A stretch of DNA of 64,000 bases, from positions 1,488,001 through 1,552,000 of the forward strand of contig NC_017583.1 of the NCBI RefSeq assembly GCF_000184345.1, given 5' to 3'. Each line of letters begins with the position of its first letter. Position 1 is the first letter of the stretch. The notes beneath the pieces were generated by a model. The model ran no database searches and had not been told where the DNA came from. It saw only the letters and a program-made list of their open reading frames with translations. Source of the stretch: Spirochaeta thermophila DSM 6578 (lineage in GTDB: Bacteria > Spirochaetota > Spirochaetia > Winmispirales > Winmispiraceae). Made by a program: the position numbers and the translations under genes. Positions 1 to 64,000 of the stretch are shown piece after piece.

Positions 1-383
1 TGTCCCATCCGCTCCACGGGTTCGGGACTCACGAACGGGGCCGACCACTCGGGAAGACCTGTCTCGAACCACACCGGTTCACTCCATGGAGAGCACGCTC
101 CGCCCTCCACTTTCGTCCTCACCCGGACATAGTACCGTGTGCAGGGAGCCAGATCTGCTCCACCATACTCTACCCACTGGGACATCCCTCCCCGCACCAT
201 CCCGCTGTCCCACACCGGGGAGGTGAATCCTTCATCCAGCGCCACCTGGATCTGGAAGGCCTCCTGCACTACATTGCGCAGTCCCTCGGCCACTCCTATC
301 TTCCAGGAAAACCGAGGTCGAAGGACACGAAGAGCCAGAGGGAACCTCTGTCCCTCACACATGACATCGTACACATGGATCAT
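1..383 (-). CDS. Alpha-L-rhamnosidase (GH78), N-terminal part only
   Basis: Partial gene running off the left edge; 127 codons are visible. Read from the ATG at 383 it begins MIHVYDVMCEGQRFPLALRV and then shows the GH78 N-terminal fibronectin-like pattern: PRFSWKI near residue 25, QIQVALDEG, VWDSGMV, YYVRVRT and SPWSEPVWFETG. The start is fixed by AAGGAGG five bases upstream, which overlaps the stop of the permease gene 11 bases before it. GH78 enzymes release terminal L-rhamnose from rhamnosides and rhamnogalacturonan. No signal peptide is seen, so it probably acts in the cytoplasm on oligosaccharides brought in by the upstream ABC transporter. The catalytic domain lies outside the window, so activity is inferred from the N-terminal domain and the context. 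Confidence 0.8.
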   Translation of the reverse strand, partial: MIHVYDVMCEGQRFPLALRVLRPRFSWKIGVAEGLRNVVQEAFQIQVALDEGFTSPVWDSGMVRGGMSQWVEYGGADLAPCTRYYVRVRTKVEGGACSPWSEPVWFETGLPEWSAPFVSPEPVERMG

Positions 384-394
384 ACTTTCCTCCT

Positions 395-1222
395 TCATGC
401 CTTTATGGCCCCGGCCACCATACCTTCCACTATCTGCCTCCTGAAGAAAAGGTAGAAGAGGAACGGGGGGACGGCGATCACCAGGACATCCGCGAACAGG
501 AGATTCCACCTGGTGGTGAACTGTGTCTGGAAATTGTAGAGGCTCAGCTGTATCGTGACATTCTCCGCTCCGGGAAGGAAGTACAGGGGATTCACGAAAT
601 CGTTGTACACGGTGATGGCCGTGAGGATGGTGATGGTGACGCTCACCGGCTTGAGGAGCGGAAAGATGATACGGAAAAAGAGGTAGAGCGGACCGCATCC
701 ATCGATGAGGGCCGCCTCGTCGAGATCCCGGGGGATAGAGACCATGAAGGCCCTGTAGAGGAGCACGGCGAAGGGGAACCCCAGGGCCACCTCTATCATC
801 ACCATGCTCAGGAGGGTCCGGTAGAGGCCCAGACCTTTGAGCACCCAGATGGTAGGTACTACCGCGGGAGGGAGCATGAGGCCCGTCATGACGAGGAACT
901 GGATGAGAGAGCCTACCCGGTCCTGTCTCCGCTCCAGGACGAACCCTGTCATGGCGCTCACCACCGTGAGCACCAGTATGGTGAAGATCGTGAGCCGCGC
1001 ACTGTTGTAGAACCCCCGCAGAACCATCCCCCGTCCTGCCCTGAAGACCTCTCCGAGGTTCTCCAGGTACTGTGGGGACGAGGGGAGGGAAAAGGCCATG
1101 GAGGCCGCCTCGGCCGTACTCTTGCCCGCATTGAGAATCACGAAGAGAAACGGCACCCCGAATGCAACAGTGAGGATCCCTGCCGCCAAGAGCTCGAGCA
1201 TGCGTCTGTTCATCTTTCTCAT
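395..1222 (-). CDS. Sugar ABC transporter permease, MalG/LplC-type
   Basis: A 275-residue inner-membrane permease of the carbohydrate uptake-1 (CUT1) class. It has about six hydrophobic segments, starting with one near residues 10-30. The cytoplasmic EAA loop reads DLDEAALIDGCGPLYLFFRI (residues about 165-190), where the ATPase docks. The ATG at 1222 overlaps the stop of the partner permease by 4 bases (ATGA), so the two are probably translationally coupled. No ATPase gene is nearby; CUT1 systems in many Gram-positives and spirochaetes share a general MsmK-like ATPase. Next to the GH78 gene, the likely cargo is a rhamnose-containing oligosaccharide; that is inference. Confidence 0.9.
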   Translation of the reverse strand: MRKMNRRMLELLAAGILTVAFGVPFLFVILNAGKSTAEAASMAFSLPSSPQYLENLGEVFRAGRGMVLRGFYNSARLTIFTILVLTVVSAMTGFVLERRQDRVGSLIQFLVMTGLMLPPAVVPTIWVLKGLGLYRTLLSMVMIEVALGFPFAVLLYRAFMVSIPRDLDEAALIDGCGPLYLFFRIIFPLLKPVSVTITILTAITVYNDFVNPLYFLPGAENVTIQLSLYNFQTQFTTRWNLLFADVLVIAVPPFLFYLFFRRQIVEGMVAGAIKA

Positions 1223-2085
1223 AGCGTGACCTCCGCCTTCGAGAGTAGTCTGTTGAGCGGTACTGCGAGGAGCGCGATGAAGATGAAGAGTATCACGTTT
1301 CCCGCGGTGGACAGGCCGTAGAACCCCGACTGGTACTGCTTGTAGATGATGGAGGCGATGAGATCCGAGGAGAATCCCGGACCTCCTCTCGTCATGGTCC
1401 AGACCAGGTCGAAGGTCCTGAGGCCCCCTATGAAGGAGAGCAGGATCACGGTATTCATGGCAGGCCGGGAGAGGGGAAGGGTGATGGAGAGAAGGCGCTG
1501 CCCTGAGGTCGCTCCATCGATCATGGCCGCCTCGTAGTAACTGCGTGGGATCGAGCGTATCCCGGCGATGTAGATCACGGTGGCCATTCCTACCCCTCGC
1601 CACACGTCGACCAGACTCACCGAGAGGAGGGCGAGGTGGGGATCCCCCAGCCAGTCGGGACCGGGGATACCGACGAACGCCAAGGCCTTGTTTATGATAC
1701 CAAAGGTGGGATGCATGAGGCTGCTGAAGGTCACACCCACGGCCACCGTACTTACGAGAGAAGGGAAGAAGATGATCGACTGGAGGAAGCCCGAGCCCAG
1801 GGGTCTTCCCACGAGATAGGCGGCGAAGAAGAACCCGAGTACGGTCTTGAGACCGCTCGTGAGCACGGCATAGAGGAGGGTGTTGGTGAACCCTATCCTG
1901 AGAGAAGGCTCCGAGAAGAACATCCTGAAATTGTCCAATCCGGTGAAATACCAGTCGGTGAGGGTCCACCGGGTGAAGCTGAAAGGAAAGGAAATGAGCA
2001 CGGGGAAGAGGAAGAAGAGCCCGTAGATGACCATCCCCGGGAGGATGAACCAGTAGCCGTAGTTTCTCGTTCTCATCGTTCTCAT
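1219..2085 (-). CDS. Sugar ABC transporter permease, MalF/LplB-type
   Basis: A 288-residue permease, partner of the downstream MalG-type subunit. There are about six membrane spans, the first at residues 10-32 (YWFILPGMVIYGLFFLFPVL). The EAA motif SYYEAAMIDGATSGQRLLSI lies near residues 180-200. The start at 2085 has AAGGAG five bases upstream. It is separated from the binding-protein gene by about 90 bases that carry a strong hairpin, which would lower permease expression relative to the binding protein. That arrangement recurs in the other two transporters of this window. Confidence 0.9.
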   Translation of the reverse strand: MRTMRTRNYGYWFILPGMVIYGLFFLFPVLISFPFSFTRWTLTDWYFTGLDNFRMFFSEPSLRIGFTNTLLYAVLTSGLKTVLGFFFAAYLVGRPLGSGFLQSIIFFPSLVSTVAVGVTFSSLMHPTFGIINKALAFVGIPGPDWLGDPHLALLSVSLVDVWRGVGMATVIYIAGIRSIPRSYYEAAMIDGATSGQRLLSITLPLSRPAMNTVILLSFIGGLRTFDLVWTMTRGGPGFSSDLIASIIYKQYQSGFYGLSTAGNVILFIFIALLAVPLNRLLSKAEVTL

Positions 2086-2135
2086 CTATTCTCCTTGTCG
2101 CTGGAGTCACACAACGCTCGTAGTGATGAAGGAAG

Positions 2136-2162
2136 GGGCCCTCTGCCAGTGGCAGAGGGCCC
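2136..2162 (-). terminator. Intercistronic hairpin between binding protein and permease genes
   Basis: A perfect 12-base-pair inverted repeat (GGGCCCTCTGCC and its complement) with a 3-base loop, 14 bases after the binding-protein stop. The minus-strand sequence after it is only moderately U-rich (TTCCTTC), so a partial terminator or mRNA-stabilising hairpin is more likely than a complete stop. Confidence 0.7.
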
Positions 2163-2176
2163 GGATATCAAGGGCA

Positions 2177-3485
2177 TCACCAGCCGGGGAGCCCGAGCTG
2201 CTTCGCCTGCTTCTCCACGTCTCGATCGTACTCGCGGGCACCATCGACCGGGCTCTTGAGTCCCAGCCCCACCTCGACGCAGATCTGAGGGAGGTTCGGC
2301 CCCTTGATGGGAGATATGAACTCGAGTGCAGGAGCGGTCTTTCCCGCATTTATATAGGAAAGGAGATCCCTCGTCGCAGGGAGAATGTCGTCGGGAAGGG
2401 AAATCCCCTGGATGGGAAAGGGACCCATGGGCTTCTGAGCCTTCATATAGACATCGAGTCCTTCCTGTGAGAGAAAGAAAGCAAGGAACCGTTTTGCATC
2501 ACCGATGTGAGCACTGCCCTTCCAGATGGAAATACCTGCGGGAAGCCAGATGGTGACCCCATGATCGGAAGGATCATCTCCCGGTTGTCCGAAGAATCCG
2601 ATGTCGTTCACCTTGTCCTGAGCCACGGCCTGAAGGTTGGCCAACGCAAAGGTGAGCATGGGGTAGTGGGCTGCCTCTCCGTTCGCAAGCATGAGGAGGG
2701 CATTCTCATACGTGGTGGAGGCGGGATGAGGACTCAGGAATCCTCTCTTGTAGACCTCCTGGAGCTTTTCGAAGCCCCTGAGCGCAGCAGGGGTATCGGC
2801 GAAACCGGCTTTGTGGGCGGTGTAGTCCTCGTGGAAGTCAGGATAGGCCCGCTGTACGTTGTAGTAGTCGGCAAGTAGGATGAGCTGGCTGGTCCAGGAA
2901 TCCTTGTTAGGAAGCCGCGATGGGCTGGATGCCGGCCGCCTTTATCTTCTCGCAGTTCGCCATGAGCTCGGCCCACGTATGGGGCACCTTCAGCCCGAGG
3001 CGCTCATAGATCTTCTTGTTGTAGAACCACCCCCCTCCCACTATCTCACCCGCAGGCGCGGCGTAGACGCGCCCATTCACGGTCACGGTCTGCTTGAAGG
3101 CATCTATCACCGGGTCCATGAAGGCCTCATCGGTGAGATCCACGAAGTACTGTGGAGGGTTGAGGGCGAGGAAGAGGGAACCGGAGTTGAAGTAAGAGAG
3201 ATCTGTCATATCACCCGCGACAAGTCGGGTCTTGAGATAGTTTTCCCCCTCCGGTCCGCCCGGTCTGAACTCGAAGGTCACCTTGATACCCAGCTTTTCT
3301 TCCGCTGCAGCCGCCACGGCCTTGAGGCCATCGAGTGACGTCTGGTTGTCGATGAGCATGGTGATCTCAACCGGCTCGGCTCCCCCCGGCGAGGTCGAGG
3401 AAGACCCCTCCCCCTCGCCCGAGGCGAAGACGGGAAAGAGGGTCATCCCCATGACGACGAACAGAAGCATCGTCTTCCATCTCAT
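2177..3485 (-). pseudogene. Sugar ABC transporter substrate-binding protein, frameshifted
   Basis: An extracellular-type binding protein of the CUT1 class (family 1), split into two frames. The first part starts at ATG 3485 (CAGGAGG upstream) with signal peptide MRWKTMLLFVVMGMTLFPVF and then ASGEGEG, and reads to ...KAAGIQPIAAS, where it meets TAA at 2907-2909. Dropping one base at 2909 restores the frame: ...AAS-NKDSWTSQLILLADYYN..., which continues without a stop to ...KQLGLPGW at 2177. The predicted intact protein would be about 435 residues, normal for the family. Both halves look conserved, so this is a recent mutation, a base-call error, or just possibly +1 frameshifting. The neighbouring permeases are intact. 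Confidence 0.8.
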
Positions 3486-3561
3486 ACTGTCCTCCTGAAA
3501 TGGTATTGTTGCACTCATGCTACCACCCTTCCGGGGGATGACCATGGACGAATCGACACAC

Positions 3562-5046
3562 CTACATGGACTTTCCGGCAATCCCGCGGTACGCTGTGGG
3601 AGAGATGCCCGTGCGCTCCCTGAAGACCCGACTGAAGTAGAACTCGTCCTTGAATCCCACCGAGGCGGCCACGGCCTTGATCGGGAGGTGAGGGGTGAGA
3701 GAGAGCAGGCGCTTCGCCTCCTCTATTCTGAGCGAGGTGAGGTAGTCCTTGAACGACGTACCCTTGTACTCACGGAAGAGCTTCCTCAGGTACGATTCCG
3801 ACATCCTGAACCTTCGGGCCAGCTCTCCGGACGAGAGTGGTTCCCTGAAGTGTTTCCTGAGATATGCACAGAGTTCCGCGAACACTGCAGGGGCCCCTGC
3901 GAGGTCGGCATCTTCGAGCCTCACATCCCCGGGAACCACGTGGGAAGCGAGGGCCCTACACAATTCGGGATACGAATCACACGACGATGCGAGGTCGAGC
4001 ACCTCTTCGTCCGTGGAGACCGGTTGCTCACCCGGAAGGACAGACGAAAGCTCGGCGAAGAGGCCCCTTACCCAGGAGATCACCCGTCCGAAAGAGACCT
4101 CGTGCTCCTCGAAGGCCCTGCCGGCGGACTCGAACCACAGAGGCACTCGTCCAGGGTCGCTCTGCATGAACAAGAGCATCTCGTCTCCCGCGAGGAAAGG
4201 AACCGGATCATCCGTCTCCTCGTAAGACAGATCCTCGTACCGAAGGATGCGGGCACGCCCGAGGACCAGGTGTTCGTCGAGGGCTTTGTAGAGGTCTTCG
4301 GGTGCACGATGGAGATCCCCCGGCACGACGAGCGAAGAGCGAAGGATAAGGGTGCGGGTTTTCCGGTGACGGTCGAACCCTTCGAAATGATCCCTCACGA
4401 GGCGGGAAAACCTCGCAAAGGGGAGCTCCGCAGGAGAGAGGTAGAGGTGCTCGTGGGCATCTCGTCCCTGGAATACGAAGAGCGACACACCTGTCTCGGG
4501 ATCCCTAAGATCCACCTCAGTGATGCTCCGGGGGGTGGAAAGACGATACCGAGGGGGGGGAGCACCCACCCTTCCGAGAGCCATCCAGAGGTGCCTGGCA
4601 CCCAGGGAAAAGGCATCCGTCTCCTCCCCCAGAAGGAGGGCCAGGACGTTCGTCTCTTGTCTCCTACGTCGGAGCTCGAGGAGAGAGGCCGCCATCTCGG
4701 CGAGAGTGGTCCGCATGCGCTCGGGATTCACCGGCTTGAGCAGGTAGTGGACCACCCCGGTGTGGAGGAGCTCCTCGACATACTCGAAGTCGTCATAGGC
4801 GGAGACCACGAGTAAGGGAATGAGGGGATGTTCCCTCACGAGGGTATGCGCCAGATCGATACCATCCATCACCGGCATCTTCACATCGGTGATGACGAGA
4901 TCGGGATCGAGTACCCTGATCCTGGACAGGGCCTCCGCCCCATCCTCGGCTTCTCCCACCAGGACGAACCCCTCCATCCCCTCGATGAGTCCCTTGAGGA
5001 ACCTCCTCGCCGGAGGCTCATCGTCGACCAGCATCACCCTGATCAC
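3562..5046 (-). CDS. Response regulator, YesN/AraC type
   Basis: A 494-residue cytoplasmic regulator. Residues 1-120 are a receiver domain with acidic pocket D8-D9, phospho-acceptor D54 (VITDVKMP) and Lys near 104. The last ~100 residues hold two helix-turn-helix motifs of the AraC/XylS class (SSGELARRFRMSESYLRKLF and LPIKAVAASVGFKDEFYFSR). The start is GTG at 5046, preceded by AAGGAGG; it overlaps the histidine kinase gene by 29 bases, so the two are a pair. It lies directly upstream of the frameshifted binding protein and its permeases, the usual place for a YesN regulator of an oligosaccharide transporter. Confidence 0.9.
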   Translation of the reverse strand: MIRVMLVDDEPPARRFLKGLIEGMEGFVLVGEAEDGAEALSRIRVLDPDLVITDVKMPVMDGIDLAHTLVREHPLIPLLVVSAYDDFEYVEELLHTGVVHYLLKPVNPERMRTTLAEMAASLLELRRRRQETNVLALLLGEETDAFSLGARHLWMALGRVGAPPPRYRLSTPRSITEVDLRDPETGVSLFVFQGRDAHEHLYLSPAELPFARFSRLVRDHFEGFDRHRKTRTLILRSSLVVPGDLHRAPEDLYKALDEHLVLGRARILRYEDLSYEETDDPVPFLAGDEMLLFMQSDPGRVPLWFESAGRAFEEHEVSFGRVISWVRGLFAELSSVLPGEQPVSTDEEVLDLASSCDSYPELCRALASHVVPGDVRLEDADLAGAPAVFAELCAYLRKHFREPLSSGELARRFRMSESYLRKLFREYKGTSFKDYLTSLRIEEAKRLLSLTPHLPIKAVAASVGFKDEFYFSRVFRERTGISPTAYRGIAGKSM

Positions 5047-6841
5047 CGCCGTCCTCCTTAACTCCTATTTCCACGAGGGTACCCCCGCCTACGTTACTTT
5101 CCATCCGCCATATCAGTCGGTCCCGGAAGACCACATAGAGCCTGGTGTAGAGATTGGCGAGCCCCGTCCCCCCCGGAGCCGAGGCCGAGGGAAGCTCTTC
5201 CCCCCTGTCGAGGTGCACGGCCACCAGAGCGAACATCCTCCGCAGCTCTTCCACCTTCTCGGGAGTCATCCCCGTACCGTTGTCCGATACACGCAACAGC
5301 CAGGAGGTCCCTCCCCTCCTCACCCCTTCCACGCGGACGACGAGCCGTTCCTTCCGCTTCCTGTACTTGACGGCGTTCTCGACGAGCGGCTGGAGGATCA
5401 TCCTCGGCACCCGTACACCGAGGAGCCCATCCTCCACCTCGACCCTCCACTCGAAGGCATCCTCGAGACGCAGCTTCATTATGAAGAGGTAGTGGCGCAG
5501 GTACTCGAGTTCCTCTCTCAGGAACACCATGTGATCCTGTGCGGAGGCATACCGGAGCATGGTCGCGATACCCTCGCACACCGTGGGAATCACCGTATCT
5601 CCCACTTCGAAGGCCCTCTGGGAGATCACGTTGAGGACATTATAGAGGAAGTGAGGGTTCACCTGCGAGTACACCAGATCGAGCTTGGTCTGCATCCAGG
5701 ACGTCCGGAGCTGGAGTTCCCTCCGGATGGAGTCGTCGAGTCGGTAGGTGAGATCCCTGAAGGCCTCGACCAATTCCACCACCTCGTCATGAGATGTCTC
5801 GATGCGTCGGATCGAAGGGAGCGTGAGGGTCTTCACCTCGGTGTCCTCCATCCATTCCCTGAGCATACGGAGCGGCCGTGTGAGGGAACGGGTGAAGAGG
5901 AGATTGAATAAGAGTGAAATCGCGACCACGCTCAGGGCCATCATCGCAGCGATGAAGGAGGTGAACCGCAGTGGCCTGAGAAGCGCATCCCTGTCGAGGA
6001 TCCAGAAGACCCTCAAGCCGGCAATCTGTGACTCATATGAGAGGACGAGCTCCCTCCTCCCTGTGATGGGATTGGGGAGGAAGCCTTCCTTTTCCCGCTC
6101 CACGGTCTTGCCGTAGAATGCGAGGAGATCGGGGGAAATCGAGGAGCGACGGGGAGAGGAGAAGAACAGCATTCCCCGCCACACGATGACCACCGAGCTG
6201 TAAGGAGAAAGCGAGGGACGAATCAGGTCCTCAAGGTCCTCGAGCGGTTTCAGTACCATCAGCCAGGCAGTCTCGACTCCGGTGTCCCATATGGTACGAC
6301 CCATGCCGAAAACCTCGGGACGATCCTCTGCCCACGGATCGTGGAAAGGGGAAAGGAGGAAGAAGGGGGAATCTCCGATCTCACGGGGAAGGAGGGTGTC
6401 GATCTCATCCGGCACCCCTCCCCCATTGAGCCCGCTCGCATGGGCCATGAAGTTGCTCGAAAAGAGGTCCCCCTTGTCGTTGAAGAAGAGCACGGCGTGG
6501 AAGGTCCTGTGGAAGGCGTACGAGAGCAAGAACCGACGGATGGTCCACATGGCATCGTTGAGAAAGGTGCCGTTCGAAGGATCGTCTCTGGGGAGCGTGT
6601 GCAGGGTGATGACCGCGGATTTGAAAGAGGCATCCGACAGGAGGGTGAGAAGGACGAAGTCCATCCAATACCACATCGCGTCGAGCTGAGACCCCACCTT
6701 GGAGACGAGCAATTCCGAGGTCTCGACCGCGTTGCGTTCGAAGAGCCCCCGGGCGTAGACGTAGAACCCCGCGGTGAGGATCACCACGAGGATCACGATG
6801 AGCAGGGAATACCCCACGAAAACCCTGGTCTGGAACCTCAT
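5018..6841 (-). CDS. Sensor histidine kinase, YesM type
   Basis: A 607-residue membrane kinase. One membrane span is at residues about 8-30 and a second near 290-310; between them is a ~260-residue extracytoplasmic sensor. A HAMP linker follows (RSLTRPLRMLREWM), then the His_kinase domain with phospho-acceptor box QVNPHFLYNVLNVIS, and a HATPase domain with LVENAVKYR and DNGTGM. This is the YesM/LytS-like group that senses sugars or cell-envelope signals. It precedes and overlaps the YesN-type regulator. The signal is unknown; position suggests a rhamnose- or pectin-derived oligosaccharide. Confidence 0.9.
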   Translation of the reverse strand: MRFQTRVFVGYSLLIVILVVILTAGFYVYARGLFERNAVETSELLVSKVGSQLDAMWYWMDFVLLTLLSDASFKSAVITLHTLPRDDPSNGTFLNDAMWTIRRFLLSYAFHRTFHAVLFFNDKGDLFSSNFMAHASGLNGGGVPDEIDTLLPREIGDSPFFLLSPFHDPWAEDRPEVFGMGRTIWDTGVETAWLMVLKPLEDLEDLIRPSLSPYSSVVIVWRGMLFFSSPRRSSISPDLLAFYGKTVEREKEGFLPNPITGRRELVLSYESQIAGLRVFWILDRDALLRPLRFTSFIAAMMALSVVAISLLFNLLFTRSLTRPLRMLREWMEDTEVKTLTLPSIRRIETSHDEVVELVEAFRDLTYRLDDSIRRELQLRTSWMQTKLDLVYSQVNPHFLYNVLNVISQRAFEVGDTVIPTVCEGIATMLRYASAQDHMVFLREELEYLRHYLFIMKLRLEDAFEWRVEVEDGLLGVRVPRMILQPLVENAVKYRKRKERLVVRVEGVRRGGTSWLLRVSDNGTGMTPEKVEELRRMFALVAVHLDRGEELPSASAPGGTGLANLYTRLYVVFRDRLIWRMESNVGGGTLVEIGVKEDGGDQGDAGRR

Positions 6842-6860
6842 GCTGACAAGACCACCCTCT

Positions 6861-8711
6861 TCACGAATCGGACGTCTTGAAGTAGCTCAGACGATCCTCC
6901 AACGCAACCTCCCGCTCGGAGAGAATCACGACGAGATCCGAGGCCTTACGGGAGGCATCCAGGACCTCCTGGAAGTCTTCCTCCACCCGTCTCATGGCGG
7001 AGGTCACGTATTCGACCACCTCCTCGAGTGCAGACACCGACGCAGCGATCCTCCGTGTCTGCTCCGATACCTGAAGGGAATCCTCATGTATCTCGTTGCT
7101 GGTGTCCCTCAATGTCGTCACCGTGGAGAGGATCTGCTGGCTTCCGGTTCCTGCCTCCTGGAGGTTCCCTGCGATCTGCGCGATCGCAGCAGACACCTCC
7201 TCGATCTTTTCCTCGATCAGGGAAAAACTTTCCCGGGTGTCCCAGATACCCGCACGGGCACCCTCGATGGCACCGGTGATCTCCCGTACCGACTCGGCGA
7301 TCTCCCTGGAACTCCTGCTCGATGCCTCCGCCAGTTTCCTCACTTCCTCGACCACCACCGCGAACCCTTTCCCCGCATCCCCCGCGTGGGCAGCCTCTAT
7401 GGCGGCATTGATGGCCAGAAGGTTGGTCTGGGATGCGATGTTCCCGATGATCCTGCTCATTTCCTCTATCCTTCCGGCCATTTCCACCACCGCCTCCATC
7501 TTCCTGAATCCGGACTCGAAGATCTCCTTGCCTTCCTTCGAGATCCGTACCAGTTCCTCTCCCTGTGATGTGTGCTCCCCGGCGATGGTAGCCATCGACC
7601 CTATTGTGGTGATCACCTGGGTCACGGCTGCCGTGGACTGTTCCACCATGGAAGCCTGCACCTGTATCTGCTCCTTGAGCCGATCCACGGCCTCCACGAT
7701 GGAGGCCACCGCAGCGGCGGTGGCCTTGGCGGTCTCCTCCAGATACACCATCTTCTCATCCACCCCTTTGACCGCTTCGGAGACCTTTTCGAGCGCAGCA
7801 TTCGTCTCCACAGAGACCCCGCTCAAGGACTCCCTCACCTCCCTGCTCGCGGAAACGGTATCACTCATACTCTCCACCACTGCGCGGAGCACGCGGGTGA
7901 ACTCCTCCATGGCACGGCCGATCGACGCGAGCTCGTCCTTCCCCCTGGTGTCGAAGAGGACCGAGAGACGGCCCTCCTTGAGTCTCCCTATCCCGCTGAG
8001 CATCCCATAGATACGCCGGACCATACCCCGGGCCGTGAGGACGAGGACGAGGAGGATCACGGACACCATGATCCCCACCACCACGAGGGAGGACGAGAAC
8101 GCCTGCCGACGCAGCGCCCTGATCTGGCCGTCGATGAGATCGGTCTGTTCCTCGAGCACGGAGAGTGAGGTCTCCACACTCCCATCCAAACCGGTGAGGG
8201 CGTTGTCGAAGAAGGAGAGCTGGACGAGGGCCTCCTCCCTCTCTTCCTCCCCGCCGGTGACCGGTGGTATCACATAGAACTGTTTGGGATAGACCGAGTC
8301 ACCCACCCCGTAGAGACGCCCGGCCCACCGGTAGAGGGACTCGTAGAGCCCCTGCACCTCGGCGAGATCTTCCAGGATGATCTCCTGAAGGGCCTCGATG
8401 GCCTCGAGCGATTCTCTCACCCGTTCGTTTTTCTCCCGGACGAAGCTGATCCCCCTCACGGCCTGAAAGGCGGCATCCAGCTCCTTGAGGCGGGAGGCGA
8501 GGTGCTCCCGTCCCATCGAAAACCGGAGGGAATCGAGCCTGTTCACCTCCACCTGGAGGGAAAGGAGCGCCGTCGAGAGCTCATCGAGCGTGCGTCGCTC
8601 ATCCTCTATCCGCTCCTGGGGAGAGAGCAGGGCGAGGTAGACACCTCCCGCAAGGACCAGCACGAGGAGTGCCCCACCCACCAACCCGTAGAGCTTGGTA
8701 CGGATCTTCAT
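6861..8711 (-). CDS. Methyl-accepting chemotaxis protein
   Basis: A 616-residue transmembrane chemoreceptor. First span at residues about 8-28; periplasmic sensor of roughly 175 residues including an aromatic stretch (GVGDSVYPKQFYVIPPV) with no recognised fold; second span near 207-228; HAMP domain (GRLKEGRLSVLFDTRGKDEL). A long coiled-coil signalling domain follows, with hairpin tip QTNLLAINAAIEAAHAGDAG and GKGFAVVVEEVRKLAE. The start is supported by AGGAGG. It sits between rhamnose isomerase and a YesM kinase in a co-oriented cluster, which suggests it detects rhamnose or a related sugar. The tip sequence is standard for coupling to CheA/CheW. Confidence 0.93.
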   Translation of the reverse strand: MKIRTKLYGLVGGALLVLVLAGGVYLALLSPQERIEDERRTLDELSTALLSLQVEVNRLDSLRFSMGREHLASRLKELDAAFQAVRGISFVREKNERVRESLEAIEALQEIILEDLAEVQGLYESLYRWAGRLYGVGDSVYPKQFYVIPPVTGGEEEREEALVQLSFFDNALTGLDGSVETSLSVLEEQTDLIDGQIRALRRQAFSSSLVVVGIMVSVILLVLVLTARGMVRRIYGMLSGIGRLKEGRLSVLFDTRGKDELASIGRAMEEFTRVLRAVVESMSDTVSASREVRESLSGVSVETNAALEKVSEAVKGVDEKMVYLEETAKATAAAVASIVEAVDRLKEQIQVQASMVEQSTAAVTQVITTIGSMATIAGEHTSQGEELVRISKEGKEIFESGFRKMEAVVEMAGRIEEMSRIIGNIASQTNLLAINAAIEAAHAGDAGKGFAVVVEEVRKLAEASSRSSREIAESVREITGAIEGARAGIWDTRESFSLIEEKIEEVSAAIAQIAGNLQEAGTGSQQILSTVTTLRDTSNEIHEDSLQVSEQTRRIAASVSALEEVVEYVTSAMRRVEEDFQEVLDASRKASDLVVILSEREVALEDRLSYFKTSDS

Positions 8712-8723
8712 CCGCCCTCCTGA

Positions 8724-9986
8724 TCAGGTCCGCTTCGAAAGCACCTGTCTCTCGTAGGCCTCCACCTCGCGGATCCACTCCACATCGAGGGGCACATCCT
8801 GGGAGAGACAGTAGTAATCCCACACCGCGGCAAACGGGAGGCTCTTCACATCCTCCATGAGGGCGAGCCGTTCACCGAGGCGCCCCTCCGCTTCGAGCTC
8901 CTCGAGACGGCCCACCGGTTCGAGGAAGGCCGAGAGGAGGGCCTTCTGCACGGCCCGGGCACCGATCACCCACGCGAGGATACGGTTGATGCTCGCATCG
9001 AAGTAGTCCACGGCGAGGTGTATCTTCTCCCACCTGCCGAGACGCACCATCTCGGCTGCCACCGCACGCACGTCGTCCGTGAAGAGCACCACGTGGTCCG
9101 AATCCCACCGCACCCCTCTGCTCATGTGGATGAGCACGTGTGGAACGAAGAGGACGAGCGAGGAGATCTTGTCGTGGATCGTCTCGGTGGGATGGAAGTG
9201 GCCCATGTCGAGACACACGCCCACGTTCCGGCTCACCGCATAGCCCAGATAGAACTCGTGCGAGCCGGTCACATAGGATTCCGAACCGATGCCGAAGAGC
9301 TTGGACTCCACCGTGTCGATCACACCCGGGAGACGCTCCCTGTAGATCTCGTCGAGCGATGCGAGCAGCCGCTCCCTGGGTCCCAGCCTGTCGACGGGGA
9401 TGTCCTTCCAGCCGTCCGGGATCCAGAGGTTGTTGATGCACACCCCATCCAGCTCAGAGGCGAAATACGCAGCGATCCGCTCGCAGGCGATGGCGTGTCT
9501 CACCCAGAAGGCCCGCACACCCTCGTCCGGATGGCTCAAGGTGAACCCCGAATCCGCCAGAGGATGGGAGAAGAAGGTGGGATTGAAGTCGAGCCCTATT
9601 CCCAAAGACTTGGCCCACTCCACCCACTTCTCAAAGTGTCTCGGTTCGAGGGCGTCCCTGTCCACCCGCTTCCCCTCGGTCTCCGCATACATCGCGTGGA
9701 GGTTGAAACGCTTCGTCCCCGGGACGAGGGAGAAGGCCTTGGCCGCATCCTGGCGGAGCTCGTCACCGCTCCGCGCCCTTCCCGGGTAGTTGCCGGTCGC
9801 GAGGATACCCCCACCAGAGAGCGTATCCTTACCCTCAAGCCCCACCACATCGTCGCCCTGCCAGCAGTGGATGGAGACGGGGATCTCCGCACACCTCTTC
9901 ACCGCGGCCTCCACATCCACACCGAGGTCCGCGTACCGAGCCTTCGCCTCTTCGAAGGCCCGTTCAACTCTGTCGTTCGATGTCAT
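8724..9986 (-). CDS. rhaA: L-rhamnose isomerase
   Basis: A 420-residue cytoplasmic metal-dependent isomerase that converts L-rhamnose to L-rhamnulose. The length and sequence match the RhaA family: SIHCWQGDDVVG near residue 36, GILATGNYPGRAR, KRFNLHAMYAE, and the metal-site segments DFNPTFFSHP, LDMGHFHPTETIHDK and HMSRGVRWDSDHV. The ATG has GGGAGG upstream and overlaps the aldolase stop by 4 bases. It follows the rhamnose transporter, mutarotase and aldolase genes, giving most of the upper rhamnose pathway in one transcript. Confidence 0.96.
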   Translation of the reverse strand: MTSNDRVERAFEEAKARYADLGVDVEAAVKRCAEIPVSIHCWQGDDVVGLEGKDTLSGGGILATGNYPGRARSGDELRQDAAKAFSLVPGTKRFNLHAMYAETEGKRVDRDALEPRHFEKWVEWAKSLGIGLDFNPTFFSHPLADSGFTLSHPDEGVRAFWVRHAIACERIAAYFASELDGVCINNLWIPDGWKDIPVDRLGPRERLLASLDEIYRERLPGVIDTVESKLFGIGSESYVTGSHEFYLGYAVSRNVGVCLDMGHFHPTETIHDKISSLVLFVPHVLIHMSRGVRWDSDHVVLFTDDVRAVAAEMVRLGRWEKIHLAVDYFDASINRILAWVIGARAVQKALLSAFLEPVGRLEELEAEGRLGERLALMEDVKSLPFAAVWDYYCLSQDVPLDVEWIREVEAYERQVLSKRT

Positions 9987-11131
9987 CTGTTTCCTCCCTG
10001 ATCGAGACTTACGCGAGAGCGGAAACGTTCCGCCTCCCAGTTGAGTATGAACTCCACGTCCTCTCTCGTGAGAAACCTCGGACCACCCAAGGTCTGGGCA
10101 CAGAGAGAGATCCGGAGCGCATCATGGAAGAGGAGGATGGCCGTCCGGGCCCCCTTCTCCGAGGAGGCACGGGCGACCACCCCCACCCCTTGGAGGAGGA
10201 AGATCCGGGGCAGCACCCCATACTCCTCGAGATAGCCCCTCGTCCGGGAACGAGCCTCTTCCTCCTCCGGGACTCCCCCTCGTGTGGGGAAGAAGAGGGG
10301 AGCCGGGCCCGCGTAGACGATGTGGTCGGGGGAGAAGGCCCCCCTCAGCCCCTCCATTCCCTCCTCACCGGCAAGGCAGCCCTCGAACACGGGATCCCGA
10401 CTCATGAGGTAGACCCCCTCGGAGGTACCGGCGCTCACCTCCTGCACGATACGCTCGAGCATCCCCGGGATCTCTCCCCCGAGTGGCTGTATCACGCCCC
10501 CGAAGGGAGGGGGAACGTGCGGAAAGAGGGGGCGTATCCGTTCCATGAGACGGGCATAGAGACCGATCACCCCTTCGGGCGAGTCCTCGCTCACGAACAC
10601 TCCGTGGTTCTGGAGGAAGACGATCCGGGGGAGTTCCCCACCCTGCCATCCCGCCACCACACGGTGGAACTCCCGGGAAAGCACGTATCCGGGGGTGGTG
10701 TAGGGCATCCAGAGGGCTTCTTCACCGAAGAGTTCCCTCGCGATACGCTCCCCTTCCAGGCTACAGAGCACCCCGTTCACCAGCGCAGGATGGGTGTGCA
10801 CCACATACCGGTAGGGGATGACATGATGGAGCAACGTCTCCACGCTGGGACGCTTTTCCTCTCCCGGTATCCGGCAGTCCAGGAGTGCCGCCACCACCTC
10901 ACGTTCTCGTTCCTCCACGCGCTCCGGGAACGGCCTGGAGAGTATCCTCTCGAGGCACTCCCGCGTGAGCCTCACGAACCCCGTCTCGTCGATCGTGGCG
11001 AGGGACACCCCCGAGGCCTTCACATAGAGGAGGGCCTCGTCCTTCCAGGAGGTATTCCCTCCCCCCGCGAGCACGAACTCGGGATCCGCACCATACAGAC
11101 GGGAAAGCTTCACCAGGGCCTGCAGACTCAT
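9983..11131 (-). CDS. Class II aldolase, probable rhamnulose-1-phosphate aldolase
   Basis: A 382-residue class II (zinc) aldolase/adducin-family protein. Motifs: AGGGNTSWKD near residue 23, VKASGVSL, PSVETLLHHVIPYRYVVHTHPAL with the zinc-binding HTH, and LQNHGVF with a further His. It resembles the aldolase half of the bifunctional RhaE-type aldolase/lactaldehyde dehydrogenase more than the short E. coli RhaD; here the dehydrogenase half is absent. Expected reaction: L-rhamnulose 1-phosphate to dihydroxyacetone phosphate plus L-lactaldehyde. The start is supported by GGGGAGG. Substrate is assigned from context between mutarotase and isomerase. Confidence 0.8.
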   Translation of the reverse strand: MSLQALVKLSRLYGADPEFVLAGGGNTSWKDEALLYVKASGVSLATIDETGFVRLTRECLERILSRPFPERVEEREREVVAALLDCRIPGEEKRPSVETLLHHVIPYRYVVHTHPALVNGVLCSLEGERIARELFGEEALWMPYTTPGYVLSREFHRVVAGWQGGELPRIVFLQNHGVFVSEDSPEGVIGLYARLMERIRPLFPHVPPPFGGVIQPLGGEIPGMLERIVQEVSAGTSEGVYLMSRDPVFEGCLAGEEGMEGLRGAFSPDHIVYAGPAPLFFPTRGGVPEEEEARSRTRGYLEEYGVLPRIFLLQGVGVVARASSEKGARTAILLFHDALRISLCAQTLGGPRFLTREDVEFILNWEAERFRSRVSLDQGGNR

Positions 11132-11141
11132 CCTTCCTCCC

Positions 11142-11456
11142 CTAGTCCATGTGGAACATCTCTTCGAGCGGTTCGACCACAGGGGAGTCGTCCGGATTGG
11201 TCTCCATGAGATCCTTCATGTACTCCCACCATCGCCGCATGATCGGTTGATCGGGAAGAGACGCCGTACGCTCGTCATCCGCGAGGCGCTGGACCGCAAA
11301 GAGCCGGTACGTCTTCCGGTCCAGATAGATGGTGTAGTCCGAGATTCCCGCCTTGCGAAGCTCGTCCTTCAGCTCCGGCCAAATCAGGTCGTGGCGGCGC
11401 TTGTACTCTTCCTCGCAGCCCGGCTTGAGCTGCATCACAAAGGCGTGTCGTCTCAT
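11142..11456 (-). CDS. rhaM: L-rhamnose mutarotase
   Basis: A small, 104-residue cytoplasmic protein of the RhaM/RhaU family, which interconverts the alpha and beta anomers of L-rhamnose. Visible family features: HAFVMQLKPGCEEEYKRRHD at the N-terminus with the conserved His, the segment SDYTIYLDRKTYRLFAV, and the W-W pair near MRRWWEYM. Full family length. ATG at 11456 with AAGGAGG upstream and a 4-base overlap with the permease gene before it, so it is part of the rhamnose operon. Confidence 0.95.
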   Translation of the reverse strand: MRRHAFVMQLKPGCEEEYKRRHDLIWPELKDELRKAGISDYTIYLDRKTYRLFAVQRLADDERTASLPDQPIMRRWWEYMKDLMETNPDDSPVVEPLEEMFHMD

Positions 11457-12457
11457 ACGTTCCCTCCTTCCACGATGTCTGTCTCTCTCCTTCTCTTCAT
11501 AAAGGCGATGAACTCGGGGATCACGATGGCCACGATGAGGAGCGCACCGGTCACCAGGTTCATGACCCGACCCGGTACGTTCATGAGGCCCATCCCGAAT
11601 CGTATGAATCCTATCACGAAACTGGCGATCACCACACCCGGAATCCCACCGAATCCGCCGGTGATCGCCACCCCACCCAGCACGGCGATGGTGATCGCCT
11701 CGAGCTCGAAGCCTTGGGCGATGTTCGGTCGGGTGGAGAGTATCCTGCTCGTGAGCAACACGGAGGAAATGCCCGAGAAGAGCCCGTTGAGGGTGAAGAC
11801 CGCGAACTTGACCCGCTTCGCCGGTATACCGGAGAACACAGCCGCGACCTCGTTACGTCCCACGGCGTAGACCATCCTCCCGAAAATCGTGTAGTGGAGC
11901 ACGAGCCCCACCACCAGGGCGAGGGCGAGAAAGACCACGAGCTGGAAGGGAACGAGCGTCCCCCCGACATACCCCTGGCCCAGCCATGCGAACTCCTCCG
12001 GATAGGTAGTGAATGCCTTGTCACCGAGGATGCCCTGGGGGATCCCCCTGAAGAACGACATGGTCCCTATGGTCACGGCGATCGCCGGGATCCTCAGGTA
12101 GCCCACGAGGAACCCGTTGAGCATGCCGGCCACCGTGCCGACCAGGAGCCCCACGAGCACGATCACAGGGACGGGAGCTCCATATGAGGCCACCAATCCC
12201 ATACAGAAAGAGGAGAGGGCCACGATCGACCCCACCGAGATGTCGATGGACCCCGTGATGATCACCAAGGCCATCGAGAGGGCGATGATGGACTTCTCCG
12301 TGAAATTGAAGGTGGTATTGAAGAGATTACGGACATCCCAGAAATACGGACTCAGGATGCCGTTCACCACCATGATGGTGAGAAGGAGGATGGAGAGGAT
12401 GACCTCCCATCTCTGGAGCACGGCTCCGATGCGAATTCCCTGTCGCACGTTCTTCAT
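11453..12457 (-). CDS. rhaQ: Rhamnose ABC transporter permease
   Basis: A 334-residue inner-membrane permease of the CUT2 (RbsC/AraH) class, with roughly eight to ten hydrophobic segments. The family signature AAVFSGIPAKRVKFAVFTLNGLFSG appears in the cytoplasmic loop, and AVLGGVAITGGFGG near residue 270. It is one of two different CUT2 permeases in tandem, as in the RhaSTPQ rhamnose system. GGAGG supports the ATG; 4-base overlaps on both sides indicate translational coupling. Which of the two is RhaP and which is RhaQ is assigned by gene order. Confidence 0.88.
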   Translation of the reverse strand: MKNVRQGIRIGAVLQRWEVILSILLLTIMVVNGILSPYFWDVRNLFNTTFNFTEKSIIALSMALVIITGSIDISVGSIVALSSFCMGLVASYGAPVPVIVLVGLLVGTVAGMLNGFLVGYLRIPAIAVTIGTMSFFRGIPQGILGDKAFTTYPEEFAWLGQGYVGGTLVPFQLVVFLALALVVGLVLHYTIFGRMVYAVGRNEVAAVFSGIPAKRVKFAVFTLNGLFSGISSVLLTSRILSTRPNIAQGFELEAITIAVLGGVAITGGFGGIPGVVIASFVIGFIRFGMGLMNVPGRVMNLVTGALLIVAIVIPEFIAFMKRRRETDIVEGGNV

Positions 12458-13440
12458 ACCCGGTGCCTCCGTGTCTTGAGGAGCCTTTCGGCCCGCGAGC
12501 GTTCCGCAAAGGTATTGGCGAGGATGGCAATGAGGATGGCGATCCCCTGAACGAGCATTTGATAGAAGGGCGAGATGTTGATCTGGGTGAGGGCGTTGTA
12601 GAGGAGTCCAAGGAAGAGAGCCCCGAGGAGCACCCCCGTACTCGTTCCCGATCCTCCGAAGACGCTCACCCCGCCGATGACACAGGCCGCCACGGCCTGC
12701 AGCTCGTATCCAGTGGCGCTGTCGGTCTGGGCCGCCGCATACCGGGTCACATAGAGAAGACCGGCGAGTCCCGAGATCACCCCGCTGAGCATGAACACAA
12801 GGTAATCCGTCTTCCTGGTATCTATGCCCACGAGCCGGGCCGCGTTTCTGTTGTCACCCGTGGCGTAGATGGAGCGCCCGGTCCACGTATACGTGAGAAA
12901 GAACGTCACCAGCAGGAAGACGATGAAGGCATACCAGATGATGGCCGGGATTCCCAGAAATCGCACCACGGGTATGGAGACGAAACTCTCGCACATCTCG
13001 TGGGCGCTCACCCACTCCCCGCCCGATACCAGGAAGACGAGGGCCCGGTACATCGCGAGGGTACCGAGTGTGGTGATGATGGGAGGAACCCTCAACCTCG
13101 CCACCACGATCCCGTTGAAACTGCCCAGAACGAATCCGAGGAGAAGCGCACCCCCCACGTAGACATAGAAGGGTAGATTCGGCACCGCGATATTGAACAT
13201 ACCGAGCAACATCCCCGTAAGGGCCATAGTGGAAGGGATGGAGAGGTCTATCCCGCCGGTGAGCAGGACCAGGAACTGAGCGAGGGAGGCGAGGATCAGG
13301 ACCGAGGAATCCTTGAGCACGTCATAGATGTTCTCCACTGCAAGAAAACGAGGGGACCGCATCCCTACCACTGCCACGAAGACCACGAGAAACACGAAGA
13401 GGGTGAACTCACGGGTTTTCATGACTCTCGGCACTCTCAT
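12454..13440 (-). CDS. rhaP: Rhamnose ABC transporter permease
   Basis: A 328-residue CUT2-class permease, the second membrane subunit of the rhamnose importer. Features: LLTGGIDLSIPSTMALTGML (family signature near residue 65), NRNAARLVGIDTRKTDYLVF in the coupling loop, and VIGGVSVFGGSGTSTGVLLG near residue 245. The start codon overlaps the ATPase stop codon (ATGA) and has AAAGGGG upstream. It would form a heteromer with the next permease and dock to the double-domain ATPase. Confidence 0.88.
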   Translation of the reverse strand: MRVPRVMKTREFTLFVFLVVFVAVVGMRSPRFLAVENIYDVLKDSSVLILASLAQFLVLLTGGIDLSIPSTMALTGMLLGMFNIAVPNLPFYVYVGGALLLGFVLGSFNGIVVARLRVPPIITTLGTLAMYRALVFLVSGGEWVSAHEMCESFVSIPVVRFLGIPAIIWYAFIVFLLVTFFLTYTWTGRSIYATGDNRNAARLVGIDTRKTDYLVFMLSGVISGLAGLLYVTRYAAAQTDSATGYELQAVAACVIGGVSVFGGSGTSTGVLLGALFLGLLYNALTQINISPFYQMLVQGIAILIAILANTFAERSRAERLLKTRRHRV

Positions 13441-14945
13441 ACCACACCCCTTTCACCGTGTCCGAGGGCCGCTCTCATGATCTCCTCCGAGGTACACGCC
13501 CGTGCATCGAAGACCCCTGTGACCTTCCCTTCGTGGAACACCACCACCCGGTCTGCCATACCGAGAACCTCGGGAAGCTCGGAAGAGACGAGGAGCACCG
13601 CAAGCCCCTGAGCCGCGAGATCCGCTACAAGGGCATGGACCGCGGCCTTGGTGGCGATATCGATACCCCTGGTGGGCTCGTCGAGGATGAGAAGGGAGGG
13701 CTGTGCGGCGAGCCACTTCGCCAACACCACCTTCTGCTGGTTCCCACCCGAAAGGGCATTCACCCACACGTGTACGTGGGGAGCCTTCACCTCGAGCCGC
13801 TTCGCATACTCCTCTGCGAAACGACGCTCACGTACCTGATCGATCCATCCTCTCTTGTGGAGCGCCGTGAGGAGGGGAAGCGTGATGTTCTCGCAGATAC
13901 TCATGTTGAGGATGCACCCTTGCAGCTGTCTGTCCTCGGGTACATACACGATACCATGACGCATCGCCTCCCTGGGGGATCTGAATCGCACTGTTTTCCC
14001 CTCGAAGCACACTTCTCCACTATCCCACGCATCCACCCCCACGATACACCGCATGACCTCGGTTCTGCCGGATCCCACGAGTCCGAAGAATCCCAGGATC
14101 TCTCCCCTCCTCACCTCGAAGGAAACATCACGGAACACCCCTTCCCTCGAGAGATTTCTCACCTCCAGCACCACCTCACCCGGCCGGGAGTCCCGCTCGG
14201 GATAGTACTGTTCCATCTTTCTCCCGATCATCATCCTGATGATCTCCTCCCTGGACGTCTCCCGGACCTGACCTTCCCCCACGTATTGCCCGTCACGGAG
14301 TACGGTGAAGTGGTCGGCGATCTCCTCGATCTCCTCGAACTTGTGGGAGATGAACACCACCCCCGTACCGGATGCCTTGAGATCCCTGATGATCCTGAAG
14401 AGGTCCTCCACTTCCCGTGCCGAGAGGGAACTGGTGGGTTCGTCCATGATCACGATCCTCGCCCTGTGGGTGAGGGCCTTCGCGATCTCCACCAACTGAC
14501 GCTCGGCCGTGGAAAGGTCCTTCACGACCGCCCGGGTGTCCAGGGGCACCCCCAGTTCCTCGAGGATAGCGGCCGCCCTGCGGTGCATCTCCTTCCACGA
14601 GAGGAGGGGAACCCGCCCGGCATATACGGGACTGCTCATGAAGACGTTCTCGGCCACCGAGAGGTCGGGGAACACCGCAGCCTCCTGGTGGATCACCGCG
14701 ATACCGGCCCTCTGGGCATCCAGGGGGGATCCGAACGCCACTTCCTCCCCCTCGAGGAAGATCCGTCCTTTCGTGGGAGTGAGCACCCCGCTCATGATCT
14801 TCACCAGCGTGGACTTGCCCGCCCCGTTCTCCCCTATGAGTGCGTGGACCTCTCCCTGACGTATCCTGAACGAGACTCCATCGAGGGCGAGGGTTCCCGG
14901 ATACATCATGGAGACGTCCTTCAGTTCCAGCAAAGGTGTTTCCAT
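13437..14945 (-). CDS. rhaT: Rhamnose ABC transporter ATP-binding protein
   Basis: A 502-residue cytoplasmic ATPase with two fused ABC domains, as in RbsA/RhaT. First domain: Walker A GENGAGKSTLVK (residues about 38-49), signature LSTAERQLVEIAK, Walker B IVIMDEPTSSL. The second, from about residue 260, has a degenerate Walker A GLVGSGRTEVM, signature LSGGNQQKVVLAK and Walker B LLILDEPTRGID. A degenerate second Walker A is usual in this class. AAGGAG precedes the ATG. An 82-base gap with a hairpin separates it from rhaS. Confidence 0.92.
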   Translation of the reverse strand: METPLLELKDVSMMYPGTLALDGVSFRIRQGEVHALIGENGAGKSTLVKIMSGVLTPTKGRIFLEGEEVAFGSPLDAQRAGIAVIHQEAAVFPDLSVAENVFMSSPVYAGRVPLLSWKEMHRRAAAILEELGVPLDTRAVVKDLSTAERQLVEIAKALTHRARIVIMDEPTSSLSAREVEDLFRIIRDLKASGTGVVFISHKFEEIEEIADHFTVLRDGQYVGEGQVRETSREEIIRMMIGRKMEQYYPERDSRPGEVVLEVRNLSREGVFRDVSFEVRRGEILGFFGLVGSGRTEVMRCIVGVDAWDSGEVCFEGKTVRFRSPREAMRHGIVYVPEDRQLQGCILNMSICENITLPLLTALHKRGWIDQVRERRFAEEYAKRLEVKAPHVHVWVNALSGGNQQKVVLAKWLAAQPSLLILDEPTRGIDIATKAAVHALVADLAAQGLAVLLVSSELPEVLGMADRVVVFHEGKVTGVFDARACTSEEIMRAALGHGERGVV

Positions 14946-14973
14946 GTTCGCTCCTTCCTACGAATCTCAAAGA

Positions 14974-15005
14974 AAGGCCCGGAGCGACATCTTCCTCCGG
15001 GCCTT
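14974..15005 (-). terminator. Intercistronic hairpin between rhaS and rhaT
   Basis: A 10-base-pair perfect stem (AAGGCCCGGA and complement) with a 12-base loop, followed on the minus strand by TTTCTTTGAG. It lies in the gap after the binding-protein gene. It looks like a leaky rho-independent terminator that sets a high ratio of binding protein to membrane and ATPase subunits. Confidence 0.72.
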
Positions 15006-15027
15006 GCAACGGGCCGCTCTACAGAAC

Positions 15028-16053
15028 CTAGAACATCGCGGCGAACTTCTCTATGTTCTCCTTGGTGAACACGAACGGTTCTCCCATGACCGCCACGCCG
15101 CCCGGTCCCACCTTGATCTCGCCCATCCTCCCGCAGGAAAACACGTCGCCTACGGCGCCGGTGTTCTTTCCCTTGATGAGGTTGTAGAGGATGTAGGTGG
15201 AGCTGTAACCGAGATCGATCGGATTCCACAGGGCCATCTTTTCGCACACACCGGAGAGGATGTAGGCCTTCATCTCCGAAGGAAGCCCGAGCCCGGTGAG
15301 CTGGATCTTGCCGGTGAGACCCTGATCCTGGATGGCCTTGGCCGCAGCCGCGATACCCACCGTGGTCGGGGCGATGATGCCCTTGAGGTCGGGATACGAC
15401 TTGAACAGGCCCAAGGCCTCCCGGTACGACTTGTCGGACAGGTCGTCACCGTACACCACCGCCACGAGCTTCATATTCTTACACTTCGGGTTCTCGGCGA
15501 GCTCCTTCTTCATGTACTCGATCCAGGCATTCTGGTTCGTGGCCTGGGCCGTGGCAGAGAGGATGGCAATCTCGCCTTCCCAACCGATGAGCTCACCCAG
15601 GAGCTTCACCTGACTGCGTCCTATGAGCTCGGTGTCCGAAGGAGCGAGATGGAGGATCCGTCCGCCCTCGGAGACACCGGAATCGAAGGAGATCACCTTG
15701 ATCCCCTGGGCCATCGCCTTCTTCAGCACAGGCACGAGGGCATCGGGATCGTTCGCCGAGATGGCGATCCCGTCCACCCTGGTGGCGATGAGGTTCTCGA
15801 TGATCTCGATCTGCCCCTCGGCCGTGGGAGAGCTGGGCCCCTGATAGATGATCTCCACGTCTCCCAATTCCTTGGCGGCCTCCAGGGCGCCGTCCCGCGC
15901 CGCCTCGAAGAAGCCGTTCCCGAGGTTCTTCACCACGAGTGCGATCCGGAGCTTCTTGCCCGCGGCCGCACCCGCCTGCTCCCCTGCCCCACTCGCGAAC
16001 AGCGCCGTGGTGAGGAGGCTCATGGCTACCAGTACCGTGATCAGTCGTTTCAT
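15028..16053 (-). CDS. rhaS: Rhamnose ABC transporter substrate-binding protein
   Basis: A 341-residue periplasmic binding protein of the RbsB-like family (Peripla_BP_4). A signal peptide covers the first ~20 residues (MKRLITVLVAMSLLTTALFA), followed by SGAGEQAG with no lipobox cysteine. The mature part starts LRIALVVKNLGNGFFEAARD and has VDGIAISANDPDAL and VISFDSGVSEGGR, matching RhaS. The ATG at 16053 was chosen because CAGGAGG lies seven bases upstream and the signal peptide starts there; an in-frame extension to 16107 lacks both. First gene of the rhamnose transport operon. Confidence 0.92.
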   Translation of the reverse strand: MKRLITVLVAMSLLTTALFASGAGEQAGAAAGKKLRIALVVKNLGNGFFEAARDGALEAAKELGDVEIIYQGPSSPTAEGQIEIIENLIATRVDGIAISANDPDALVPVLKKAMAQGIKVISFDSGVSEGGRILHLAPSDTELIGRSQVKLLGELIGWEGEIAILSATAQATNQNAWIEYMKKELAENPKCKNMKLVAVVYGDDLSDKSYREALGLFKSYPDLKGIIAPTTVGIAAAAKAIQDQGLTGKIQLTGLGLPSEMKAYILSGVCEKMALWNPIDLGYSSTYILYNLIKGKNTGAVGDVFSCGRMGEIKVGPGGVAVMGEPFVFTKENIEKFAAMF

Positions 16054-16086
16054 ACGACCCTCCTGAATTGGAATGTGTTCCACCCC

Positions 16087-16115
16087 ATCATACCCCCGCT
16101 CTCGCAACCCCAGAA
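16087..16115 (-). promoter_or_regulatory. Possible promoter of rhaS
   Basis: On the minus strand TTCTGG and TATGAT are separated by 17 bases, about 27 bases before the rhaS ribosome-binding site. The -10 box is good and the -35 box is weak, as expected for a promoter that needs an activator such as the adjacent AraC-type regulator. Confidence 0.4.
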
Positions 16116-16146
16116 GTGTCAGGAACTCACAGGATGGTGCCTTTTT

Positions 16147-17574
16147 CTACGATCTTCCCTCCTCGGAGGGGTATCTCCCGAAGAACCGACGGTACATGCG
16201 GGAGAAGTGGCGTACGCTCGCATACCCCACGGCCAGGGCCGCCTCCTTCACCGAATATCCCGAAAGGAGGAAGTCCCTCGCCTTGATGAGACGCAGCTCC
16301 ATGAGGTATTCGGAGAAGCGTTTGCCGGTCCGTCGATGGAAGAGGGAACTGAAGTAGTTGGGGGTGAGATTGAGGTACGAGGCCACCATGGAGACAGAAA
16401 GCGGCCGGGTATAGTGTTCTTTGATGAAGGCGAGGGCCCTCCGCACCGGATCGTGGTCCTCATCCCGGGATCGCATCCCCATCCTGGAGGCGAGAGGGCA
16501 CGACGAGAAATCCGCGGCGGTGAGCCTCAATGCAGGCCGATCGATCCCCATGTAGCGACGGAGGAACTGCTCCACATACGAGCGGATACGTCCCTCCAGC
16601 CCAGGTAGTCGTGAGATGAGACCCTCCACCGCATCGAGGAATCCCACCTCGTTGCGCTCCACGAGGGCCCGAACGATCGCGAAGAGGTTCTCGAACGTCT
16701 CTCGCTCTCCGGGCAGGAGGGTGCGGGAGGCCTCCTGGACCACCGTCAGGGGAAGGATACGCTCCGAAGGAAACAGGGCGACGAACGGAAGCAGGCGTAC
16801 CGCCTCCTCGTAGAACTCCGCCACGTCGTGGGACGAGGCGGCAGGCCTCCCCACGAGGAGGAGGGGGTGTATCTCAGGAGATCGCTCGAGCAGGTGGTGC
16901 ATGAGATGGAGGAGCGTCGACTGAAGCCTTCCCTCCTCCCTGCAAAAAAGACAGAGATCCACCCCATAGTGTGAAGGAAAATGGAGAAGCACGTCATCCT
17001 CGGCCAGAAGCCTCTCTCCCTCGGCTTCGAAGGCACCCTTGCAGTTCGGATAGGAGATCGCAGGGTGAAAGAGGAACAAGGGGATCGGATGTTCCGAGAT
17101 TCCATCCGGGAAGCTCGGACGAGAACTCACGGCGGGGTACGGAAGGACATGGAGGTCCACGAACCACTGGTGCAATGCCTTCCGCCTTTCGTTCTTTCGC
17201 CGGGTGAGGCTCTCCTCGAGCCGACCGAGTATGGCATCCATCTCCTCCCTGGAAGGAGGCTTGAGGATATATCCCTGGGCACCCAGCTCGAGAGCGGTCT
17301 TTGCGAACCCGAAATCCGCATAGCTGGTGACGACCACGAAGAGGATGTCACTCCGCTCTCTCAGGATCCGAGTCATGGCGTCCAACCCGCTCCCACCAGG
17401 CATCTTTATGTCCAGGAAGACGATATCCACCTCTCTCGAGAAGATCGTCTCTTTCAGTTCCCGGATATCGGCGGCCTCGAGGACGCACTCGACCCGTGGA
17501 TGGGCGACTTCCTCGAGGAGACTGCGTATGGTGTATCGGGCCAAAGGCTCATCGTCAGCGATGAGTATGCGCAT
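16147..17574 (-). CDS. Response regulator, YesN/AraC type
   Basis: A 475-residue DNA-binding response regulator. The receiver domain (residues 1-122) has D7-D8, phospho-acceptor D55 (VFLDIKMPGGSG) and a conserved Thr/Lys pair. The C-terminal ~100 residues form an AraC-class double helix-turn-helix (LSVSMVASYLNLTPNYFSSLF and YSVKEAALAVGYASVRHFSRMY). It overlaps the upstream histidine kinase gene by 20 bases. Only 93 bases separate its stop from the rhaS start, and a weak-35 promoter lies in that gap, so it is the best candidate activator of the rhamnose operon; this is inference. Confidence 0.9.
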   Translation of the reverse strand: MRILIADDEPLARYTIRSLLEEVAHPRVECVLEAADIRELKETIFSREVDIVFLDIKMPGGSGLDAMTRILRERSDILFVVVTSYADFGFAKTALELGAQGYILKPPSREEMDAILGRLEESLTRRKNERRKALHQWFVDLHVLPYPAVSSRPSFPDGISEHPIPLFLFHPAISYPNCKGAFEAEGERLLAEDDVLLHFPSHYGVDLCLFCREEGRLQSTLLHLMHHLLERSPEIHPLLLVGRPAASSHDVAEFYEEAVRLLPFVALFPSERILPLTVVQEASRTLLPGERETFENLFAIVRALVERNEVGFLDAVEGLISRLPGLEGRIRSYVEQFLRRYMGIDRPALRLTAADFSSCPLASRMGMRSRDEDHDPVRRALAFIKEHYTRPLSVSMVASYLNLTPNYFSSLFHRRTGKRFSEYLMELRLIKARDFLLSGYSVKEAALAVGYASVRHFSRMYRRFFGRYPSEEGRS

Positions 17575-19483
17575 GAATCCTCTTGAGCTCCTTCAAAGGG
17601 ATAGAGACGATGGAGACCGTGCCCTTTCCGGGGGACGAGGAGATCTCGAGACGAGCGTGCTGGAAGAGGAGCTGCAGCCTCCTCCTCACGTTGGTAAGCC
17701 CCACCCCTTCCTTCATCGTCTTCAGATGGAAGCCTCTGCCGTCGTCCTCCACCGTGATGTGGAGGAATCCTCCCCCCACCGTGATCCTGATCCAGATGTG
17801 TCCTCCCTCCGAAACATCCTCGAGCCCGTGGACCACCGCATTCTCCACGAGGGGCTGGAGGAGGAGCTTAGGGAAGGGAAGCCCATCGGCCTCGCGGGGG
17901 AACAGGATCTCCCATGAAAGCCGTTCTCCGAACCGGAGTTGCTGGAGCCGCAGGTAGTCCTCGATGAAACCCAACTCATCCCGGAGGGGCACCACGGCCT
18001 TGCTCTCGATGGTGTAGCGGAGAAGGCCCTTGAGGGAAAAGATCGCCTGCTCCACGGCCACATGCTCCTTCATCCTGTTGAGAGCGAGGAGGCAGGTGAG
18101 CACGTTGAAGAGGAAGTGGGGGCTTATCTGCGACTGGAGCGTCTCGTACTCCATGTGCTTCCGCTCGAGAAGCTCCTGATACTTGAGCGCGTTGTCGATC
18201 GTGAGTGCACCGAGTTCGAGGAAGTTCTCGAACCTGATGCGCTCCAGGTCGCTGAACTCCCTCCGCGCAACCAGCACGAGGAGACCGAAGCTCCTCTCCC
18301 CGATCCCCACGTGCCCCACGAGAAGATGTATCCCGGCCCTTCCCGCGAGGAGGACGCCGCCGTGTGGTGGTTCCGTTTCCATGCCCCTGAGAAGCCCCCC
18401 CACCTCCTCCCGGAGCGAAGGATCACCCTCGTAGACGGACCAGGTACACCCATTCTTCCTGGACAATGCGATCCCCGCGGCATCGATCGATTCCTCCCTG
18501 GTTATGTACTCGACGAGCACACGGTGGACATAGGAGAGGAGACCCTTGAGCTTGTCCGGCTCGTAGGCCGTGATCCTGTTCTCGTAGGCCACCGCCTCCG
18601 TGGCCACCTCCCGTACTACTTCCACCATCCGGCGGATGTTCTGCTCGAAGAGTCCCGCATACCTCCGGAAATTGGCCGCAAGATCCTCGAACTCGTCTCC
18701 CGAACGAAAGTCCAGCGAGACGGAGAGCCTCCCCCCCGCGAGATCCCTGATGGCGCTTTCCACGGCGCGCAGCCGGCCTACGATCCTCCTGGAGAACACG
18801 GTGAGCACCACCGTGGTGAGGAGCACACTGAGGAACGAGAAGGCAAGGAGGGAAGCCCTGAGCACATATTTGCTCCGCAGCGCCTCCTCCTCCAGGGCCT
18901 CGGTGAAGTAACCGAGGTAGCCCTCGAAGCTGTTCACCAGGTAGTAGGAGGTCTCGCGGGCCGTGCTGAAGATGCGTATGAGCCTCGGGTCCGTCGAAGA
19001 CTGGATGGTGGCGTAGAGCGTAGGATCACCGAAGAGATCCCGTTCCTGCAAGAGCTCCATCCCTTCGCAGAACTCCCGAAGCCGGGAGGCCGCCTTGTCC
19101 TTCATGATGAGGGCGGTCTCGTACTCGTTCTGGAGCATCCCCTGGCGTACCAGTCTCTGGAGCGGGGCACTCTCGAGGAACCCCGAGAGGCGCGAGAAAA
19201 AGCTCTCGCTCTCACTCCGGAGGTTCCTCACGAGGGATACGGGAGGATCGAAGTAGACCACGTCCTTCAGGCTCCCGTAGATTCCGGGAGAGAAGGCAGC
19301 GATCATGGTCTCTTTCACCCGATTTCGAAGTCTCCTCACCTCGTCCAGGAGTCGATCTGAAGTCCGTGCCACCTCGGTGATCGACTCGATACGGGCGAGG
19401 ATGACGAAGTTGAGGACGATGACGAAGAGGAACCCCATGAAGACGAGAAGCGTGATGAGACCGAACTTAAGGCGCATCCTCAT
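17555..19483 (-). CDS. Sensor histidine kinase with GAF-like domain
   Basis: A 642-residue membrane kinase paired with the overlapping YesN-type regulator. Membrane spans are near residues 8-30 and 206-230, flanking a ~175-residue extracytoplasmic region predicted to be helical; a HAMP follows (AIRDLAGGRLSVSLDFRSGDE). Residues about 345-455 look like a GAF domain (IHLLVGHVGIGERSFGLLVLV). Then come the His_kinase box QISPHFLFNVLTCL and a HATPase domain (LVENAVVHG, DDGRGF). ATG 19483 was chosen for its GGGAGGAA site and because the membrane span follows directly; the in-frame extension upstream has no such signals. Confidence 0.88.
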   Translation of the reverse strand: MRMRLKFGLITLLVFMGFLFVIVLNFVILARIESITEVARTSDRLLDEVRRLRNRVKETMIAAFSPGIYGSLKDVVYFDPPVSLVRNLRSESESFFSRLSGFLESAPLQRLVRQGMLQNEYETALIMKDKAASRLREFCEGMELLQERDLFGDPTLYATIQSSTDPRLIRIFSTARETSYYLVNSFEGYLGYFTEALEEEALRSKYVLRASLLAFSFLSVLLTTVVLTVFSRRIVGRLRAVESAIRDLAGGRLSVSLDFRSGDEFEDLAANFRRYAGLFEQNIRRMVEVVREVATEAVAYENRITAYEPDKLKGLLSYVHRVLVEYITREESIDAAGIALSRKNGCTWSVYEGDPSLREEVGGLLRGMETEPPHGGVLLAGRAGIHLLVGHVGIGERSFGLLVLVARREFSDLERIRFENFLELGALTIDNALKYQELLERKHMEYETLQSQISPHFLFNVLTCLLALNRMKEHVAVEQAIFSLKGLLRYTIESKAVVPLRDELGFIEDYLRLQQLRFGERLSWEILFPREADGLPFPKLLLQPLVENAVVHGLEDVSEGGHIWIRITVGGGFLHITVEDDGRGFHLKTMKEGVGLTNVRRRLQLLFQHARLEISSSPGKGTVSIVSIPLKELKRIHAHTHR

Positions 19484-19499
19484 GGGTTCCTCCCTCTGA

Positions 19500-20762
19500 T
19501 CAGATGTCGGGCGCGTGGGCGAGAAGGTAGTCTTCTGCTTCCTTGTTCCAGAGGTTGTGGTGTCGCGCACAGATCTTCGCGAGCTCGGCATAGAGAGGAT
19601 CGGACTTTCCCCTCTCCTCGAAGTCCTCTATGGCCACCAGATCGAGTCTCTTGTGGGTGTAGATGAGCTTCTTTCCACCCGGAATCTTGTCCAGATTGAG
19701 TGTGGTATCGATCACGGCGTTGAGGCCCCCCACGTGGGTGATCATGGCGGCCGGATTGAGCCTGCCCTCGCTGATGAGGGTGAGGGCCTCTCGCATGTCG
19801 TCGGTGTTGCCGCCCGAGGTTCCCACGAGATGGTGGCCTTCGTAGTGCACCTTGTAGAAGTTGAGCTCCGCCTTGAACTCGGGATCGGTGGGGCCGGCGA
19901 AGAAATTGAGACACCCGTCGGGTCCCAGCAGACGGTCCCCCAGCTCCACTACGGCCCTCACCGGAGCGAAGACGAACACGTCGTCATAGGGCTGCCCGTC
20001 GTTGAGTCCCTTGAGGAGGTCCGCCGGGTCCTCCGCACCCGAGGTGTTCACATAGAGGAGATCGACACCCTCCTTGCGGGCCTCCTCCACAGGAATGAGT
20101 TCCTTTGCACGATCCAGCCGCCGCTGATCTATGTCGGTGACCACCACGCGTCGGGGCCGCCTCGGACCATGGATGGCATAGTCTATCGCGCAGAGCCCCA
20201 TGGGTCCTGCAGCCGCCAGGAGGGCGAGGCTCCCCCCCTCCTTCACCCCCATCTCGTGGTGATAGGAGCCGGGATGGGTGTGATACTGCGCGTGGTAGGC
20301 CCCCACGATACAAGAGACCGGCTCGGCGAGGGATCCCAGGAAGAAGGCCTCCCCCGTGTAGGGAAGGAGGCAGTCCATCTCCATCACCTCGTTAGGGACG
20401 ATGACGTACGTGGCGTCTCCTCCTATGTATTCGTAGGAATACCCCGGCGCCCAGAGCGTCCCCTTGTAGTTGAGGGCCGGCTGGATGGCGAACTTGTCAC
20501 CCTCTCTGTACTTGTGCGCCCACTTCTTTCCCACCTTCTCTATCACACCACAGAACTCGTGCCCAATCATGACGGGATTTTTCTTGAGATCGTGGCGCAC
20601 CCGCTTGTGGGCCTCCCCTTGCATCGCCAGCTTGTGGCTCGACATACAGATGGAATCGGAGACCACCCGGGCGAGTATCTCATCGTCCTTGGGTTCCGGG
20701 AGCTCGAACTCCTCGAGCCTCAGATCCATGACACCATAGAGGCGTACCGCCTTGGTCTTCAT
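19500..20762 (-). CDS. Zinc-dependent alcohol dehydrogenase, SorE-like
   Basis: A 420-residue medium-chain dehydrogenase/reductase. The catalytic-domain signature GHEFCGVIEKVG is near residue 67, with a candidate catalytic-zinc Cys in DSICMSSHK. The nucleotide-binding domain contains LALLAAAGPMGLCAIDYAI, and VVVTDIDQRRLDRAK ends the second beta strand with Asp, which favours NAD over NADP. The four-Cys structural zinc lobe of classical alcohol dehydrogenases is not seen. It most resembles L-sorbose-1-phosphate reductase-type enzymes. It lies 4 bases after the FGGY kinase gene and in the same transcript as a SrlD-like SDR. Substrate not established: a phosphorylated ketose/alditol, or lactaldehyde/1,2-propanediol, are possible. 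Confidence 0.7.
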   Translation of the reverse strand: MKTKAVRLYGVMDLRLEEFELPEPKDDEILARVVSDSICMSSHKLAMQGEAHKRVRHDLKKNPVMIGHEFCGVIEKVGKKWAHKYREGDKFAIQPALNYKGTLWAPGYSYEYIGGDATYVIVPNEVMEMDCLLPYTGEAFFLGSLAEPVSCIVGAYHAQYHTHPGSYHHEMGVKEGGSLALLAAAGPMGLCAIDYAIHGPRRPRRVVVTDIDQRRLDRAKELIPVEEARKEGVDLLYVNTSGAEDPADLLKGLNDGQPYDDVFVFAPVRAVVELGDRLLGPDGCLNFFAGPTDPEFKAELNFYKVHYEGHHLVGTSGGNTDDMREALTLISEGRLNPAAMITHVGGLNAVIDTTLNLDKIPGGKKLIYTHKRLDLVAIEDFEERGKSDPLYAELAKICARHHNLWNKEAEDYLLAHAPDI

Positions 20763-20766
20763 ACAC

Positions 20767-22287
20767 TCACCTCTCTTTCTCTGTGTGCTGTGCTATGAGA
20801 TCGAGCCAGGCCTGTTCATACTCCTTGAGGCCGGGCACGTCGTGTTTCTCCAGTTCGGTGTACCGTATCGAGGTGTCACCGGAGAGCTCCTCGATACCGC
20901 TGCCGGTGAGCGCCATCCGCCCCGTCATGGCTGCTCCGAAACTCGTCGCCTCCGTGAGATCCGAAAGGTAGACCGGATGATCCGGAAGTGCCGATGAGAG
21001 GAGGAGGCAATAGGCCTGGTTTCTCCGGAATCCTCCCTCTATGAAGACCTTCTGTCCCTTTCGCAGGCCTATCCTCCGGAGTGCGACGAGGGTCTGCAAC
21101 ACGAGGGAGACCGTCAGGGCCGTGTAGGCCCTCTTCCCTTCGCGAAGCACGGGAGGGACCCTCCCACCCCGTACGATCTCTTCATAGGGGAACCACCGTC
21201 CCCCCTCGACGATACCCGGAGGCGAGCCGGGAAACTGGCCGGAACCGGGGATGAGCTCGGGGAGGATGAAGGTATCCGACCTTCGCAGGAAATCCACGTA
21301 GTCCATGGGTATGAAATCCGGATCCTCATCGAGCGCGGCATACCTACTGATGAGCTCCCTGTACGCCTCGTACTCGGCCCCTCCCCTGAATATCGCAGTC
21401 TTGATCGGGGTATCCATGGCGGAGATGTTGTAGAACACCACCTTGCCGAGCTCTTCCTCTTCCATCCGGTAACGATCAGTGGGGTTCATGAGTACACACC
21501 AGGTGCCCGTGGAGTTGAGGACGAAATCGCCCACCCGTTCCGTGACGAAATACGGGAGGAGGGATGCGTTGGAGTCGTGTATCCCCAGGGTGACGATCGT
21601 ATTAGGGGCCAGACCCGTTCGATCGCTCACGACCTCCGAGACGGTTCCCAGGCTGTCCCACGGTCTTCGTATCTCCCGGGGGAGGAGGGGCAGGATGCCC
21701 ATGGAACGGGCCACCTCGGAGTACTCTCCGGCGAGGAAATCCCAGAGATAGGTGTGACACCCCAGGTAGGTCCACTCCGCCCCTATTCGCCCGGTCAGCC
21801 TGTACCCCCAATACTGTGGGTAGGAGAGGATCCACTTCGTACGGGCCCATCCTTCCGGAAAGCGTTGCTTCACGAAATAGAGCCCCTTCCCGAGATTGAT
21901 GAGCGCCTTGAACTCGGCCGTACCCGTCCGTCGCTGGAGGTCGAGGGGATCTCCGAACCGCTCGAAGAACTCCCTGTGGAAGGCAGGACCGGGCTCGTGG
22001 GTATAGTAGACGCAGGGGACGCACGGCTCCCCCTGCTCGTCCACGCACACCGCGGTGGCCCCATGGGCCGTCACTGCCACCGCCTTCACGGGAAACCGAT
22101 CGGCGTATCGGGAGAGCTCCTCCAGGAACCACTCCTCCATACCTGCAAGGTCGTGTGTCTCGATTCCATCCACCCGTACGGGGGGGAAGGTCCGATGGGC
22201 GGCTTCGAGGAGGTTGAGCCTGTCATCGAAGAACGAGACCTTCTTGTTGGTCATGCCGATATCGATCACTGCGATTGCGTAGTCCAT
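20767..22287 (-). CDS. FGGY-family carbohydrate kinase
   Basis: A 506-residue cytoplasmic sugar kinase with the two actin-like FGGY halves: phosphate-1 loop AVIDIGMTNKKVSFFD at the N-terminus, then VTLGIHDSNAS and VLNSTGTWCV, and the C-terminal adenosine motif FIEGGFRRNQAYCLLL. It is clearly different from the E. coli RhaB sequence pattern. No other sugar kinase is in the locus, so by elimination it may supply the rhamnulokinase step between isomerase and aldolase. Its immediate neighbours are two dehydrogenases, so it may instead phosphorylate a ketose or polyol. AGAGGAG supports the start. Confidence 0.82.
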   Translation of the reverse strand: MDYAIAVIDIGMTNKKVSFFDDRLNLLEAAHRTFPPVRVDGIETHDLAGMEEWFLEELSRYADRFPVKAVAVTAHGATAVCVDEQGEPCVPCVYYTHEPGPAFHREFFERFGDPLDLQRRTGTAEFKALINLGKGLYFVKQRFPEGWARTKWILSYPQYWGYRLTGRIGAEWTYLGCHTYLWDFLAGEYSEVARSMGILPLLPREIRRPWDSLGTVSEVVSDRTGLAPNTIVTLGIHDSNASLLPYFVTERVGDFVLNSTGTWCVLMNPTDRYRMEEEELGKVVFYNISAMDTPIKTAIFRGGAEYEAYRELISRYAALDEDPDFIPMDYVDFLRRSDTFILPELIPGSGQFPGSPPGIVEGGRWFPYEEIVRGGRVPPVLREGKRAYTALTVSLVLQTLVALRRIGLRKGQKVFIEGGFRRNQAYCLLLSSALPDHPVYLSDLTEATSFGAAMTGRMALTGSGIEELSGDTSIRYTELEKHDVPGLKEYEQAWLDLIAQHTEKER

Positions 22288-22299
22288 ACACTGTCTCCT

Positions 22300-23463
22300 C
22301 TAGTGGAGCATCACCTGTCCACCCGCCACCGGAAGGGCCTGGCCGGTCTCATACTCCTGCTCCACGATATAGTAGAGGGCCCGCATCACGTCGGGTCCGG
22401 TACATCCCCTTCCCATGGGGATCTTCGATTCGTAGTAGCGTCGCACATCATCCACCGTCCTGGCCCCCGGGACCTTCCCGGCCCGGAGGTACTGCACGAA
22501 GAGCCCCTTTTCCGGGTCGGACCAGAGGGGGCCATCGAAGAAGTTGCCCGGACAGATGGCGTTCACCTTGATGTGGTACTCGACCAGCTCGAGGGCGAAG
22601 CTCTGGACGAGGCCGATGCCGCCGAACTTGCTCCCGGCATAGGCCCCGTTCTTGTTCGATCCCGCGAGCCCCGATTTGGAATTGATCTGTACGATGTCGG
22701 TGTACCACCGTGGAGCCAGGAGGTGCTGGGCCCGCATGATCCGGGCCGCATGTTTCGTCACCAGGAAGAACGCCACATAGTTCACCTCGGTGACGAACCG
22801 GAAGTCCTCGGAGGACTGGGAGAGGACACTGCCGGCCCGCAACACACCCGCATTGCTCACGCAGAGATCCAGCCCCCCCGCCTCCTCCACGATCCGGGCA
22901 AAGAGCCCCTCCACCGAACCCTCGTCGGCCACGTTCACCTGGACGGCCCACGCCACAGGTTCCCCCGCCTCGGCGTTGATCTCGTCGGCGAGGCGCTCCG
23001 CACCTTCTGCGTTGAGATCGGCGATGCACACGTACGCCCCCGAGGCACAGAGCCCCCGCACGATCTGCTCCCCGAAGCCCTGCGCACCCCCGGTGACCAC
23101 CGCTACCCTTCCCCTCACGACATCCTCTCTTCCCTTGGTCGAGAGCCCCTCGTAGGGGGATCCCGGCTCACCTCTCCCGGGACCTCCGCCCCGTCCCTCC
23201 ACACGGAAACACCGCTCCTCCTCACGAAGCCGCACGAGGAGGAAACGTGATCCGGAGCGCTCATCCCGCCACTCCTCGGCCACAGTGGAGAGGAGGTGAA
23301 GGACCCTCTCCTCCGTGATCTCTCCCATCTCCGAAAGATCGATCTCGAAAGGAACACCCGGCGGATCCACCACCGGGACGAGTCGGACCGGTCTTCCGGT
23401 GCTCCCTATGAGCATTCCACGGATATACGGGAGCACCCTCCGCATCGATTCTGACAGACTCAT
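22300..23463 (-). CDS. SDR oxidoreductase, sorbitol-6-phosphate dehydrogenase-like, with N-terminal extension
   Basis: A 387-residue protein. Residues from about 110 form a complete short-chain dehydrogenase: VAVVTGGAQGFGEQI (Gly-rich NAD site), CIADLNAEG, CVSNAG, and the catalytic Ser and YxxxK in INSKSGLAGSNKNGAYAGSKF. The C-terminal part (HIKVNAICPGNFFDGPLW, ending LPVAGGQVMLH) resembles SrlD/SorD, which interconvert sorbitol 6-phosphate and fructose 6-phosphate. The first ~105 residues are extra compared with typical ~260-residue SDRs and are not recognised. The ATG overlaps the stop of the PHP gene; GGGAGG precedes it. Confidence 0.78.
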   Translation of the reverse strand: MSLSESMRRVLPYIRGMLIGSTGRPVRLVPVVDPPGVPFEIDLSEMGEITEERVLHLLSTVAEEWRDERSGSRFLLVRLREEERCFRVEGRGGGPGRGEPGSPYEGLSTKGREDVVRGRVAVVTGGAQGFGEQIVRGLCASGAYVCIADLNAEGAERLADEINAEAGEPVAWAVQVNVADEGSVEGLFARIVEEAGGLDLCVSNAGVLRAGSVLSQSSEDFRFVTEVNYVAFFLVTKHAARIMRAQHLLAPRWYTDIVQINSKSGLAGSNKNGAYAGSKFGGIGLVQSFALELVEYHIKVNAICPGNFFDGPLWSDPEKGLFVQYLRAGKVPGARTVDDVRRYYESKIPMGRGCTGPDVMRALYYIVEQEYETGQALPVAGGQVMLH

Positions 23464-24821
23464 AGCACCTCCCGTTTCATCTTCTCGACGAGAGCGGCCA
23501 CATCCTCTCCCGACCGCAACCCGACCGCTTCCCGTCCCACCCGGGCGTAGGCCTCGATCCTCCGGCCAAAGGGGAGCCGGGAGAAAGGCCCTCCGCTGGA
23601 GAAGAGGCCATAGGAGGGGTCGAGATCCGCGACACGCTGGTGTCCCACGAGGGCCCAGGTGGTATCGATGAGATGTCGGTACTCGGGTCCGAGTATATCG
23701 GGGCAGTTGAAGGACTGGCGGGGGCTGTTGATATCCACACCGGAAATCTCCAGGAGTTCATACCTCCTGCAGAGGGCCTGTACCCTCTCGAGCTGGACCC
23801 TCGTGTTCCGAGGCGGCATGTAGGTGACCGCCTGAAACCCCAGATCCTTGAGAAAGGGAATGAGCTCGTCGAGGAAGGCGTCCTCGAAGGTCTCGGCGCG
23901 TTTGTCGCCGGTGGGAGATTCCTTCACGTCCCCCAGGTAGGCGTAGGCCACCACACCGTCGAGATCGAGCAACCCCGGGAGCACCCTCTCCACCGGAGGG
24001 CACTCATCCTCATCGGGAGACACGTAGATGCGCTCGAGGAAGTAGGCCTTGAGCACGCCGAGAAGATCGTATTCCAGATAAGGATTCTCCGGGTCGGAAA
24101 GATACGAGGCGAGCCTCGAACCGGGATCGAGACCCCACTCACGGACAAGTCCCTCGACGAGGCGCCCACCCCTTCCGTAGGTGCGTACGAACCTGTGGGC
24201 GAGCGCCATGAGGAGGTGCCGCTCCGTGATGGTTCCCCCCTGTCGTAGACAGGAGAGGGAGACCACCTCTTCCCACTGGAGACCGGGCATCCCCTTTTCC
24301 TCGAGAAGTGCGCCCAACCGCGCGACCATCCGTTCGGTACGCCGTGCCCTCGCCTCCCTCACAGGGCCGAGGATGGGTTCCGCCTCTTTCCACTTCCCTG
24401 ACGGAATGCCCTGTACCGTGATGTAGGCCACACCCTCGAGATCGGGATTGTTGAGCTTTCGATCTCCAAAGGGTGTGTTCCGAAAGCTCACCCGCAGCTC
24501 GAAGCCCACGATGCCACCAAGCCCCAGAAACCTGCTCGCCTCCACCATCTCTTCAGCGGCCGCGAGGGAATCGTGATCCACCGATCCCGCCACTGCAAGC
24601 CCTGCCTCCGCAGCCCTCAAGGCCGCCATGGAAGGAGTATAGGGGCTGAAGCTGTAACAGGTGTGGATGTGATTGTTCACTTCTTCGCCTCTCCTCCCCT
24701 CGAGCCCATGTTCCTCGAGGTAGAGGGAGAGGGCCTCGAGTCGCTCCTCTTTCCGTAGCCCGGGGGAATTGATCCTCTCCCTGAGCGTTTCCTTTTTTTG
24801 GAACTGCGGATCCATCCTCAT
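23460..24821 (-). CDS. PHP-domain protein of unknown substrate
   Basis: A 453-residue cytoplasmic protein. The PHP (polymerase and histidinol phosphatase) metal-site signature is NNHIHTCYSFSPYTP near residues 48-62, then GSVDHDSLAAAEE. Later acidic and His residues (GFELRVSF, VAYAYLGD, LEISGVDINSPRQ) could complete a trinuclear metal centre. PHP enzymes are usually phosphoesterases, but the substrate cannot be told from sequence. It starts directly after the E1 stop (TAG-ATG) and overlaps the SDR gene by 4 bases, so it is tightly linked to both. Confidence 0.72.
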   Translation of the reverse strand: MRMDPQFQKKETLRERINSPGLRKEERLEALSLYLEEHGLEGRRGEEVNNHIHTCYSFSPYTPSMAALRAAEAGLAVAGSVDHDSLAAAEEMVEASRFLGLGGIVGFELRVSFRNTPFGDRKLNNPDLEGVAYITVQGIPSGKWKEAEPILGPVREARARRTERMVARLGALLEEKGMPGLQWEEVVSLSCLRQGGTITERHLLMALAHRFVRTYGRGGRLVEGLVREWGLDPGSRLASYLSDPENPYLEYDLLGVLKAYFLERIYVSPDEDECPPVERVLPGLLDLDGVVAYAYLGDVKESPTGDKRAETFEDAFLDELIPFLKDLGFQAVTYMPPRNTRVQLERVQALCRRYELLEISGVDINSPRQSFNCPDILGPEYRHLIDTTWALVGHQRVADLDPSYGLFSSGGPFSRLPFGRRIEAYARVGREAVGLRSGEDVAALVEKMKREVL

Positions 24822-27278
<2,457 letters not shown>

Positions 27279-27315
27279 CTTCGACTCCTTCCATGTTGGA
27301 TCGGCGCTCCACGGC

Positions 27316-28566
27316 TCACCGGGCGAGCCACAACTCTATGTCGGCTATGACCTCACACAGGTGTTTCAGGAACCGTGCGGCGGGCGCACCGTCCACCACC
27401 TGGTGGTCGCACGTGAGACTCAATACGAGCCGAGGTTCATGGACCACCTCGTCCATATCCCCGTCCAGATACACCGGCGTGGGCACGATGCCGCCCACCC
27501 CCAGGATGGCGACCTCGGGATAGTTGAGCACGGGAGTGAAGGTCTCAACCCCCAGCGGGCCGAGGTTGGTGACCGTGAAGGTGGACCCCTTCATGAGACC
27601 GGGATCGAGATCACCCCTCTGGGCCGCCCGGGAGAGCTCCTTCACCCTCTTGGAGAGCTCCAGCAGGGAGAGCGAGGCGGCATCACGCACCACCGGGACC
27701 ACGAGCCCCCGCTCGGTATCAACCGCCACCCCGAGATGGACAGAGGGATGAAGCACGAGGGACGTGCCGTCGTAGTGGGCGTTGAGCATGGGATACTCCG
27801 GCAGGAGGGCCCTGGAGACGGCGTAGAGGACGAGATCGTTGACGGTGATGGAGGAAACCTCCGGGTCCCCCGACTCCTTGCACCTCCTCCGGAACGAGAG
27901 GAGGGCCCGGGCAGGGGCCCGCATGGTGATGGTGTACTGGGCCGTCTGGGAGAGCGACTCCCTCATCCGCTGTGCGATGACCCGGCGTATCCCCGAGAGG
28001 GGACGGCCTTGCACACCCGCCTCCGCCGGCCGAGGCCGCACGTCGCTCCCCTCGGGAGCCACACCCCTTCCCCTCCGTTCGATCACCGCCCTCACGTCCC
28101 GCTCCATGATCCGCCCTCTCGGCCCCGAACCCTTCATCCCCGAGAGATCCACTCCCTCCCTCTCGGCGAGACGGCGGGCCCGGGGGCTCGCATAGATGCG
28201 ACCCTCTTCCCTCCCCTCCCCCGGGGACGGGACGGAGGGCCTCTCCTGCGGGTCAGGAGACCGGCCTGCCGCCGCCTCGTCACGCGACGTCGCCTCTCGG
28301 GGAACGCCCTCGGAGGAGACGTCCTCCCCTGGCTCTCCTATGAACGCGAGGGGCGAAAGCACAGGCACGTCTTCCCCCTCGGCGTGGAGGAGGCGGAGTA
28401 CCGTACCGGCCTTGCCCGCACGCACCTCGAAGGTGGCCTTGTCGGTTTCCACCTCGCAGAGGACAGTCTCCTCAGTGACCGTATCCCCTTCTTTCACCTT
28501 CCACTCCACGATCACCGCCGATTCCACGGTGCTTCCGAATCTCGGCATCACCACTTCATGAGCCAT
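27316..28566 (-). CDS. 2-oxo-acid dehydrogenase E2 (dihydrolipoamide acyltransferase)
   Basis: A 416-residue core acyltransferase with all three expected parts. One lipoyl domain lies at residues ~2-75 (lipoyl-Lys in [10 protein letters not shown]); a Pro/Glu/Arg-rich linker follows; a peripheral-subunit-binding domain lies at ~130-170 ([20 protein letters not shown]); and the catalytic domain at ~190-416 ends with the active-site motif [15 protein letters not shown] (DHxxxDG). It would move an acyl group from E1 to CoA and recruit E1 and E3. The gene is 11 bases downstream of the DeoR-type regulator and just before fused E1, so it is probably induced with the sugar genes. Confidence 0.92.
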
Positions 28567-28577
28567 TCCTCAACTCC

Positions 28578-29336
28578 TTACACGATAATGAGATCAACCC
28601 CAGCCTCCCGCAGCTCCTCCCGCGCGTCCTCGGGGAGCCCCGCATCGGTGATCACCACGTCTATCTCCTCGAGCGGAAGGACGTGGACGAAGCCCACCTT
28701 CCCGTATTTGGAAGAGTCCGCCACGAGGATCGTCTTCACTGAGTGCTGCCGCATGGCCTTCACGATCTCGGCTCCCTCGAACAGATGTGTGGTCATACCT
28801 CTCTCGAGGGAGAAGCCGTCGGTGCCCACGAAGGCGAGCGGCACGTGGAGGCGCTGTATGGTGGAGAGCGCGATGGGCCCCACCATGGACTCCGTCTCCC
28901 GTCTGAACTCCCCCCCCACCACCGTGATCCTCAGCGAGGGATTGAGTCGGGCATAGGAGAAGACGAGGGTCGAGTTGGTCACGATGTGCACATCCCTCTT
29001 CCCTACAAGGTAGCGGACGATGAGGGCGGTGGTGGTCCCTGCTTCTATCATCACCACCATCCCGTCCTCCACAAAGGAACTCGCGGCCCGGGCGATCCGA
29101 TGTTTCTCCTCGGTCCGGAGGCGCATCCGCTCCAGGATGCTGCGGTGGAGGGCGGGCGTGGCACCCCCCCTCGTGCGGTTCACCAGGCCCCGCTCCTCGA
29201 GGCTCTTGAGATCACTCCGGATGGTGACCTCAGACACACCGAAGCGCCGTGCGAGATCACCGACCGAGAGGGAACCATTCTCCGCCAGGAGGGTGAGGAT
29301 CTGCTGCTGCCGTTCGGCAAGGTCTTCAAGTGCCAT
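28578..29336 (-). CDS. DeoR-family transcriptional regulator
   Basis: A 252-residue cytoplasmic repressor-type protein. The N-terminal winged helix-turn-helix is SVGDLARRFGVSEVTIRSDLKSLEERG (given here in two halves: SVGDLARRFGVSEVTIR, SDLKSLEERG), followed by the RTRGGA turn typical of the family. The C-terminal DeoRC sensor has MIEAGTTTALIVRYL, VTNSTLV, VVGGEFRRETESMVGP and FVGTDGFSLERGMTT, which bind sugar phosphates. ATG 29336 is chosen over a GTG at 29345 because AAGGTG lies six bases before it. First gene of the leftward cluster and divergent from the LplA-like transporter. Phased TTTC repeats at both promoters are candidate operators. Confidence 0.92.
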   Translation of the reverse strand: MALEDLAERQQQILTLLAENGSLSVGDLARRFGVSEVTIRSDLKSLEERGLVNRTRGGATPALHRSILERMRLRTEEKHRIARAASSFVEDGMVVMIEAGTTTALIVRYLVGKRDVHIVTNSTLVFSYARLNPSLRITVVGGEFRRETESMVGPIALSTIQRLHVPLAFVGTDGFSLERGMTTHLFEGAEIVKAMRQHSVKTILVADSSKYGKVGFVHVLPLEEIDVVITDAGLPEDAREELREAGVDLIIV

Positions 29337-29346
29337 GCACTTCACC

Positions 29347-29372
29347 TTTCATTACGGTTTCTATTCCTTTTC
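29347..29372. promoter_or_regulatory. Candidate DeoR operator, three TTTC repeats at 11-base spacing
   Basis: Plus-strand TTTC occurs at 29347, 29358 and 29369, exactly one helical turn apart, immediately downstream of the -10 box of the leftward promoter. Tandem TTTC-type repeats are known operators of DeoR-family regulators. Binding here would block the regulator's own operon. Confidence 0.5.
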
Positions 29373-29373
29373 G

Positions 29374-29401
29374 ATTTTACCATATTCCACAAAAAAATCA
29401 A
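29374..29401 (-). promoter_or_regulatory. Promoter of the DeoR-E2-E1 operon
   Basis: On the minus strand, TTGATT and TAAAAT are separated by 16 bases. The predicted transcript start is near 29367, about 30 bases before the chosen ATG of the DeoR gene. Confidence 0.65.
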
Positions 29402-29519
29402 GAGGGCAGACACACTGCGTCCTGCTTCAGCCCTCCCGCGGTCCTGCGTATTCGTACCCGCAGGGACCGGAGGAGCTCTCGTACACTCTCCTTGGGGCCT
29501 TCATTGTTTTTTGAATCTT
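29402..29519. other. Intergenic region between divergent operons, no gene seen
   Basis: About 120 bases between two divergent promoters, with no convincing reading frame. Two imperfect hairpins can be drawn: GAGGGC at 29402 with GCCCTC at 29430, and GGTCCTGCG at 29440 with CGCAGGGACC ending at 29468. Neither is followed by a U-run. The stretch may only space the two promoters. Confidence 0.5.
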
Positions 29520-29539
29520 TTTCTTGACTCTTTCGTTTC
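29520..29539. promoter_or_regulatory. Candidate DeoR operator at the rightward promoter
   Basis: TTTC occurs at 29520 and 29531 (11 bases apart), with another at 29536; a TTTT at 29509 continues the phase. These overlap the -35 box of the LplA-like operon promoter, a place where bound repressor would block RNA polymerase. Confidence 0.42.
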
Positions 29540-29551
29540 ATATGATACAAT
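29524..29551 (+). promoter_or_regulatory. Promoter of the rhamnogalacturonan oligosaccharide operon
   Basis: TTGACT and TACAAT separated by 16 bases; five of six matches to the consensus in each box. The predicted leader to the ATG at 29615 is about 57 bases. Confidence 0.75.
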
Positions 29552-29614
29552 CGAAGTAGAGAAAGCCATTCGCTGCTTTCTCCATCATCCCATACGACCA
29601 TGAGGAGGAATGGA

Positions 29615-30913
29615 ATGAGACGCAAAGGCATGTTACTGCTCCTCGTCCTTGTGCTCCTCGCCGGGCTTCCCCTCGGCGCATCGGGCACGGGCGAGACAGA
29701 GGAGAAAGGGGCCACCCTTCGCCTCGCCTGGTGGGGGAATCCCACCAGGGACGAACGTACCCTCAAGGTGGTCGAGCTCTACAAGAGTCGACACCCCGAG
29801 GTGAACATCCTCACGGAGACGACCGGATGGGTGGGATACTGGGACAAGCTCGCCGCACAGGCGGCGGCCAACGATCTCCCCGACATCATCCAGATGGACT
29901 ACTCCTACATCAGACAGTACGGTGGGAAAAACCTCCTGGTCGATCTCACGCCTTTCGTGGACTCCGGGGTCATAGACCTCAAAGGGGTGGACGAGAACCT
30001 CATCCTCGGCGGCAAGGTGGGGGACAAGCTCTACGGTATCAACCTGGGAACCAACTCGTGGTGTCTCATCTATGACCCCGAGGTGATCCAGAGGGCAGGT
30101 CTCACGGAGCCCTCGCCCACCTGGACCATCGACGACTTCGAGGCCATGGCCGTGACCATCTACGAGAAGACGGGAGTCCAGACCATCCCCTTCTCCACCA
30201 CGGATCCACGCCACGCCTTCGAGAACATGCTGAGACAGACGGGCGCATCCTTCTTCGATCCCGCCACCGGGGCATCGCTGGGATTCACCGATCCCGCAGT
30301 CCTCGAGAGATTCTTCGAGGTACAACTGAGGCTCCTCCAGAAGGGGGTGCTCATACGGCCCGACGAGGCTTTCGTGAGCACCACGCCGGAGGAGGGAGCC
30401 TTCGCCCGCGGAAGGTCGTGGGTCGAGTTCCTCTGGAGCAACCAGGTGGTCTCCGCCGCGGCGGCGGCCAAGCGGCCCATCGGGGTGGCCCTTCCTCCCT
30501 ACCTGCCCGGTGCGAAGCGCCCCGGCACGTACTTCAAGCCTTCCATGTTCTTCTCGGTCGCCCAGTCCTCGAAGCTGAAGGAGGAGGCCGCCAGGTTCGT
30601 CAACTTCTTCGTCACCGACATCGAGGCCAACAAGATCCTCCTCGCGGAACGAGGGATTCCCATCGTCCCGGCCGTGAGGGATGCGCTCAAGGCCATCGTG
30701 GATCCCGTGAACCGCCAGGTCTTCGAGTACATCGAGCTCGTGGGCGAGGGGCACAACAGCCCCATCGATCCTCCCGATCCTCCCGGCGCGGGTGAGGTGG
30801 TGAAGCTCTTCAGGACCATCACCCAGGAGGTGCTCTACGGAGTCACCGATCCCAAGACCGCAGCAAAGAAGTTCATGGATCAGGCCAACGAGATCCTCGC
30901 GAGGAACAAGTAG
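29615..30913 (+). CDS. Oligosaccharide ABC transporter substrate-binding protein, LplA-like
   Basis: A 432-residue periplasmic binding protein of the CUT1 class. The signal peptide is MRRKGMLLLLVLVLLAGLPL, then GASGTGETEE with no lipobox cysteine; the mature domain begins TLRLAWWGNPTRDERTLKVV. Other family features are WDKLAAQAAANDLPDIIQMD and EEAARFVNFFVTDIEANKIL. The ATG at 29615 is preferred over one at 29600 because AGGAGG lies six bases before it. It heads an operon with two permeases, a GH105 and a GH4 enzyme. The likely ligand is an unsaturated or rhamnogalacturonan-derived oligosaccharide. Confidence 0.9.
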   Translation: MRRKGMLLLLVLVLLAGLPLGASGTGETEEKGATLRLAWWGNPTRDERTLKVVELYKSRHPEVNILTETTGWVGYWDKLAAQAAANDLPDIIQMDYSYIRQYGGKNLLVDLTPFVDSGVIDLKGVDENLILGGKVGDKLYGINLGTNSWCLIYDPEVIQRAGLTEPSPTWTIDDFEAMAVTIYEKTGVQTIPFSTTDPRHAFENMLRQTGASFFDPATGASLGFTDPAVLERFFEVQLRLLQKGVLIRPDEAFVSTTPEEGAFARGRSWVEFLWSNQVVSAAAAAKRPIGVALPPYLPGAKRPGTYFKPSMFFSVAQSSKLKEEAARFVNFFVTDIEANKILLAERGIPIVPAVRDALKAIVDPVNRQVFEYIELVGEGHNSPIDPPDPPGAGEVVKLFRTITQEVLYGVTDPKTAAKKFMDQANEILARNK

Positions 30914-30947
30914 CCCGACGCGGTCTCCTGTACAACCACGCAGAACC

Positions 30948-30978
30948 AGGGGTCTGCCGGCTTCGGCAGACCCCTTTT
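30948..30978 (+). terminator. Intercistronic terminator-like hairpin after the binding-protein gene
   Basis: A 12-base-pair perfect stem (AGGGGTCTGCCG and complement) with a 4-base loop, followed by TTTT. It sits 34 bases after the stop, before the first permease gene, whose ribosome-binding site follows directly. Probably a leaky terminator. Confidence 0.8.
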
Positions 30979-30992
30979 GAAGGAGCGATCAC

Positions 30993-31922
30993 ATGACATC
31001 CGTTACCACTCGGTATCCCTCACGGGAGAGAAGGACGCGCCTTCGCGACACCCTCGAAGGCTATGCCTTCATCTCCCCCTGGCTGGTGGGATTCTTCGCT
31101 TTCACCTTCTTCCCCATCCTCGCATCACTCTACTTCGCCTTCACCGACTACGACCTCCTCTCGCCCCCCGTCTTCACCGGCCTTTCCAACTTCCGGGCCC
31201 TCCTCAGGGACGACCTCTTCTGGAAGTCCCTCGGGGTCACCTTTCAGTACGCCTTCGTCTCCGTGCCACTGAGGCTCGTCTTCGCCCTGGCGGTGGCGAT
31301 GCTCCTCAACATGAACCTGAGATTCGTGGGGTTCTACCGGGCCGTATACTACATCCCCTCGCTCATCGGGGGGAGCGTGGCCGTGGCGGTCCTCTGGCGA
31401 CGGATCTTCATGAAGGACGGCATCGTCAACATGATGCTCCACTCCCTGGGTATACACTCGGATATTTCATGGATAGGGAATCCCAAGACCGCCCTTCTCA
31501 CGCTCATCCTCCTCGCCGCCTGGCAGTTCGGATCCTCCATGCTCATCTTCCTCGCCGGCCTCAAGCAGATACCCCGGAGCTACTACGAGGCCGCACACAT
31601 AGACGGCGCGAATCCCTTCCAGCGATTCATACACATCACCATCCCCCAGCTCACCCCTCTCATCTTCTTCAATCTGGTGATGCAGCTCATCAACGGTTTC
31701 ACGATCTTCACCCAGGCCTATATAGTAGGAGGCCCCTCCGGGGATCCGATGAACAGCACCCTGGTCTACGCCCTTCAGCTCTACAAGAAGGCCTTCGAGT
31801 TCTATCAGATGGGATACGCATCCGCCATGGCATGGGTGCTCCTCCTCGTCATCGCGATCTTCACCGCGCTCATCTTCAAGTCCTCGTATCTCTGGGTGCA
31901 CTACGAAGCGAAGGAGGGATAG
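30993..31922 (+). CDS. Oligosaccharide ABC transporter permease, LplB-like
   Basis: A 309-residue CUT1 permease with about six membrane spans, the first at residues ~26-48 (GYAFISPWLVGFFAFTFFPI). The coupling loop SYYEAAHIDGANPFQRFIHI lies near residues 190-210. AAGGAG seven to eight bases upstream supports the ATG. Its stop (TAG) directly abuts the start of the next permease. It should pair with that permease and use an ATPase encoded elsewhere. Confidence 0.92.
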   Translation: MTSVTTRYPSRERRTRLRDTLEGYAFISPWLVGFFAFTFFPILASLYFAFTDYDLLSPPVFTGLSNFRALLRDDLFWKSLGVTFQYAFVSVPLRLVFALAVAMLLNMNLRFVGFYRAVYYIPSLIGGSVAVAVLWRRIFMKDGIVNMMLHSLGIHSDISWIGNPKTALLTLILLAAWQFGSSMLIFLAGLKQIPRSYYEAAHIDGANPFQRFIHITIPQLTPLIFFNLVMQLINGFTIFTQAYIVGGPSGDPMNSTLVYALQLYKKAFEFYQMGYASAMAWVLLLVIAIFTALIFKSSYLWVHYEAKEG

Positions 31923-32771
31923 ATGAACTACAGGCAGACGACAAGGATCCTTCGTTCGGTCCTCACCCATGCGGTGGTGATACTCCTGGGGTACGTGATG
32001 ATCTATCCGGTGCTCTGGATGATCGCAAGCTCCCTCAAGGAGAACTCCGAGATCTTCGCCTCGGCTTCGCTCATTCCCCGTGCTCCTTCCTTCGAGGCCT
32101 ACGTGCGGGGGTGGAAAGGGGTGGGCGGGGTCTCGTTCGCCACCTTTTTCCAGAACTCCTTCTTCTACTCCACCATGGCGACCGTGGGTACCCTCCTCTC
32201 CTCCTCCCTGGTTGCCTATGGGTTCGCCCGCATCCGGTTCCGGGGAAGGGCCTTCTGGTTCACCTGTATGCTCCTCACCATGATGCTCCCCTATCAGATC
32301 GTGATGATCCCCCAGTACATCCTCTTCTTCAAACTGGGGTGGGTGAACACCTTCGCCCCCCTCATCGTACCGACCTTCTTCGGCCAGCCCTTCTTCATCT
32401 TCCTCATGATCCAGTTCATAAGGGGTATTCCCCTCGAGCTTGACGAATCCGCGAAGATCGACGGGTGCAGCAGGTTCACCACCTTCAGACACATCATATT
32501 CCCTCTCATGAGCCCCGCCCTGGTGACGAGCGCCATCTTCCAGTTCTACTGGAAGTGGGACGACTTCCTCGGACCGCTCCTCTATCTCAACCGGCCCGTA
32601 CACTACACGGTCTCGCTCGCCCTGAGGATGTTCTCGGATCCCACCACTTCCACGGACTGGGCCGCCATCTTCGCCATGGGGACGCTCTCTCTGGTCCCCA
32701 TCTTCCTCATCTTCATGTTCTTCCAGCGATACCTCGTCGAGGGGATCACAGTCTCCGGATTGAAAGGATAA
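31923..32771 (+). CDS. Oligosaccharide ABC transporter permease, LplC-like
   Basis: A 282-residue CUT1 permease of the MalG type. The first span is at residues ~12-34; the coupling loop LELDESAKIDGCSRFTTFRH is near residues 165-185; the C-terminus RYLVEGITVSGLKG is typical. There is no gap after the preceding permease, whose end (GAAGGAGGG) supplies the ribosome-binding site. Together with the binding protein it forms an importer feeding the two glycosidases encoded downstream. Confidence 0.92.
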   Translation: MNYRQTTRILRSVLTHAVVILLGYVMIYPVLWMIASSLKENSEIFASASLIPRAPSFEAYVRGWKGVGGVSFATFFQNSFFYSTMATVGTLLSSSLVAYGFARIRFRGRAFWFTCMLLTMMLPYQIVMIPQYILFFKLGWVNTFAPLIVPTFFGQPFFIFLMIQFIRGIPLELDESAKIDGCSRFTTFRHIIFPLMSPALVTSAIFQFYWKWDDFLGPLLYLNRPVHYTVSLALRMFSDPTTSTDWAAIFAMGTLSLVPIFLIFMFFQRYLVEGITVSGLKG

Positions 32772-32775
32772 CGCC

Positions 32776-33807
32776 ATGACTATGCCGACCATTGATCCAG
32801 AGAGGCTTCGAGAGATCATCGATCTCGTAGCGAAGAGGACCATGAACGTGGACTTCACGTGGGACTGGCCCGCGGGAGTGGCCTTTCATGGCATCTGCAG
32901 GGCCTGGGAGGCCACAGGGAAGGACGAGTACCTCGAGTTCCTCATCCGGTGGGTGGACGAGTATCTGGAAGTGGGGCTCCCTCCCTTCACCGTGAACGCC
33001 TGTGCCATGGGCCACACCCTCCTCACCCTTCACGAAGCCACGGGCGAGACCCGGTACATGGACCTCGTGATGCAGAAGGTCCGCTACCTCCGGGAGGAGG
33101 CCCCCAGATTCGGGGAGGGAGTGCTCCAACACACGGTGTCCACCAAGAACGACTTCCCGGAGCAGGCATGGGTGGACACCCTCTTCATGGCCGCCTACTT
33201 CCTCCTCCGGGTGGGGGTGACGCTCCAGGACGATGAGATCATCGAGGACGCCCTCTCCCAGTACTACTGGCACGAGGAGCTCCTCCAGGACGAGACCACC
33301 AACCTCTTCTACCACGCCTGGGACAATCTCTCGGGAACCCATCTCTCAGGGATCTTCTGGGGGAGGGGAAACGCATGGGCCGCCCTCACCATGGCGGAGG
33401 CCCTCAGACTCATCGACTACACCTACCCCATGTTCATGCAGATCGAGGGGGCGCTCAGGGATCTCCTGAGCGCCCTGGTGAGACTCCAATCCGAGGAAGG
33501 GCTCTGGCACACGGTGCTCACCGATCCTTCTTCCTATTTGGAGACGAGTGCCTCCGCGGGCATCGCCGCGGCCCTCGTACTCTACGGGCATCCCCTTCAC
33601 GGGAAATATGTCGCACGCGCTCTGAATGGTATAGTCGACAACATCGGGCCCGACGGCTCGGTGCGGAACGTCTCCGCCGGTACCGCAGTGATGAGGGACG
33701 TGGAGGCCTACAAGCAGATACCGAAAAAACGTGTACAGGGATGGGGACAGGGGCTGGCCCTCGTCTTCCTCTCATCTCTACTTCAGCAGCACAAGGAGCA
33801 CGAATGA
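32776..33807 (+). CDS. Unsaturated rhamnogalacturonyl hydrolase (GH105, YteR-like)
   Basis: A 343-residue glycosidase of family GH105 (alpha6/alpha6 barrel). GH105 enzymes hydrate and remove the 4,5-unsaturated uronic acid left at the non-reducing end by rhamnogalacturonan lyases. Family segments: MNVDFTWDWPAGVAFHGI, the catalytic-Asp segment QAWVDTLFMAAYFLLR near residue 136, FYHAWD and GIFWGRGNAWAALTMAEAL. No signal peptide, so it acts in the cytoplasm on imported oligosaccharides. The start has AAAGG upstream. It overlaps the GH4 gene by 4 bases, as expected for a two-step disassembly pathway. Confidence 0.9.
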   Translation: MTMPTIDPERLREIIDLVAKRTMNVDFTWDWPAGVAFHGICRAWEATGKDEYLEFLIRWVDEYLEVGLPPFTVNACAMGHTLLTLHEATGETRYMDLVMQKVRYLREEAPRFGEGVLQHTVSTKNDFPEQAWVDTLFMAAYFLLRVGVTLQDDEIIEDALSQYYWHEELLQDETTNLFYHAWDNLSGTHLSGIFWGRGNAWAALTMAEALRLIDYTYPMFMQIEGALRDLLSALVRLQSEEGLWHTVLTDPSSYLETSASAGIAAALVLYGHPLHGKYVARALNGIVDNIGPDGSVRNVSAGTAVMRDVEAYKQIPKKRVQGWGQGLALVFLSSLLQQHKEHE

Positions 33808-35189
33808 GTCACGTACAACAGTCACTCGAGATCGCCTACATAGGAGGGGGATCCCGCGGATGGGCATGGAAGCTCATGGCGGATCTCGCACTCGAACCCG
33901 CCCTCACCGGAAGGGTCCGCCTCTACGACATCGATCAGGAGGCGGCGCGCCTCAACGAACGGATCGGCAACCGGCTCTCCAGCCGCTCCGATGTGAAGGG
34001 GAAGTGGCACTACGAGACCAGGACGAGCCTCAAGGATGCGCTCGAGGGCGTGGATGTGGTGATCATCTCCATCATGCCCGGCACCTTCAAGGAGATGGAG
34101 GTGGACGTCCATGCGCCCGAGCCCTTCGGGATCTACCAGTCGGTGGGCGACACCACGGGACCGGGCGGCCTGTTCAGGGCCCTGAGGACCATTCCGATCT
34201 ACGAAGAGTTCGCGCAGGCCATCAAGACCTGGGCGCCCAAGGCCTGGGTGATCAACTACACCAACCCCATGGCACTCTGTGTGCGGACCCTCTACGAGGT
34301 GTTCCCGGAGGTGAAGGCCTTCGGATGCTGTCATGAGGTCTTTGGAACCCAGGAACTCCTCGCCTCGATGGTGGTACACGAGGGCCTTGTCCAGGATCCT
34401 CCGCAGCGCAGGGAGATCCACATCAATGTCCTGGGGCTGAACCACTGCACATGGATCGACAGGGCTTCGTTCCGGGGGGTGGACCTCCTCCCGATGTACC
34501 GGCGCTTCGCGGAGCGTCACAGGGAGGAGGGGTTCGAGACAGGGGGCGAACGAACCTGGGAGAACGACTACTTCACGAGCGCCCACAAGGTGAAGTTCGA
34601 CCTCTTCCTGCGGTTCGGACTCATCGCAGCGGCAGGGGACAGACATCTCGCGGAGTTCTTCCCTGTATCCTGGTACTTGAAGGACCCCGAGACCGTGCGC
34701 TCCTGGAAGTTCAGTCTCACCCCGGTCTCCTGGCGGGTGGAGAATCAGAAGTCGCTCGAGGCGCGGGCGCGGAGGCTCGCCTCCGGTGAGGAAGAGGTGG
34801 AGCTCGCCCCGTCGGGAGAGGAAGGGGTCCTCATGCTGAAGGCCATCGCTGGGGTGGAGGAGACGGTGAGCAACGTGAACCTTCCCAACCGAGGACAGAT
34901 CGCCAATCTCCCGCCGGGGACGGTGGTGGAGACCAACGCCCTCTTCAGGTACGACTCGGTGCAACCCGTCCAGGCCGGGGCCCTTCCCTCTTCCCTCCTC
35001 GGTCATCTCACCCGGCATGTGGCACAACAGGAAACCATCTCGAGGGCCGGTCTCGAGCGGAACTGGGACCTCGCCTTCAGGGCCTTCCTCTCCGATCCTC
35101 TCGTAGCCCACCTTTCCCCGAGCGAGGCCGAGAGGCTCTTCTCCCTCATGCGAGAAAAACTCTCGCCCTCGATGCCTGGCTGGGAGTGA
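33804..35189 (+). CDS. lplD: Alpha-galacturonidase (GH4), LplD-like
   Basis: A 461-residue NAD- and metal-dependent glycosidase of family GH4. The Rossmann motif is IAYIGGGSRGWAWKLMADL at residues ~9-27, then LYDIDQEAARLNERIGN, IYQSVGDTTGPGGLFR, VINYTNPMALC, the metal Cys in AFGCCHEVFGTQ, and the His in VLGLNHCTWI. The match to Bacillus LplD is close along the length, so cleavage of alpha-galacturonosides is the best assignment. The true start is the ATG at 33804, overlapping the GH105 stop; the open frame continues upstream but that is inside the GH105 gene. Convergent with ligA, 7 bases away. Confidence 0.92.
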   Translation: MSHVQQSLEIAYIGGGSRGWAWKLMADLALEPALTGRVRLYDIDQEAARLNERIGNRLSSRSDVKGKWHYETRTSLKDALEGVDVVIISIMPGTFKEMEVDVHAPEPFGIYQSVGDTTGPGGLFRALRTIPIYEEFAQAIKTWAPKAWVINYTNPMALCVRTLYEVFPEVKAFGCCHEVFGTQELLASMVVHEGLVQDPPQRREIHINVLGLNHCTWIDRASFRGVDLLPMYRRFAERHREEGFETGGERTWENDYFTSAHKVKFDLFLRFGLIAAAGDRHLAEFFPVSWYLKDPETVRSWKFSLTPVSWRVENQKSLEARARRLASGEEEVELAPSGEEGVLMLKAIAGVEETVSNVNLPNRGQIANLPPGTVVETNALFRYDSVQPVQAGALPSSLLGHLTRHVAQQETISRAGLERNWDLAFRAFLSDPLVAHLSPSEAERLFSLMREKLSPSMPGWE

Positions 35190-35196
35190 GACTCCT

Positions 35197-37290
35197 TCAG
35201 GAGGAGAAGAGATCCGGTTGACGAGGGGGCTCAGATGCCTCTTGCGAGGCAGAGGGCCCCTTCTCTTTCTCATTGAAGGGGTCCACCCCCGCGGCCTTCA
35301 GCATCTCGATGAACTGGTCTTCGGAGACCAGGCGGACACCGAGGGAGCGGGCCTTCTCCAGCTTGGAGCCGGGGTTTTCGCCCACGAGGAGGTGGGTGGT
35401 CTTCGATGAGACACTGCTTACCACTTTCCCGCCGAGAGAGGCGATGAGCTCTTCGGCCTTGCTTCTGGGGGTGAAGTGCCGGAAGCTCCCGGTCACACAC
35501 CAGGCCTGGCCTTCGAAGGGGCCGCCGGAGACCACGGTAGGTCGCTCCTCCTCGAAGGAGAGGCCTGCCTTCCGGAGCTCCTCGATTTCCTTCCGCCACT
35601 CGGGGTCTCTCAGTGTCTCCATGAGCTGCCGGGCGGTCTTCTCACCTATGCCTTCGAGCCGGGTGAGGGCTTCGACATCACCTCTATCGGCGATGGTAAA
35701 GAGCCGGTCGATGCTCGTGATGCCGCCCCGTATGAGGGTCTCGACCACGCTCGGGCCTACCTCCGGGATCCCGAGGGCCACGAGCACGGTGGAGAAGGGG
35801 CGCTTCTTGCTCTCCTCGATGCCCTGGACGATCTGACTGATCTTCTTCTCCCCAAAACCGGGCTCGTCGAGGAGCTTCCAGTAGTCGAAGGTGTAGAGGT
35901 CGGGGATACGCCGGATGTAGCCCTTCTCCACGAGGAAGTCGATGGTCTCGTTCCCCAAGACACGGATGTCCATCTGTTTGGGGCTCACGAAGAACTTGAG
36001 CCTGCCCGTGATCACGGCAGGGCAGTTCCTGTTTGGACAGAAGTGGTGGGCTCCCCGGCGCTCGAGGGGAGAGCCGCACTCGGGGCAGTGTTCGGGCATG
36101 CGCCAGACCGGCACGCCCTCCTCGTTCTTCTCCACCACCTTCTCGATGGCAGGTATGACGTCCCCCCGCTTGGAGATGGCGACGAGGTCGCCGGGTGCGA
36201 GCTCGAGGGCCTGGACGTAGTCCTCGTTGTGGAGGGTGACGTTGGAGATGGTGGAACCCGAGAGCTCAACGGGCTTGAGGCGTGCAACAGGGGTGACGCG
36301 GCCGGTGCGCCCCACCTGGACGTCGATGCGGAGGAGTTCGGTCACGGCCTGTGGGGCCTCGAATTTGTAGGCGATGGCCCATCGTGGATGGTGGCCGGTG
36401 TAGCCGAGGCGTTCCCGGACATCGAGTTCGTTCACCTTGAAGACCAGGCCGTCGATCTGGTAGTCGAGGGTCGCCCGCCCGCTGCGTTCCCTCTCGATGA
36501 AGGTGCGGATGCGGGCTTCACGGTCAGGGGTTCCGGCGGGGAGGCGTTCGTGGCGCGGGTTCACCGGGAATCCCCAGTCGATGAGGTAGTCGAGGCTCTC
36601 GGTGTAGGTGGCGACCGGGAAGGGAAGGTAGCCGTCGTAGGCCAAGAAGTGGAGGGGTACCCGGGCGACCTCGGCGCTGTTCTTCCTGCGCAGTACGCCC
36701 CCTGCGAGGTTGCGGGGGTTGGCGTAGGGGACTTCCATCCGGGCGTTGATCTCGTCGAAGTACTGGAGGGGGAGGTAGACCTCACCCCGGACCACGACCT
36801 CTCCGTTTTCCGGAATGCGCAGGGGGATCTGCCTGATGGTTCTGGCGTTGGGGGTGATGTCGTTCCCCACCCTTCCGTTGCCGCGGGTGACGGCACGATC
36901 GAGGATGCCGCCCCGGTAGTAGAGCACCAGGGAGACGCCGTCGATCTTCTCTTCTATGACGAATCCGAGGGGCTTGCCTGCGGCGCGCTCGGTCTTCTCG
37001 ATCCAGGAGAGGACCTCGGTCTCGGTGTAGGCTTTGTCGAGGCTCAAGACCGGGATGGTGTGTGCGACTTCGGGGAAGTCCACGGTGAGATCGGAGCCCA
37101 CGCGCTGGATGGGGGAATCGGGGCGCCGGAGGTGGGGGAACCGTGTCTCGAGGGTCTTGAGGCGCTCGAAGAGGCTGTCGTATTCCTGGTCGGTGAGGTG
37201 GGGTCGGCCGAGGACGTAGTACTCGTAGTCCGCCCGCTGGAGGAGTTCGACGAGTCGGTCGATCTCCCTCTTGGCTTCCTGCTCGGTCAT
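35197..37290 (-). CDS. ligA: NAD-dependent DNA ligase
   Basis: A 697-residue replication/repair ligase that seals nicks using NAD+. Domains in order: NAD-binding Ia (YEYYVLGRPHLTDQEYDSLF), adenylation domain with catalytic Lys in EEKIDGVSL near residue 117, OB fold, a four-Cys zinc finger (CPECGSPLERRG...FCPNRNC near residue 410), helix-hairpin-helix repeats, and a C-terminal BRCT domain (GQAWCVTGSFRHFTPRSKAEE). The start is ambiguous: GTG at 37293 or ATG at 37290, both overlapping the upstream stop (GTGATGA), so translation is probably coupled to the RlpA-like gene. Confidence 0.96.
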   Translation of the reverse strand: MTEQEAKREIDRLVELLQRADYEYYVLGRPHLTDQEYDSLFERLKTLETRFPHLRRPDSPIQRVGSDLTVDFPEVAHTIPVLSLDKAYTETEVLSWIEKTERAAGKPLGFVIEEKIDGVSLVLYYRGGILDRAVTRGNGRVGNDITPNARTIRQIPLRIPENGEVVVRGEVYLPLQYFDEINARMEVPYANPRNLAGGVLRRKNSAEVARVPLHFLAYDGYLPFPVATYTESLDYLIDWGFPVNPRHERLPAGTPDREARIRTFIERERSGRATLDYQIDGLVFKVNELDVRERLGYTGHHPRWAIAYKFEAPQAVTELLRIDVQVGRTGRVTPVARLKPVELSGSTISNVTLHNEDYVQALELAPGDLVAISKRGDVIPAIEKVVEKNEEGVPVWRMPEHCPECGSPLERRGAHHFCPNRNCPAVITGRLKFFVSPKQMDIRVLGNETIDFLVEKGYIRRIPDLYTFDYWKLLDEPGFGEKKISQIVQGIEESKKRPFSTVLVALGIPEVGPSVVETLIRGGITSIDRLFTIADRGDVEALTRLEGIGEKTARQLMETLRDPEWRKEIEELRKAGLSFEEERPTVVSGGPFEGQAWCVTGSFRHFTPRSKAEELIASLGGKVVSSVSSKTTHLLVGENPGSKLEKARSLGVRLVSEDQFIEMLKAAGVDPFNEKEKGPSASQEASEPPRQPDLFSS

Positions 37291-39026
37291 CACCTCCCCC
37301 GCTGGATGAAGGCGTCTCTGAAGCCCTGTGCCTTGAACCAGTACAGGAGGGTGCCTCCCTCATCTTCATTGAGAGGTCCCACCAGAATGCGGTACACGGT
37401 GGTGCCGTCCGGTCGGGTGAGGGGATAGGCGACCACCGGATAGGTGGTGCGGATCCTCTGTACCAGGTGCAGGGCTGTCTGGGGGCGTGTAAATGCCCCT
37501 ATCTGGAGGTAATATGCACCTGGATCGAGGGATTCGACAAGGGGAAGGTTGGTGTCGGCCACCACAGGGGCGGGGGTGGGAGAGGGTGTGGGCGTGGGGG
37601 CGGGTGGGAGCTGCTCGATGATGCGCTCGATGGCCTCTGCTTCGGGGGTGGGGGTGGGTTCCGGGGCGACAGGGGGGCGCTCCTCTGCAGGCACGAGGGC
37701 GAGTTCCACCTCTCCTTCAGGGAGGATCGGGGTGGGGGTGGGGCCGGGAGTGGGTGGGGCCTCGGCCAGGGTGGGCTCTTCCTGGGGTACGACGAGGGCG
37801 GTGTCGGGTATGGTGGGGGGGGTGAGGGTCTCCACCAGGGCTTCATCGCGTGCAGGTGCTGCAGGTTCGAGGAGGGGTGGGGCAAGGGCGAGTGAGGGGG
37901 CATGAGGTGGTTCGGGTGCGAGCTGAGGGGACGGGACGGGAGGCGGGTCGTCGAGGGGAATGGGGGTGGGGGTGGGTGTGAGGGTGCGCGGCGGAGTGAG
38001 GGAGATGAGGGGGCTCGGTGCGGGTTCCGGGGTAGGAGTGGGGGTGGGTGGTGCGGCGACCTCAGGGGTGGGGGTGGGTTGTGGAGTGGCAGCGGCGATC
38101 TCACCGCCGGATTCAGGGAGTTCGGGTTCCTCGAGGAGTTCGATCTCGGCTTCGGAGAGGTCGAGGGTGGTCTCGGGTTCGGTGAGGAAGAGGAAGGGAT
38201 TCTCGGAACGCGGCGGGAGACGAAGGGGTTTGGAGGGGGTGCGTGAAGTGAGCTGGGTGAGAAGGGGTTCGGTGGGGGGTGCGGTGGGGGTGAGGAGGGG
38301 GACGGTGGGGATGGGGGTGGGTTCGGTGCGGGCCGGTGCGGGAGTGGGTGCGGGGGATGGGGTGGGGGTCGGGGTGGGTGCGGGGGATGGGGTGGGAACT
38401 GGTGTGGGTTCGGCGCGGGCGGGCGCAGGAGTGGGTGAGGGGGACGGCGTGAGGGACGGTGAAGGGACCGGTGTGGGCTCGGCACGGGCCGGCTGGGGGG
38501 TGGGGCCGGGGGGCGGGGAGGGCTCGAGCAGGGAGGCGGTGAGGGGAACGGAGCCGGGTTGGAGGCGCGGGGTGGGGAGAGGGGTGACGGGGGTGGGGGT
38601 GGGGGTGGGCGTGAGCGCGCTCTCGGGGATGGTGGCTCCGGGATTGAAATCGATGTCGGACGTGATTCCTGCTCCTCCGGCGGCTGCACCCGCCGTGACC
38701 CTGGACTTCTCCACCGCCCTCACCCGGGCGATGGTGCCCGAGGGGATGCCCAGGGCGCGGGCCGCATCCCCGGAGAGGAGAAGGAGGAGTCCTTCCTCTT
38801 TCAAGGGCTGGGTCACGATCACGGTGATCGTGGCACTGTTCTCGAGGTTGGTCACCTCGACCAAGGTGTTGGGAGGAAACGCGTTCGACGCAGCATAGTA
38901 TCCCCCGGAGGGGAAGTCACCGTACCGCGAGACGGTGGCGGTCCCCTGCCACACGTTCTGGGACGCCTCGCTCGTCCACGCGAAACCGCCTATGAGGATC
39001 ATGAGGAGCAGGGTTTTCCGATCCAT
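37290..39026 (-). CDS. RlpA-like/SPOR envelope protein with long Pro/Thr-rich linker
   Basis: A 578-residue exported protein. A signal peptide covers residues ~1-20 ([21 protein letters not shown]). Residues ~25-110 resemble the RlpA double-psi beta-barrel ([32 protein letters not shown]). Residues ~139-490 are a low-complexity linker of [14 protein letters not shown] and EPTPVP units. Residues ~503-578 are a SPOR domain ([23 protein letters not shown]), which binds denuded peptidoglycan glycan strands at division sites. RlpA enzymes are lytic transglycosylases; whether the catalytic residues are kept here is uncertain. AAGGAG precedes the ATG; ligA follows in overlap. Confidence 0.82.
37557..38612 (-). 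repeat. Pro/Thr-coding low-complexity repeat tract
   Basis: About 1 kb of irregular CCC/ACC-rich repeats on the minus strand encoding the linker of the RlpA/SPOR protein. The plus strand is correspondingly rich in GGGGGTG units, which opens long shadow frames on both strands. The tract could expand or contract by slippage. Confidence 0.8.
38589..38609 (+). repeat. Potential G-quadruplex
   Basis: Four G-runs (5, 5, 5 and 3 G) separated by single T residues, on the strand that is the template for the RlpA-like gene. This matches the short-loop G4 pattern; similar runs recur at about 37961. Confidence 0.55.
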
Positions 39027-39046
39027 GGATCTCTCCTTACTCTTGT

Positions 39047-39070
39047 CTATCGGAAGAAAAAAACCGATAG
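39047..39070 (-). repeat. Inverted repeat upstream of the RlpA-like gene
   Basis: CTATCGG at 39047-39053 pairs with CCGATAG at 39064-39070 around a 10-base purine-rich loop. It lies about 20 bases upstream of the start codon, probably in the mRNA leader or at an operator. The rest of the 166-base gap to the capD-like gene contains a further 6-base inverted repeat (GTGTAC/GTACAC, 39112-39130) and no gene. Confidence 0.45.
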
Positions 39071-39192
39071 CTTAACATGTAAAGAGATGAGTTGAAGGGC
39101 GAGACCTTCTCGTGTACTCTCTATGTACACTATATCACAGGTCATGAAGGTATGGACAGATCCGGAGACCCTCGCTCGAGAGAGGCGACCAC

Positions 39193-40671
39193 ATGAGAAA
39201 GACGACGGGTTCATCACGAATCTACATCATAGGCGCAGGGCTGGCCGGTACGGCCATTGCGAAGGAGATCCAGGAGAAGGGCATCTTCGGATCGGTGGCG
39301 GCTTTTCTGGATGACGATCCCGGAAAGATCGGCACGAAACTCATGGGGGTTCCGGTGCTGGGTCCCATACGCGACGTCCTGCCCGTCCTCGGCAACAGGC
39401 CCCACGACGAGGCCCTCATCGCCATGCCCGGGGCCTCACGCATGGTCCTCAAGGGGATCTACGAGGCCCTCAAACAGGCCGGCTTCGGTCGCATCCGCAT
39501 CCTCCCCACCATATCCCAGATCCTCGACGGCGAGGCACATCTCATCCAGACAAAGGAGATAGACCCCGCCGACCTTCTCCCCCGGGAACCCCTCACCATC
39601 AATCTCTCCGAGGCCCTCAGGTACCTTCGAGGAAAGCGGGTCCTCATCACCGGCGCGGGGGGAAGCATCGGGAGTGAGCTCGCGCGCCAGCTCCTCTTCG
39701 GTGGGGTGCAGCGCCTCTACCTCCTCGGGCACGGGGAGAACAGTATCTACGAGATCGACCGGGAGCTCCGTCTCCTCCAGAAGGAAGGGGTCGGAGAGAA
39801 GGCCGCGGTGGTGCCCATCATCGGAGAGCTTCAGGACAGGGACTTCATGTTCTACATCCTCGAGCGCCTCAGGGCCGATGTGGTCTTCCACTGCGCTGCG
39901 CATAAGCACGTGCCGCTCATGGAGGCGAACCCGGTGGAGGCCATCAAGAACAACGTCTTCGGCACCAGAAACCTCGTGGACGCGGCCCGTGCCGCCGGGA
40001 CGCAACGGTTCGTTTTCGTCTCCACCGACAAAGCGGCCGATCCTGTGAGCGTGTACGGCTGTTCGAAGCGGATCGCCGAAGAGATCGTGCTCTCCAGCGA
40101 TGGTGAGGTCTGTGCCTACATGGTGGTCAGGTTCGGCAATGTCCTCGGATCCCGTGGGAGCATCATGCCGCTCTTCAAGGAACAGATTCTCACCGGAGGG
40201 CCCGTGACCATCACCACCCCCGGGACCACCCGCTTCTTCATGACCATACCGGAAGCGGCCTCCCTCATCCTCAAGGCGGGAGGCGTCACGGAGAAGGGAG
40301 CGCTCTTCGTCCTCGACATGGGCAAACCCATCCGGATACAGGACCTCGCCGAACAGATGATCAGATTCTACGGCTTCGAACCCCACCGTGACATCCCCAT
40401 CGAGTACATCGGTCTTCGCCCTGGAGAGAAGGAACACGAAACCCTCACCGCAGAGGACGAGGAGCTCAAGCCCACCCCCTACCCGGGGATCCTCCAGGTG
40501 GTGAGGAACGGTGGGGCGAACCTCCCGGTGGAGAGAATCGTCGAAGAGCTCCGGCCCATCTGTTTCCGGATGCCGGGAAAGGAGTACCTCTACCGGAACA
40601 GGGAGCACCTCTCTGAGGTGCTCGCGACATACTTTTCCTCCTATCGGGTGCTGGTGAGGCGTTCGGCATGA
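39193..40671 (+). CDS. Nucleotide-sugar dehydratase, CapD/FlaA1 type without membrane anchor
   Basis: A 492-residue protein with two Rossmann parts. Residues ~8-130 hold the first (RIYIIGAGLAGTAIAKEI and AFLDDDPGKIGTKLMG). Residues ~145-440 form the catalytic SDR: VLITGAGGSIGSELARQL, AAHKHVPLMEANPVEA, VFVSTDKAADPVSVYGCSKR, VVRFGNVLGSRGS, GLRPGEKEHE. The family includes UDP-GlcNAc 4,6- and 5-inverting dehydratases. WbpM/PglF proteins carry four N-terminal membrane spans that are missing here, and it keeps Tyr in YGCSK where membrane types usually have Met. GAGAGG precedes the ATG. It overlaps the aminotransferase gene by 4 bases, so both act in one amino-sugar pathway. Confidence 0.85.
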   Translation: MRKTTGSSRIYIIGAGLAGTAIAKEIQEKGIFGSVAAFLDDDPGKIGTKLMGVPVLGPIRDVLPVLGNRPHDEALIAMPGASRMVLKGIYEALKQAGFGRIRILPTISQILDGEAHLIQTKEIDPADLLPREPLTINLSEALRYLRGKRVLITGAGGSIGSELARQLLFGGVQRLYLLGHGENSIYEIDRELRLLQKEGVGEKAAVVPIIGELQDRDFMFYILERLRADVVFHCAAHKHVPLMEANPVEAIKNNVFGTRNLVDAARAAGTQRFVFVSTDKAADPVSVYGCSKRIAEEIVLSSDGEVCAYMVVRFGNVLGSRGSIMPLFKEQILTGGPVTITTPGTTRFFMTIPEAASLILKAGGVTEKGALFVLDMGKPIRIQDLAEQMIRFYGFEPHRDIPIEYIGLRPGEKEHETLTAEDEELKPTPYPGILQVVRNGGANLPVERIVEELRPICFRMPGKEYLYRNREHLSEVLATYFSSYRVLVRRSA

Positions 40672-41861
40672 GCGAGGCATCCCCGTCCTACACCATTCCG
40701 TTCGCCCGGCCCCACGTAGGGAAGGAGGAAGAAGAGGCGGTGCTCAGGGTCCTACGGAGCGGCTGGCTCACCACGGGGAAGGAGGCCCTCGCCTTCGAGG
40801 AGGAATTCGCCAAGGCAGTGGGAGTTCCTCATGCGTGCGCAGTACAGTCGGCGACCGCGGGGCTCCACCTGGCCCTCGAGGCCGTGGGTGTCCGGGAAGG
40901 GGATCTGGTGATCACCACCCCCTACACCTTCACCGCCACGGCCGAAGTCGCCCGTTACCTCGGGGCGGAGGTCCTCTTCTGCGACATCGATGAGAAGACC
41001 CTCACCATCGATCCCCGTGAAGTCGAACGTACACTGAAGGACCCCGTGGTGGCTCGAAAGGCGAAGGTCGTCGTGCCGGTGCACCTCGCAGGACGCGGGG
41101 CCCGGATGGCGGAGCTCCTCGAGATCGCACGCACCGCCGGAGTCGCGGTGGTGGAGGACGCTGCCCATGCCTTTCCGGTGGAGACTCCCCTGGGCATGCT
41201 CGGCGCCATCGGGGATCTGGGGGTCTACTCCTTCTACGCCACCAAGCCCATCACCACGGGTGAGGGGGGCATGGTGGTCACCGCGAGCGAGGTGTATGCG
41301 ACGCGTGTGAGACTCATGAGGCTCCATGGGATCGACAGGCCCGTATGGAATCGCTATCGAACGGCCGGGGCCGCGTGGTACTACGAGGTGGTGGAACCGG
41401 GATTCAAGTACAACATGCCCGACATCCTCGCCGCAATAGGCCGGGTGCAGCTCCGCAAGGCCTGGAAGCTCAGGGAGGAGAGGAAGAGGATCGCCCTCCG
41501 CTATTTGGAGGCCTTCGCAACCAGGGATTACCTCATACTCCCCGACGCCCCGGAGGAACACGCCTGGCATCTGTTCATCCTGGGGATCAGGGAGGATCTC
41601 CTCTCCATCACCCGGGACGAGTACATCGAAAAGCTCGCCCGGAGGGGTATCGGCACCTCAGTCCACTACATCCCTCTCTTCCTCATGCCCTACTACCGCA
41701 AACGCTATCACCTCTCACCGGATGATTTTCCCGTCTCCATGAGGGTGTACCGGCGGTCGTTCAGCCTTCCCCTCTATCCCGATCTCTCGGATGAAGAGGT
41801 GGACTACGTGATCCGCTCGGTCCTGGAGACAGGCGACGCCGCCTACAGGAAAAGGCCATGA
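40668..41861 (+). CDS. DegT/DnrJ/EryC1-family PLP aminotransferase
   Basis: A 397-residue sugar aminotransferase. Features: IPFARPHVGKEEEEAVLRVLRSGW at the N-terminus (split here as IPFARPHVGKEEEE and AVLRVLRSGW), SATAGLHLAL, PVHLAGRGARM, EDAAHAFP, and the PLP-binding Lys in FYATKPITTGEGGMV. These enzymes transfer an amino group to a 4-keto nucleotide sugar, the product of the dehydratase encoded just before it. Overlaps of 4 bases on both sides put it in one operon with the dehydratase and the molybdo-hydroxylase-like genes. Confidence 0.9.
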   Translation: MSEASPSYTIPFARPHVGKEEEEAVLRVLRSGWLTTGKEALAFEEEFAKAVGVPHACAVQSATAGLHLALEAVGVREGDLVITTPYTFTATAEVARYLGAEVLFCDIDEKTLTIDPREVERTLKDPVVARKAKVVVPVHLAGRGARMAELLEIARTAGVAVVEDAAHAFPVETPLGMLGAIGDLGVYSFYATKPITTGEGGMVVTASEVYATRVRLMRLHGIDRPVWNRYRTAGAAWYYEVVEPGFKYNMPDILAAIGRVQLRKAWKLREERKRIALRYLEAFATRDYLILPDAPEEHAWHLFILGIREDLLSITRDEYIEKLARRGIGTSVHYIPLFLMPYYRKRYHLSPDDFPVSMRVYRRSFSLPLYPDLSDEEVDYVIRSVLETGDAAYRKRP

Positions 41862-43861
41862 ACCTGAGGGACTTGAGAACCGTACTCACCGGAGGAGCCG
41901 AACACCCCCTGGATCTCTCGTTTCCCGGGATGCTCCACGTGGGCATCCTCAGGTCCACCAGGGCCCACGCAAAGATCAGGGAGATCCAGATTCCCCAGGA
42001 CATCCCCCCCGACATCAACATCATCCGCGCAGCCGACCTCCCCCGCCCTACCCTCACCATCCTCGATGAAGAGATCCCTCTCCTCGCGGAAGACAAGGTC
42101 TTCTATGAAGGACAACCCATCCTCCTCGTCGTCGCACCCTCCTCCCGGGAGATGAGGGAGATCCTCTCGAGGATACAGGTGACCTACGAGGAACTCCCCG
42201 CCACCATCTCATTGGAAGAAGCCCTGGGCCACCAGATCGCTCACGTCCGAACCGCCACAAGGGGTCCCTGGGAGGAGGAACCGGAGACAGAGATCATACG
42301 AGGCCGTATCCTCGTCCCGTCCGAGTCCCTGCCGCCACTCCGCGAGGAGGCCATCGTCACCCACCTCGCCGACGGAGTGCTCCACATCGCCACCACATGT
42401 CCATGGCCCTCGCTCGTCCGAGAGACCGTGGCCCGTGTATGCGGCAAGCCGTCCTCCAAGATCCACGTGAACCTCTTCAGGGAGGAACATCTCTACGATG
42501 CGGACGTCCTCACCCCGCTCCTCTGCTCCGCCTATGCGGCCTTCGTCACGTGCACAACGGGGCGCCCGTGTAGGCTGCAACTATCCCCCCACGAAATGAG
42601 CCGTTACGGCAGCAAGGCCCCCTCGGTGCTTCTCCAGTACACCGCCTGGATCGCCCGGAACGCCGTGAGGAAGGTCGACCTCCTCATCTCCATCGATGCA
42701 GGGTATATCGCGCCCTTCAGCAGGGAGATGGTCGATCGGGCCTTTTCCAGCATCCTCTCCCTCTACCGATGGAAGAGCATGCGACTCACCATACGCGCCG
42801 TCCGGACGAACCTCCTTCCCACCGGGTTCTTCGCCGGCCTGGGAGATGTCCCCATCGCCCGTGCCGTGGAGGGCATGATGAACCACCTGGCCCTCAAGGC
42901 CGGGGCCTCTCCCGAGGAGTGGAGGCTCACACACCTCCGGGGAGACCCTTCCTTCGACGCACTTCGTACTCTCGTCCGGGAAGCCACCCGAAAAGCCGAC
43001 TTTCCGCGCAAGTTCACTGTCGAGAGCATCACACCAAGAACAGAGGCTCTCCCCTTCGAACCGAGAAGAGGTACAGGTCTCGCCGTCGCAGGCCTCTGGC
43101 ACGGGTTCTTCTCGTTCCCCGAGAGGTGGCGACGTGCCGCCCTCTCCCTCTCGCTGGAGACCGACGGAACACTCGTAGTACGAAGCACCCACCTTCCACA
43201 ACATCCGGAACTGCGGGACGTCTGGATATCTCTCATCAAGGAGTACACCGGCATATCGGAAGGGAAGATCACCTTCTCGTTCGAGGGGGCCTCCGACCTC
43301 CCCGCAGGAGGTCCCTCATCCATGGGGAGAAACGTGAGGCTCTTCACCGGGCTCCTGGTGAGGGCCTGCAGAGAACTCCAGCAGAAACGATTCCGCACCC
43401 CCCTCCCCATACACCTCTCGGTCTATGCGAGAGGGACGAGGGTCAAACCCACCGCCCAAGGATATCACCTCCTTCCCCCCAGTGAAAAGGCATGGGGCGT
43501 GGGCATAGTGGAGGTGCGGGCCATCCCCCTCACCCACGTCCCTCGGATCGTGAAGATCTGGCTCTGCATCGATGCCGGACACATCCTCTCTCCCGAGGCT
43601 CTCAGGAGGGTCCTCATCCAGAACACCCTGACGGCGCTTTCGATGAGACGCTCCTCGTGGGAAAGGGATCTCTATCCCGACATCTCCCTTCCGAACATAG
43701 AGATACACTTCTTCCCCTCCCAGAACACGGTCCCCCTCCCCGCGGGCAACCTCCCCTTCGCCCTCATCCCACCCGCCCTCGATCTCGCCCTCCTCCAGCT
43801 CCATGGGGAGGGCTCCACCACCCTCATCCAGGGAGAAGAACACCATGTTGCTCACCTGTGA
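41858..43861 (+). CDS. Molybdenum-hydroxylase-like large subunit (XdhA/CoxL family), divergent
   Basis: A 667-residue protein with the layout of the large subunit of xanthine dehydrogenase-type enzymes. It has the alpha/beta hammerhead near residues 15-115 (FPGMLHVGILRSTRAHAKI, LAEDKVFYEGQPILLVVA) and molybdopterin-domain echoes (TCPWPSLVRETVARVCG, GGPSSMGRNV, PTGFFAGLGDVPIARAVEGM). It is about 80-140 residues shorter than usual. The GGGFGGK motif is not seen, and the C-terminal catalytic GxGE segment reads PAGNLPFALIPPAL, without the Glu. Partner Fe-S and FAD subunits follow. Catalysis as a molybdenum hydroxylase is therefore doubtful; the membership is clearer than the function. Confidence 0.7.
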   Translation: MNLRDLRTVLTGGAEHPLDLSFPGMLHVGILRSTRAHAKIREIQIPQDIPPDINIIRAADLPRPTLTILDEEIPLLAEDKVFYEGQPILLVVAPSSREMREILSRIQVTYEELPATISLEEALGHQIAHVRTATRGPWEEEPETEIIRGRILVPSESLPPLREEAIVTHLADGVLHIATTCPWPSLVRETVARVCGKPSSKIHVNLFREEHLYDADVLTPLLCSAYAAFVTCTTGRPCRLQLSPHEMSRYGSKAPSVLLQYTAWIARNAVRKVDLLISIDAGYIAPFSREMVDRAFSSILSLYRWKSMRLTIRAVRTNLLPTGFFAGLGDVPIARAVEGMMNHLALKAGASPEEWRLTHLRGDPSFDALRTLVREATRKADFPRKFTVESITPRTEALPFEPRRGTGLAVAGLWHGFFSFPERWRRAALSLSLETDGTLVVRSTHLPQHPELRDVWISLIKEYTGISEGKITFSFEGASDLPAGGPSSMGRNVRLFTGLLVRACRELQQKRFRTPLPIHLSVYARGTRVKPTAQGYHLLPPSEKAWGVGIVEVRAIPLTHVPRIVKIWLCIDAGHILSPEALRRVLIQNTLTALSMRRSSWERDLYPDISLPNIEIHFFPSQNTVPLPAGNLPFALIPPALDLALLQLHGEGSTTLIQGEEHHVAHL

Positions 43862-44330
43862 GCTCGATCACGTCCACCTTCAACAGGAGGTGGACCCCCT
43901 CATGGATCTGCACTCCTTCCTCAAGAGTGAACTCCGGGTCACCGCAGTGAAGGGTTCGTGCGGCAGTGGCTACTGCGGACGGTGCGGGGTGCTCATCGAC
44001 GACGTCTTCTCTCTCGCCTGTATGGTCCCCCTCTTCTCGGTACAACAGCGTCGCATCCTCACGATCGTAGGGTTCTCCTCCACCCCCGACTACGTGGATC
44101 TGGAGAAGGGATTCCACGCCGAGAAGGTCTTCCCCTGCGGCCACTGCGCCCCCTCCCGTATCCTCCTCGGCCACAGTCTCCTCGTATACGCGGAGCATCA
44201 TCAGATGGACCCCAGGGGCATAAGGGAACACGTGGCACAGTTTCCCTGCACGTGCATCACCCCCGAGGAGTATACCAGGGGCCTCGTGAAGGCCCTCCGA
44301 TTCAGGCAGAGGCGATATGGACACTACTAG
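43845..44330 (+). CDS. [2Fe-2S] iron-sulfur subunit, xanthine dehydrogenase family
   Basis: A 161-residue electron-transfer subunit. The plant-ferredoxin-like cluster is GSCGSGYCGRCGVLIDD...LAC near residues 37-60 (C-x4-C-x2-C-x11-C). The second, helical cluster site is VFPCGHCAPSRILLG and FPCTCITPEEYTRGLVKAL, equivalent to CGxC...CxC in XdhC/CoxS. Both cluster sites look intact. The ATG at 43845 has GGGAG upstream and overlaps the large-subunit gene by 17 bases. It would carry electrons from the large subunit to the FAD subunit encoded next. Confidence 0.85.
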   Translation: MLLTCELDHVHLQQEVDPLMDLHSFLKSELRVTAVKGSCGSGYCGRCGVLIDDVFSLACMVPLFSVQQRRILTIVGFSSTPDYVDLEKGFHAEKVFPCGHCAPSRILLGHSLLVYAEHHQMDPRGIREHVAQFPCTCITPEEYTRGLVKALRFRQRRYGHY

Positions 44331-45171
44331 GCACTCCGGCGTCGCCATCTACTATCCCCAAGACATTCAAGACGCCCTCCTTCTCGCCCGGAAGCGCCCC
44401 GAGGCCCTTCTCATGGCAGGGGGCACCTATCTCGCCATGAGCGACACCTGGACCCGCTTCCAGGGACCCATCATCACCCTCCAACGGGTCTCAGAACTGA
44501 GCCGGATCATCCGCACGGAACGGTATCTGGAGATAGGCGCCATGGTGAGCCAGGGCCATCTCTCCACCGTGGCCCGCGCCGTCCTCCCCCCCCTCCTCAC
44601 CCGGGCACTTCTCCTCGCAGCCCCTCCCACCGTCAGGTGGAAGGCCACCGTGGGCGGCAACCTCACCATACCCGACAGGAGCCTCGGGATCTCGCCCGCC
44701 CTCATTCTCCTCGACGCCGTGGTCGAGATCCGCACATCCACGAGGAGCAGATGGATTCCCGTCTCCGCCATCAGGAACCAGCAGGGCTTCAGCCTCCTCC
44801 ACGAAGACGAGATCCTCACCCGGATCCGCATCCCCCGAACCCCCTGGACCCACACCCACCTCTTCTCCCTCACGCCGCCCCACCGCATGGATCGCCCACT
44901 CACCCTTTACGGCCTCGCCCGGAGCGAGGGCTCACTCCTCGAGGAGATCCGATGGGCCTTCCACACCCGACACCCCTTCCCCATCCGCATGGCCGACCTG
45001 GAAGGACTCCTCTCCGGCCAACGTCTCCCCCTCTCGGAACGGGAGATGACACGCACCCTGGACGAAGCCGAGGCCCTCATCGCCCAGGAGCAGTACGGCC
45101 TCTCCCCCCACGAACAGCGGCAGGCCCTGCACCTCCTCCACACCTTCCTCCTCAACGTGAGCCACGCCTGA
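44317..45171 (+). CDS. FAD-binding subunit, xanthine dehydrogenase/CO dehydrogenase family
   Basis: A 284-residue flavoprotein subunit (CoxM/XdhB type). FAD-site segments are LLMAGGTYLAMSD near residue 33 and RWKATVGGNLTIPDRSLGISPALILLDA (in parts: ATVGGNL, SPALILLDA) near residue 108-130. The C-terminal CO_deh_flav_C domain is present but divergent. It overlaps the Fe-S gene by 14 bases with AGAGG upstream. It completes the three-subunit set. No accessory XdhC-type maturation gene is seen in the window. Confidence 0.8.
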   Translation: MDTTRHSGVAIYYPQDIQDALLLARKRPEALLMAGGTYLAMSDTWTRFQGPIITLQRVSELSRIIRTERYLEIGAMVSQGHLSTVARAVLPPLLTRALLLAAPPTVRWKATVGGNLTIPDRSLGISPALILLDAVVEIRTSTRSRWIPVSAIRNQQGFSLLHEDEILTRIRIPRTPWTHTHLFSLTPPHRMDRPLTLYGLARSEGSLLEEIRWAFHTRHPFPIRMADLEGLLSGQRLPLSEREMTRTLDEAEALIAQEQYGLSPHEQRQALHLLHTFLLNVSHA

Positions 45172-45257
45172 GCGATCTCACGGTGGTTATCTCTATACTT
45201 GTAAACATATTACAGACACACCGATCGGGCTCGTCCTCCTCCTTGCAGCATCCCATG

Positions 45258-45286
45258 TTGCACGCCCCCCGGTTTCGGGATATAGT
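45258..45286 (+). promoter_or_regulatory. Promoter of dnaE, apparently leaderless
   Basis: TTGCAC and TATAGT separated by 17 bases. Only eight bases lie between the -10 box and the dnaE ATG at 45295, so transcription would start within about two bases of the start codon. There is no clear ribosome-binding site. Nothing else was seen in the 123-base gap. Confidence 0.72.
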
Positions 45287-45294
45287 GTAGGGTC

Positions 45295-48200
45295 ATGAGC
45301 ACCCATCCGTTCGTGCACCTCCACGTACACAGCGACTACAGCCTGCTCGACGGTTCCATCAAGACAGGGGACCTGGTCAAGAGGGTGAAGGAACTCGGCA
45401 TGGACGCCGTGGCCCTCACCGATCACGGCAACCTCTTCGGCATGATAGAGTTCTACAAGAAGGCCAGGGCGGCAGGAGTGACCCCGATCCTCGGATGCGA
45501 ATGCTACGTGGCCCCGGAATCCCGCACCCTCAAGGATCAAGACCACGCGGCCAACTACCACCTCATCCTCCTCGCCGAGAACTACACCGGTTATCTCAAT
45601 CTCCTCAAACTCGTGACCGAGAGCTACCTCACGGGGTTCTACTACAAACCCCGTATCGACGACGGGCTCCTCGCCGCACATCACGAAGGGCTCATCGCCC
45701 TGAGCTCCTGCCTCGGGGGCGAGATTCCCTCCCTCATCCTCGGCCGCCGGATCGACAAAGCCCGCGAGCGCGCCCGGTTCTACCGGGACATCTTCGGCCC
45801 CGACCGCTTCTACCTGGAACTCCAGGATCACGGCCTCTCCGAGCAGAAACGCGTCAACAAGGCCCTGGTGGAACTCTCGAAGGAGCTCGACATCCCCCTG
45901 GTGGCCACCAACGACGTACACTACCTCCTCAAGGAACACGCCGAGGCCCACGAGGTGCTTCTCTGCATCGGCACGAACAAGAAGCTCTCGGACCAGGACA
46001 GGATGCGGTTCGAGACCCAGGAGTTCTATCTCAAGTCGCCCGAGGAGATGGCCCGCCTCTTCGAGGGAATCCCCGAGGCCCTGGAGAACACCGTACGGAT
46101 CGCGGAACGCTGCGCCTTCGAGATACCATTCCCCGGCCCTCTCCTCCCCGAATACCACATCCCCGAGGGATTCGACTCGCCCGAGGCCTACCTGAGACAC
46201 CTCACCTACGAGGGCCTCAAGAAGAGGTATCACCAGATCACGCGAGAGATCCGCGAGCGGGCCGACCTCGAGCTGTCCATCATCATCCAGATGGGCTTCA
46301 CCGGATACTTCCTCATCGTGTGGGACTTCGTACATTTCGCAAAGGAACAGGGCATCCCCGTGGGTCCGGGTCGCGGATCCGGGGCCGGATCCATCGTGGC
46401 CTATGCCCTCGGCATCACCAACATCGACCCGCTCAAGTACGGTCTCCTCTTCGAGCGATTCCTCAATCCCGAACGGATCTCCATGCCGGACTTCGACATA
46501 GACTTCTGCTACGCGCGCCGCGAAGAGGTGATCGACTACGTGACCCGGAAGTATGGAAAGGATCGGGTCGCCCAGATCATCACCTTCGGGACCCTCAAAC
46601 CCAAGGCCGTGATCAAGGACGTGGCCCGGGTACTCGGGATCCCCTTCGCCGAGGCGAACGAACTCACCAAGCTCATGGGCGATGCATCATCGGTCGAGGA
46701 GGCCATCCAGAGGGAACCGAGACTCGCCCGCCTCGCCGAGGAGGACGAGACCTACACGCGCCTCTTCCAGATAGGCTCGGTGCTCCAGGGCCTCAGCCGT
46801 CACGCATCCACCCATGCGGCGGGTATCGTGATCGGCCGGGAAGCCCTCACCAACTACGTGCCCCTCTACCGGGATCCCAAGACCGGCGACATCTCCACCC
46901 AGTACTCCATGGAACACCTCGAGGACTGCGGGCTCGTGAAGATGGACTTCCTCGGACTCAAGACCCTCACCCTCATCACCCACACCGAGGAGCTCGTCCG
47001 CACGCACACTCCCGACTTCGATACGGAACGCATACCAGAAGACGACGCACAGACCTTCCAGCTCCTGGCCGAGGGGAAGAGCACCTGCGTCTTCCAGTTC
47101 GAGAGTGAGGGTATGCAGAACATCCTCCGAAGGGCGAAACCGGAGAGCATCGAAGAACTCATCGCTCTCAACGCCCTCTACCGGCCCGGGCCCATGCAGT
47201 TCATCGACCAGTTCATCGAGGCGAAACAGGGCAGACGGAAGATCACCTACCCCCACCCCGACCTCGAACCCATCCTCAAGGAGACCTACGGGGTCATCGT
47301 CTACCAGGAACAGGTGATGCAGATCGCCCAGAAGATCGCGGGCTACACCCTGGGCGGAGCCGACATCCTCCGCCGGGCCATGGGGAAGAAGAAGCCCGAG
47401 GTCATGGCGAAGGAGAAGGAGAAGTTCATCAAAGGGGCGGTGGCCCAGGGCTACTCCCGCCAGTTCGCCGAGGAACTCTTCGAGCTCCTCATCCCCTTCG
47501 CAGGCTATGGGTTCAACAAGTCCCACGCCGCCGCGTACTCCGTACTCGCCTACAAGACCGCCTACCTCAAGGCCCACTATCCCGCGGAGTTCATGGCCGC
47601 GAACCTCACGAACGAGATCGGCAACCCGGACAAGCTCGCCCAATACATCGGCGAGACCAGGGCGATGGGCATAGAGGTCCTCCCTCCCGACATCAACGCC
47701 TCCGAACGCTACTTCACGGTCCGGGACGGGAAGATCGTCTACGGCCTCGTGGGCATAAAGAACGTGGGGACCGCTGCAGTGGAGGAGATCCTCGGCAAGC
47801 GGAAGGAAGGACCCTTCACCTCGTTCATCGACTTCCTTTTCCGCGTGGATCTGCGCACCGTCAACCGGAAGGTGATCGAGACATGCATCCAGGCAGGGGT
47901 CTTCGACAGCCTCCATCCCAACCGGGCGGAACTCATGCACAACCTGGAGGCCCTTCTCGCCCACGTGAACCGCATAAAGGAGCAGCAGGAGGCCTCGCAG
48001 GGCTTCCTCTTCGAGGAGACCGAAACCCAGATCCGGGAGGAGTTCCAGTTCACCCCTGTGGAAGACTGGGACACCATGGAGAAGCTCCGCTACGAGCGGG
48101 AACTTCTCGGTTTCTACTTCTCATCGCATCCCCTCGACCACCTGCGCGAGATATGGGAGAAGGGGGTGAACCTCGATCTCTCCCATCCGGAGAGGACCGA

Positions 48201-48705
48201 TCCCTCGAGGACCTACCAGCTCATGGGAGTCCTCAAGACCGTACGCGAAATCACGACCCAGAAGGGGAACCGCATGGCCTTCGGTACCATCGAGGACTAC
48301 AGAGGGAGCATCGAGGCGGTCTTCTTCCCCAACGTATACGAAGCACTCTCCTCCCCCCTCCTCCCGGACACCGTGGTCGCATGCAGGGGACGCGTGGAGA
48401 GGAACCGTGATGACTACAAGTTCATCGTGGAAGAGATGCTCGACCCGAAGGACCTGCCCCCCGTGGGCGCACAGGAAGTCCACATCAGGCTCGCAAGTCC
48501 CCAGGTACCGGAAGACCACCTCTTCAAGATCCGGGAACTCATCCTCAAGCACCGCGGCCGCTGTCAGGTGTTCCTCCACGTACCCCTCTCCTCGGGAAAA
48601 GAACAGGTGGTGAAGGCCTCCGTCCACATCACCACATCCCCTTCGAGGGATCTGATCGATCAGCTCCGGAGAGAGGAGTACGTGCGAGAGATATGGGTCC
48701 AGTGA
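45295..48705 (+). CDS. dnaE: DNA polymerase III alpha subunit
   Basis: A 1136-residue replicative polymerase. Domains in order: PHP (FVHLHVHSDYSLLDGSIK at the start), polymerase palm with GRGSGAGSIVAYALGI and catalytic MPDFDIDFCYARREEVIDYV (in parts: MPDFDIDF, CYARREE), fingers (YGVIVYQEQVMQIAQKIAGY, GYGFNKSHAAAYS), helix-hairpin-helix, and a C-terminal OB fold (YQLMGVLKTVREITTQKGN). DnaE1-type without a 3'-5' exonuclease insertion. The start is confirmed by the family's conserved N-terminus, although no Shine-Dalgarno sequence is visible. Confidence 0.97.
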   Translation: MSTHPFVHLHVHSDYSLLDGSIKTGDLVKRVKELGMDAVALTDHGNLFGMIEFYKKARAAGVTPILGCECYVAPESRTLKDQDHAANYHLILLAENYTGYLNLLKLVTESYLTGFYYKPRIDDGLLAAHHEGLIALSSCLGGEIPSLILGRRIDKARERARFYRDIFGPDRFYLELQDHGLSEQKRVNKALVELSKELDIPLVATNDVHYLLKEHAEAHEVLLCIGTNKKLSDQDRMRFETQEFYLKSPEEMARLFEGIPEALENTVRIAERCAFEIPFPGPLLPEYHIPEGFDSPEAYLRHLTYEGLKKRYHQITREIRERADLELSIIIQMGFTGYFLIVWDFVHFAKEQGIPVGPGRGSGAGSIVAYALGITNIDPLKYGLLFERFLNPERISMPDFDIDFCYARREEVIDYVTRKYGKDRVAQIITFGTLKPKAVIKDVARVLGIPFAEANELTKLMGDASSVEEAIQREPRLARLAEEDETYTRLFQIGSVLQGLSRHASTHAAGIVIGREALTNYVPLYRDPKTGDISTQYSMEHLEDCGLVKMDFLGLKTLTLITHTEELVRTHTPDFDTERIPEDDAQTFQLLAEGKSTCVFQFESEGMQNILRRAKPESIEELIALNALYRPGPMQFIDQFIEAKQGRRKITYPHPDLEPILKETYGVIVYQEQVMQIAQKIAGYTLGGADILRRAMGKKKPEVMAKEKEKFIKGAVAQGYSRQFAEELFELLIPFAGYGFNKSHAAAYSVLAYKTAYLKAHYPAEFMAANLTNEIGNPDKLAQYIGETRAMGIEVLPPDINASERYFTVRDGKIVYGLVGIKNVGTAAVEEILGKRKEGPFTSFIDFLFRVDLRTVNRKVIETCIQAGVFDSLHPNRAELMHNLEALLAHVNRIKEQQEASQGFLFEETETQIREEFQFTPVEDWDTMEKLRYERELLGFYFSSHPLDHLREIWEKGVNLDLSHPERTDPSRTYQLMGVLKTVREITTQKGNRMAFGTIEDYRGSIEAVFFPNVYEALSSPLLPDTVVACRGRVERNRDDYKFIVEEMLDPKDLPPVGAQEVHIRLASPQVPEDHLFKIRELILKHRGRCQVFLHVPLSSGKEQVVKASVHITTSPSRDLIDQLRREEYVREIWVQ

Positions 48706-48732
48706 TCCCATGAAGATCGAAAGGAGGACGTC

Positions 48733-49323
48733 ATGATCGCGACGATACTCTATACCCTCTCCGCCCTCGTCACACTGTACAGTCTGATACTCGTCATTCG
48801 GATACTCCTCTCCTGGTTCTACCCCTCGGGAGGGGAGGCGCTGTTCCTGCTCTACCGGATCACCGACCCCTACCTCGCCCTCTTCAGGAGGATCGGCTTC
48901 CTCCGGACCGAACGTTTCGACTTTTCCCCCATCATCGCCCTCCTCGCCCTCTCGGTGCTGGGGAACATCTTCCTGAGTCTCGCCCGTACGGGACGGATCT
49001 ACGTAGGACAGATCCTTTCGATCATCGTAGGGGGACTCTGGTTCGCGGTCTCTTTCATCCTCATGTTCTTCGTGATACTCATTGCCGTCCGACTCCTCGG
49101 TATCGCCTTCCGCGCCAATTCCGTGGGGCCCTTCTGGTTCACGCTCGACAACATCCTCTCCCCCCTCACCTACTCGGTCTCCCACTTCTTCTGGCGTACC
49201 TCCCGACCCCTCTCATACCGCACGGGACTCCTCATCACCGGGGTGCTCTTCCTCCTCCTCAACCTCGCAGGGAACGCCCTCGTCTCCCTCGTGACCCGAG
49301 CCCTCATCCTCCTTCCCTTTTAG
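48733..49323 (+). CDS. YggT-family membrane protein
   Basis: A 196-residue integral membrane protein with about five to six hydrophobic segments, made of two YggT-like halves: LVIRILLSWFYP...ITDPYLALFRRI near residues 20-55, and VRLLGIAFRANSV...LDNILSPLTYSVSHFF near 120-157. AAAGGAGG precedes the ATG. YggT proteins are linked to membrane organisation and, in some bacteria, to cell division or turgor; the molecular role is unclear. It lies 27 bases after dnaE and 7 before recG, probably co-transcribed. Confidence 0.85.
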   Translation: MIATILYTLSALVTLYSLILVIRILLSWFYPSGGEALFLLYRITDPYLALFRRIGFLRTERFDFSPIIALLALSVLGNIFLSLARTGRIYVGQILSIIVGGLWFAVSFILMFFVILIAVRLLGIAFRANSVGPFWFTLDNILSPLTYSVSHFFWRTSRPLSYRTGLLITGVLFLLLNLAGNALVSLVTRALILLPF

Positions 49324-49330
49324 AGCCGCC

Positions 49331-51382
49331 ATGCTCCTGGAGGACATCAGCGCCCCCATCACCACCCTCGCCGGCATAGGAGGCAAGACCGCACGGCACT
49401 TCCACAAGCTCGGCATACGCTCCGTGGGCGACCTCCTCCAGCACTACCCGCGCGACTACGAGGACCGCAGCACCTTCACCTCCCTCGCCGAGGCCCACGC
49501 CACCGGCAAGGCCACCACCGTTGCCACCATCACCCTCATGGACTACATAGGGAAACCCTCCAATCCCGTACTCCGCATCTTCATCAACGACGGGACCGAG
49601 CTCGCCGCCCTCGTCTGTTTCGGCCGCAACTTCCTCTCCCGGAAGTTCTCCCCGGGGATGAAGGTCTTCGTGAGCGGCCAGTTCGAGATGCGCTACGGGA
49701 AGCTCCAGTCCACACGATTCATCATCGAACCCTACACCGAGAGCCCGAAGGAGTTCGGGAAGATCCTCCCCATCTACCCCACCACCGAGGACCTCCCCCA
49801 AACCATCCTCCGCTCCGCCGTGGAGGCCGCCCTCCGCCAGTACCTCCCCCTCCTCGACGACCCCCTCCCCCCCTCGCTCCTCGCAGCCCGCTCCCTCCCC
49901 CCCCTCCCCGAGGCCCTCGCCGCCATCCACTTCCCCCCCGACCGGGACGCCCTCACCCGCGCCCGCACCCGCCTCATCTACCAGGAACTCTTCTTCCTCC
50001 AGGTCATCGTGGTACGCGCGGCCATGAAACGAAAGACCCAGCTTCAGGCCCCCGTCCACTTCCCCCGCACCCTCCAGGAACGCCTCCGACGCTCCCTCCC
50101 CTTCCCCCTCACCCCCGACCAGGAGAAGGTCCTCGAGGAGATCTACGCCGACACCACGAGCCCCCGCCCCATGGCCCGTCTCCTTCAGGGCGACGTCGGC
50201 AGCGGCAAGACCCTCGTCGCCCTCCTCGCCGCCCTCCCCTACATCGAAGCCGGGCACCAGGTCGCCTTCATGGTCCCCACCGAGCTCCTCGCCCTTCAAC
50301 ACGCCGAGACCGCCCACACCCTCCTTTCCCCCTTCGGCGTCCGCACCGCCCTGCTCGCCGGCACCCTCCAACCCGCCGCCCGCCGCACCCTCCTCTCCGC
50401 CATCCTCCGCGGCGAAGTCGACCTGGTCATCGGCACCCACACCCTCTTCAGCGACGACGTCGCCTACCGTAACCTCCGCCTGGCCATCATAGACGAACAG
50501 CACAAGTTCGGCGTCTCACAACGCGCCCGCCTCCTGGAGAAGGCCTCCCACCCCGACCTCCTCCTCATGACCGCCACCCCCATCCCCCGCACCATGGCCC
50601 TCACCCTCTACGGCGACATGGACATGAGCACCATCAAGACCATGCCCCCCGGCCGAAAACCCGTCCGCACCCACCTCGCCGTGCTCGGCAAAGAGGAAAA
50701 GGTCTACACCTGGGTCGAGAAGGAGCTCGAGAAGGGACATCAGGCCTACTTCGTCTACCCCCTCATCGGTGAATCCGAGAAGCTCGAGCTGCGCAACGCC
50801 GAATCCATGGTCGAGTTCCTGCGCCGCCGATACCCCCGGTGGAAGGTCGCCCTCATCCACTCCCGCATCCCCGACGAAGAGAAGGAACGCATCATGCGGG
50901 AGTTCATGCAGGGAAAGATCCGGATCCTCGTGGCCACCAGCGTCATCGAAGTGGGGGTGAACGTCCCCACCGCCACCTGCATCGTCATCGAACACGCCGA
51001 ACGCTTCGGCCTCGCCACCCTCCACCAGCTTCGTGGGAGAGTAGGTCGAAGCGACCGCCAATCCTACGCCTTCCTCGTGTACAGCCCCGACCTCACCGAA
51101 GAGGCAAAGGCCCGACTCCGCACCATGAAAGAAACCACCGACGGCTTCCTCATCGCCGAGAAAGACCTGGAGATACGCGGCCCCGGCGACCTCCTCGACG
51201 GCACGATCCAGGCCGGCCACCTCAGGCTCCGGATCGCCCACCTCACCCGGGACGCCCCCCTCATGCACGAGGTGCGGAAGGACGTGGAAGCCCTCCTCGC
51301 GAGGGACCCCGGCCTCCTCAGGCCCGAACACACCCTCATCCGCACCCTCATTGAACGAACCGACAAGGAACCCGCCCTCTAG
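49331..51382 (+). CDS. recG: ATP-dependent DNA helicase RecG
   Basis: A 683-residue branch-migration helicase that regresses stalled replication forks and processes recombination intermediates. The N-terminal wedge/OB domain covers residues ~1-250 (VGDLLQHYPRDYEDRS). Helicase motifs follow: I GDVGSGKTLVALLAAL near residue 290, II DEQHKFGVSQR, III TATPIPRTMALTLYGD, V ATSVIEVGVNVPTA, VI QLRGRVGRSDRQSYA, and the C-terminal RecG segment RGPGDLLDGTIQAGHLR. The coding strand is unusually C-rich. The ribosome-binding site is weak. Family length is normal. Confidence 0.96.
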   Translation: MLLEDISAPITTLAGIGGKTARHFHKLGIRSVGDLLQHYPRDYEDRSTFTSLAEAHATGKATTVATITLMDYIGKPSNPVLRIFINDGTELAALVCFGRNFLSRKFSPGMKVFVSGQFEMRYGKLQSTRFIIEPYTESPKEFGKILPIYPTTEDLPQTILRSAVEAALRQYLPLLDDPLPPSLLAARSLPPLPEALAAIHFPPDRDALTRARTRLIYQELFFLQVIVVRAAMKRKTQLQAPVHFPRTLQERLRRSLPFPLTPDQEKVLEEIYADTTSPRPMARLLQGDVGSGKTLVALLAALPYIEAGHQVAFMVPTELLALQHAETAHTLLSPFGVRTALLAGTLQPAARRTLLSAILRGEVDLVIGTHTLFSDDVAYRNLRLAIIDEQHKFGVSQRARLLEKASHPDLLLMTATPIPRTMALTLYGDMDMSTIKTMPPGRKPVRTHLAVLGKEEKVYTWVEKELEKGHQAYFVYPLIGESEKLELRNAESMVEFLRRRYPRWKVALIHSRIPDEEKERIMREFMQGKIRILVATSVIEVGVNVPTATCIVIEHAERFGLATLHQLRGRVGRSDRQSYAFLVYSPDLTEEAKARLRTMKETTDGFLIAEKDLEIRGPGDLLDGTIQAGHLRLRIAHLTRDAPLMHEVRKDVEALLARDPGLLRPEHTLIRTLIERTDKEPAL

Positions 51383-51390
51383 GAGGCCCC

Positions 51391-51933
51391 ATGAAACCCA
51401 TGCGCATCACCGGAGGCATCCACAAAGGCCGCACCGTCCTCTGCCCGCCGGGCATCATCCGGCCCGCCATGGCGCGCATGCGCGAGGCCCTCTTCTCCTC
51501 CCTGGGGAACATGGAGGGCCGATCCTTCCTCGACCTCTTCGCGGGATCGGGCATCATGGCCATCGAGGCGGCCTCCCGGGGCGCCTCCCCTGTCGTGTGC
51601 GTGGAGAAGGATCGGAGGAAACGACCCGTCCTCGAACGCAACCTGCGCGAACTCGGGATAGACGGCCGCATCCTCATCGAACCCGCCGAGCACTACATCC
51701 GGCACGCCGTCTCCCCCTTCGACGTGATCTACCTCGATCCCCCCTTCGCCTACCCCCACAAGGGCCGCCTCCTCGAACTCGTCTCCTCCTCGGCCCTCCT
51801 GCACGAGACCACCGTGATCCTCATCCACCACCCCTCAAAGGACCCCCTCCCCGGGACACCGGGGAGGCTCGAACGCTTCAAGGAGAAACACTTCGGTCAG
51901 TCATATGTATCTTTCTATCGAATTGTGCTATAG
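51391..51933 (+). CDS. rsmD: 16S rRNA (guanine966-N2)-methyltransferase
   Basis: A 180-residue SAM-dependent RNA methyltransferase. Features: MRITGGIHKGRTVLCPPG at the start, RPAMARMREALFSSL, the SAM-binding LDLFAGSGIMAIEAASRGA and the catalytic YLDPPFAYPHKG (DPPF). AGGAGG precedes the ATG; an in-frame ATG three codons on (MRITGG) is an alternative start. It acts on small-subunit rRNA during ribosome assembly. The stop overlaps the -10 box (TATAGT, 51929-51934) of a likely his promoter. Confidence 0.93.
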   Translation: MKPMRITGGIHKGRTVLCPPGIIRPAMARMREALFSSLGNMEGRSFLDLFAGSGIMAIEAASRGASPVVCVEKDRRKRPVLERNLRELGIDGRILIEPAEHYIRHAVSPFDVIYLDPPFAYPHKGRLLELVSSSALLHETTVILIHHPSKDPLPGTPGRLERFKEKHFGQSYVSFYRIVL

Positions 51934-51960
51934 TGGCCCCACAGACCACTGGAGACCGCG

Positions 51961-53055
51961 ATGCAGAGAAAGAACAACCACGCACGACCTGACCTCCCAC
52001 TCGCCCAGACCACGGAAACCGCCCGGGCGCGCCTCCAGATTCCACGGGGCACCGAGCAGCTCCTCCAGGAGGAAGCCCTCCTCCATCGGTTCGTGGTCCG
52101 GACACTGGAAGACCTCTACCTCTCGCAAGGCTATCTCCCGGTACAGACCCCGGTCTTCGACTTCTTCGACATCTACCGTCCCCTCCTCGACCCCGCCGTC
52201 CAGGCCAAGACCTACCGCCTCGTCGACCGGGAAGGCGACATCCTCATGCTCAGATCTGACATCACCCTCTTCCTCGCGAAACAGCTCGGCACCACCGTGG
52301 CCCCCGAAGACCTCCCCCTTCGTGTCTTTTACGCCGACACCATCCTCCGTCACGAAGGCCAGGAGGACATATCCCACGACGAGTACTTCCAGGCGGGGGT
52401 CGAGCTCCTCGGCCTCCCGGGCCCCGAAGGCGACCTCGAGATCCTCACCCTCCTCGCACACACCCTCTCCCTCTTCGATCTCCCTCCTCACGCCCTCCAC
52501 ATAGGATCGAAACGCCTCTTCTCCCTCGCCTTCTCCTCCCTCCCGGACGGACTCTCCTCCCGCATCGCCCATGCCATCGCCACCCGCGATCGCAGCCTCT
52601 TCAGGCGGATCCTCACCCAAGCAGGCTGGGACGAGAGAGACATAGAGAACCACCGTCGACTCTTCTGGTTCATAGGAGAACCCGGCGAGATCCCCGCACT
52701 CACCTCCCTCGTCCGTGACCTCCCCACCGCCCTCGGAGAGGAAGTGGCAGCCCTCGCATCGCTCGTCGAAGCCCTCACCTCGCAGGGCGTACCCGGATCC
52801 CTCCTGCGCATCGACCTCTCGGAGACAGGGGGGCAGGACTACTACACCGGCATCGCCTTTCGTGTGTACGTTGAAGGCGCCGATGCGGCCGTGGTCTCCG
52901 GAGGGCGTTACGACTCCCTCCTCTCCTACTTCGGCCTCGAGTGCCCCTCCGTGGGATACTCCCTCATGCTCCGCAAGCTCGAACCCCTTATAAGGGACCC
53001 GCATCGATTCATCCCCCCCTCCATCCTCGCCCGCATACGAAAGGAGCGCACATGA
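51961..53055 (+). CDS. hisZ: ATP phosphoribosyltransferase regulatory subunit
   Basis: A 364-residue HisS-like protein. It has class II synthetase-type segments (RFVVRTLEDLYLSQGYLPVQTP as two parts RFVVRTLEDLYL and SQGYLPVQTP, LRSDITLFLAKQL, QAGVELLG, YYTGIAFRVYV, VVSGGRYDSLLSYFG) but is shorter than HisRS and lacks the anticodon-binding domain. This is diagnostic of HisZ, which regulates and activates the short form of HisG. The short hisG gene follows with a 4-base overlap. GGAG lies upstream of the ATG. The promoter candidate (TATAGT) overlaps the end of rsmD, and its -35 box is weak. Confidence 0.9.
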   Translation: MQRKNNHARPDLPLAQTTETARARLQIPRGTEQLLQEEALLHRFVVRTLEDLYLSQGYLPVQTPVFDFFDIYRPLLDPAVQAKTYRLVDREGDILMLRSDITLFLAKQLGTTVAPEDLPLRVFYADTILRHEGQEDISHDEYFQAGVELLGLPGPEGDLEILTLLAHTLSLFDLPPHALHIGSKRLFSLAFSSLPDGLSSRIAHAIATRDRSLFRRILTQAGWDERDIENHRRLFWFIGEPGEIPALTSLVRDLPTALGEEVAALASLVEALTSQGVPGSLLRIDLSETGGQDYYTGIAFRVYVEGADAAVVSGGRYDSLLSYFGLECPSVGYSLMLRKLEPLIRDPHRFIPPSILARIRKERT

Positions 53056-53690
53056 GCGACCGCCTCACCATGGCCCTCCCCAAGGGAAGGCTTCTCAAGA
53101 AGGTGCAGGACCACTTCGGACGCTACGGCATCATCTTTCCCGACGAGGACGACCGTAAGCTCGTCATAGAGGACACCTCCGGCAGATTCACCTTCTTTCT
53201 GGTGAAGAACAGCGACCTACCCGTCTACGTGAGCCACGGGATCGCCGGCCTCGGCATCTGCGGCGAAGACGTACTCACGGAGAGCCAGACCGACCTGCTC
53301 AAGCTCGCTCCCCTCCCCTTCGGCTCCACCAGGATGTGCCTCGCGGCCCGAAAGGACACCCCGCCACCCGCAGGATCCGGACCCCTCACCATCGCCACCA
53401 AGTTCCCCCACTTCACCCGGACCTACTACCACAAGCTCGGCGTGGCCGTGCAGGTCATCAAACTGGCCGGGTCGGTGGAACTCGCCCCGGTCCTCGGCCT
53501 CGCCCCCTACATCGTCGACCTCGTGGAGACAGGCTCCACCCTCAAAGCCAACAACCTCTACGTGGTCCAGGAACTCGCCCGCATCCGAGTCTACCTCGTG
53601 GCGAACCCCGCCTACTACAAGCTCCACTACAAGGAGATTGAGGAATTCCTCGAAATGCTCGATATTGAAACTACAGAACCCTCCCCCTGA
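53052..53690 (+). CDS. hisG: ATP phosphoribosyltransferase, short form
   Basis: A 212-residue catalytic subunit for the first step of histidine synthesis (ATP + PRPP to phosphoribosyl-ATP). Features: MALPKGRLLKKVQDHF at the start, GLGICGEDVLTE, and the PRPP-binding VDLVETGSTLKANNL. It lacks the C-terminal regulatory domain of long HisG, consistent with the adjacent hisZ. ATG 53052 overlaps the hisZ stop (ATGA); the frame stays open upstream inside hisZ, but that part has no HisG similarity. Confidence 0.95.
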   Translation: MSDRLTMALPKGRLLKKVQDHFGRYGIIFPDEDDRKLVIEDTSGRFTFFLVKNSDLPVYVSHGIAGLGICGEDVLTESQTDLLKLAPLPFGSTRMCLAARKDTPPPAGSGPLTIATKFPHFTRTYYHKLGVAVQVIKLAGSVELAPVLGLAPYIVDLVETGSTLKANNLYVVQELARIRVYLVANPAYYKLHYKEIEEFLEMLDIETTEPSP

Positions 53691-53701
53691 AAGGAGACGC
53701 C

Positions 53702-54289
53702 GTGGAGAACCCCATCCACATCGAACGGATCACCAAGGAGACCCGGATCACCCTCAGCCTCCACCCCGGGAATCCCGACCGGATCTCCCTCAACACCCCC
53801 CTCCCCTTCTTCACCCACCTCCTCCACGCCGCCTCGTTCCACGGCGGCTTCGGACTCGAACTCGAGGCGCAAGGCGACATCGAAGTCGATCCGCACCACC
53901 TCGTGGAGGACACGGGCATCGTGCTGGGCACCGCCTTCAGGGAACACCTCCAGCGCGTGGAAGCCGTCCGGCGCTACGGCTACGCCATCATCCCCATGGA
54001 CGACGCCCTTTGCCAGGCGGTGGTGGACGTATGCGAGCGTCCCTATCTCGTGTACAGGGTGACATTCCCCCAAGCCCAGGCCGGCAACTTCCCCCTCTTC
54101 CTCCTCAAGGAATTCTTCCTCGGGTTCGTGAACAACGCCCGCATCAACCTCCACCTCGAGGCCTTCTACGGAGAGAACGGACACCACATCGCCGAGGCCC
54201 TCTTCAAGGCCTGGGGCAAGGCCCTCGAAGAGGCGTACACCCCGCGCGGCACCTCACGGTCCCGCATGTCCACCAAGGGGACCATCTAG
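53702..54289 (+). CDS. hisB: Imidazoleglycerol-phosphate dehydratase
   Basis: A 195-residue monofunctional dehydratase of histidine synthesis. The paired metal-binding motifs are DPHHLVEDTG near residue 63 and NGHHIAEALFKAWGKAL near residue 160; FFTHLLHAASFHGGFGL and the C-terminal RGTSRSRMSTKG are also typical. The start is GTG at 53702 with AAGGAG six bases upstream. Eleven bases after hisG, so part of the hisZGB operon. The remaining his genes are not in the window. Confidence 0.95.
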   Translation: MENPIHIERITKETRITLSLHPGNPDRISLNTPLPFFTHLLHAASFHGGFGLELEAQGDIEVDPHHLVEDTGIVLGTAFREHLQRVEAVRRYGYAIIPMDDALCQAVVDVCERPYLVYRVTFPQAQAGNFPLFLLKEFFLGFVNNARINLHLEAFYGENGHHIAEALFKAWGKALEEAYTPRGTSRSRMSTKGTI

Positions 54290-54298
54290 GGGAAAAGC

Positions 54299-54327
54299 TT
54301 GCATTTTCCTGCTCCCTTTACTATGTT
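54299..54327 (+). promoter_or_regulatory. Promoter upstream of the small protein/TPR genes
   Basis: TTGCAT and TATGTT separated by 17 bases, at the start of an AT-rich 135-base gap after hisB. The predicted leader to the ATG at 54425 is about 90 bases. A weak GGAAAA/TTTTCC stem overlaps the -35 box and could mark the end of the his transcript. Confidence 0.55.
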
Positions 54328-54424
54328 TTACTTAACAATCAACACGCCGTGCCGATCTTGAATTAAGTGAGACTTTGGAGATTTTAGAGGTTTTGTAGAA
54401 ATTGGTTGAAAAACATCCGCGCAT

Positions 54425-54814
54425 ATGGTAAAGTCGGTGGAAAAGGACAGAGACCCAAGAAAAAAAGACGATGAGCTTCTTGCGCACATACCTCCTGGAG
54501 GATTCTTCAGGCTTACCGAGCGGCCTTCAGCTCCCTCTCTCAGCCAGTCCGACAGGGTACAGCTCATCAGAAAGGGCAACGAACTCCTCAACCGGGGAGA
54601 GGTCGATATGGCGAGGAAGATCTTCCTCACCTGCGACTACAAGGACGGTCTCGTGAGGGTGGGCGACTGGTACATGAAGCACGACAAACCGATCGACGCC
54701 ATAAAACTCTACTATCTCAGCGGTAACAAGAGGAAGATCGAATCGATCACGCAGAAGATCGCGGGAATCATACGACACTGGCTACACGAAGAGGGGAACG
54801 TGCGTCATGAATGA
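54425..54814 (+). CDS. Small protein of unknown function
   Basis: A 129-residue, charged, soluble protein that I do not recognise. Residues ~1-40 are basic and Pro-containing (KDRDPRKKDDELLAHIPPGG). Residues ~45-120 are predicted to be helical and look like one or two TPR-like helical pairs (RKGNELLNRGEVDMARKIF and GDWYMKHDKPIDAIKLYYL), ending in RHWLHEEGNVRHE. No Shine-Dalgarno sequence is clear before the ATG. It overlaps the TPR gene by 8 bases, so the two proteins probably work together. Confidence 0.75.
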   Translation: MVKSVEKDRDPRKKDDELLAHIPPGGFFRLTERPSAPSLSQSDRVQLIRKGNELLNRGEVDMARKIFLTCDYKDGLVRVGDWYMKHDKPIDAIKLYYLSGNKRKIESITQKIAGIIRHWLHEEGNVRHE

Positions 54815-55955
54815 GGAGATCAGGGAACACCGACCATCCTATGAGGAGGACTTCCCCATGGGAAAGGACCTCATCCAGGAGGTGGACGAAAAGATCCTCC
54901 AGCTCTCGCAAGAAGGCTACGCCCTCCTCAAGCAGGACAGACCCGAAGAGGCCATCATCCGCTTCGAGAAGATCCTTGAGCTCGACAGACACAACAACTA
55001 CGCCCTCGTGGGCCTGGGAGACGCCTACAGGAAGAAGGGCGAGCACGACCGCGCCGTCTCCTACTACAGGGAGTGCCTGCGTTACTACCCCGGCAACAAC
55101 TACGCCCTCTTCGGCCTGGCCGACTGCTACAAGGCCCAGGAACGCTATCGCGAGGCCATCGAGATATGGGAGAAATACCTCAAGTACGACGAGACCAACG
55201 TCACGGTCCTCACCCGGGTGGCCGACGCCTATCGCAAGACAGGAAACTTCAAACGATCCAAGGAACTCTATCTCAAGGTGCTCGAACTCGACGAGGGCAA
55301 CCCCTACGCCCTCATCGGACTCGGCCACCTGCACTACGACTTCAAGGACTACCGAACCGCGATCAGCTACTGGGAGGCCATACTCGAGAGGGACAGGGAC
55401 CGTGTCGACATCAGAGTGCTCACGGCAATAGGGAACTGTCACAGAAAGCTCAAACAGTACGAGAGAGGCATCCCCTACTTCCTCAAGGCCCTCGAGAAGG
55501 ATCCCCACAACTTCTACGCCCTCTTCGGCCTGGCCGACTGCTACCGAGGGGTGGGCGATCACCGCAGGTCCCTCCAGTATTGGGAGCGTATCCTCGAGAA
55601 GGACCCCCACAACAAGGTCATCCTCACCCGCACCGGTGACGCCTACCGTCACCTCGGGGATCTCGCGCGGGCCGAGGAGTACTACCACCAGGCCCTCAAC
55701 ATAGAATTCGACAGCTACGCCATCCTCGGCCTCGCCATGGTGCACAAGGCGAGGAAGGAATACCGCGAAGCAGCGGAATCCCTCAACACCATACTCCGCC
55801 TCGATCCCGAGAACCCCAAGATCTACATAGAACTCGCCGACTGCTACCTCCATCTCAATCAGAAGGAGGAGGCGAGATCCGTGCTCAAGGAGTTCTTCAG
55901 GAGGGGGTTCAAAAACACCCACATCCAGCATCTCCTCGACAGACTCGAGACCTGA
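54807..55955 (+). CDS. Tetratricopeptide-repeat protein
   Basis: A 382-residue protein made almost wholly of about ten TPR units of ~34 residues from residue ~30 to the end. Units share W/Y-x2-L/I-G-x3-Y and A-x4-P signatures, for example ALVGLGDAYRKKGEHDRAVSYY and ALFGLADCYKAQERYREAIEIW. No signal peptide or membrane segment is seen, so it is a cytoplasmic protein-protein scaffold. It overlaps the small helical protein gene before it and is 8 bases before rlmN. Function unknown. Confidence 0.88.
   Translation: MNEEIREHRPSYEEDFPMGKDLIQEVDEKILQLSQEGYALLKQDRPEEAIIRFEKILELDRHNNYALVGLGDAYRKKGEHDRAVSYYRECLRYYPGNNYALFGLADCYKAQERYREAIEIWEKYLKYDETNVTVLTRVADAYRKTGNFKRSKELYLKVLELDEGNPYALIGLGHLHYDFKDYRTAISYWEAILERDRDRVDIRVLTAIGNCHRKLKQYERGIPYFLKALEKDPHNFYALFGLADCYRGVGDHRRSLQYWERILEKDPHNKVILTRTGDAYRHLGDLARAEEYYHQALNIEFDSYAILGLAMVHKARKEYREAAESLNTILRLDPENPKIYIELADCYLHLNQKEEARSVLKEFFRRGFKNTHIQHLLDRLET
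55101..55544 (+). repeat. Exact 30-base direct repeat inside the TPR gene
   Basis: The same 30 bases, coding YALFGLADCY, occur at 55101-55130 and 55515-55544, 414 bases (138 codons, about four TPR units) apart. Identity at the DNA level suggests fairly recent duplication or gene conversion of TPR units. Confidence 0.8.
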
Positions 55956-55963
55956 ACGGCGCC

Positions 55964-57028
55964 ATGAGGACCAGGGAACGGCTCTCCCTTTCAGGCCTGC
56001 TTCCGGAAGAGATCTCCGAACTCCTTCCAATGGAACCTCGTTATCGAGCCATCCAGATCTTCGAATGGATCCATGCGAAACGGATCCTTTCCTTCTCCGG
56101 CATGACAACCCTCCCTTCCCGCCTGAGGGAGGAACTCTCCTCTTCGTACCACGTACGAGGCGCCACGATCCACGCACTCGTGCAGGATCCCGGAGACGAG
56201 ACCATCAAGGCCCAGGTACGCCTGCAGGATGGACAGATCGTCGAAGCCGTGGTACTCACCGACGGGAAGGGACGGAAGACCGCCTGCCTCTCCACCCAGG
56301 CGGGGTGCGCCATGGGGTGCGCCTTCTGCAAAACCGGTCAACTCGGATTCTCCAGGAACCTCACCCCCGGAGAGATCGTGGATCAATGGCTCATCCTCCA
56401 GGACACGGCCGGTCCCCTCTCGCACATCGTCTTCATGGGCATGGGGGAACCGCTCCTCAACCTCGCGAACCTCAGGAAGGCCATCTCGATACTCTCCCAT
56501 GAGCGGGGTTCCCGCCTCAGCCTCAGGAGGATCACGGTCTCCACCTGCGGTATCGTCCCGGGTATCCTCAGCCTGGCGGAAGAAGGGCCGCACGTCCGCC
56601 TCGCCTTTTCACTCACGAGCGCCCGGCCCGAGGTGAGGAAACAGCTCATGCCCGTCGAAGCACGCCACCCTCTCGACCATGTGAAGGAGGCGCTCCTCAA
56701 ATACCAGGCGGCGACCGGCAAACGCATCACCCTCGAGGTGGTGGCCATAGAGGGACTCACCTGTACCCCCGAGGAGAGCAGGGCCATCGCAGGATTCGCC
56801 GAAGGCCTCAGGGTGCTCGTGAACGTGATCCCCTGGAACCCCGTGCCCGGCCTCCCCTACCGTCCTCCCTCTCCCGCAGCCCTCTCCTCCTTCGTCTCCT
56901 CCCTCACGAAAAAGGCCCTCACGGTCACCGTCAGGTACCGCAAGGGCCAACACATCCATGGCGCATGTGGACAGCTCGGCGTCGTCACTCCTCGGAAGAC
57001 CCATCGGGAGGCAGGAGCACGGCCCTGA
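55964..57028 (+). CDS. rlmN: 23S rRNA (adenine2503-C2)-methyltransferase
   Basis: A 354-residue radical-SAM enzyme that methylates A2503 of 23S rRNA (and A37 of some tRNAs). The N-terminal domain is RYRAIQIFEWIHAKR. The cluster motif is STQAGCAMGCAFCKTG (CxxxCxxC) near residue 115; SHIVFMGMGEPLLNL and ITVSTCGIVPGI follow; the methyl-carrying Cys is in HIHGACGQLG near residue 338. The ribosome-binding site is weak. Its last 44 bases overlap the end of the convergent alaS gene. Confidence 0.95.
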   Translation: MRTRERLSLSGLLPEEISELLPMEPRYRAIQIFEWIHAKRILSFSGMTTLPSRLREELSSSYHVRGATIHALVQDPGDETIKAQVRLQDGQIVEAVVLTDGKGRKTACLSTQAGCAMGCAFCKTGQLGFSRNLTPGEIVDQWLILQDTAGPLSHIVFMGMGEPLLNLANLRKAISILSHERGSRLSLRRITVSTCGIVPGILSLAEEGPHVRLAFSLTSARPEVRKQLMPVEARHPLDHVKEALLKYQAATGKRITLEVVAIEGLTCTPEESRAIAGFAEGLRVLVNVIPWNPVPGLPYRPPSPAALSSFVSSLTKKALTVTVRYRKGQHIHGACGQLGVVTPRKTHREAGARP

Positions 57029-58796
57029 TCCTCCGCACACCCGCCGAGGAAGACTGCTCCTTCACGATCTTGAACCTCCCGAGCACCCCGGTACGCTCCA
57101 CATGCGGCCCCCCGCACACCTCCTTCGAGAAATCTCCCACCGAGTACACCTTCACCTTCTCGTCGTACCGGTCGGTAAAGAAGGCGATCGCCCCCTTCTC
57201 CTTGGCCTCCTCCAGGGTCATCACCTCCATGGTGACGGGGAGATCCTCTTTGATCTTCTGGTTGACGATCTCCTCCACCTTCCGTATCTGCTCGGGCGTG
57301 AGCTTGTCGGGATGCGAGAAATCGAACCTCAACCGCTCGGGCGTGATGTTGCTCCCCTTCTGCTGGACGTGGGGGCCGAGTACGATCCGCAACGCCTGAT
57401 GGAGCAGGTGGGTGGCGGTGTGGAGCTTGGTCGTCTCTTCGGTGTGATCGGCGAGCCCTCCCTTGAACACCCGGTCGGCGCCTTGCTTGGAGCGTTCCCT
57501 GTGGCGCTCGAATTCCTCGTCGAACCCCGCTCTATCCACGGTGAGCCCATGCTCCCGTGCGAGCTCCTCGGTCACCTCGATGGGAAACCCGTAGGTGTCG
57601 TAGAGCCTGAAGGCGATCCGCCCTGGAATCACCTTTTTGGGGTTCTTGAGCAGGTTGGGAAGCATCTTCTCGAACTCGTGCTCGCCCTTCTGGAGCGTCT
57701 TGAGAAACTTGTCCTCCTCCACCCGGAGTTCTTCGAGAACGAAATCGCGCTTTTCCGCGAGGAGAGGATAGTACTCCTTGTACATGTCCAACACGACCTG
57801 GGCGGGCAGGTGGACGAAATTGCCCTCGACTCCGAGCTTCCTCGCATGCCGGATCGCCCTCCGGATGAGACGCCGGAGCACATACCCCTGCCCCACGTTG
57901 GAGGGAGTTACCCCCCGTTCGTCTCCCAGGATGAAGGTGGCAGCCTTTATGTGATCGGAGATGATCCTTATCGAGACATCCTTCTCGGGATCCCTCCCAT
58001 ACACCGCCCCCGTGGACTCCTCGATCGCCCGTATGATGGGCACGAAGAACTCGGTATCGTAGACCGACTGCTTTCCCTGGAGGATCGCCGTGGTACGCTC
58101 GAGCCCCATTCCCGTATCTACGCACTTACGCGAGAGGGGCTCATACGTGCCATCCGCCTTCTTGTTGTACTCCATGAAGACATCGTTCCATATCTCGAAG
58201 TACTTTCCGCACGAGCAGCCCGGCTTGCAGTCCGGCCCGCATGGAGGCTTGCCGGTATCGATGAACATCTCGGTGTCAGGCCCGCACGGCCCTGTCTTGC
58301 CCGCCGGCCCCCACCAGTTGTGTTCCCTCGACATGAAGTGGATGCGTTCCTCGGGAATCCCAAGGCTCCGCCAGATCTCCGCCGATTCCTCATCACGGGG
58401 GACCATCTCATCCCCTGCGAAGACGGTCACAGAGAGCCTCCCGGGATCGATCCCGAGCCATCGAGGGGACGTGAGAAACTCGTAGCTCATCCTGATGGCC
58501 TCTTCTTTGAAGTAGTCCCCCAACGACCAGTTTCCCAACATCTCGAAAAACGTGAGATGGCTCGCATCGCCCACCGCATCGATATCCCCGGTACGGATGC
58601 ACCGCTGGTAGTCGACCAGCCGCTTGCCCGCCGGATGCTCCGCTCCGAGGATGTAGGGCACGAGTGGATGCATCCCCGCCGTGGTGAACAACACCGTCGG
58701 ATCGTTCTCCGGGATGAGGGAGAACCCGGAGATCTCCGCATGACCGTGTTCCCTGAAGAACCGGATATACTTCTCGCGCAGCTCTTTTCCTGTCAT
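56985..58796 (-). CDS. alaS: Alanyl-tRNA synthetase, short spirochaete-type
   Basis: A 603-residue enzyme that charges tRNA-Ala. The aminoacylation domain has class II motifs (DYQRCIRTGDIDAVGDASHLTFFEMLGNWS in parts: DYQRCIRTGDIDAVG, HLTFFEMLGNWSLGDYF; then CVDTGMGLERT). The editing domain has HTATHLLHQALR (HxxxH) and CGGPHVERTG (CxxxH). It ends soon after the editing domain, so the DHHA1/C-Ala region present in ~870-residue AlaRS is missing, as in other spirochaetes. The extra Cys-rich insert PPCGPDCKPGCSCGKYFEIW may bind a metal. No Shine-Dalgarno; see the promoter. Confidence 0.94.
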   Translation of the reverse strand: MTGKELREKYIRFFREHGHAEISGFSLIPENDPTVLFTTAGMHPLVPYILGAEHPAGKRLVDYQRCIRTGDIDAVGDASHLTFFEMLGNWSLGDYFKEEAIRMSYEFLTSPRWLGIDPGRLSVTVFAGDEMVPRDEESAEIWRSLGIPEERIHFMSREHNWWGPAGKTGPCGPDTEMFIDTGKPPCGPDCKPGCSCGKYFEIWNDVFMEYNKKADGTYEPLSRKCVDTGMGLERTTAILQGKQSVYDTEFFVPIIRAIEESTGAVYGRDPEKDVSIRIISDHIKAATFILGDERGVTPSNVGQGYVLRRLIRRAIRHARKLGVEGNFVHLPAQVVLDMYKEYYPLLAEKRDFVLEELRVEEDKFLKTLQKGEHEFEKMLPNLLKNPKKVIPGRIAFRLYDTYGFPIEVTEELAREHGLTVDRAGFDEEFERHRERSKQGADRVFKGGLADHTEETTKLHTATHLLHQALRIVLGPHVQQKGSNITPERLRFDFSHPDKLTPEQIRKVEEIVNQKIKEDLPVTMEVMTLEEAKEKGAIAFFTDRYDEKVKVYSVGDFSKEVCGGPHVERTGVLGRFKIVKEQSSSAGVRRIRAVLLPPDGSSEE

Positions 58797-58805
58797 GGTG
58801 GTAAG

Positions 58806-58834
58806 ATAGTAATAAAACCCCCCTGCGCTGTCAA
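58806..58834 (-). promoter_or_regulatory. Promoter of alaS, apparently leaderless
   Basis: On the minus strand, consensus TTGACA and TACTAT are separated by 17 bases. Nine bases lie between the -10 box and the ATG at 58796, so the mRNA would have a leader of about 0-3 bases. No ribosome-binding site is present. Confidence 0.78.
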
Positions 58835-58875
58835 CATGAATAACACCGGCAGGAACATGATCACCCCTCTTACAC

Positions 58876-58904
58876 TTGACATGTGATCGATCTTCTGGTA
58901 TATA
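58876..58904 (+). promoter_or_regulatory. Promoter of the tRNA-Phe gene
   Basis: Consensus TTGACA and TATATA with 17-base spacing, 15 bases before the first tRNA nucleotide. Divergent from the alaS promoter 42 bases away. Confidence 0.78.
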
Positions 58905-58919
58905 TCCTCACGTAACGAT

Positions 58920-58992
58920 GCCGCTGTAGCTCAGTTGGTAGAGCAGGGGACTGAAAATCCCCGTGTCCGCAGTTCGATTCTGCGCGGCGGCA
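58920..58992 (+). tRNA. tRNA-Phe (anticodon GAA)
   Basis: A 73-nucleotide cloverleaf: acceptor stem GCCGCTG with CGGCGGC (one G-T pair), D arm TAGCTCAGTTGGTAGAGC, anticodon arm GGGGA-CTGAAAA-TCCCC with GAA at 58953-58955, and T arm with GTTCGATTC. The discriminator base is A. CCA is not encoded and must be added by nucleotidyltransferase. A strong promoter lies before it and a terminator directly after, so it is a single-gene transcript. Confidence 0.97.
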
Positions 58993-59017
58993 GGCCGGCC
59001 GGAAGGCCGGTTTTTTT
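58993..59017 (+). terminator. Rho-independent terminator of tRNA-Phe
   Basis: Stem CCGGCC-GGAA-GGCCGG (58995-59010) followed by seven T residues, starting three bases after the tRNA 3' end. Confidence 0.93.
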
Positions 59018-59048
59018 GTATCCAGGAGAGGGCACGACCTGTCTCCCC

Positions 59049-59077
59049 TTGGCAAAGCCCGGCCTCTCCCCTATAGT
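59049..59077 (+). promoter_or_regulatory. Promoter of the EIIA-CBS gene, apparently leaderless
   Basis: TTGGCA and TATAGT with 17-base spacing. Only six bases separate the -10 box from the ATG at 59084, which places the expected transcription start on the ATG itself. No ribosome-binding site is seen. Confidence 0.72.
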
Positions 59078-59083
59078 GATCGC

Positions 59084-59977
59084 ATGAAACTCTCGAGCTA
59101 CCTCCACCCGGAGTACATCAAACTCAAGGCCCGTATCTCGTCGTTCGAAGAGGGGGTGAGACTCCTCCTTGGGCTCATTCGTGGCCTCGTGGACCAGGAC
59201 GAGAAGACCCTCTTCTCCCGTGTCCAGGAGAGGGAAGCGCAGGCACCCACGGTCCTCGATCACGGACTCTGTGTTCCCCACCTCAGGCTCGACGACTTCG
59301 ACGACCACGTGATCGCCGTGGCGGTGCCGGAGAGGCCCTTCACCTATGGCGGGAAAGAGGTGGACATCCTCATTCTCATCATCTCGTCGAAGGCCCAGCC
59401 CTCCACCTATCTCAACACCCTCAAAGGCCTCGCCACCCTCTTCAAAGATCCTGATACCAGGGAAGCGCTCCTTTCTGCAAAACATCCCGAACAGTTCATC
59501 CGCATCATCGCAGCCCACGACGTGGAGATAAAGAAGGGCCTTCTCGTCAGGGACATCATGAACACCTCCATCGTCTCCATCTCTCCCGACGATACGATAA
59601 AGGACGTGGTGGACCTCTTCGTGAAGTATCACACGAGCTACCTTCCGGTGATCGAGGCGTCCGGACGTTTCGTGGGTGAGATCCGGATGCTCGACGTCCT
59701 CCACATAGGACTTCCCCAATACACCTCCATGCTCGGGAATCTGAGTTTCCTCTCCTCGTTCGAACCCTTCGAGGAACTCCTCAAGAACGAGGAGCGCATC
59801 CAGGTGAAGGAGGTGATGAAGCAGCCTCACCCCGTGTGCACACCGCAGACCACGGTGATAGAGCTCACCTTCGAGATGACCCGTACACTGCGACGTCACG
59901 TCGCAGTGGTAGAGGGAGAGGCCCTCGTCGGTGTGGTGAGCTTCATGGACATTCTCGAAAAGGTGCTGAGGGTATAA
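59084..59977 (+). CDS. PTS EIIA-like domain fused to a CBS-domain pair
   Basis: A 297-residue cytoplasmic protein. Residues ~1-145 look like a PTS EIIA type 2 (PtsN/fructose) domain with the phospho-accepting His at 66 (GLCVPHLRLDD) and VDILILIISSKAQPSTYLNTL. Residues ~153-297 are two CBS domains (VRDIMNTSIVSISPDDTIKDVVDLF and VKEVMKQPHPVCTPQTTVIELTF, each given in part: VRDIMNTSIVSI, VKEVMKQPHPVC), which often bind adenosine nucleotides. The transporter gene begins two bases after the stop, so this is probably a regulatory subunit of that transporter, sensing phosphorylation and energy state; that is inference. Confidence 0.83.
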   Translation: MKLSSYLHPEYIKLKARISSFEEGVRLLLGLIRGLVDQDEKTLFSRVQEREAQAPTVLDHGLCVPHLRLDDFDDHVIAVAVPERPFTYGGKEVDILILIISSKAQPSTYLNTLKGLATLFKDPDTREALLSAKHPEQFIRIIAAHDVEIKKGLLVRDIMNTSIVSISPDDTIKDVVDLFVKYHTSYLPVIEASGRFVGEIRMLDVLHIGLPQYTSMLGNLSFLSSFEPFEELLKNEERIQVKEVMKQPHPVCTPQTTVIELTFEMTRTLRRHVAVVEGEALVGVVSFMDILEKVLRV

Positions 59978-59979
59978 GT

Positions 59980-61260
59980 ATGGGATGGCAGATCTACGGC
60001 GCACTCATCCTCTTCGTGCTCATCTATGTACTCATCTCACTCGAGAAGATCAACAAGACCATCCTCGCCCTCCTGGGGGGATCGATTTTCCTTTTACTCA
60101 AGATCCTCACTCAGGAGGCGGCGTTCCTCGAACACATCGACTGGAACGTGATCCTCCTCCTCGTGAGCATGATGATCATCGTGGGGATCACCAAGGAATC
60201 GGGGCTCTTTCAGTACGTGGCCCTCAAGACCGCGAAGCTCACAAGGGGTAATCCGGTACTCATCCTCATCCTCTTCGCCCTCATCACAGCGGGCTTCTCG
60301 GCCCTCCTCGACAATGTGACTACCGTGCTGATTCTCACACCGATCACCATACTCATCGCGGTGGAGCTGGGCATCTCGCCGATTCCCTTCGTGATAAGCG
60401 ACGCCATCGCATCGAACATCGGCGGCACCGCCACCCTCATAGGCGACCCGCCAAACATCATGATAGGGAGCGCCGCAGGACTCTCATTCATGGACTTTCT
60501 CGTGAACCTCACCCCCTTTATCCTCCTCTTTCTCGGGATCTACGGCCTGCTCGCCTGGTGGCTCTTCGGCAGGGATCTCAGGGTGAGCAACGAGCGCAGG
60601 GCCCGCCTCATGGAGATCGACGAGCGCAAGGCCATCACCAACCCACGGCTCCTCAAGCGCTCCCTCCTTGTTCTCGGTCTCGTGATGGTGGGGTTCTTCA
60701 TTCACGGCGCCCTGGGGCTGGAACCCGCCACCATCGCCATGACCGGCGCCTCGCTCCTCATGCTCCTCTCCGGCGAGCACGAGGTGGAGAAGTTCTTCCA
60801 CGAGGTCGAGTGGGGCACTATCTTCTTCTTCATCGGGCTGTTCATCATGGTAGGCGGCCTCGTCGAGGTGGGGGCCATCGAGCGCCTCTCCCAGGCCGTG
60901 CTCTCGCTCACCAGGGGCAATATCCAGTCCACCTCCCTCCTCATCCTATGGTTCTCAGGTATCTTCTCCGCCATCGTGGACAACATTCCCTACGTCGCAA
61001 CCATGATACCTCTCATAGAGCACATGGGAGACACCCTCGGCCATCCCGCCATTCAACCGCTCTGGTGGTCCCTGGCCCTGGGAGCGTGCCTCGGCGGGAA
61101 CGGCACCCTCGTGGGGGCCTCGGCGAACGTGGTGTCGGCCGGCATCGCGGGAAGGTCGGGCTACCGCATCTCGTTCCTCGAGTTCACCAAGTACGGTGCC
61201 TTGGTAACGGCGGTATCGCTCCTCTTCTCTACTCTCTACGTGTTCATCCGATACTTTTGA
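59980..61260 (+). CDS. ArsB/NhaD-family ion transporter
   Basis: A 426-residue membrane protein with about ten to twelve spans. It belongs to the ion transporter superfamily containing ArsB, NhaD and the P protein: FSALLDNVTTVLILTPITI and ASNIGGTATLIGDPPNIMIGSAAG in the first half, mirrored by IFSAIVDNIPYVATMIPLI and GACLGGNGTLVGASANVVSAG in the second, the two inverted-repeat substrate loops. The ATG at 59980 has GAGG upstream; the longer open frame lies inside the EIIA-CBS gene. Substrate (Na+/H+, arsenite or another anion) is not decided by sequence. Confidence 0.87.
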   Translation: MGWQIYGALILFVLIYVLISLEKINKTILALLGGSIFLLLKILTQEAAFLEHIDWNVILLLVSMMIIVGITKESGLFQYVALKTAKLTRGNPVLILILFALITAGFSALLDNVTTVLILTPITILIAVELGISPIPFVISDAIASNIGGTATLIGDPPNIMIGSAAGLSFMDFLVNLTPFILLFLGIYGLLAWWLFGRDLRVSNERRARLMEIDERKAITNPRLLKRSLLVLGLVMVGFFIHGALGLEPATIAMTGASLLMLLSGEHEVEKFFHEVEWGTIFFFIGLFIMVGGLVEVGAIERLSQAVLSLTRGNIQSTSLLILWFSGIFSAIVDNIPYVATMIPLIEHMGDTLGHPAIQPLWWSLALGACLGGNGTLVGASANVVSAGIAGRSGYRISFLEFTKYGALVTAVSLLFSTLYVFIRYF

Positions 61261-61291
61261 GTACTCACCCATTCTCCAAGAGGAAGGACGT

Positions 61292-61762
61292 ATGACCCGG
61301 ACGCTTCTCCTCACAGCCCTCCTCACCCTCGCCCCTGTCTCCGAGCTCCGGGGAGGCCTCCCCTTCGCACTCGCTCAAGGGCTCCACCCGGTCTTTGCCT
61401 ACCTCTACTGTGTGACCCTCAACAGCCTGGTCGCCCCTCTCCTCTACCTCTTCCTCAACACCATCCACAGGGCCCTCCTCGGCATCCCCGTCTACCACCG
61501 CATCGCCGAACGCCTCCTCGAACGGGCCCGGAGAAAGGTACACGATCAGGTGGAGCGCTACGGCATGTGGGGACTCATGGTCTTCGTGGCCGTCCCCCTC
61601 CCCGTCACCGGCGCCTACACCGGTACCCTGGGCGCGTGGATCCTCGGCCTCCCCCTCAGGAAGACCGCACCTGCGGTGACCCTGGGCGTAGTCATCGCAG
61701 GGATCATCGTCCTTCTCGTGACACTCACAGGGATAGAGACACTCAAGTTCATCGTGAAGTGA
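61292..61762 (+). CDS. Small multidrug-export-type membrane protein (COG2426)
   Basis: A 156-residue membrane protein with about four spans. The N-terminal segment LLTLAPVSELRGGLPFALAQGL and the later VFVAVPLPVTGAYTGTLGAWILGL with its Pro/Gly-rich re-entrant look are the family signatures (COG2426, annotated as putative small multidrug export). AGAGGAAGG supports the ATG. The transported compound is unknown. It lies between the NhaD-like transporter and the helicase gene, 8 bases before the latter. Confidence 0.83.
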   Translation: MTRTLLLTALLTLAPVSELRGGLPFALAQGLHPVFAYLYCVTLNSLVAPLLYLFLNTIHRALLGIPVYHRIAERLLERARRKVHDQVERYGMWGLMVFVAVPLPVTGAYTGTLGAWILGLPLRKTAPAVTLGVVIAGIIVLLVTLTGIETLKFIVK

Positions 61763-61770
61763 GGTACACC

Positions 61771-63768
61771 ATGGGGATCGACTACCGCGCGGAGCTCAAC
61801 TCTGCCCAGTACGAGGCGGTCACCACGATCGACGGGCCCCTCCTCATCATCGCTGGTGCAGGATCGGGCAAGACACGTGTCATCACCTACCGCATCGCCT
61901 ACATGCTCGACTCCCACATCCCCCAGAAGGCCATCCTCGCCCTGACCTTCACCAACAAGGCCGCCCGGGAGATGTGGGAACGCGTCCGCACCCTCACGGG
62001 CAAGAAGCTCACCAACCTCACGGTGGGCACCTTCCACAGCTTCGGCGCACAGATCCTGCGTGAACACATCCACCTGCTGGGATACCGTCCCACCTTCAGC
62101 ATCTACGACACCCAGGACCAGAAGGCCCTCCTCAAGCAATGCATCCAGGAGGTGGGACTCAATCCCGACCTCGCCAACATCTCCACCATCCGGAACACCA
62201 TCAGTGCAATAAAGACAGGAAGGGCCGTGTGGAATGCCGAGAACGAGGTCTATAGAGCTGTGTACGAGGAATACCACGCACACCTGAGGGCCTATCATGC
62301 AGTCGACTTCGACGACCTCATCGTGCTTCCCATACGGCTCTTCGAGACCCATCCCGAGGTCATCGCCTCCTACAGGGAGCGCTTCCGTTACATCCTCATC
62401 GACGAATTTCAGGACACCTCCATCCTCCAGTACCACTTCATCAAGCTCCTCGCCGAGGAGCACCGCAACCTCTGCGTGGTGGGCGACGACGACCAGTCCA
62501 TCTACTCATGGCGGGGCGCCAACTACGAGAACTTCGCCCTCTTCGAGCGGGATTTCCCCGAGCGCAAAGAGGTGAAACTCGAGCAGAACTATCGTTCCGT
62601 ACAGACCATACTCGAGGCCGCCAATCAGCTCATCTCCCACAACACCAACAGGAAGGAGAAGCGCCTCTGGAGCGGGAGGCCGGGCAAGACCGCCATCTAC
62701 CTCACCTTTCCCTCGGACGAGAGGGAAGAATCGGAGTACATCGCGGAGACCATCCGCACCGTGGTCCTCAAGGAGCGTATCCCCTATCACGAGATAGGAG
62801 TCCTCGTACGCACCAACAGCCTCATGACCCCCATAGAGGACGCCTTCCTCAGACACAACATCCCCTACAAGCTTTCGGGTGGTACGAGCTTCTTCGAACG
62901 TAAAGAGATAAAAGACATCATCGCCTACCTGCGGGTCATCCTCAACCCGGACGACGACGTGAGCCTCCTGCGCATCATCAACACCCCACGGAGAGGGATA
63001 GGCCGTCAGACCCTCCATATGCTCGGCGAGTATGCCACGGAGCACGAGCTCTCGATCTACTCCGCCCTCACCTCGCTCCTCTACGCGCAAGGCCTTCCCC
63101 CTCAGGTGGCCCGTACCTTTGACGAATTCGTCTCACTCATCGAGGAATTCGGGGAACGAATCAGTCGTCGCACCTCCATCGCAGAGACCGTGCGAGACCT
63201 CGTGGACAGGATCGACTACTTCGAGTACCTCATGCAGGAACACCGCGACAACGAGAAGGTGGCGCGGTACCGGTACCAGAACCTCATGCTCTTTGCCGAC
63301 CTCATCGAACGCTGGGAGAACGATCCCGACAACCTCAATCCCAACCTCGGAGCCTACCTCACCCGCATCAGCCTCATCACGAAGGACGAACTCGACGAGG
63401 AGGACACGAAGGGGAAGGTGAACCTCATGACCATCCATGCCGCCAAGGGGCTCGAGTTCGCCCACGTCTTCCTCGCAGGGGTGGAAGACGGGATCATCCC
63501 TCACGCCCGAGCCCTCGAGGAATCGGAGGCCAACATGGAGGAGGAGCGCAGGCTTTTCTACGTGGCCATCACACGGGCGAGGGAGGCCCTGTACCTCACC
63601 TCCTGCAGACAACGACGCGTGATGCGGGAGGACCAAGAGCAGACTCCGTCCCCATTCCTCGAGGAACTTCCCGATCATCTCATCGAGACCAAGGCGCCCC
63701 CCTCCGACCTCACGGAAGAGGATGTGGAGGACATCTTCGCCCGTATGAAATCGAGATTCGGCTCCTAG
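61771..63768 (+). CDS. UvrD/PcrA-family DNA helicase
   Basis: A 665-residue superfamily 1A helicase for repair and replication restart. Motifs: Q-motif LNSAQYEAV, I IIAGAGSGKTRVITYRIAYM, Ia LTFTNKAAREMWER, II DEFQDTSILQY, III VVGDDDQSIYSWRGANYENF, IV LEQNYRS, V NLMTIHAAKGLEFAHVFLAG, VI EERRLFYVAITRAREALYLT. GAGG lies before the ATG at 61771; the frame remains open upstream but that part belongs to the previous gene. Rep versus PcrA/UvrD cannot be decided; the C-terminal extension typical of UvrD is short. Confidence 0.95.
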   Translation: MGIDYRAELNSAQYEAVTTIDGPLLIIAGAGSGKTRVITYRIAYMLDSHIPQKAILALTFTNKAAREMWERVRTLTGKKLTNLTVGTFHSFGAQILREHIHLLGYRPTFSIYDTQDQKALLKQCIQEVGLNPDLANISTIRNTISAIKTGRAVWNAENEVYRAVYEEYHAHLRAYHAVDFDDLIVLPIRLFETHPEVIASYRERFRYILIDEFQDTSILQYHFIKLLAEEHRNLCVVGDDDQSIYSWRGANYENFALFERDFPERKEVKLEQNYRSVQTILEAANQLISHNTNRKEKRLWSGRPGKTAIYLTFPSDEREESEYIAETIRTVVLKERIPYHEIGVLVRTNSLMTPIEDAFLRHNIPYKLSGGTSFFERKEIKDIIAYLRVILNPDDDVSLLRIINTPRRGIGRQTLHMLGEYATEHELSIYSALTSLLYAQGLPPQVARTFDEFVSLIEEFGERISRRTSIAETVRDLVDRIDYFEYLMQEHRDNEKVARYRYQNLMLFADLIERWENDPDNLNPNLGAYLTRISLITKDELDEEDTKGKVNLMTIHAAKGLEFAHVFLAGVEDGIIPHARALEESEANMEEERRLFYVAITRAREALYLTSCRQRRVMREDQEQTPSPFLEELPDHLIETKAPPSDLTEEDVEDIFARMKSRFGS

Positions 63769-63777
63769 GAGGCGGAT

Positions 63778-64000
63778 GTGAGGGACGCAGGACATCCGGA
63801 GAGGTCCTCAGCACCCGTGTTCGGAGGGAAGGGCCTCGTGTGGGAGGGCGAGGTCGAGGGCAAGTCGCTCTGGGAGGAAACGCGACTCGAGACCTGCAGC
63901 ATCCACGTACTCCCGTGGCATGAAGGCCCCGGCATAACCGAGCCCGGAGACATACCGCCCACTCCGGAGGATACAGAACACCCCGCCCTCAGACTCTACC
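63778..64000 (+). CDS. Start of an unrecognised gene, cut by the window edge
   Basis: A frame open from GTG at 63778 to the right edge (74 codons), with AGGAGG six bases before the GTG and only nine bases after the helicase stop. It begins VRDAGHPERSSAPVFGGKGL and contains VWEGEVEGKSLWEETRLETCSIHVL. It has no signal peptide and no domain I recognise. The good ribosome-binding site and operon spacing are the main support. Confidence 0.55.
   Translation, partial: MRDAGHPERSSAPVFGGKGLVWEGEVEGKSLWEETRLETCSIHVLPWHEGPGITEPGDIPPTPEDTEHPALRLY

Follow-up and report, generated by a model that had tools for sequence, protein, structure and literature searches.

The window analysed here is a stretch of 64,000 nucleotides from Spirochaeta thermophila DSM 6578, whose genome of 2,560,222 bases (G000) is contained in a single contig. 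Five overlapping ORFs, all on the + strand, occupy positions 39193-45171 of the window: two genes of nucleotide-sugar metabolism (the sugar pair) are followed by genes for the large, Fe-S and FAD subunits of a xanthine dehydrogenase (XDH)-like complex (the trio; Table 1). The five ORFs, their gene types and overlaps of 4, 4, 17 and 14 nt had been set out in the original prediction, and all were borne out by the ORF coordinates and by Pfam and NCBIfam comparisons. The overlaps are those obtained when the Fe-S gene is taken to start at 43845; none of the 39 aligned Fe-S orthologues lacks the Met at this position.

Table 1. Predicted genes at the locus and its immediate surroundings (positions within the window)
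Feature	Coordinates	Strand	Basis and remarks
SPOR-domain protein, divergent neighbour	37290..39026	-	Pro/Thr-rich linker of great length
CapD/FlaA1-type NAD-dependent nucleotide-sugar 4,6-dehydratase	39193..40671	+	Polysacc_synt_2 3e-105 (Pfam)
DegT/PseC-like PLP aminotransferase	40668..41861	+	DegT_DnrJ_EryC1 7e-110 (Pfam); 4-nt overlap with dehydratase
Large subunit, XDH fold, eroded Moco site	41858..43861	+	MoCoBD_1 6e-23, Ald_Xan_dh_C 8e-16; 4-nt overlap
Fe-S subunit, two [2Fe-2S] sites	43845..44330	+	pucE/XdhC-type small subunit ~1e-17; 17-nt overlap
FAD subunit	44317..45171	+	FAD_binding_5 (PF00941) 9e-30; 14-nt overlap
dnaE, downstream neighbour	45295..48705	+	DNA_pol3_alpha (Pfam)

The dehydratase is of the long form, with an additional N-terminal Rossmann-like domain, and its Tyr288 and Lys292 are kept in 31 of 31 aligned orthologues. 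Its top NCBIfam match is PseB, at 168 bits against a cut-off of 408, and the aminotransferase scores 350 bits against PseC, where the cut-off is 423.5; as both scores lie under the equivalog cut-offs, they do not fix the exact sugar made by the pair. The PLP-binding Lys193 of the aminotransferase is retained in 32 of 33 aligned sequences. A three-deoxysugar E1/E3-like system was considered and ruled out, since the DegT protein retains its PLP lysine and no Fe-S-type cysteine cluster was seen there. All NCBIfam matches of the trio subunits are far under the equivalog cut-offs, and the Pfam matches of the Fe-S subunit to Fer2_3 and Fer2_2 are weak and under cut-off. The large subunit is the sole MoCoBD_1 match in the genome.

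For the class Spirochaetia, conservation of the five-gene order, the check proposed with the original prediction, was examined in 120 loci surrounding the strongest large-subunit matches. In 86 of them all five genes stand in the order dehydratase-aminotransferase-large-Fe-S-FAD and share a strand. In every one of the 86 the junction between the large-subunit and Fe-S genes is 30 nt or less; the two genes overlap in 78 loci, and in 48 the overlap is exactly 4 nt. The operon is thus one ancient spirochaete unit whose order is not due to chance. Accidental joining of two operons is ruled out by this class-wide order, as had been argued from the overlaps, and relatives in which the two halves always lie apart did not turn up among the 120 loci. 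A search with a 9-sequence large-subunit alignment gave 170 confirmed matches, and the 80 that were listed all came from Spirochaetia/Spirochaetaceae, Treponema, Breznakiella or Gracilinema; the pattern used is clade-specific, and other phyla may still carry the trio. Among the neighbours, dnaE follows the trio in 39 of the 86 loci with all five genes, and many of the trio loci from genomes without flagellin have it alongside as well; it is not thought to be part of the operon's function. Upstream of the operon, 59 of the clustered loci carry a relative of the SPOR-domain neighbour.

The large subunit retains the overall architecture of the XDH family. A profile built from 40 orthologues has a match to bovine xanthine oxidase that runs across the entire subunit, and an AlphaFold model (pLDDT 79.8, pTM 0.81) superimposes on rat XOR with a Z score of 33 and an rmsd of 3.3 A over 634 residues, so that the XDH fold is present. 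The low-confidence stretches of the model include residues 210-213 and 324-327, the former Moco loops. In a quick tree the orthologues form one clade (SH-aLRT 99) apart from the phylum's ordinary XDH paralogues. No conserved stretch was found in the 40-sequence large-subunit alignment. Five genomes (G347, G369, G370, G373 and G377) have XDH-like large subunits outside the operon with one in-frame TGA, which may represent selenocysteine or sequence error.

Residues at the Moco site were counted in an alignment anchored to bovine numbering, in which 119 orthologues were compared with 17 ordinary spirochaete XDH paralogues; L225, which has no recognised Fe-S or FAD neighbour, was taken as an ordinary paralogue and left out. 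Six site residues that are present in all 17 paralogues have nearly disappeared from the orthologues: E802 is kept in 1, R912 in 4, Q1040 in 3, Q1194 in 3, G1193 in none and G799 in 16 of the 119. None of the five key Moco residues is left in 98 orthologues. At ten Moco-site positions, picked on the basis of what is known of the site, 6% is retained on average; the figure is 49% for the remaining positions that do not vary among bovine xanthine oxidase and the paralogues. In the S. thermophila protein the site as a whole (Gly loop, E802, R912, GQG1039-1041, GQ1193-1194 and E1261) is lacking, with G799 replaced by D, E802 by V, R912 by A, Q1040 by P, Q1194 by V and E1261 by N. The pocket has not been wholly remade, since Gln767, Arg880 and the formerly catalytic Glu1261 remain in many copies (83, 70 and 43 of 119, respectively); of these three the S. 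thermophila protein retains only Arg880. Less eroded sequences are found in a basal subclade (L188, L193, L204, L218, L220 and L226), of which L226 retains both E802 and Q1040. Family f77 (L188 and L189) belongs to this basal subclade. In two of its genomes the gene just upstream of the degenerate trio encodes an XdhC/CoxI-type Moco chaperone (L188:4675-5475 in G405; L189:29-469 in G401, both numbered in the orientation of the trio); this gene is perhaps a relic of a Moco-using ancestor.

Profile searches of draft and finished genomes, which were also used for the flagellin and NeuB calls below, revealed no MoaC, MoeA or MoaA C-terminal domain in S. thermophila, in its congener G006 or in G138 of the same family, and a MoaC match is absent from 67 of 115 trio genomes. 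Absence of these genes is not by itself proof against Moco, since ordinary XDH paralogues occur in some flagellin-less genomes where none of them was detected. Seven flagellin-less genomes of family f11 (G274, G224, G234, G248, G264, G269 and G396) have XDH-like paralogues, and MoaA, MoaC and MoeA were undetected in all seven; in the G274 paralogue (L240) the motifs are kept. These genomes possibly import Moco, or the genes were missed. Such cases, together with the complete fold, the pocket residues that persist in many copies and the XdhC-type neighbour that the trio has in two genomes, would suit a molybdenum hydroxylase that still works, either with Moco that it scavenges or through a binding site that has degenerated. 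We regard this as very improbable, because the Gly loop, Glu802, Arg912, Gln1040 and Gln1194 are gone even in genomes that make Moco (contact loss is seen in MoaC-bearing genomes too) and because Gln767 and Glu1261 are missing as well from the S. thermophila protein. With the Moco-holding site gone in nearly every copy, the trio must have another role; it is probably not a molybdo-hydroxylase.

The sites for the other cofactors are largely retained. The S. thermophila Fe-S subunit has the full set of eight cluster cysteines, as do 101 of 116 aligned sequences; in the FAD motif, T-x-G-G, either glycine is found in no fewer than 107 of 116. Fe-S cysteines of one or both clusters have been lost in L044, L194, L178, L068 and L070. 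The genes might be the decaying remains of an inactive enzyme, held in place by their position in a useful operon; such losses would fit, as would the rapid divergence of the large subunits, which are 22-49% identical to the reference member. This seems improbable in view of the dN/dS ratios between S. thermophila and G006 (0.20 for the large, 0.11 for the Fe-S and 0.16 for the FAD subunit), the retention of the eight cysteines, and the near-invariant residues that the large subunit has gained (Trp183, Pro517 and Gln647 in the numbering of the S. thermophila protein). A large-subunit match is also present in 140 of 168 genomes of the class at 1e-60, an upper bound, as ordinary XDH paralogues pass this threshold too. 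With the three-subunit molybdenum hydroxylases (XdhABC, quinoline 2-oxidoreductase and 4-hydroxybenzoyl-CoA reductase) the trio shares its three subunits, the fold of the large subunit, the FAD motif and both [2Fe-2S] motifs. It differs from them in the lost Moco contacts, in the absence of Moco synthesis from S. thermophila and from many of its other hosts, and in its gene order, large/Fe-S/FAD, placed behind sugar genes.

The occurrence of the sugar pair follows that of flagellin. Among loci with at least 3 kb of upstream sequence, the pair lies beside the trio in 69 of 73 flagellin-bearing genomes and in none of 16 genomes without flagellin. The Fisher probability of 1e-13, in which related genomes are treated as independent, was computed on 68 of 73 versus 0 of 16, L045 having then been scored as lacking DegT on account of a long overlapping ORF. 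All 16 flagellin-less genomes keep the trio, and no DegT match of orthologue strength was found in the sixteen when they were searched. On the tree the pair has been lost at least twice, in the flagellin-less group of families f11, f56 and f57 and in genus g12 of family f8, whose sister genus g171 is flagellated and has the complete operon. The two halves of the operon are therefore separable modules. Loss of nearly all motility genes has been reported independently for the non-spiral spirochaetes (PMC12236494).

Strong NeuB matches have a similar distribution. They occur in nearly all flagellin-bearing genomes outside the Borreliaceae (2.8e-49 to PF03102 in S. thermophila, 9.3e-49 in G049) and, among genomes without flagellin, only in G226, G249 and G404. 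Family f4, which from its gene content appears to be the Borreliaceae, has flagellin and lacks both NeuB and the trio. Like PseB/PseC and FlaA1/PglF with PglE, of the nonulosonic acid and bacillosamine pathways, the pair consists of the same enzyme classes encoded by adjacent genes; the nonulosonic acid pathway is matched further by NeuB elsewhere in the S. thermophila genome and by the finding that, in the genomes tested, the pair never adjoins the trio where flagellin is missing. It differs from PseB/PseC in falling under both equivalog cut-offs, in the long form of its dehydratase and in an operon that runs on into a redox trio. Because genomes without flagellin and strong NeuB have lost the pair and kept the trio, the pair most likely makes an amino-sugar precursor of a flagellin nonulosonic acid glycan. 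The 450.2 Da glycan on FlaB of Treponema denticola is a nonulosonic acid. Through its association with flagellin and NeuB, the pair also supplies candidates for the genes behind the essential flagellin glycan of treponemes.

The class-wide retention of a translation-coupled gene order raises the question of a single pathway, in which the Moco-free trio would carry out a redox step on the pair's nucleotide sugar or on nonulosonic acid, for example in tailoring of the flagellin glycan. The T. denticola glycan is a novel one and is essential for filament assembly (PMC9481697), which would accord with such a step. Of the 86 complete loci, 55 have a NusG-domain paralogue near the operon head, mostly as the gene immediately upstream, which suggests joint regulation. 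Linkage by itself is weak proof, since dnaE, plainly unrelated, is also linked in 39 of the 86. Moreover, the trio has outlasted at least two losses of the pair, and G091, a genome 99% complete, has a DegT orthologue without the trio. A shared pathway thus appears rather unlikely to us, though it deserves to be kept in mind. As the trio survives where the pair is gone, it would not depend on the pair's product.

The NusG paralogue, of about 190 residues, was seen near the operon head in L034, L035, L036, L039 and 57 further loci, and in the flagellin-less genus of family f8 it lies directly upstream of the trio. Specialised NusG paralogues can act on adjacent operons (PMC7819879). The arrangement in the 55 complete loci resembles the operons of UpxY, LoaP and TaA in having a NusG-domain gene near the head; unlike there, no such gene was seen beside the operon in the family of S. 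thermophila.

The explanation towards which we lean is that of a two-module operon, in which a flagellin amino-sugar pair is joined to a Moco-free electron-transfer trio, with FAD and two [2Fe-2S] clusters, that acts independently. The dehydratase and then the aminotransferase would convert a UDP-N-acetylamino sugar to a 4-amino-4,6-dideoxy sugar, in what would be the first two steps towards nonulosonic acid on the periplasmic flagellins. The trio would descend from a molybdenum hydroxylase that ceased to hold Moco; electrons most likely move between its two [2Fe-2S] clusters, its FAD and a new ligand. Its former Moco pocket would have been turned to this other ligand or substrate, and its work would proceed apart from that of the pair. 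Of the original interpretation, the single operon and the non-accidental overlaps stand; the hydroxylation of a nucleotide-linked sugar or base by molybdenum is not supported, given the lost Moco contacts, a genome without MoaA, MoaC and MoeA, and a trio that outlives the pair. Quite possibly, and we advance this as a tentative proposal, the trio represents a Moco-free class of the XDH fold, under purifying selection in most Spirochaetia, with new FAD/[2Fe-2S] redox chemistry in the Moco pocket and perhaps another cofactor. To our knowledge there is no precedent for an XDH fold that has its electron chain and no metal cofactor. The occupant of the former Moco pocket is thus a concrete question that can be tested.

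Copies of the trio are annotated as molybdenum enzymes, probably in Treponema pallidum as well, and molybdenum chemistry is thereby credited to organisms that possibly have none. Locus L055 of genome G049, one of the 86 in which the gene order is complete, is probably the T. pallidum copy of the operon. We take it to be TP0077-TP0081, with TP0080 named quinoline 2-oxidoreductase; a literature search on the T. pallidum locus tags yielded nothing relevant. As we read the sequences, this locus is preceded by sugar-transporter-like genes and followed by a sigma-54-activator-like gene. In its Fe-S subunit (L055:8270-8734) all four cysteines of the first cluster have been lost.

Follow-up and report, generated by a model that had tools for sequence, protein, structure and literature searches.

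A putatively molybdenum cofactor-free complex of xanthine dehydrogenase type in Spirochaeta thermophila and related spirochaetes

Five overlapping genes at the locus

The window (the whole stretch of DNA that was analysed, 64,000 nucleotides of the genome of Spirochaeta thermophila DSM 6578) contains a run of five genes between positions 39193 and 45171, with successive overlaps of 4 to 17 bases according to the open reading frame coordinates. The five genes would probably form one transcript; scans for promoters and terminators were uninformative. Two genes for sugar enzymes are followed by three for subunits of xanthine dehydrogenase (XDH) type, and the features are given here in window positions.

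39193..40671, + strand: PseB/CapD-like UDP-sugar 4,6-dehydratase gene, which opens the overlapping run (Pfam PF02719, 352 bits)
40668..41861, + strand: DegT/PseC-like sugar aminotransferase gene (PF01041, 368 bits), with a 4-base overlap with each neighbour
41858..43861, + strand: gene for the XDH-type large subunit, 667 aa, molybdenum cofactor (Moco) site lost (open reading frame coordinates, Pfam, alignment and AlphaFold2)
43845..44330, + strand: gene for the small subunit, 161 aa, two [2Fe-2S] sites (C39/C44/C47/C59 and C98/C101/C135/C137)
44317..45171, + strand: gene for the FAD subunit, 284 aa (FAD_binding_5, 104.2 bits; AGGT at 44416-44427, ATVGGN at 44644-44661)
45295..48705, + strand: probable dnaE gene, a frequent downstream neighbour in relatives

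The products of the two sugar genes score below the corresponding NCBIfam cut-offs (dehydratase vs PseB, 167.8 bits with a cut-off of 407.75; aminotransferase vs PseC, 350 bits with a cut-off of 423.5). A sequence-only reading of this DNA had placed the large subunit at 41858-43861, and this frame is exact. Its description of the protein as shorter than usual holds only mildly, at 667 aa vs 706 in a sister protein from Clostridium tyrobutyricum and 752 in E. coli XdhA. It had also described the partner subunits as intact, and all 8/8 cluster cysteines are present in the small subunit, spaced as in ferredoxin-like and helical [2Fe-2S] domains, as are AGGT and ATVGGN in the FAD subunit.

Pfam recognises an XDH hammerhead domain (58.7 bits) and MoCoBD_1 (81.7 bits) in the large subunit, and the second Moco domain reaches 16.7 bits, below the Pfam cut-off of 27; in the C. 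tyrobutyricum sister the two Moco domains score 248 and 188 bits. The NCBIfam XDH models TIGR02965, TIGR03196 and NF043082 give 89.5, 85.7 and 49.5 bits against cut-offs of 849.5, 783.65 and 780. The AlphaFold2 model of the large subunit, built with 55 relatives (pLDDT 86.7, pTM 0.88), superposes on XDH with Z 33.1 and rmsd 3.0 over 646 aligned residues, covering residues 12-667, and Foldseek matches it to 1fiq_C with an E-value of 1.1e-44 and a TMq of 0.84. The small-subunit model (pLDDT 93.3) gives Z 19.9 to the small subunit of an aldehyde dehydrogenase. Comparison of a predicted structure with XDH had been set beforehand as the test of the proposed motif loss; the full fold was recovered, and intact cofactor loops or a catalytic Glu elsewhere were not seen. 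The XDH architecture is thus retained throughout, and what has changed is the site.

Residues at the former cofactor site

Eight site residues were scored. Four belong to the GGGFG loop; the others are the Arg of FRGFG, the Gln residues of GQG and GQxxGG, and the Glu of GxGE. The Arg of the A-[FMY]-R-G-[FY]-G (FRGFG) motif is presumably bovine Arg912. The corresponding places in the window are the following.

42485..42505, + strand: place of the GGGFGGK Moco loop, reading E-H-L-Y-D-A-D (columns of E. coli XdhA 234-240)
42833..42835, + strand: place of the Arg of FRGFG, Ala326
43205..43207, + strand: place of the Gln of GQG, Pro450
43610..43612, + strand: place of the Gln of GQxxGG, Val585
43748..43750, + strand: place of the catalytic Glu of GxGE, Asn631 (PAGNLPFAL)

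The window protein keeps 0/8 of these residues in the alignment to E. coli XdhA columns: none of the seven in the Moco-binding motifs GGGFGG, FRGFG, GQG and GQxxGG is present (E210, H211, Y213 and D214 occupy the scored GGGFGxK columns), and the catalytic Glu is replaced by Asn631. Thus, the absence of GGGFGGK and the presence of PAGNLPFAL at the GxGE place, both reported by the sequence-only reading, are upheld, the latter with the agreement of profile-profile alignment (hhalign). At an identity of about 19%, the exact pairing of residues in the loops is uncertain. An alignment artefact at divergent loops was considered and is countered by hhalign, by the Moco-type controls in the same alignment and by the column statistics given below.

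The 107 relatives were aligned with E. coli XdhA, with 12 paralogues of XDH type found in spirochaete genomes and with 13 sister proteins of Moco type that belong to other phyla. Removal of one relative shorter than 550 aa and of ten more than 95% identical to another left 96 non-redundant relatives, all spirochaete-labelled except one unassigned. These keep 0, 1, 2 or 3 of the eight residues in 18, 32, 44 and 2 cases, respectively, and the sister family keeps 8/8 in 13/13. Among the 12 paralogues, nine keep 8, two keep 7 and one, the truncated L092 (713 aa), keeps 3, so that scores of 4 to 6 are absent from the aligned relatives, sisters and paralogues. Among loci added afterwards, L194 keeps 3/8 and L185 1/8. 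L186 (from genome G234), added as a candidate member, retains 6/8 with two columns missing; it was rejected as a Moco-free family member, being either a Moco type or part of one.

Excluding L092, 76 columns are near-invariant in 25 Moco-type proteins. The 96 relatives retain 32% at the 23 motif columns vs 60% at the 53 others (Mann-Whitney p = 0.0007), and the window protein alone keeps 4/23 vs 25/53 (Fisher p = 0.02). Judged from these alignment columns, residue loss is concentrated at the Moco site, beyond chance. Hardly any relative retains the Arg, GQG, GQxxGG or, in the loop, the second G, the F and the fourth G, and seven residues are fixed solely in the Moco-free group (W183, L433, C504, R511, L516, P517 and I518, in 82 to 94 of 96).

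Loss of the catalytic Glu, as in the window, is not the decisive change in the family: that column holds Glu in 54/96 relatives and Asp in 14/96. Furthermore, the Gln of the STQ position is kept in 75/96, and these two retentions suggest that some of the old site may have remained in use; the window protein has neither residue. A Trp adjoins the STQ-position Gln in 86/96 relatives, where Moco types mostly have Cys, and it would help to fill the place of the pterin. One relative, L067, keeps GQG and GxGE, has lost the rest and branches beside the Moco side of the tree (support 87); it is perhaps an early intermediate.

Distribution of the complex and supply of the cofactor

The family profile returned raw matches in 257/297 genomes of the class (E 1e-10), Moco-type paralogues included. 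Checked loci were counted instead, because Moco-type proteins (e.g., L189-L193) also score high with this profile. None of the matches listed comes from family f19, whose small genomes would, by their size, be Borrelia-like. A scan of about 85,000 species found 180 stretches that fit the pattern, 146 of which encoded a relative; the best 80 of these 146 comprise 67 of Moco-free type (66 spirochaete-labelled, one unassigned), and the remaining 13, all of which belong to other phyla, are of Moco type. The five same-phylum loci from outside the class (L189-L193) are of Moco type and keep 8/8. In a quick tree of 114 rows, with 19 listed rows left out and the root not tested, a single branch with support 100 sets the Moco-free group apart from the Moco types. 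A local peculiarity of one species was rejected, as relatives across the class share the loss. The site was quite probably lost once, in the ancestry of class Spirochaetia, which is the simplest history given that XDH enzymes elsewhere bind Moco.

The large subunit diverges fast (about 25% identity), and dN/dS against the nearest species is 0.20, 0.11 and 0.16 for the large, small and FAD subunits, values that mark purifying selection on the three genes. One internal stop occurs in 2 of the matches listed. A pseudogene or frameshift in the window was rejected on the open frame and dN/dS of at most 0.20.

All eight cysteines are present in 82/95 non-redundant small subunits (the T. pallidum-like row added to the set), the first four in 90 and the last four in 83; two of the 13 incomplete sets are cut by contig ends. 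L047, from a single-contig genome that is 99% complete, keeps 1/8, and losses also occur in L038, L057, L143, L147 and L150, all with the three genes remaining. Read by eye from a quick FastTree drawing, these exceptions are scattered over the tree. Departures from the FAD motifs (AGGT/xGGT or xGGN) were found in 35/90 FAD subunits.

The order large-small-FAD occurs in nearly all loci with enough DNA, and the 121 stretches examined (13 of Moco type) hold the small subunit in 118 cases and the FAD subunit in 114. The dehydratase and aminotransferase genes lie upstream in 53/77 relatives with enough upstream DNA and are absent in 24/77; dnaE lies downstream in 33/70 with enough DNA. Eight carriers without adjacent sugar genes (G018, G055, G037, G031, G005, G052, G009 and G057) have no close dehydratase copy elsewhere (best 37% identity), which indicates that the complex can do without the dehydratase.

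A close comparison is with the Moco-type sister family of about 680-750 aa from Clostridium, WOR-3, Marinimicrobia, other phyla and some spirochaetes (e.g., Clostridium tyrobutyricum, L162). Its profile matches full-length (E 7e-140 over 679 columns), and 12/13 sister loci have the same gene order, the remaining one ending at a contig edge. Unlike the window protein, the sisters keep 8/8 residues and reach 377 bits with an NCBIfam XdhA model, and no dehydratase or aminotransferase neighbours were found at their loci. With the XDH/xanthine oxidase family (bovine XO 1fiq, R. capsulatus XDH 1jro) the complex shares the full-length large-subunit fold, a small subunit with two [2Fe-2S] sites and an FAD_binding_5-type FAD subunit, but the Moco-contact motifs are lost and no Moco genes were found in its own genome.

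That genome is one contig and 100% complete, and searches for MoaC, the MoaA C-domain, MoeA, PF00384 molybdopterin oxidoreductases and XdhC_CoxI returned no match in it; the same searches found matches in 11, 11, 11, 11 and 4 of 14 control genomes, respectively. The large-subunit protein matches only itself there. Across the 297 genomes of the class, MoaC was found in 99 and MoeA in 87. Of 42 genomes with a checked locus, 17 encode MoaC; the other 25 have no MoaC or MoeA, and 18 of them are at least 95% complete.

One carrier, G076, which we take to be T. pallidum, is a single contig of 1,139,633 bases in which the dehydratase and aminotransferase genes precede genes for large (740 aa), small (155 aa) and FAD (282 aa) subunits. 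Its large subunit keeps 0/8 Moco residues, and the small subunit of this T. pallidum-like locus (L183) has lost the four ferredoxin-domain cysteines and kept the four of CxxC...CxC. In one paper, TPASS_0079 and TPASS_0081 of T. pallidum are named xanthine dehydrogenase and 'Molibdoprotein binding' (PMC4403809). These are probably the same genes as in G076. Set against the name as printed there, the G076 copy has no site residue and four of eight cysteines gone; on present evidence from the sequences, the molybdenum part of the name is not justified. A search of literature listings turned up no account of an XDH complex without Moco in spirochaetes.

Possible roles of the complex

The overall reading, which is somewhat more likely than not, is a Moco-free heterotrimer derived from an XDH-type molybdenum hydroxylase that probably serves as a redox protein in this organism. 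Its parts differ in strength. The suggestion of the sequence-only reading that the complex works without molybdenum is strongly supported by the family-wide motif loss, the intact fold and the lack of any detected Moco biosynthesis gene in its own genome; the complex is very probably Moco-free, and the protein itself would contain no molybdenum. The loss of the site is well supported, and the reaction is something that we infer. The results themselves comprise the fold, the motif loss, no Moco genes found, the cysteines and FAD motifs, the gene order and purifying selection; the absence of molybdenum from the protein, the path of the electrons and the acceptor are proposed.

In the proposed mechanism, the three genes would encode a heterotrimer whose ancestor was an XDH-type molybdenum hydroxylase. 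The large subunit would have lost the Moco site once, and the complex would have been retained since in Moco-free form. A reductant such as NAD(P)H would reduce the FAD, whose electrons would pass to the two [2Fe-2S] clusters and from these to an acceptor that the large subunit would bind where the Mo pocket used to be, or the flow would run the other way. An electron relay along this path, to such an acceptor, is a tentative assignment for this organism, held at less than even confidence. The electron-transfer device earlier proposed fits the small and FAD subunits of the window and most relatives, but some relatives in scattered lineages have lost cysteines of one or both clusters and retain the other two proteins, so that relay of electrons cannot be what the whole family does.

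The same losses, with all three genes still present (seven of eight cysteines gone in L047, the ferredoxin four in L183), and the fast divergence of the large subunit favour a mainly non-redox complex, in which the large subunit would work as scaffold, ligand sensor or regulator, with the flavin and Fe-S centres kept for structure or as a redox switch. This has a modest chance of being right, given that retention of eight cysteines in 82/95 small subunits is unlikely without use and that the window has both clusters and both FAD motifs. A role in nucleotide-sugar metabolism alongside the PseB/PseC-like dehydratase and aminotransferase, either in catalysis or in electron transfer, is rather improbable. 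The end-to-end overlap of the five genes in the window and the upstream pair in most relatives, the T. pallidum-like genome included, point that way, but the pair is missing in 24/77, the eight tested carriers show no close dehydratase copy elsewhere, and neighbouring genes need not share a pathway. The relay, scaffold or sensor, and sugar-linked readings overlap.

Continued binding of Moco or another pterin via different residues, with the cofactor made elsewhere or taken up, would be in keeping with the intact fold, the Glu and Gln retained in many relatives and MoaC in 17/42 carriers. It is nevertheless very unlikely in view of the 0/8 score in the window, the near-universal loss of most loop and motif residues in relatives, the Trp beside the Gln in 86/96 where Moco types mostly have Cys, and the failure to find any synthesis or XdhC-type maturation gene in its own genome. 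A decaying remnant heading for loss would account for the fast divergence and the missing site residues, but the open frames, dN/dS of at most 0.20, occurrence throughout the class, even in a genome of 1.1 Mb, and group-only fixed residues (R511, L516, P517 and I518 in 83 to 94 of 96) make it scarcely credible.

Beyond the preferred reading of a Moco-free, likely redox-active heterotrimer in this organism, a bolder and on balance doubtful proposal is that nearly the whole class, the T. pallidum-like genome included, has converted a molybdenum hydroxylase into a Moco-free complex whose former pocket carries out a new reaction (newly fixed residues being W183, R511 and the PLPI stretch), perhaps linked to amino sugars via the two preceding genes. 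Annotation as molybdoenzymes is routinely given to proteins of the XDH family on the strength of the fold alone, and a class-wide, long-kept Moco-free version would correct spirochaete annotation, T. pallidum included. It would also be a natural case of a large metalloenzyme that outlives its own metal site. The retention of the complex in a 1.1-Mb genome with half its Fe-S ligands lost raises the question of what role the remaining machine has.

Other open reading frames of the window

33822-35273, - strand: ORF, 483 aa
37290-39026, - strand: SPOR-domain protein, 578 aa
56958-58886, + strand: ORF, 642 aa

The 578-aa protein carries its SPOR domain (Pfam) at the C-terminus, and its long, low-complexity middle part is Pro/Thr-rich with TPTPTPTP repeats. 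Its gene adjoins an ORF at 35197-37293, which we take from its sequence to be NAD-dependent DNA ligase-like. A Pfam search at E 0.001 returned no match for either of the two other ORFs. Each could be a gene from an unknown family or else a non-gene, given that the opposite strand carries long ORFs too.

Cluster cysteines in small subunits of relatives

L183, G076:C1:78000-97000, 11270-11737: small subunit, T. pallidum-like genome
L047, G028:C1:2503000-2521000, 8173-10326: large subunit, small subunit directly downstream

The L183 small subunit has lost all four ferredoxin-domain cysteines and retained all four of CxxC...CxC. In L047, from a single-contig genome of 3.3 Mb with the large, small and FAD genes all present, the small subunit keeps one of the eight cluster-cysteine columns.

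A possible intermediate large subunit

L067, G053:C54:86000-104000, 7678-9735: large subunit

GQG and the terminal GKGIGE are retained in this protein, and the GGGFGG loop and the Arg of FRGFG are gone. Its branch has Moco-type proteins as tree neighbours. The L067 large subunit is a possible intermediate.
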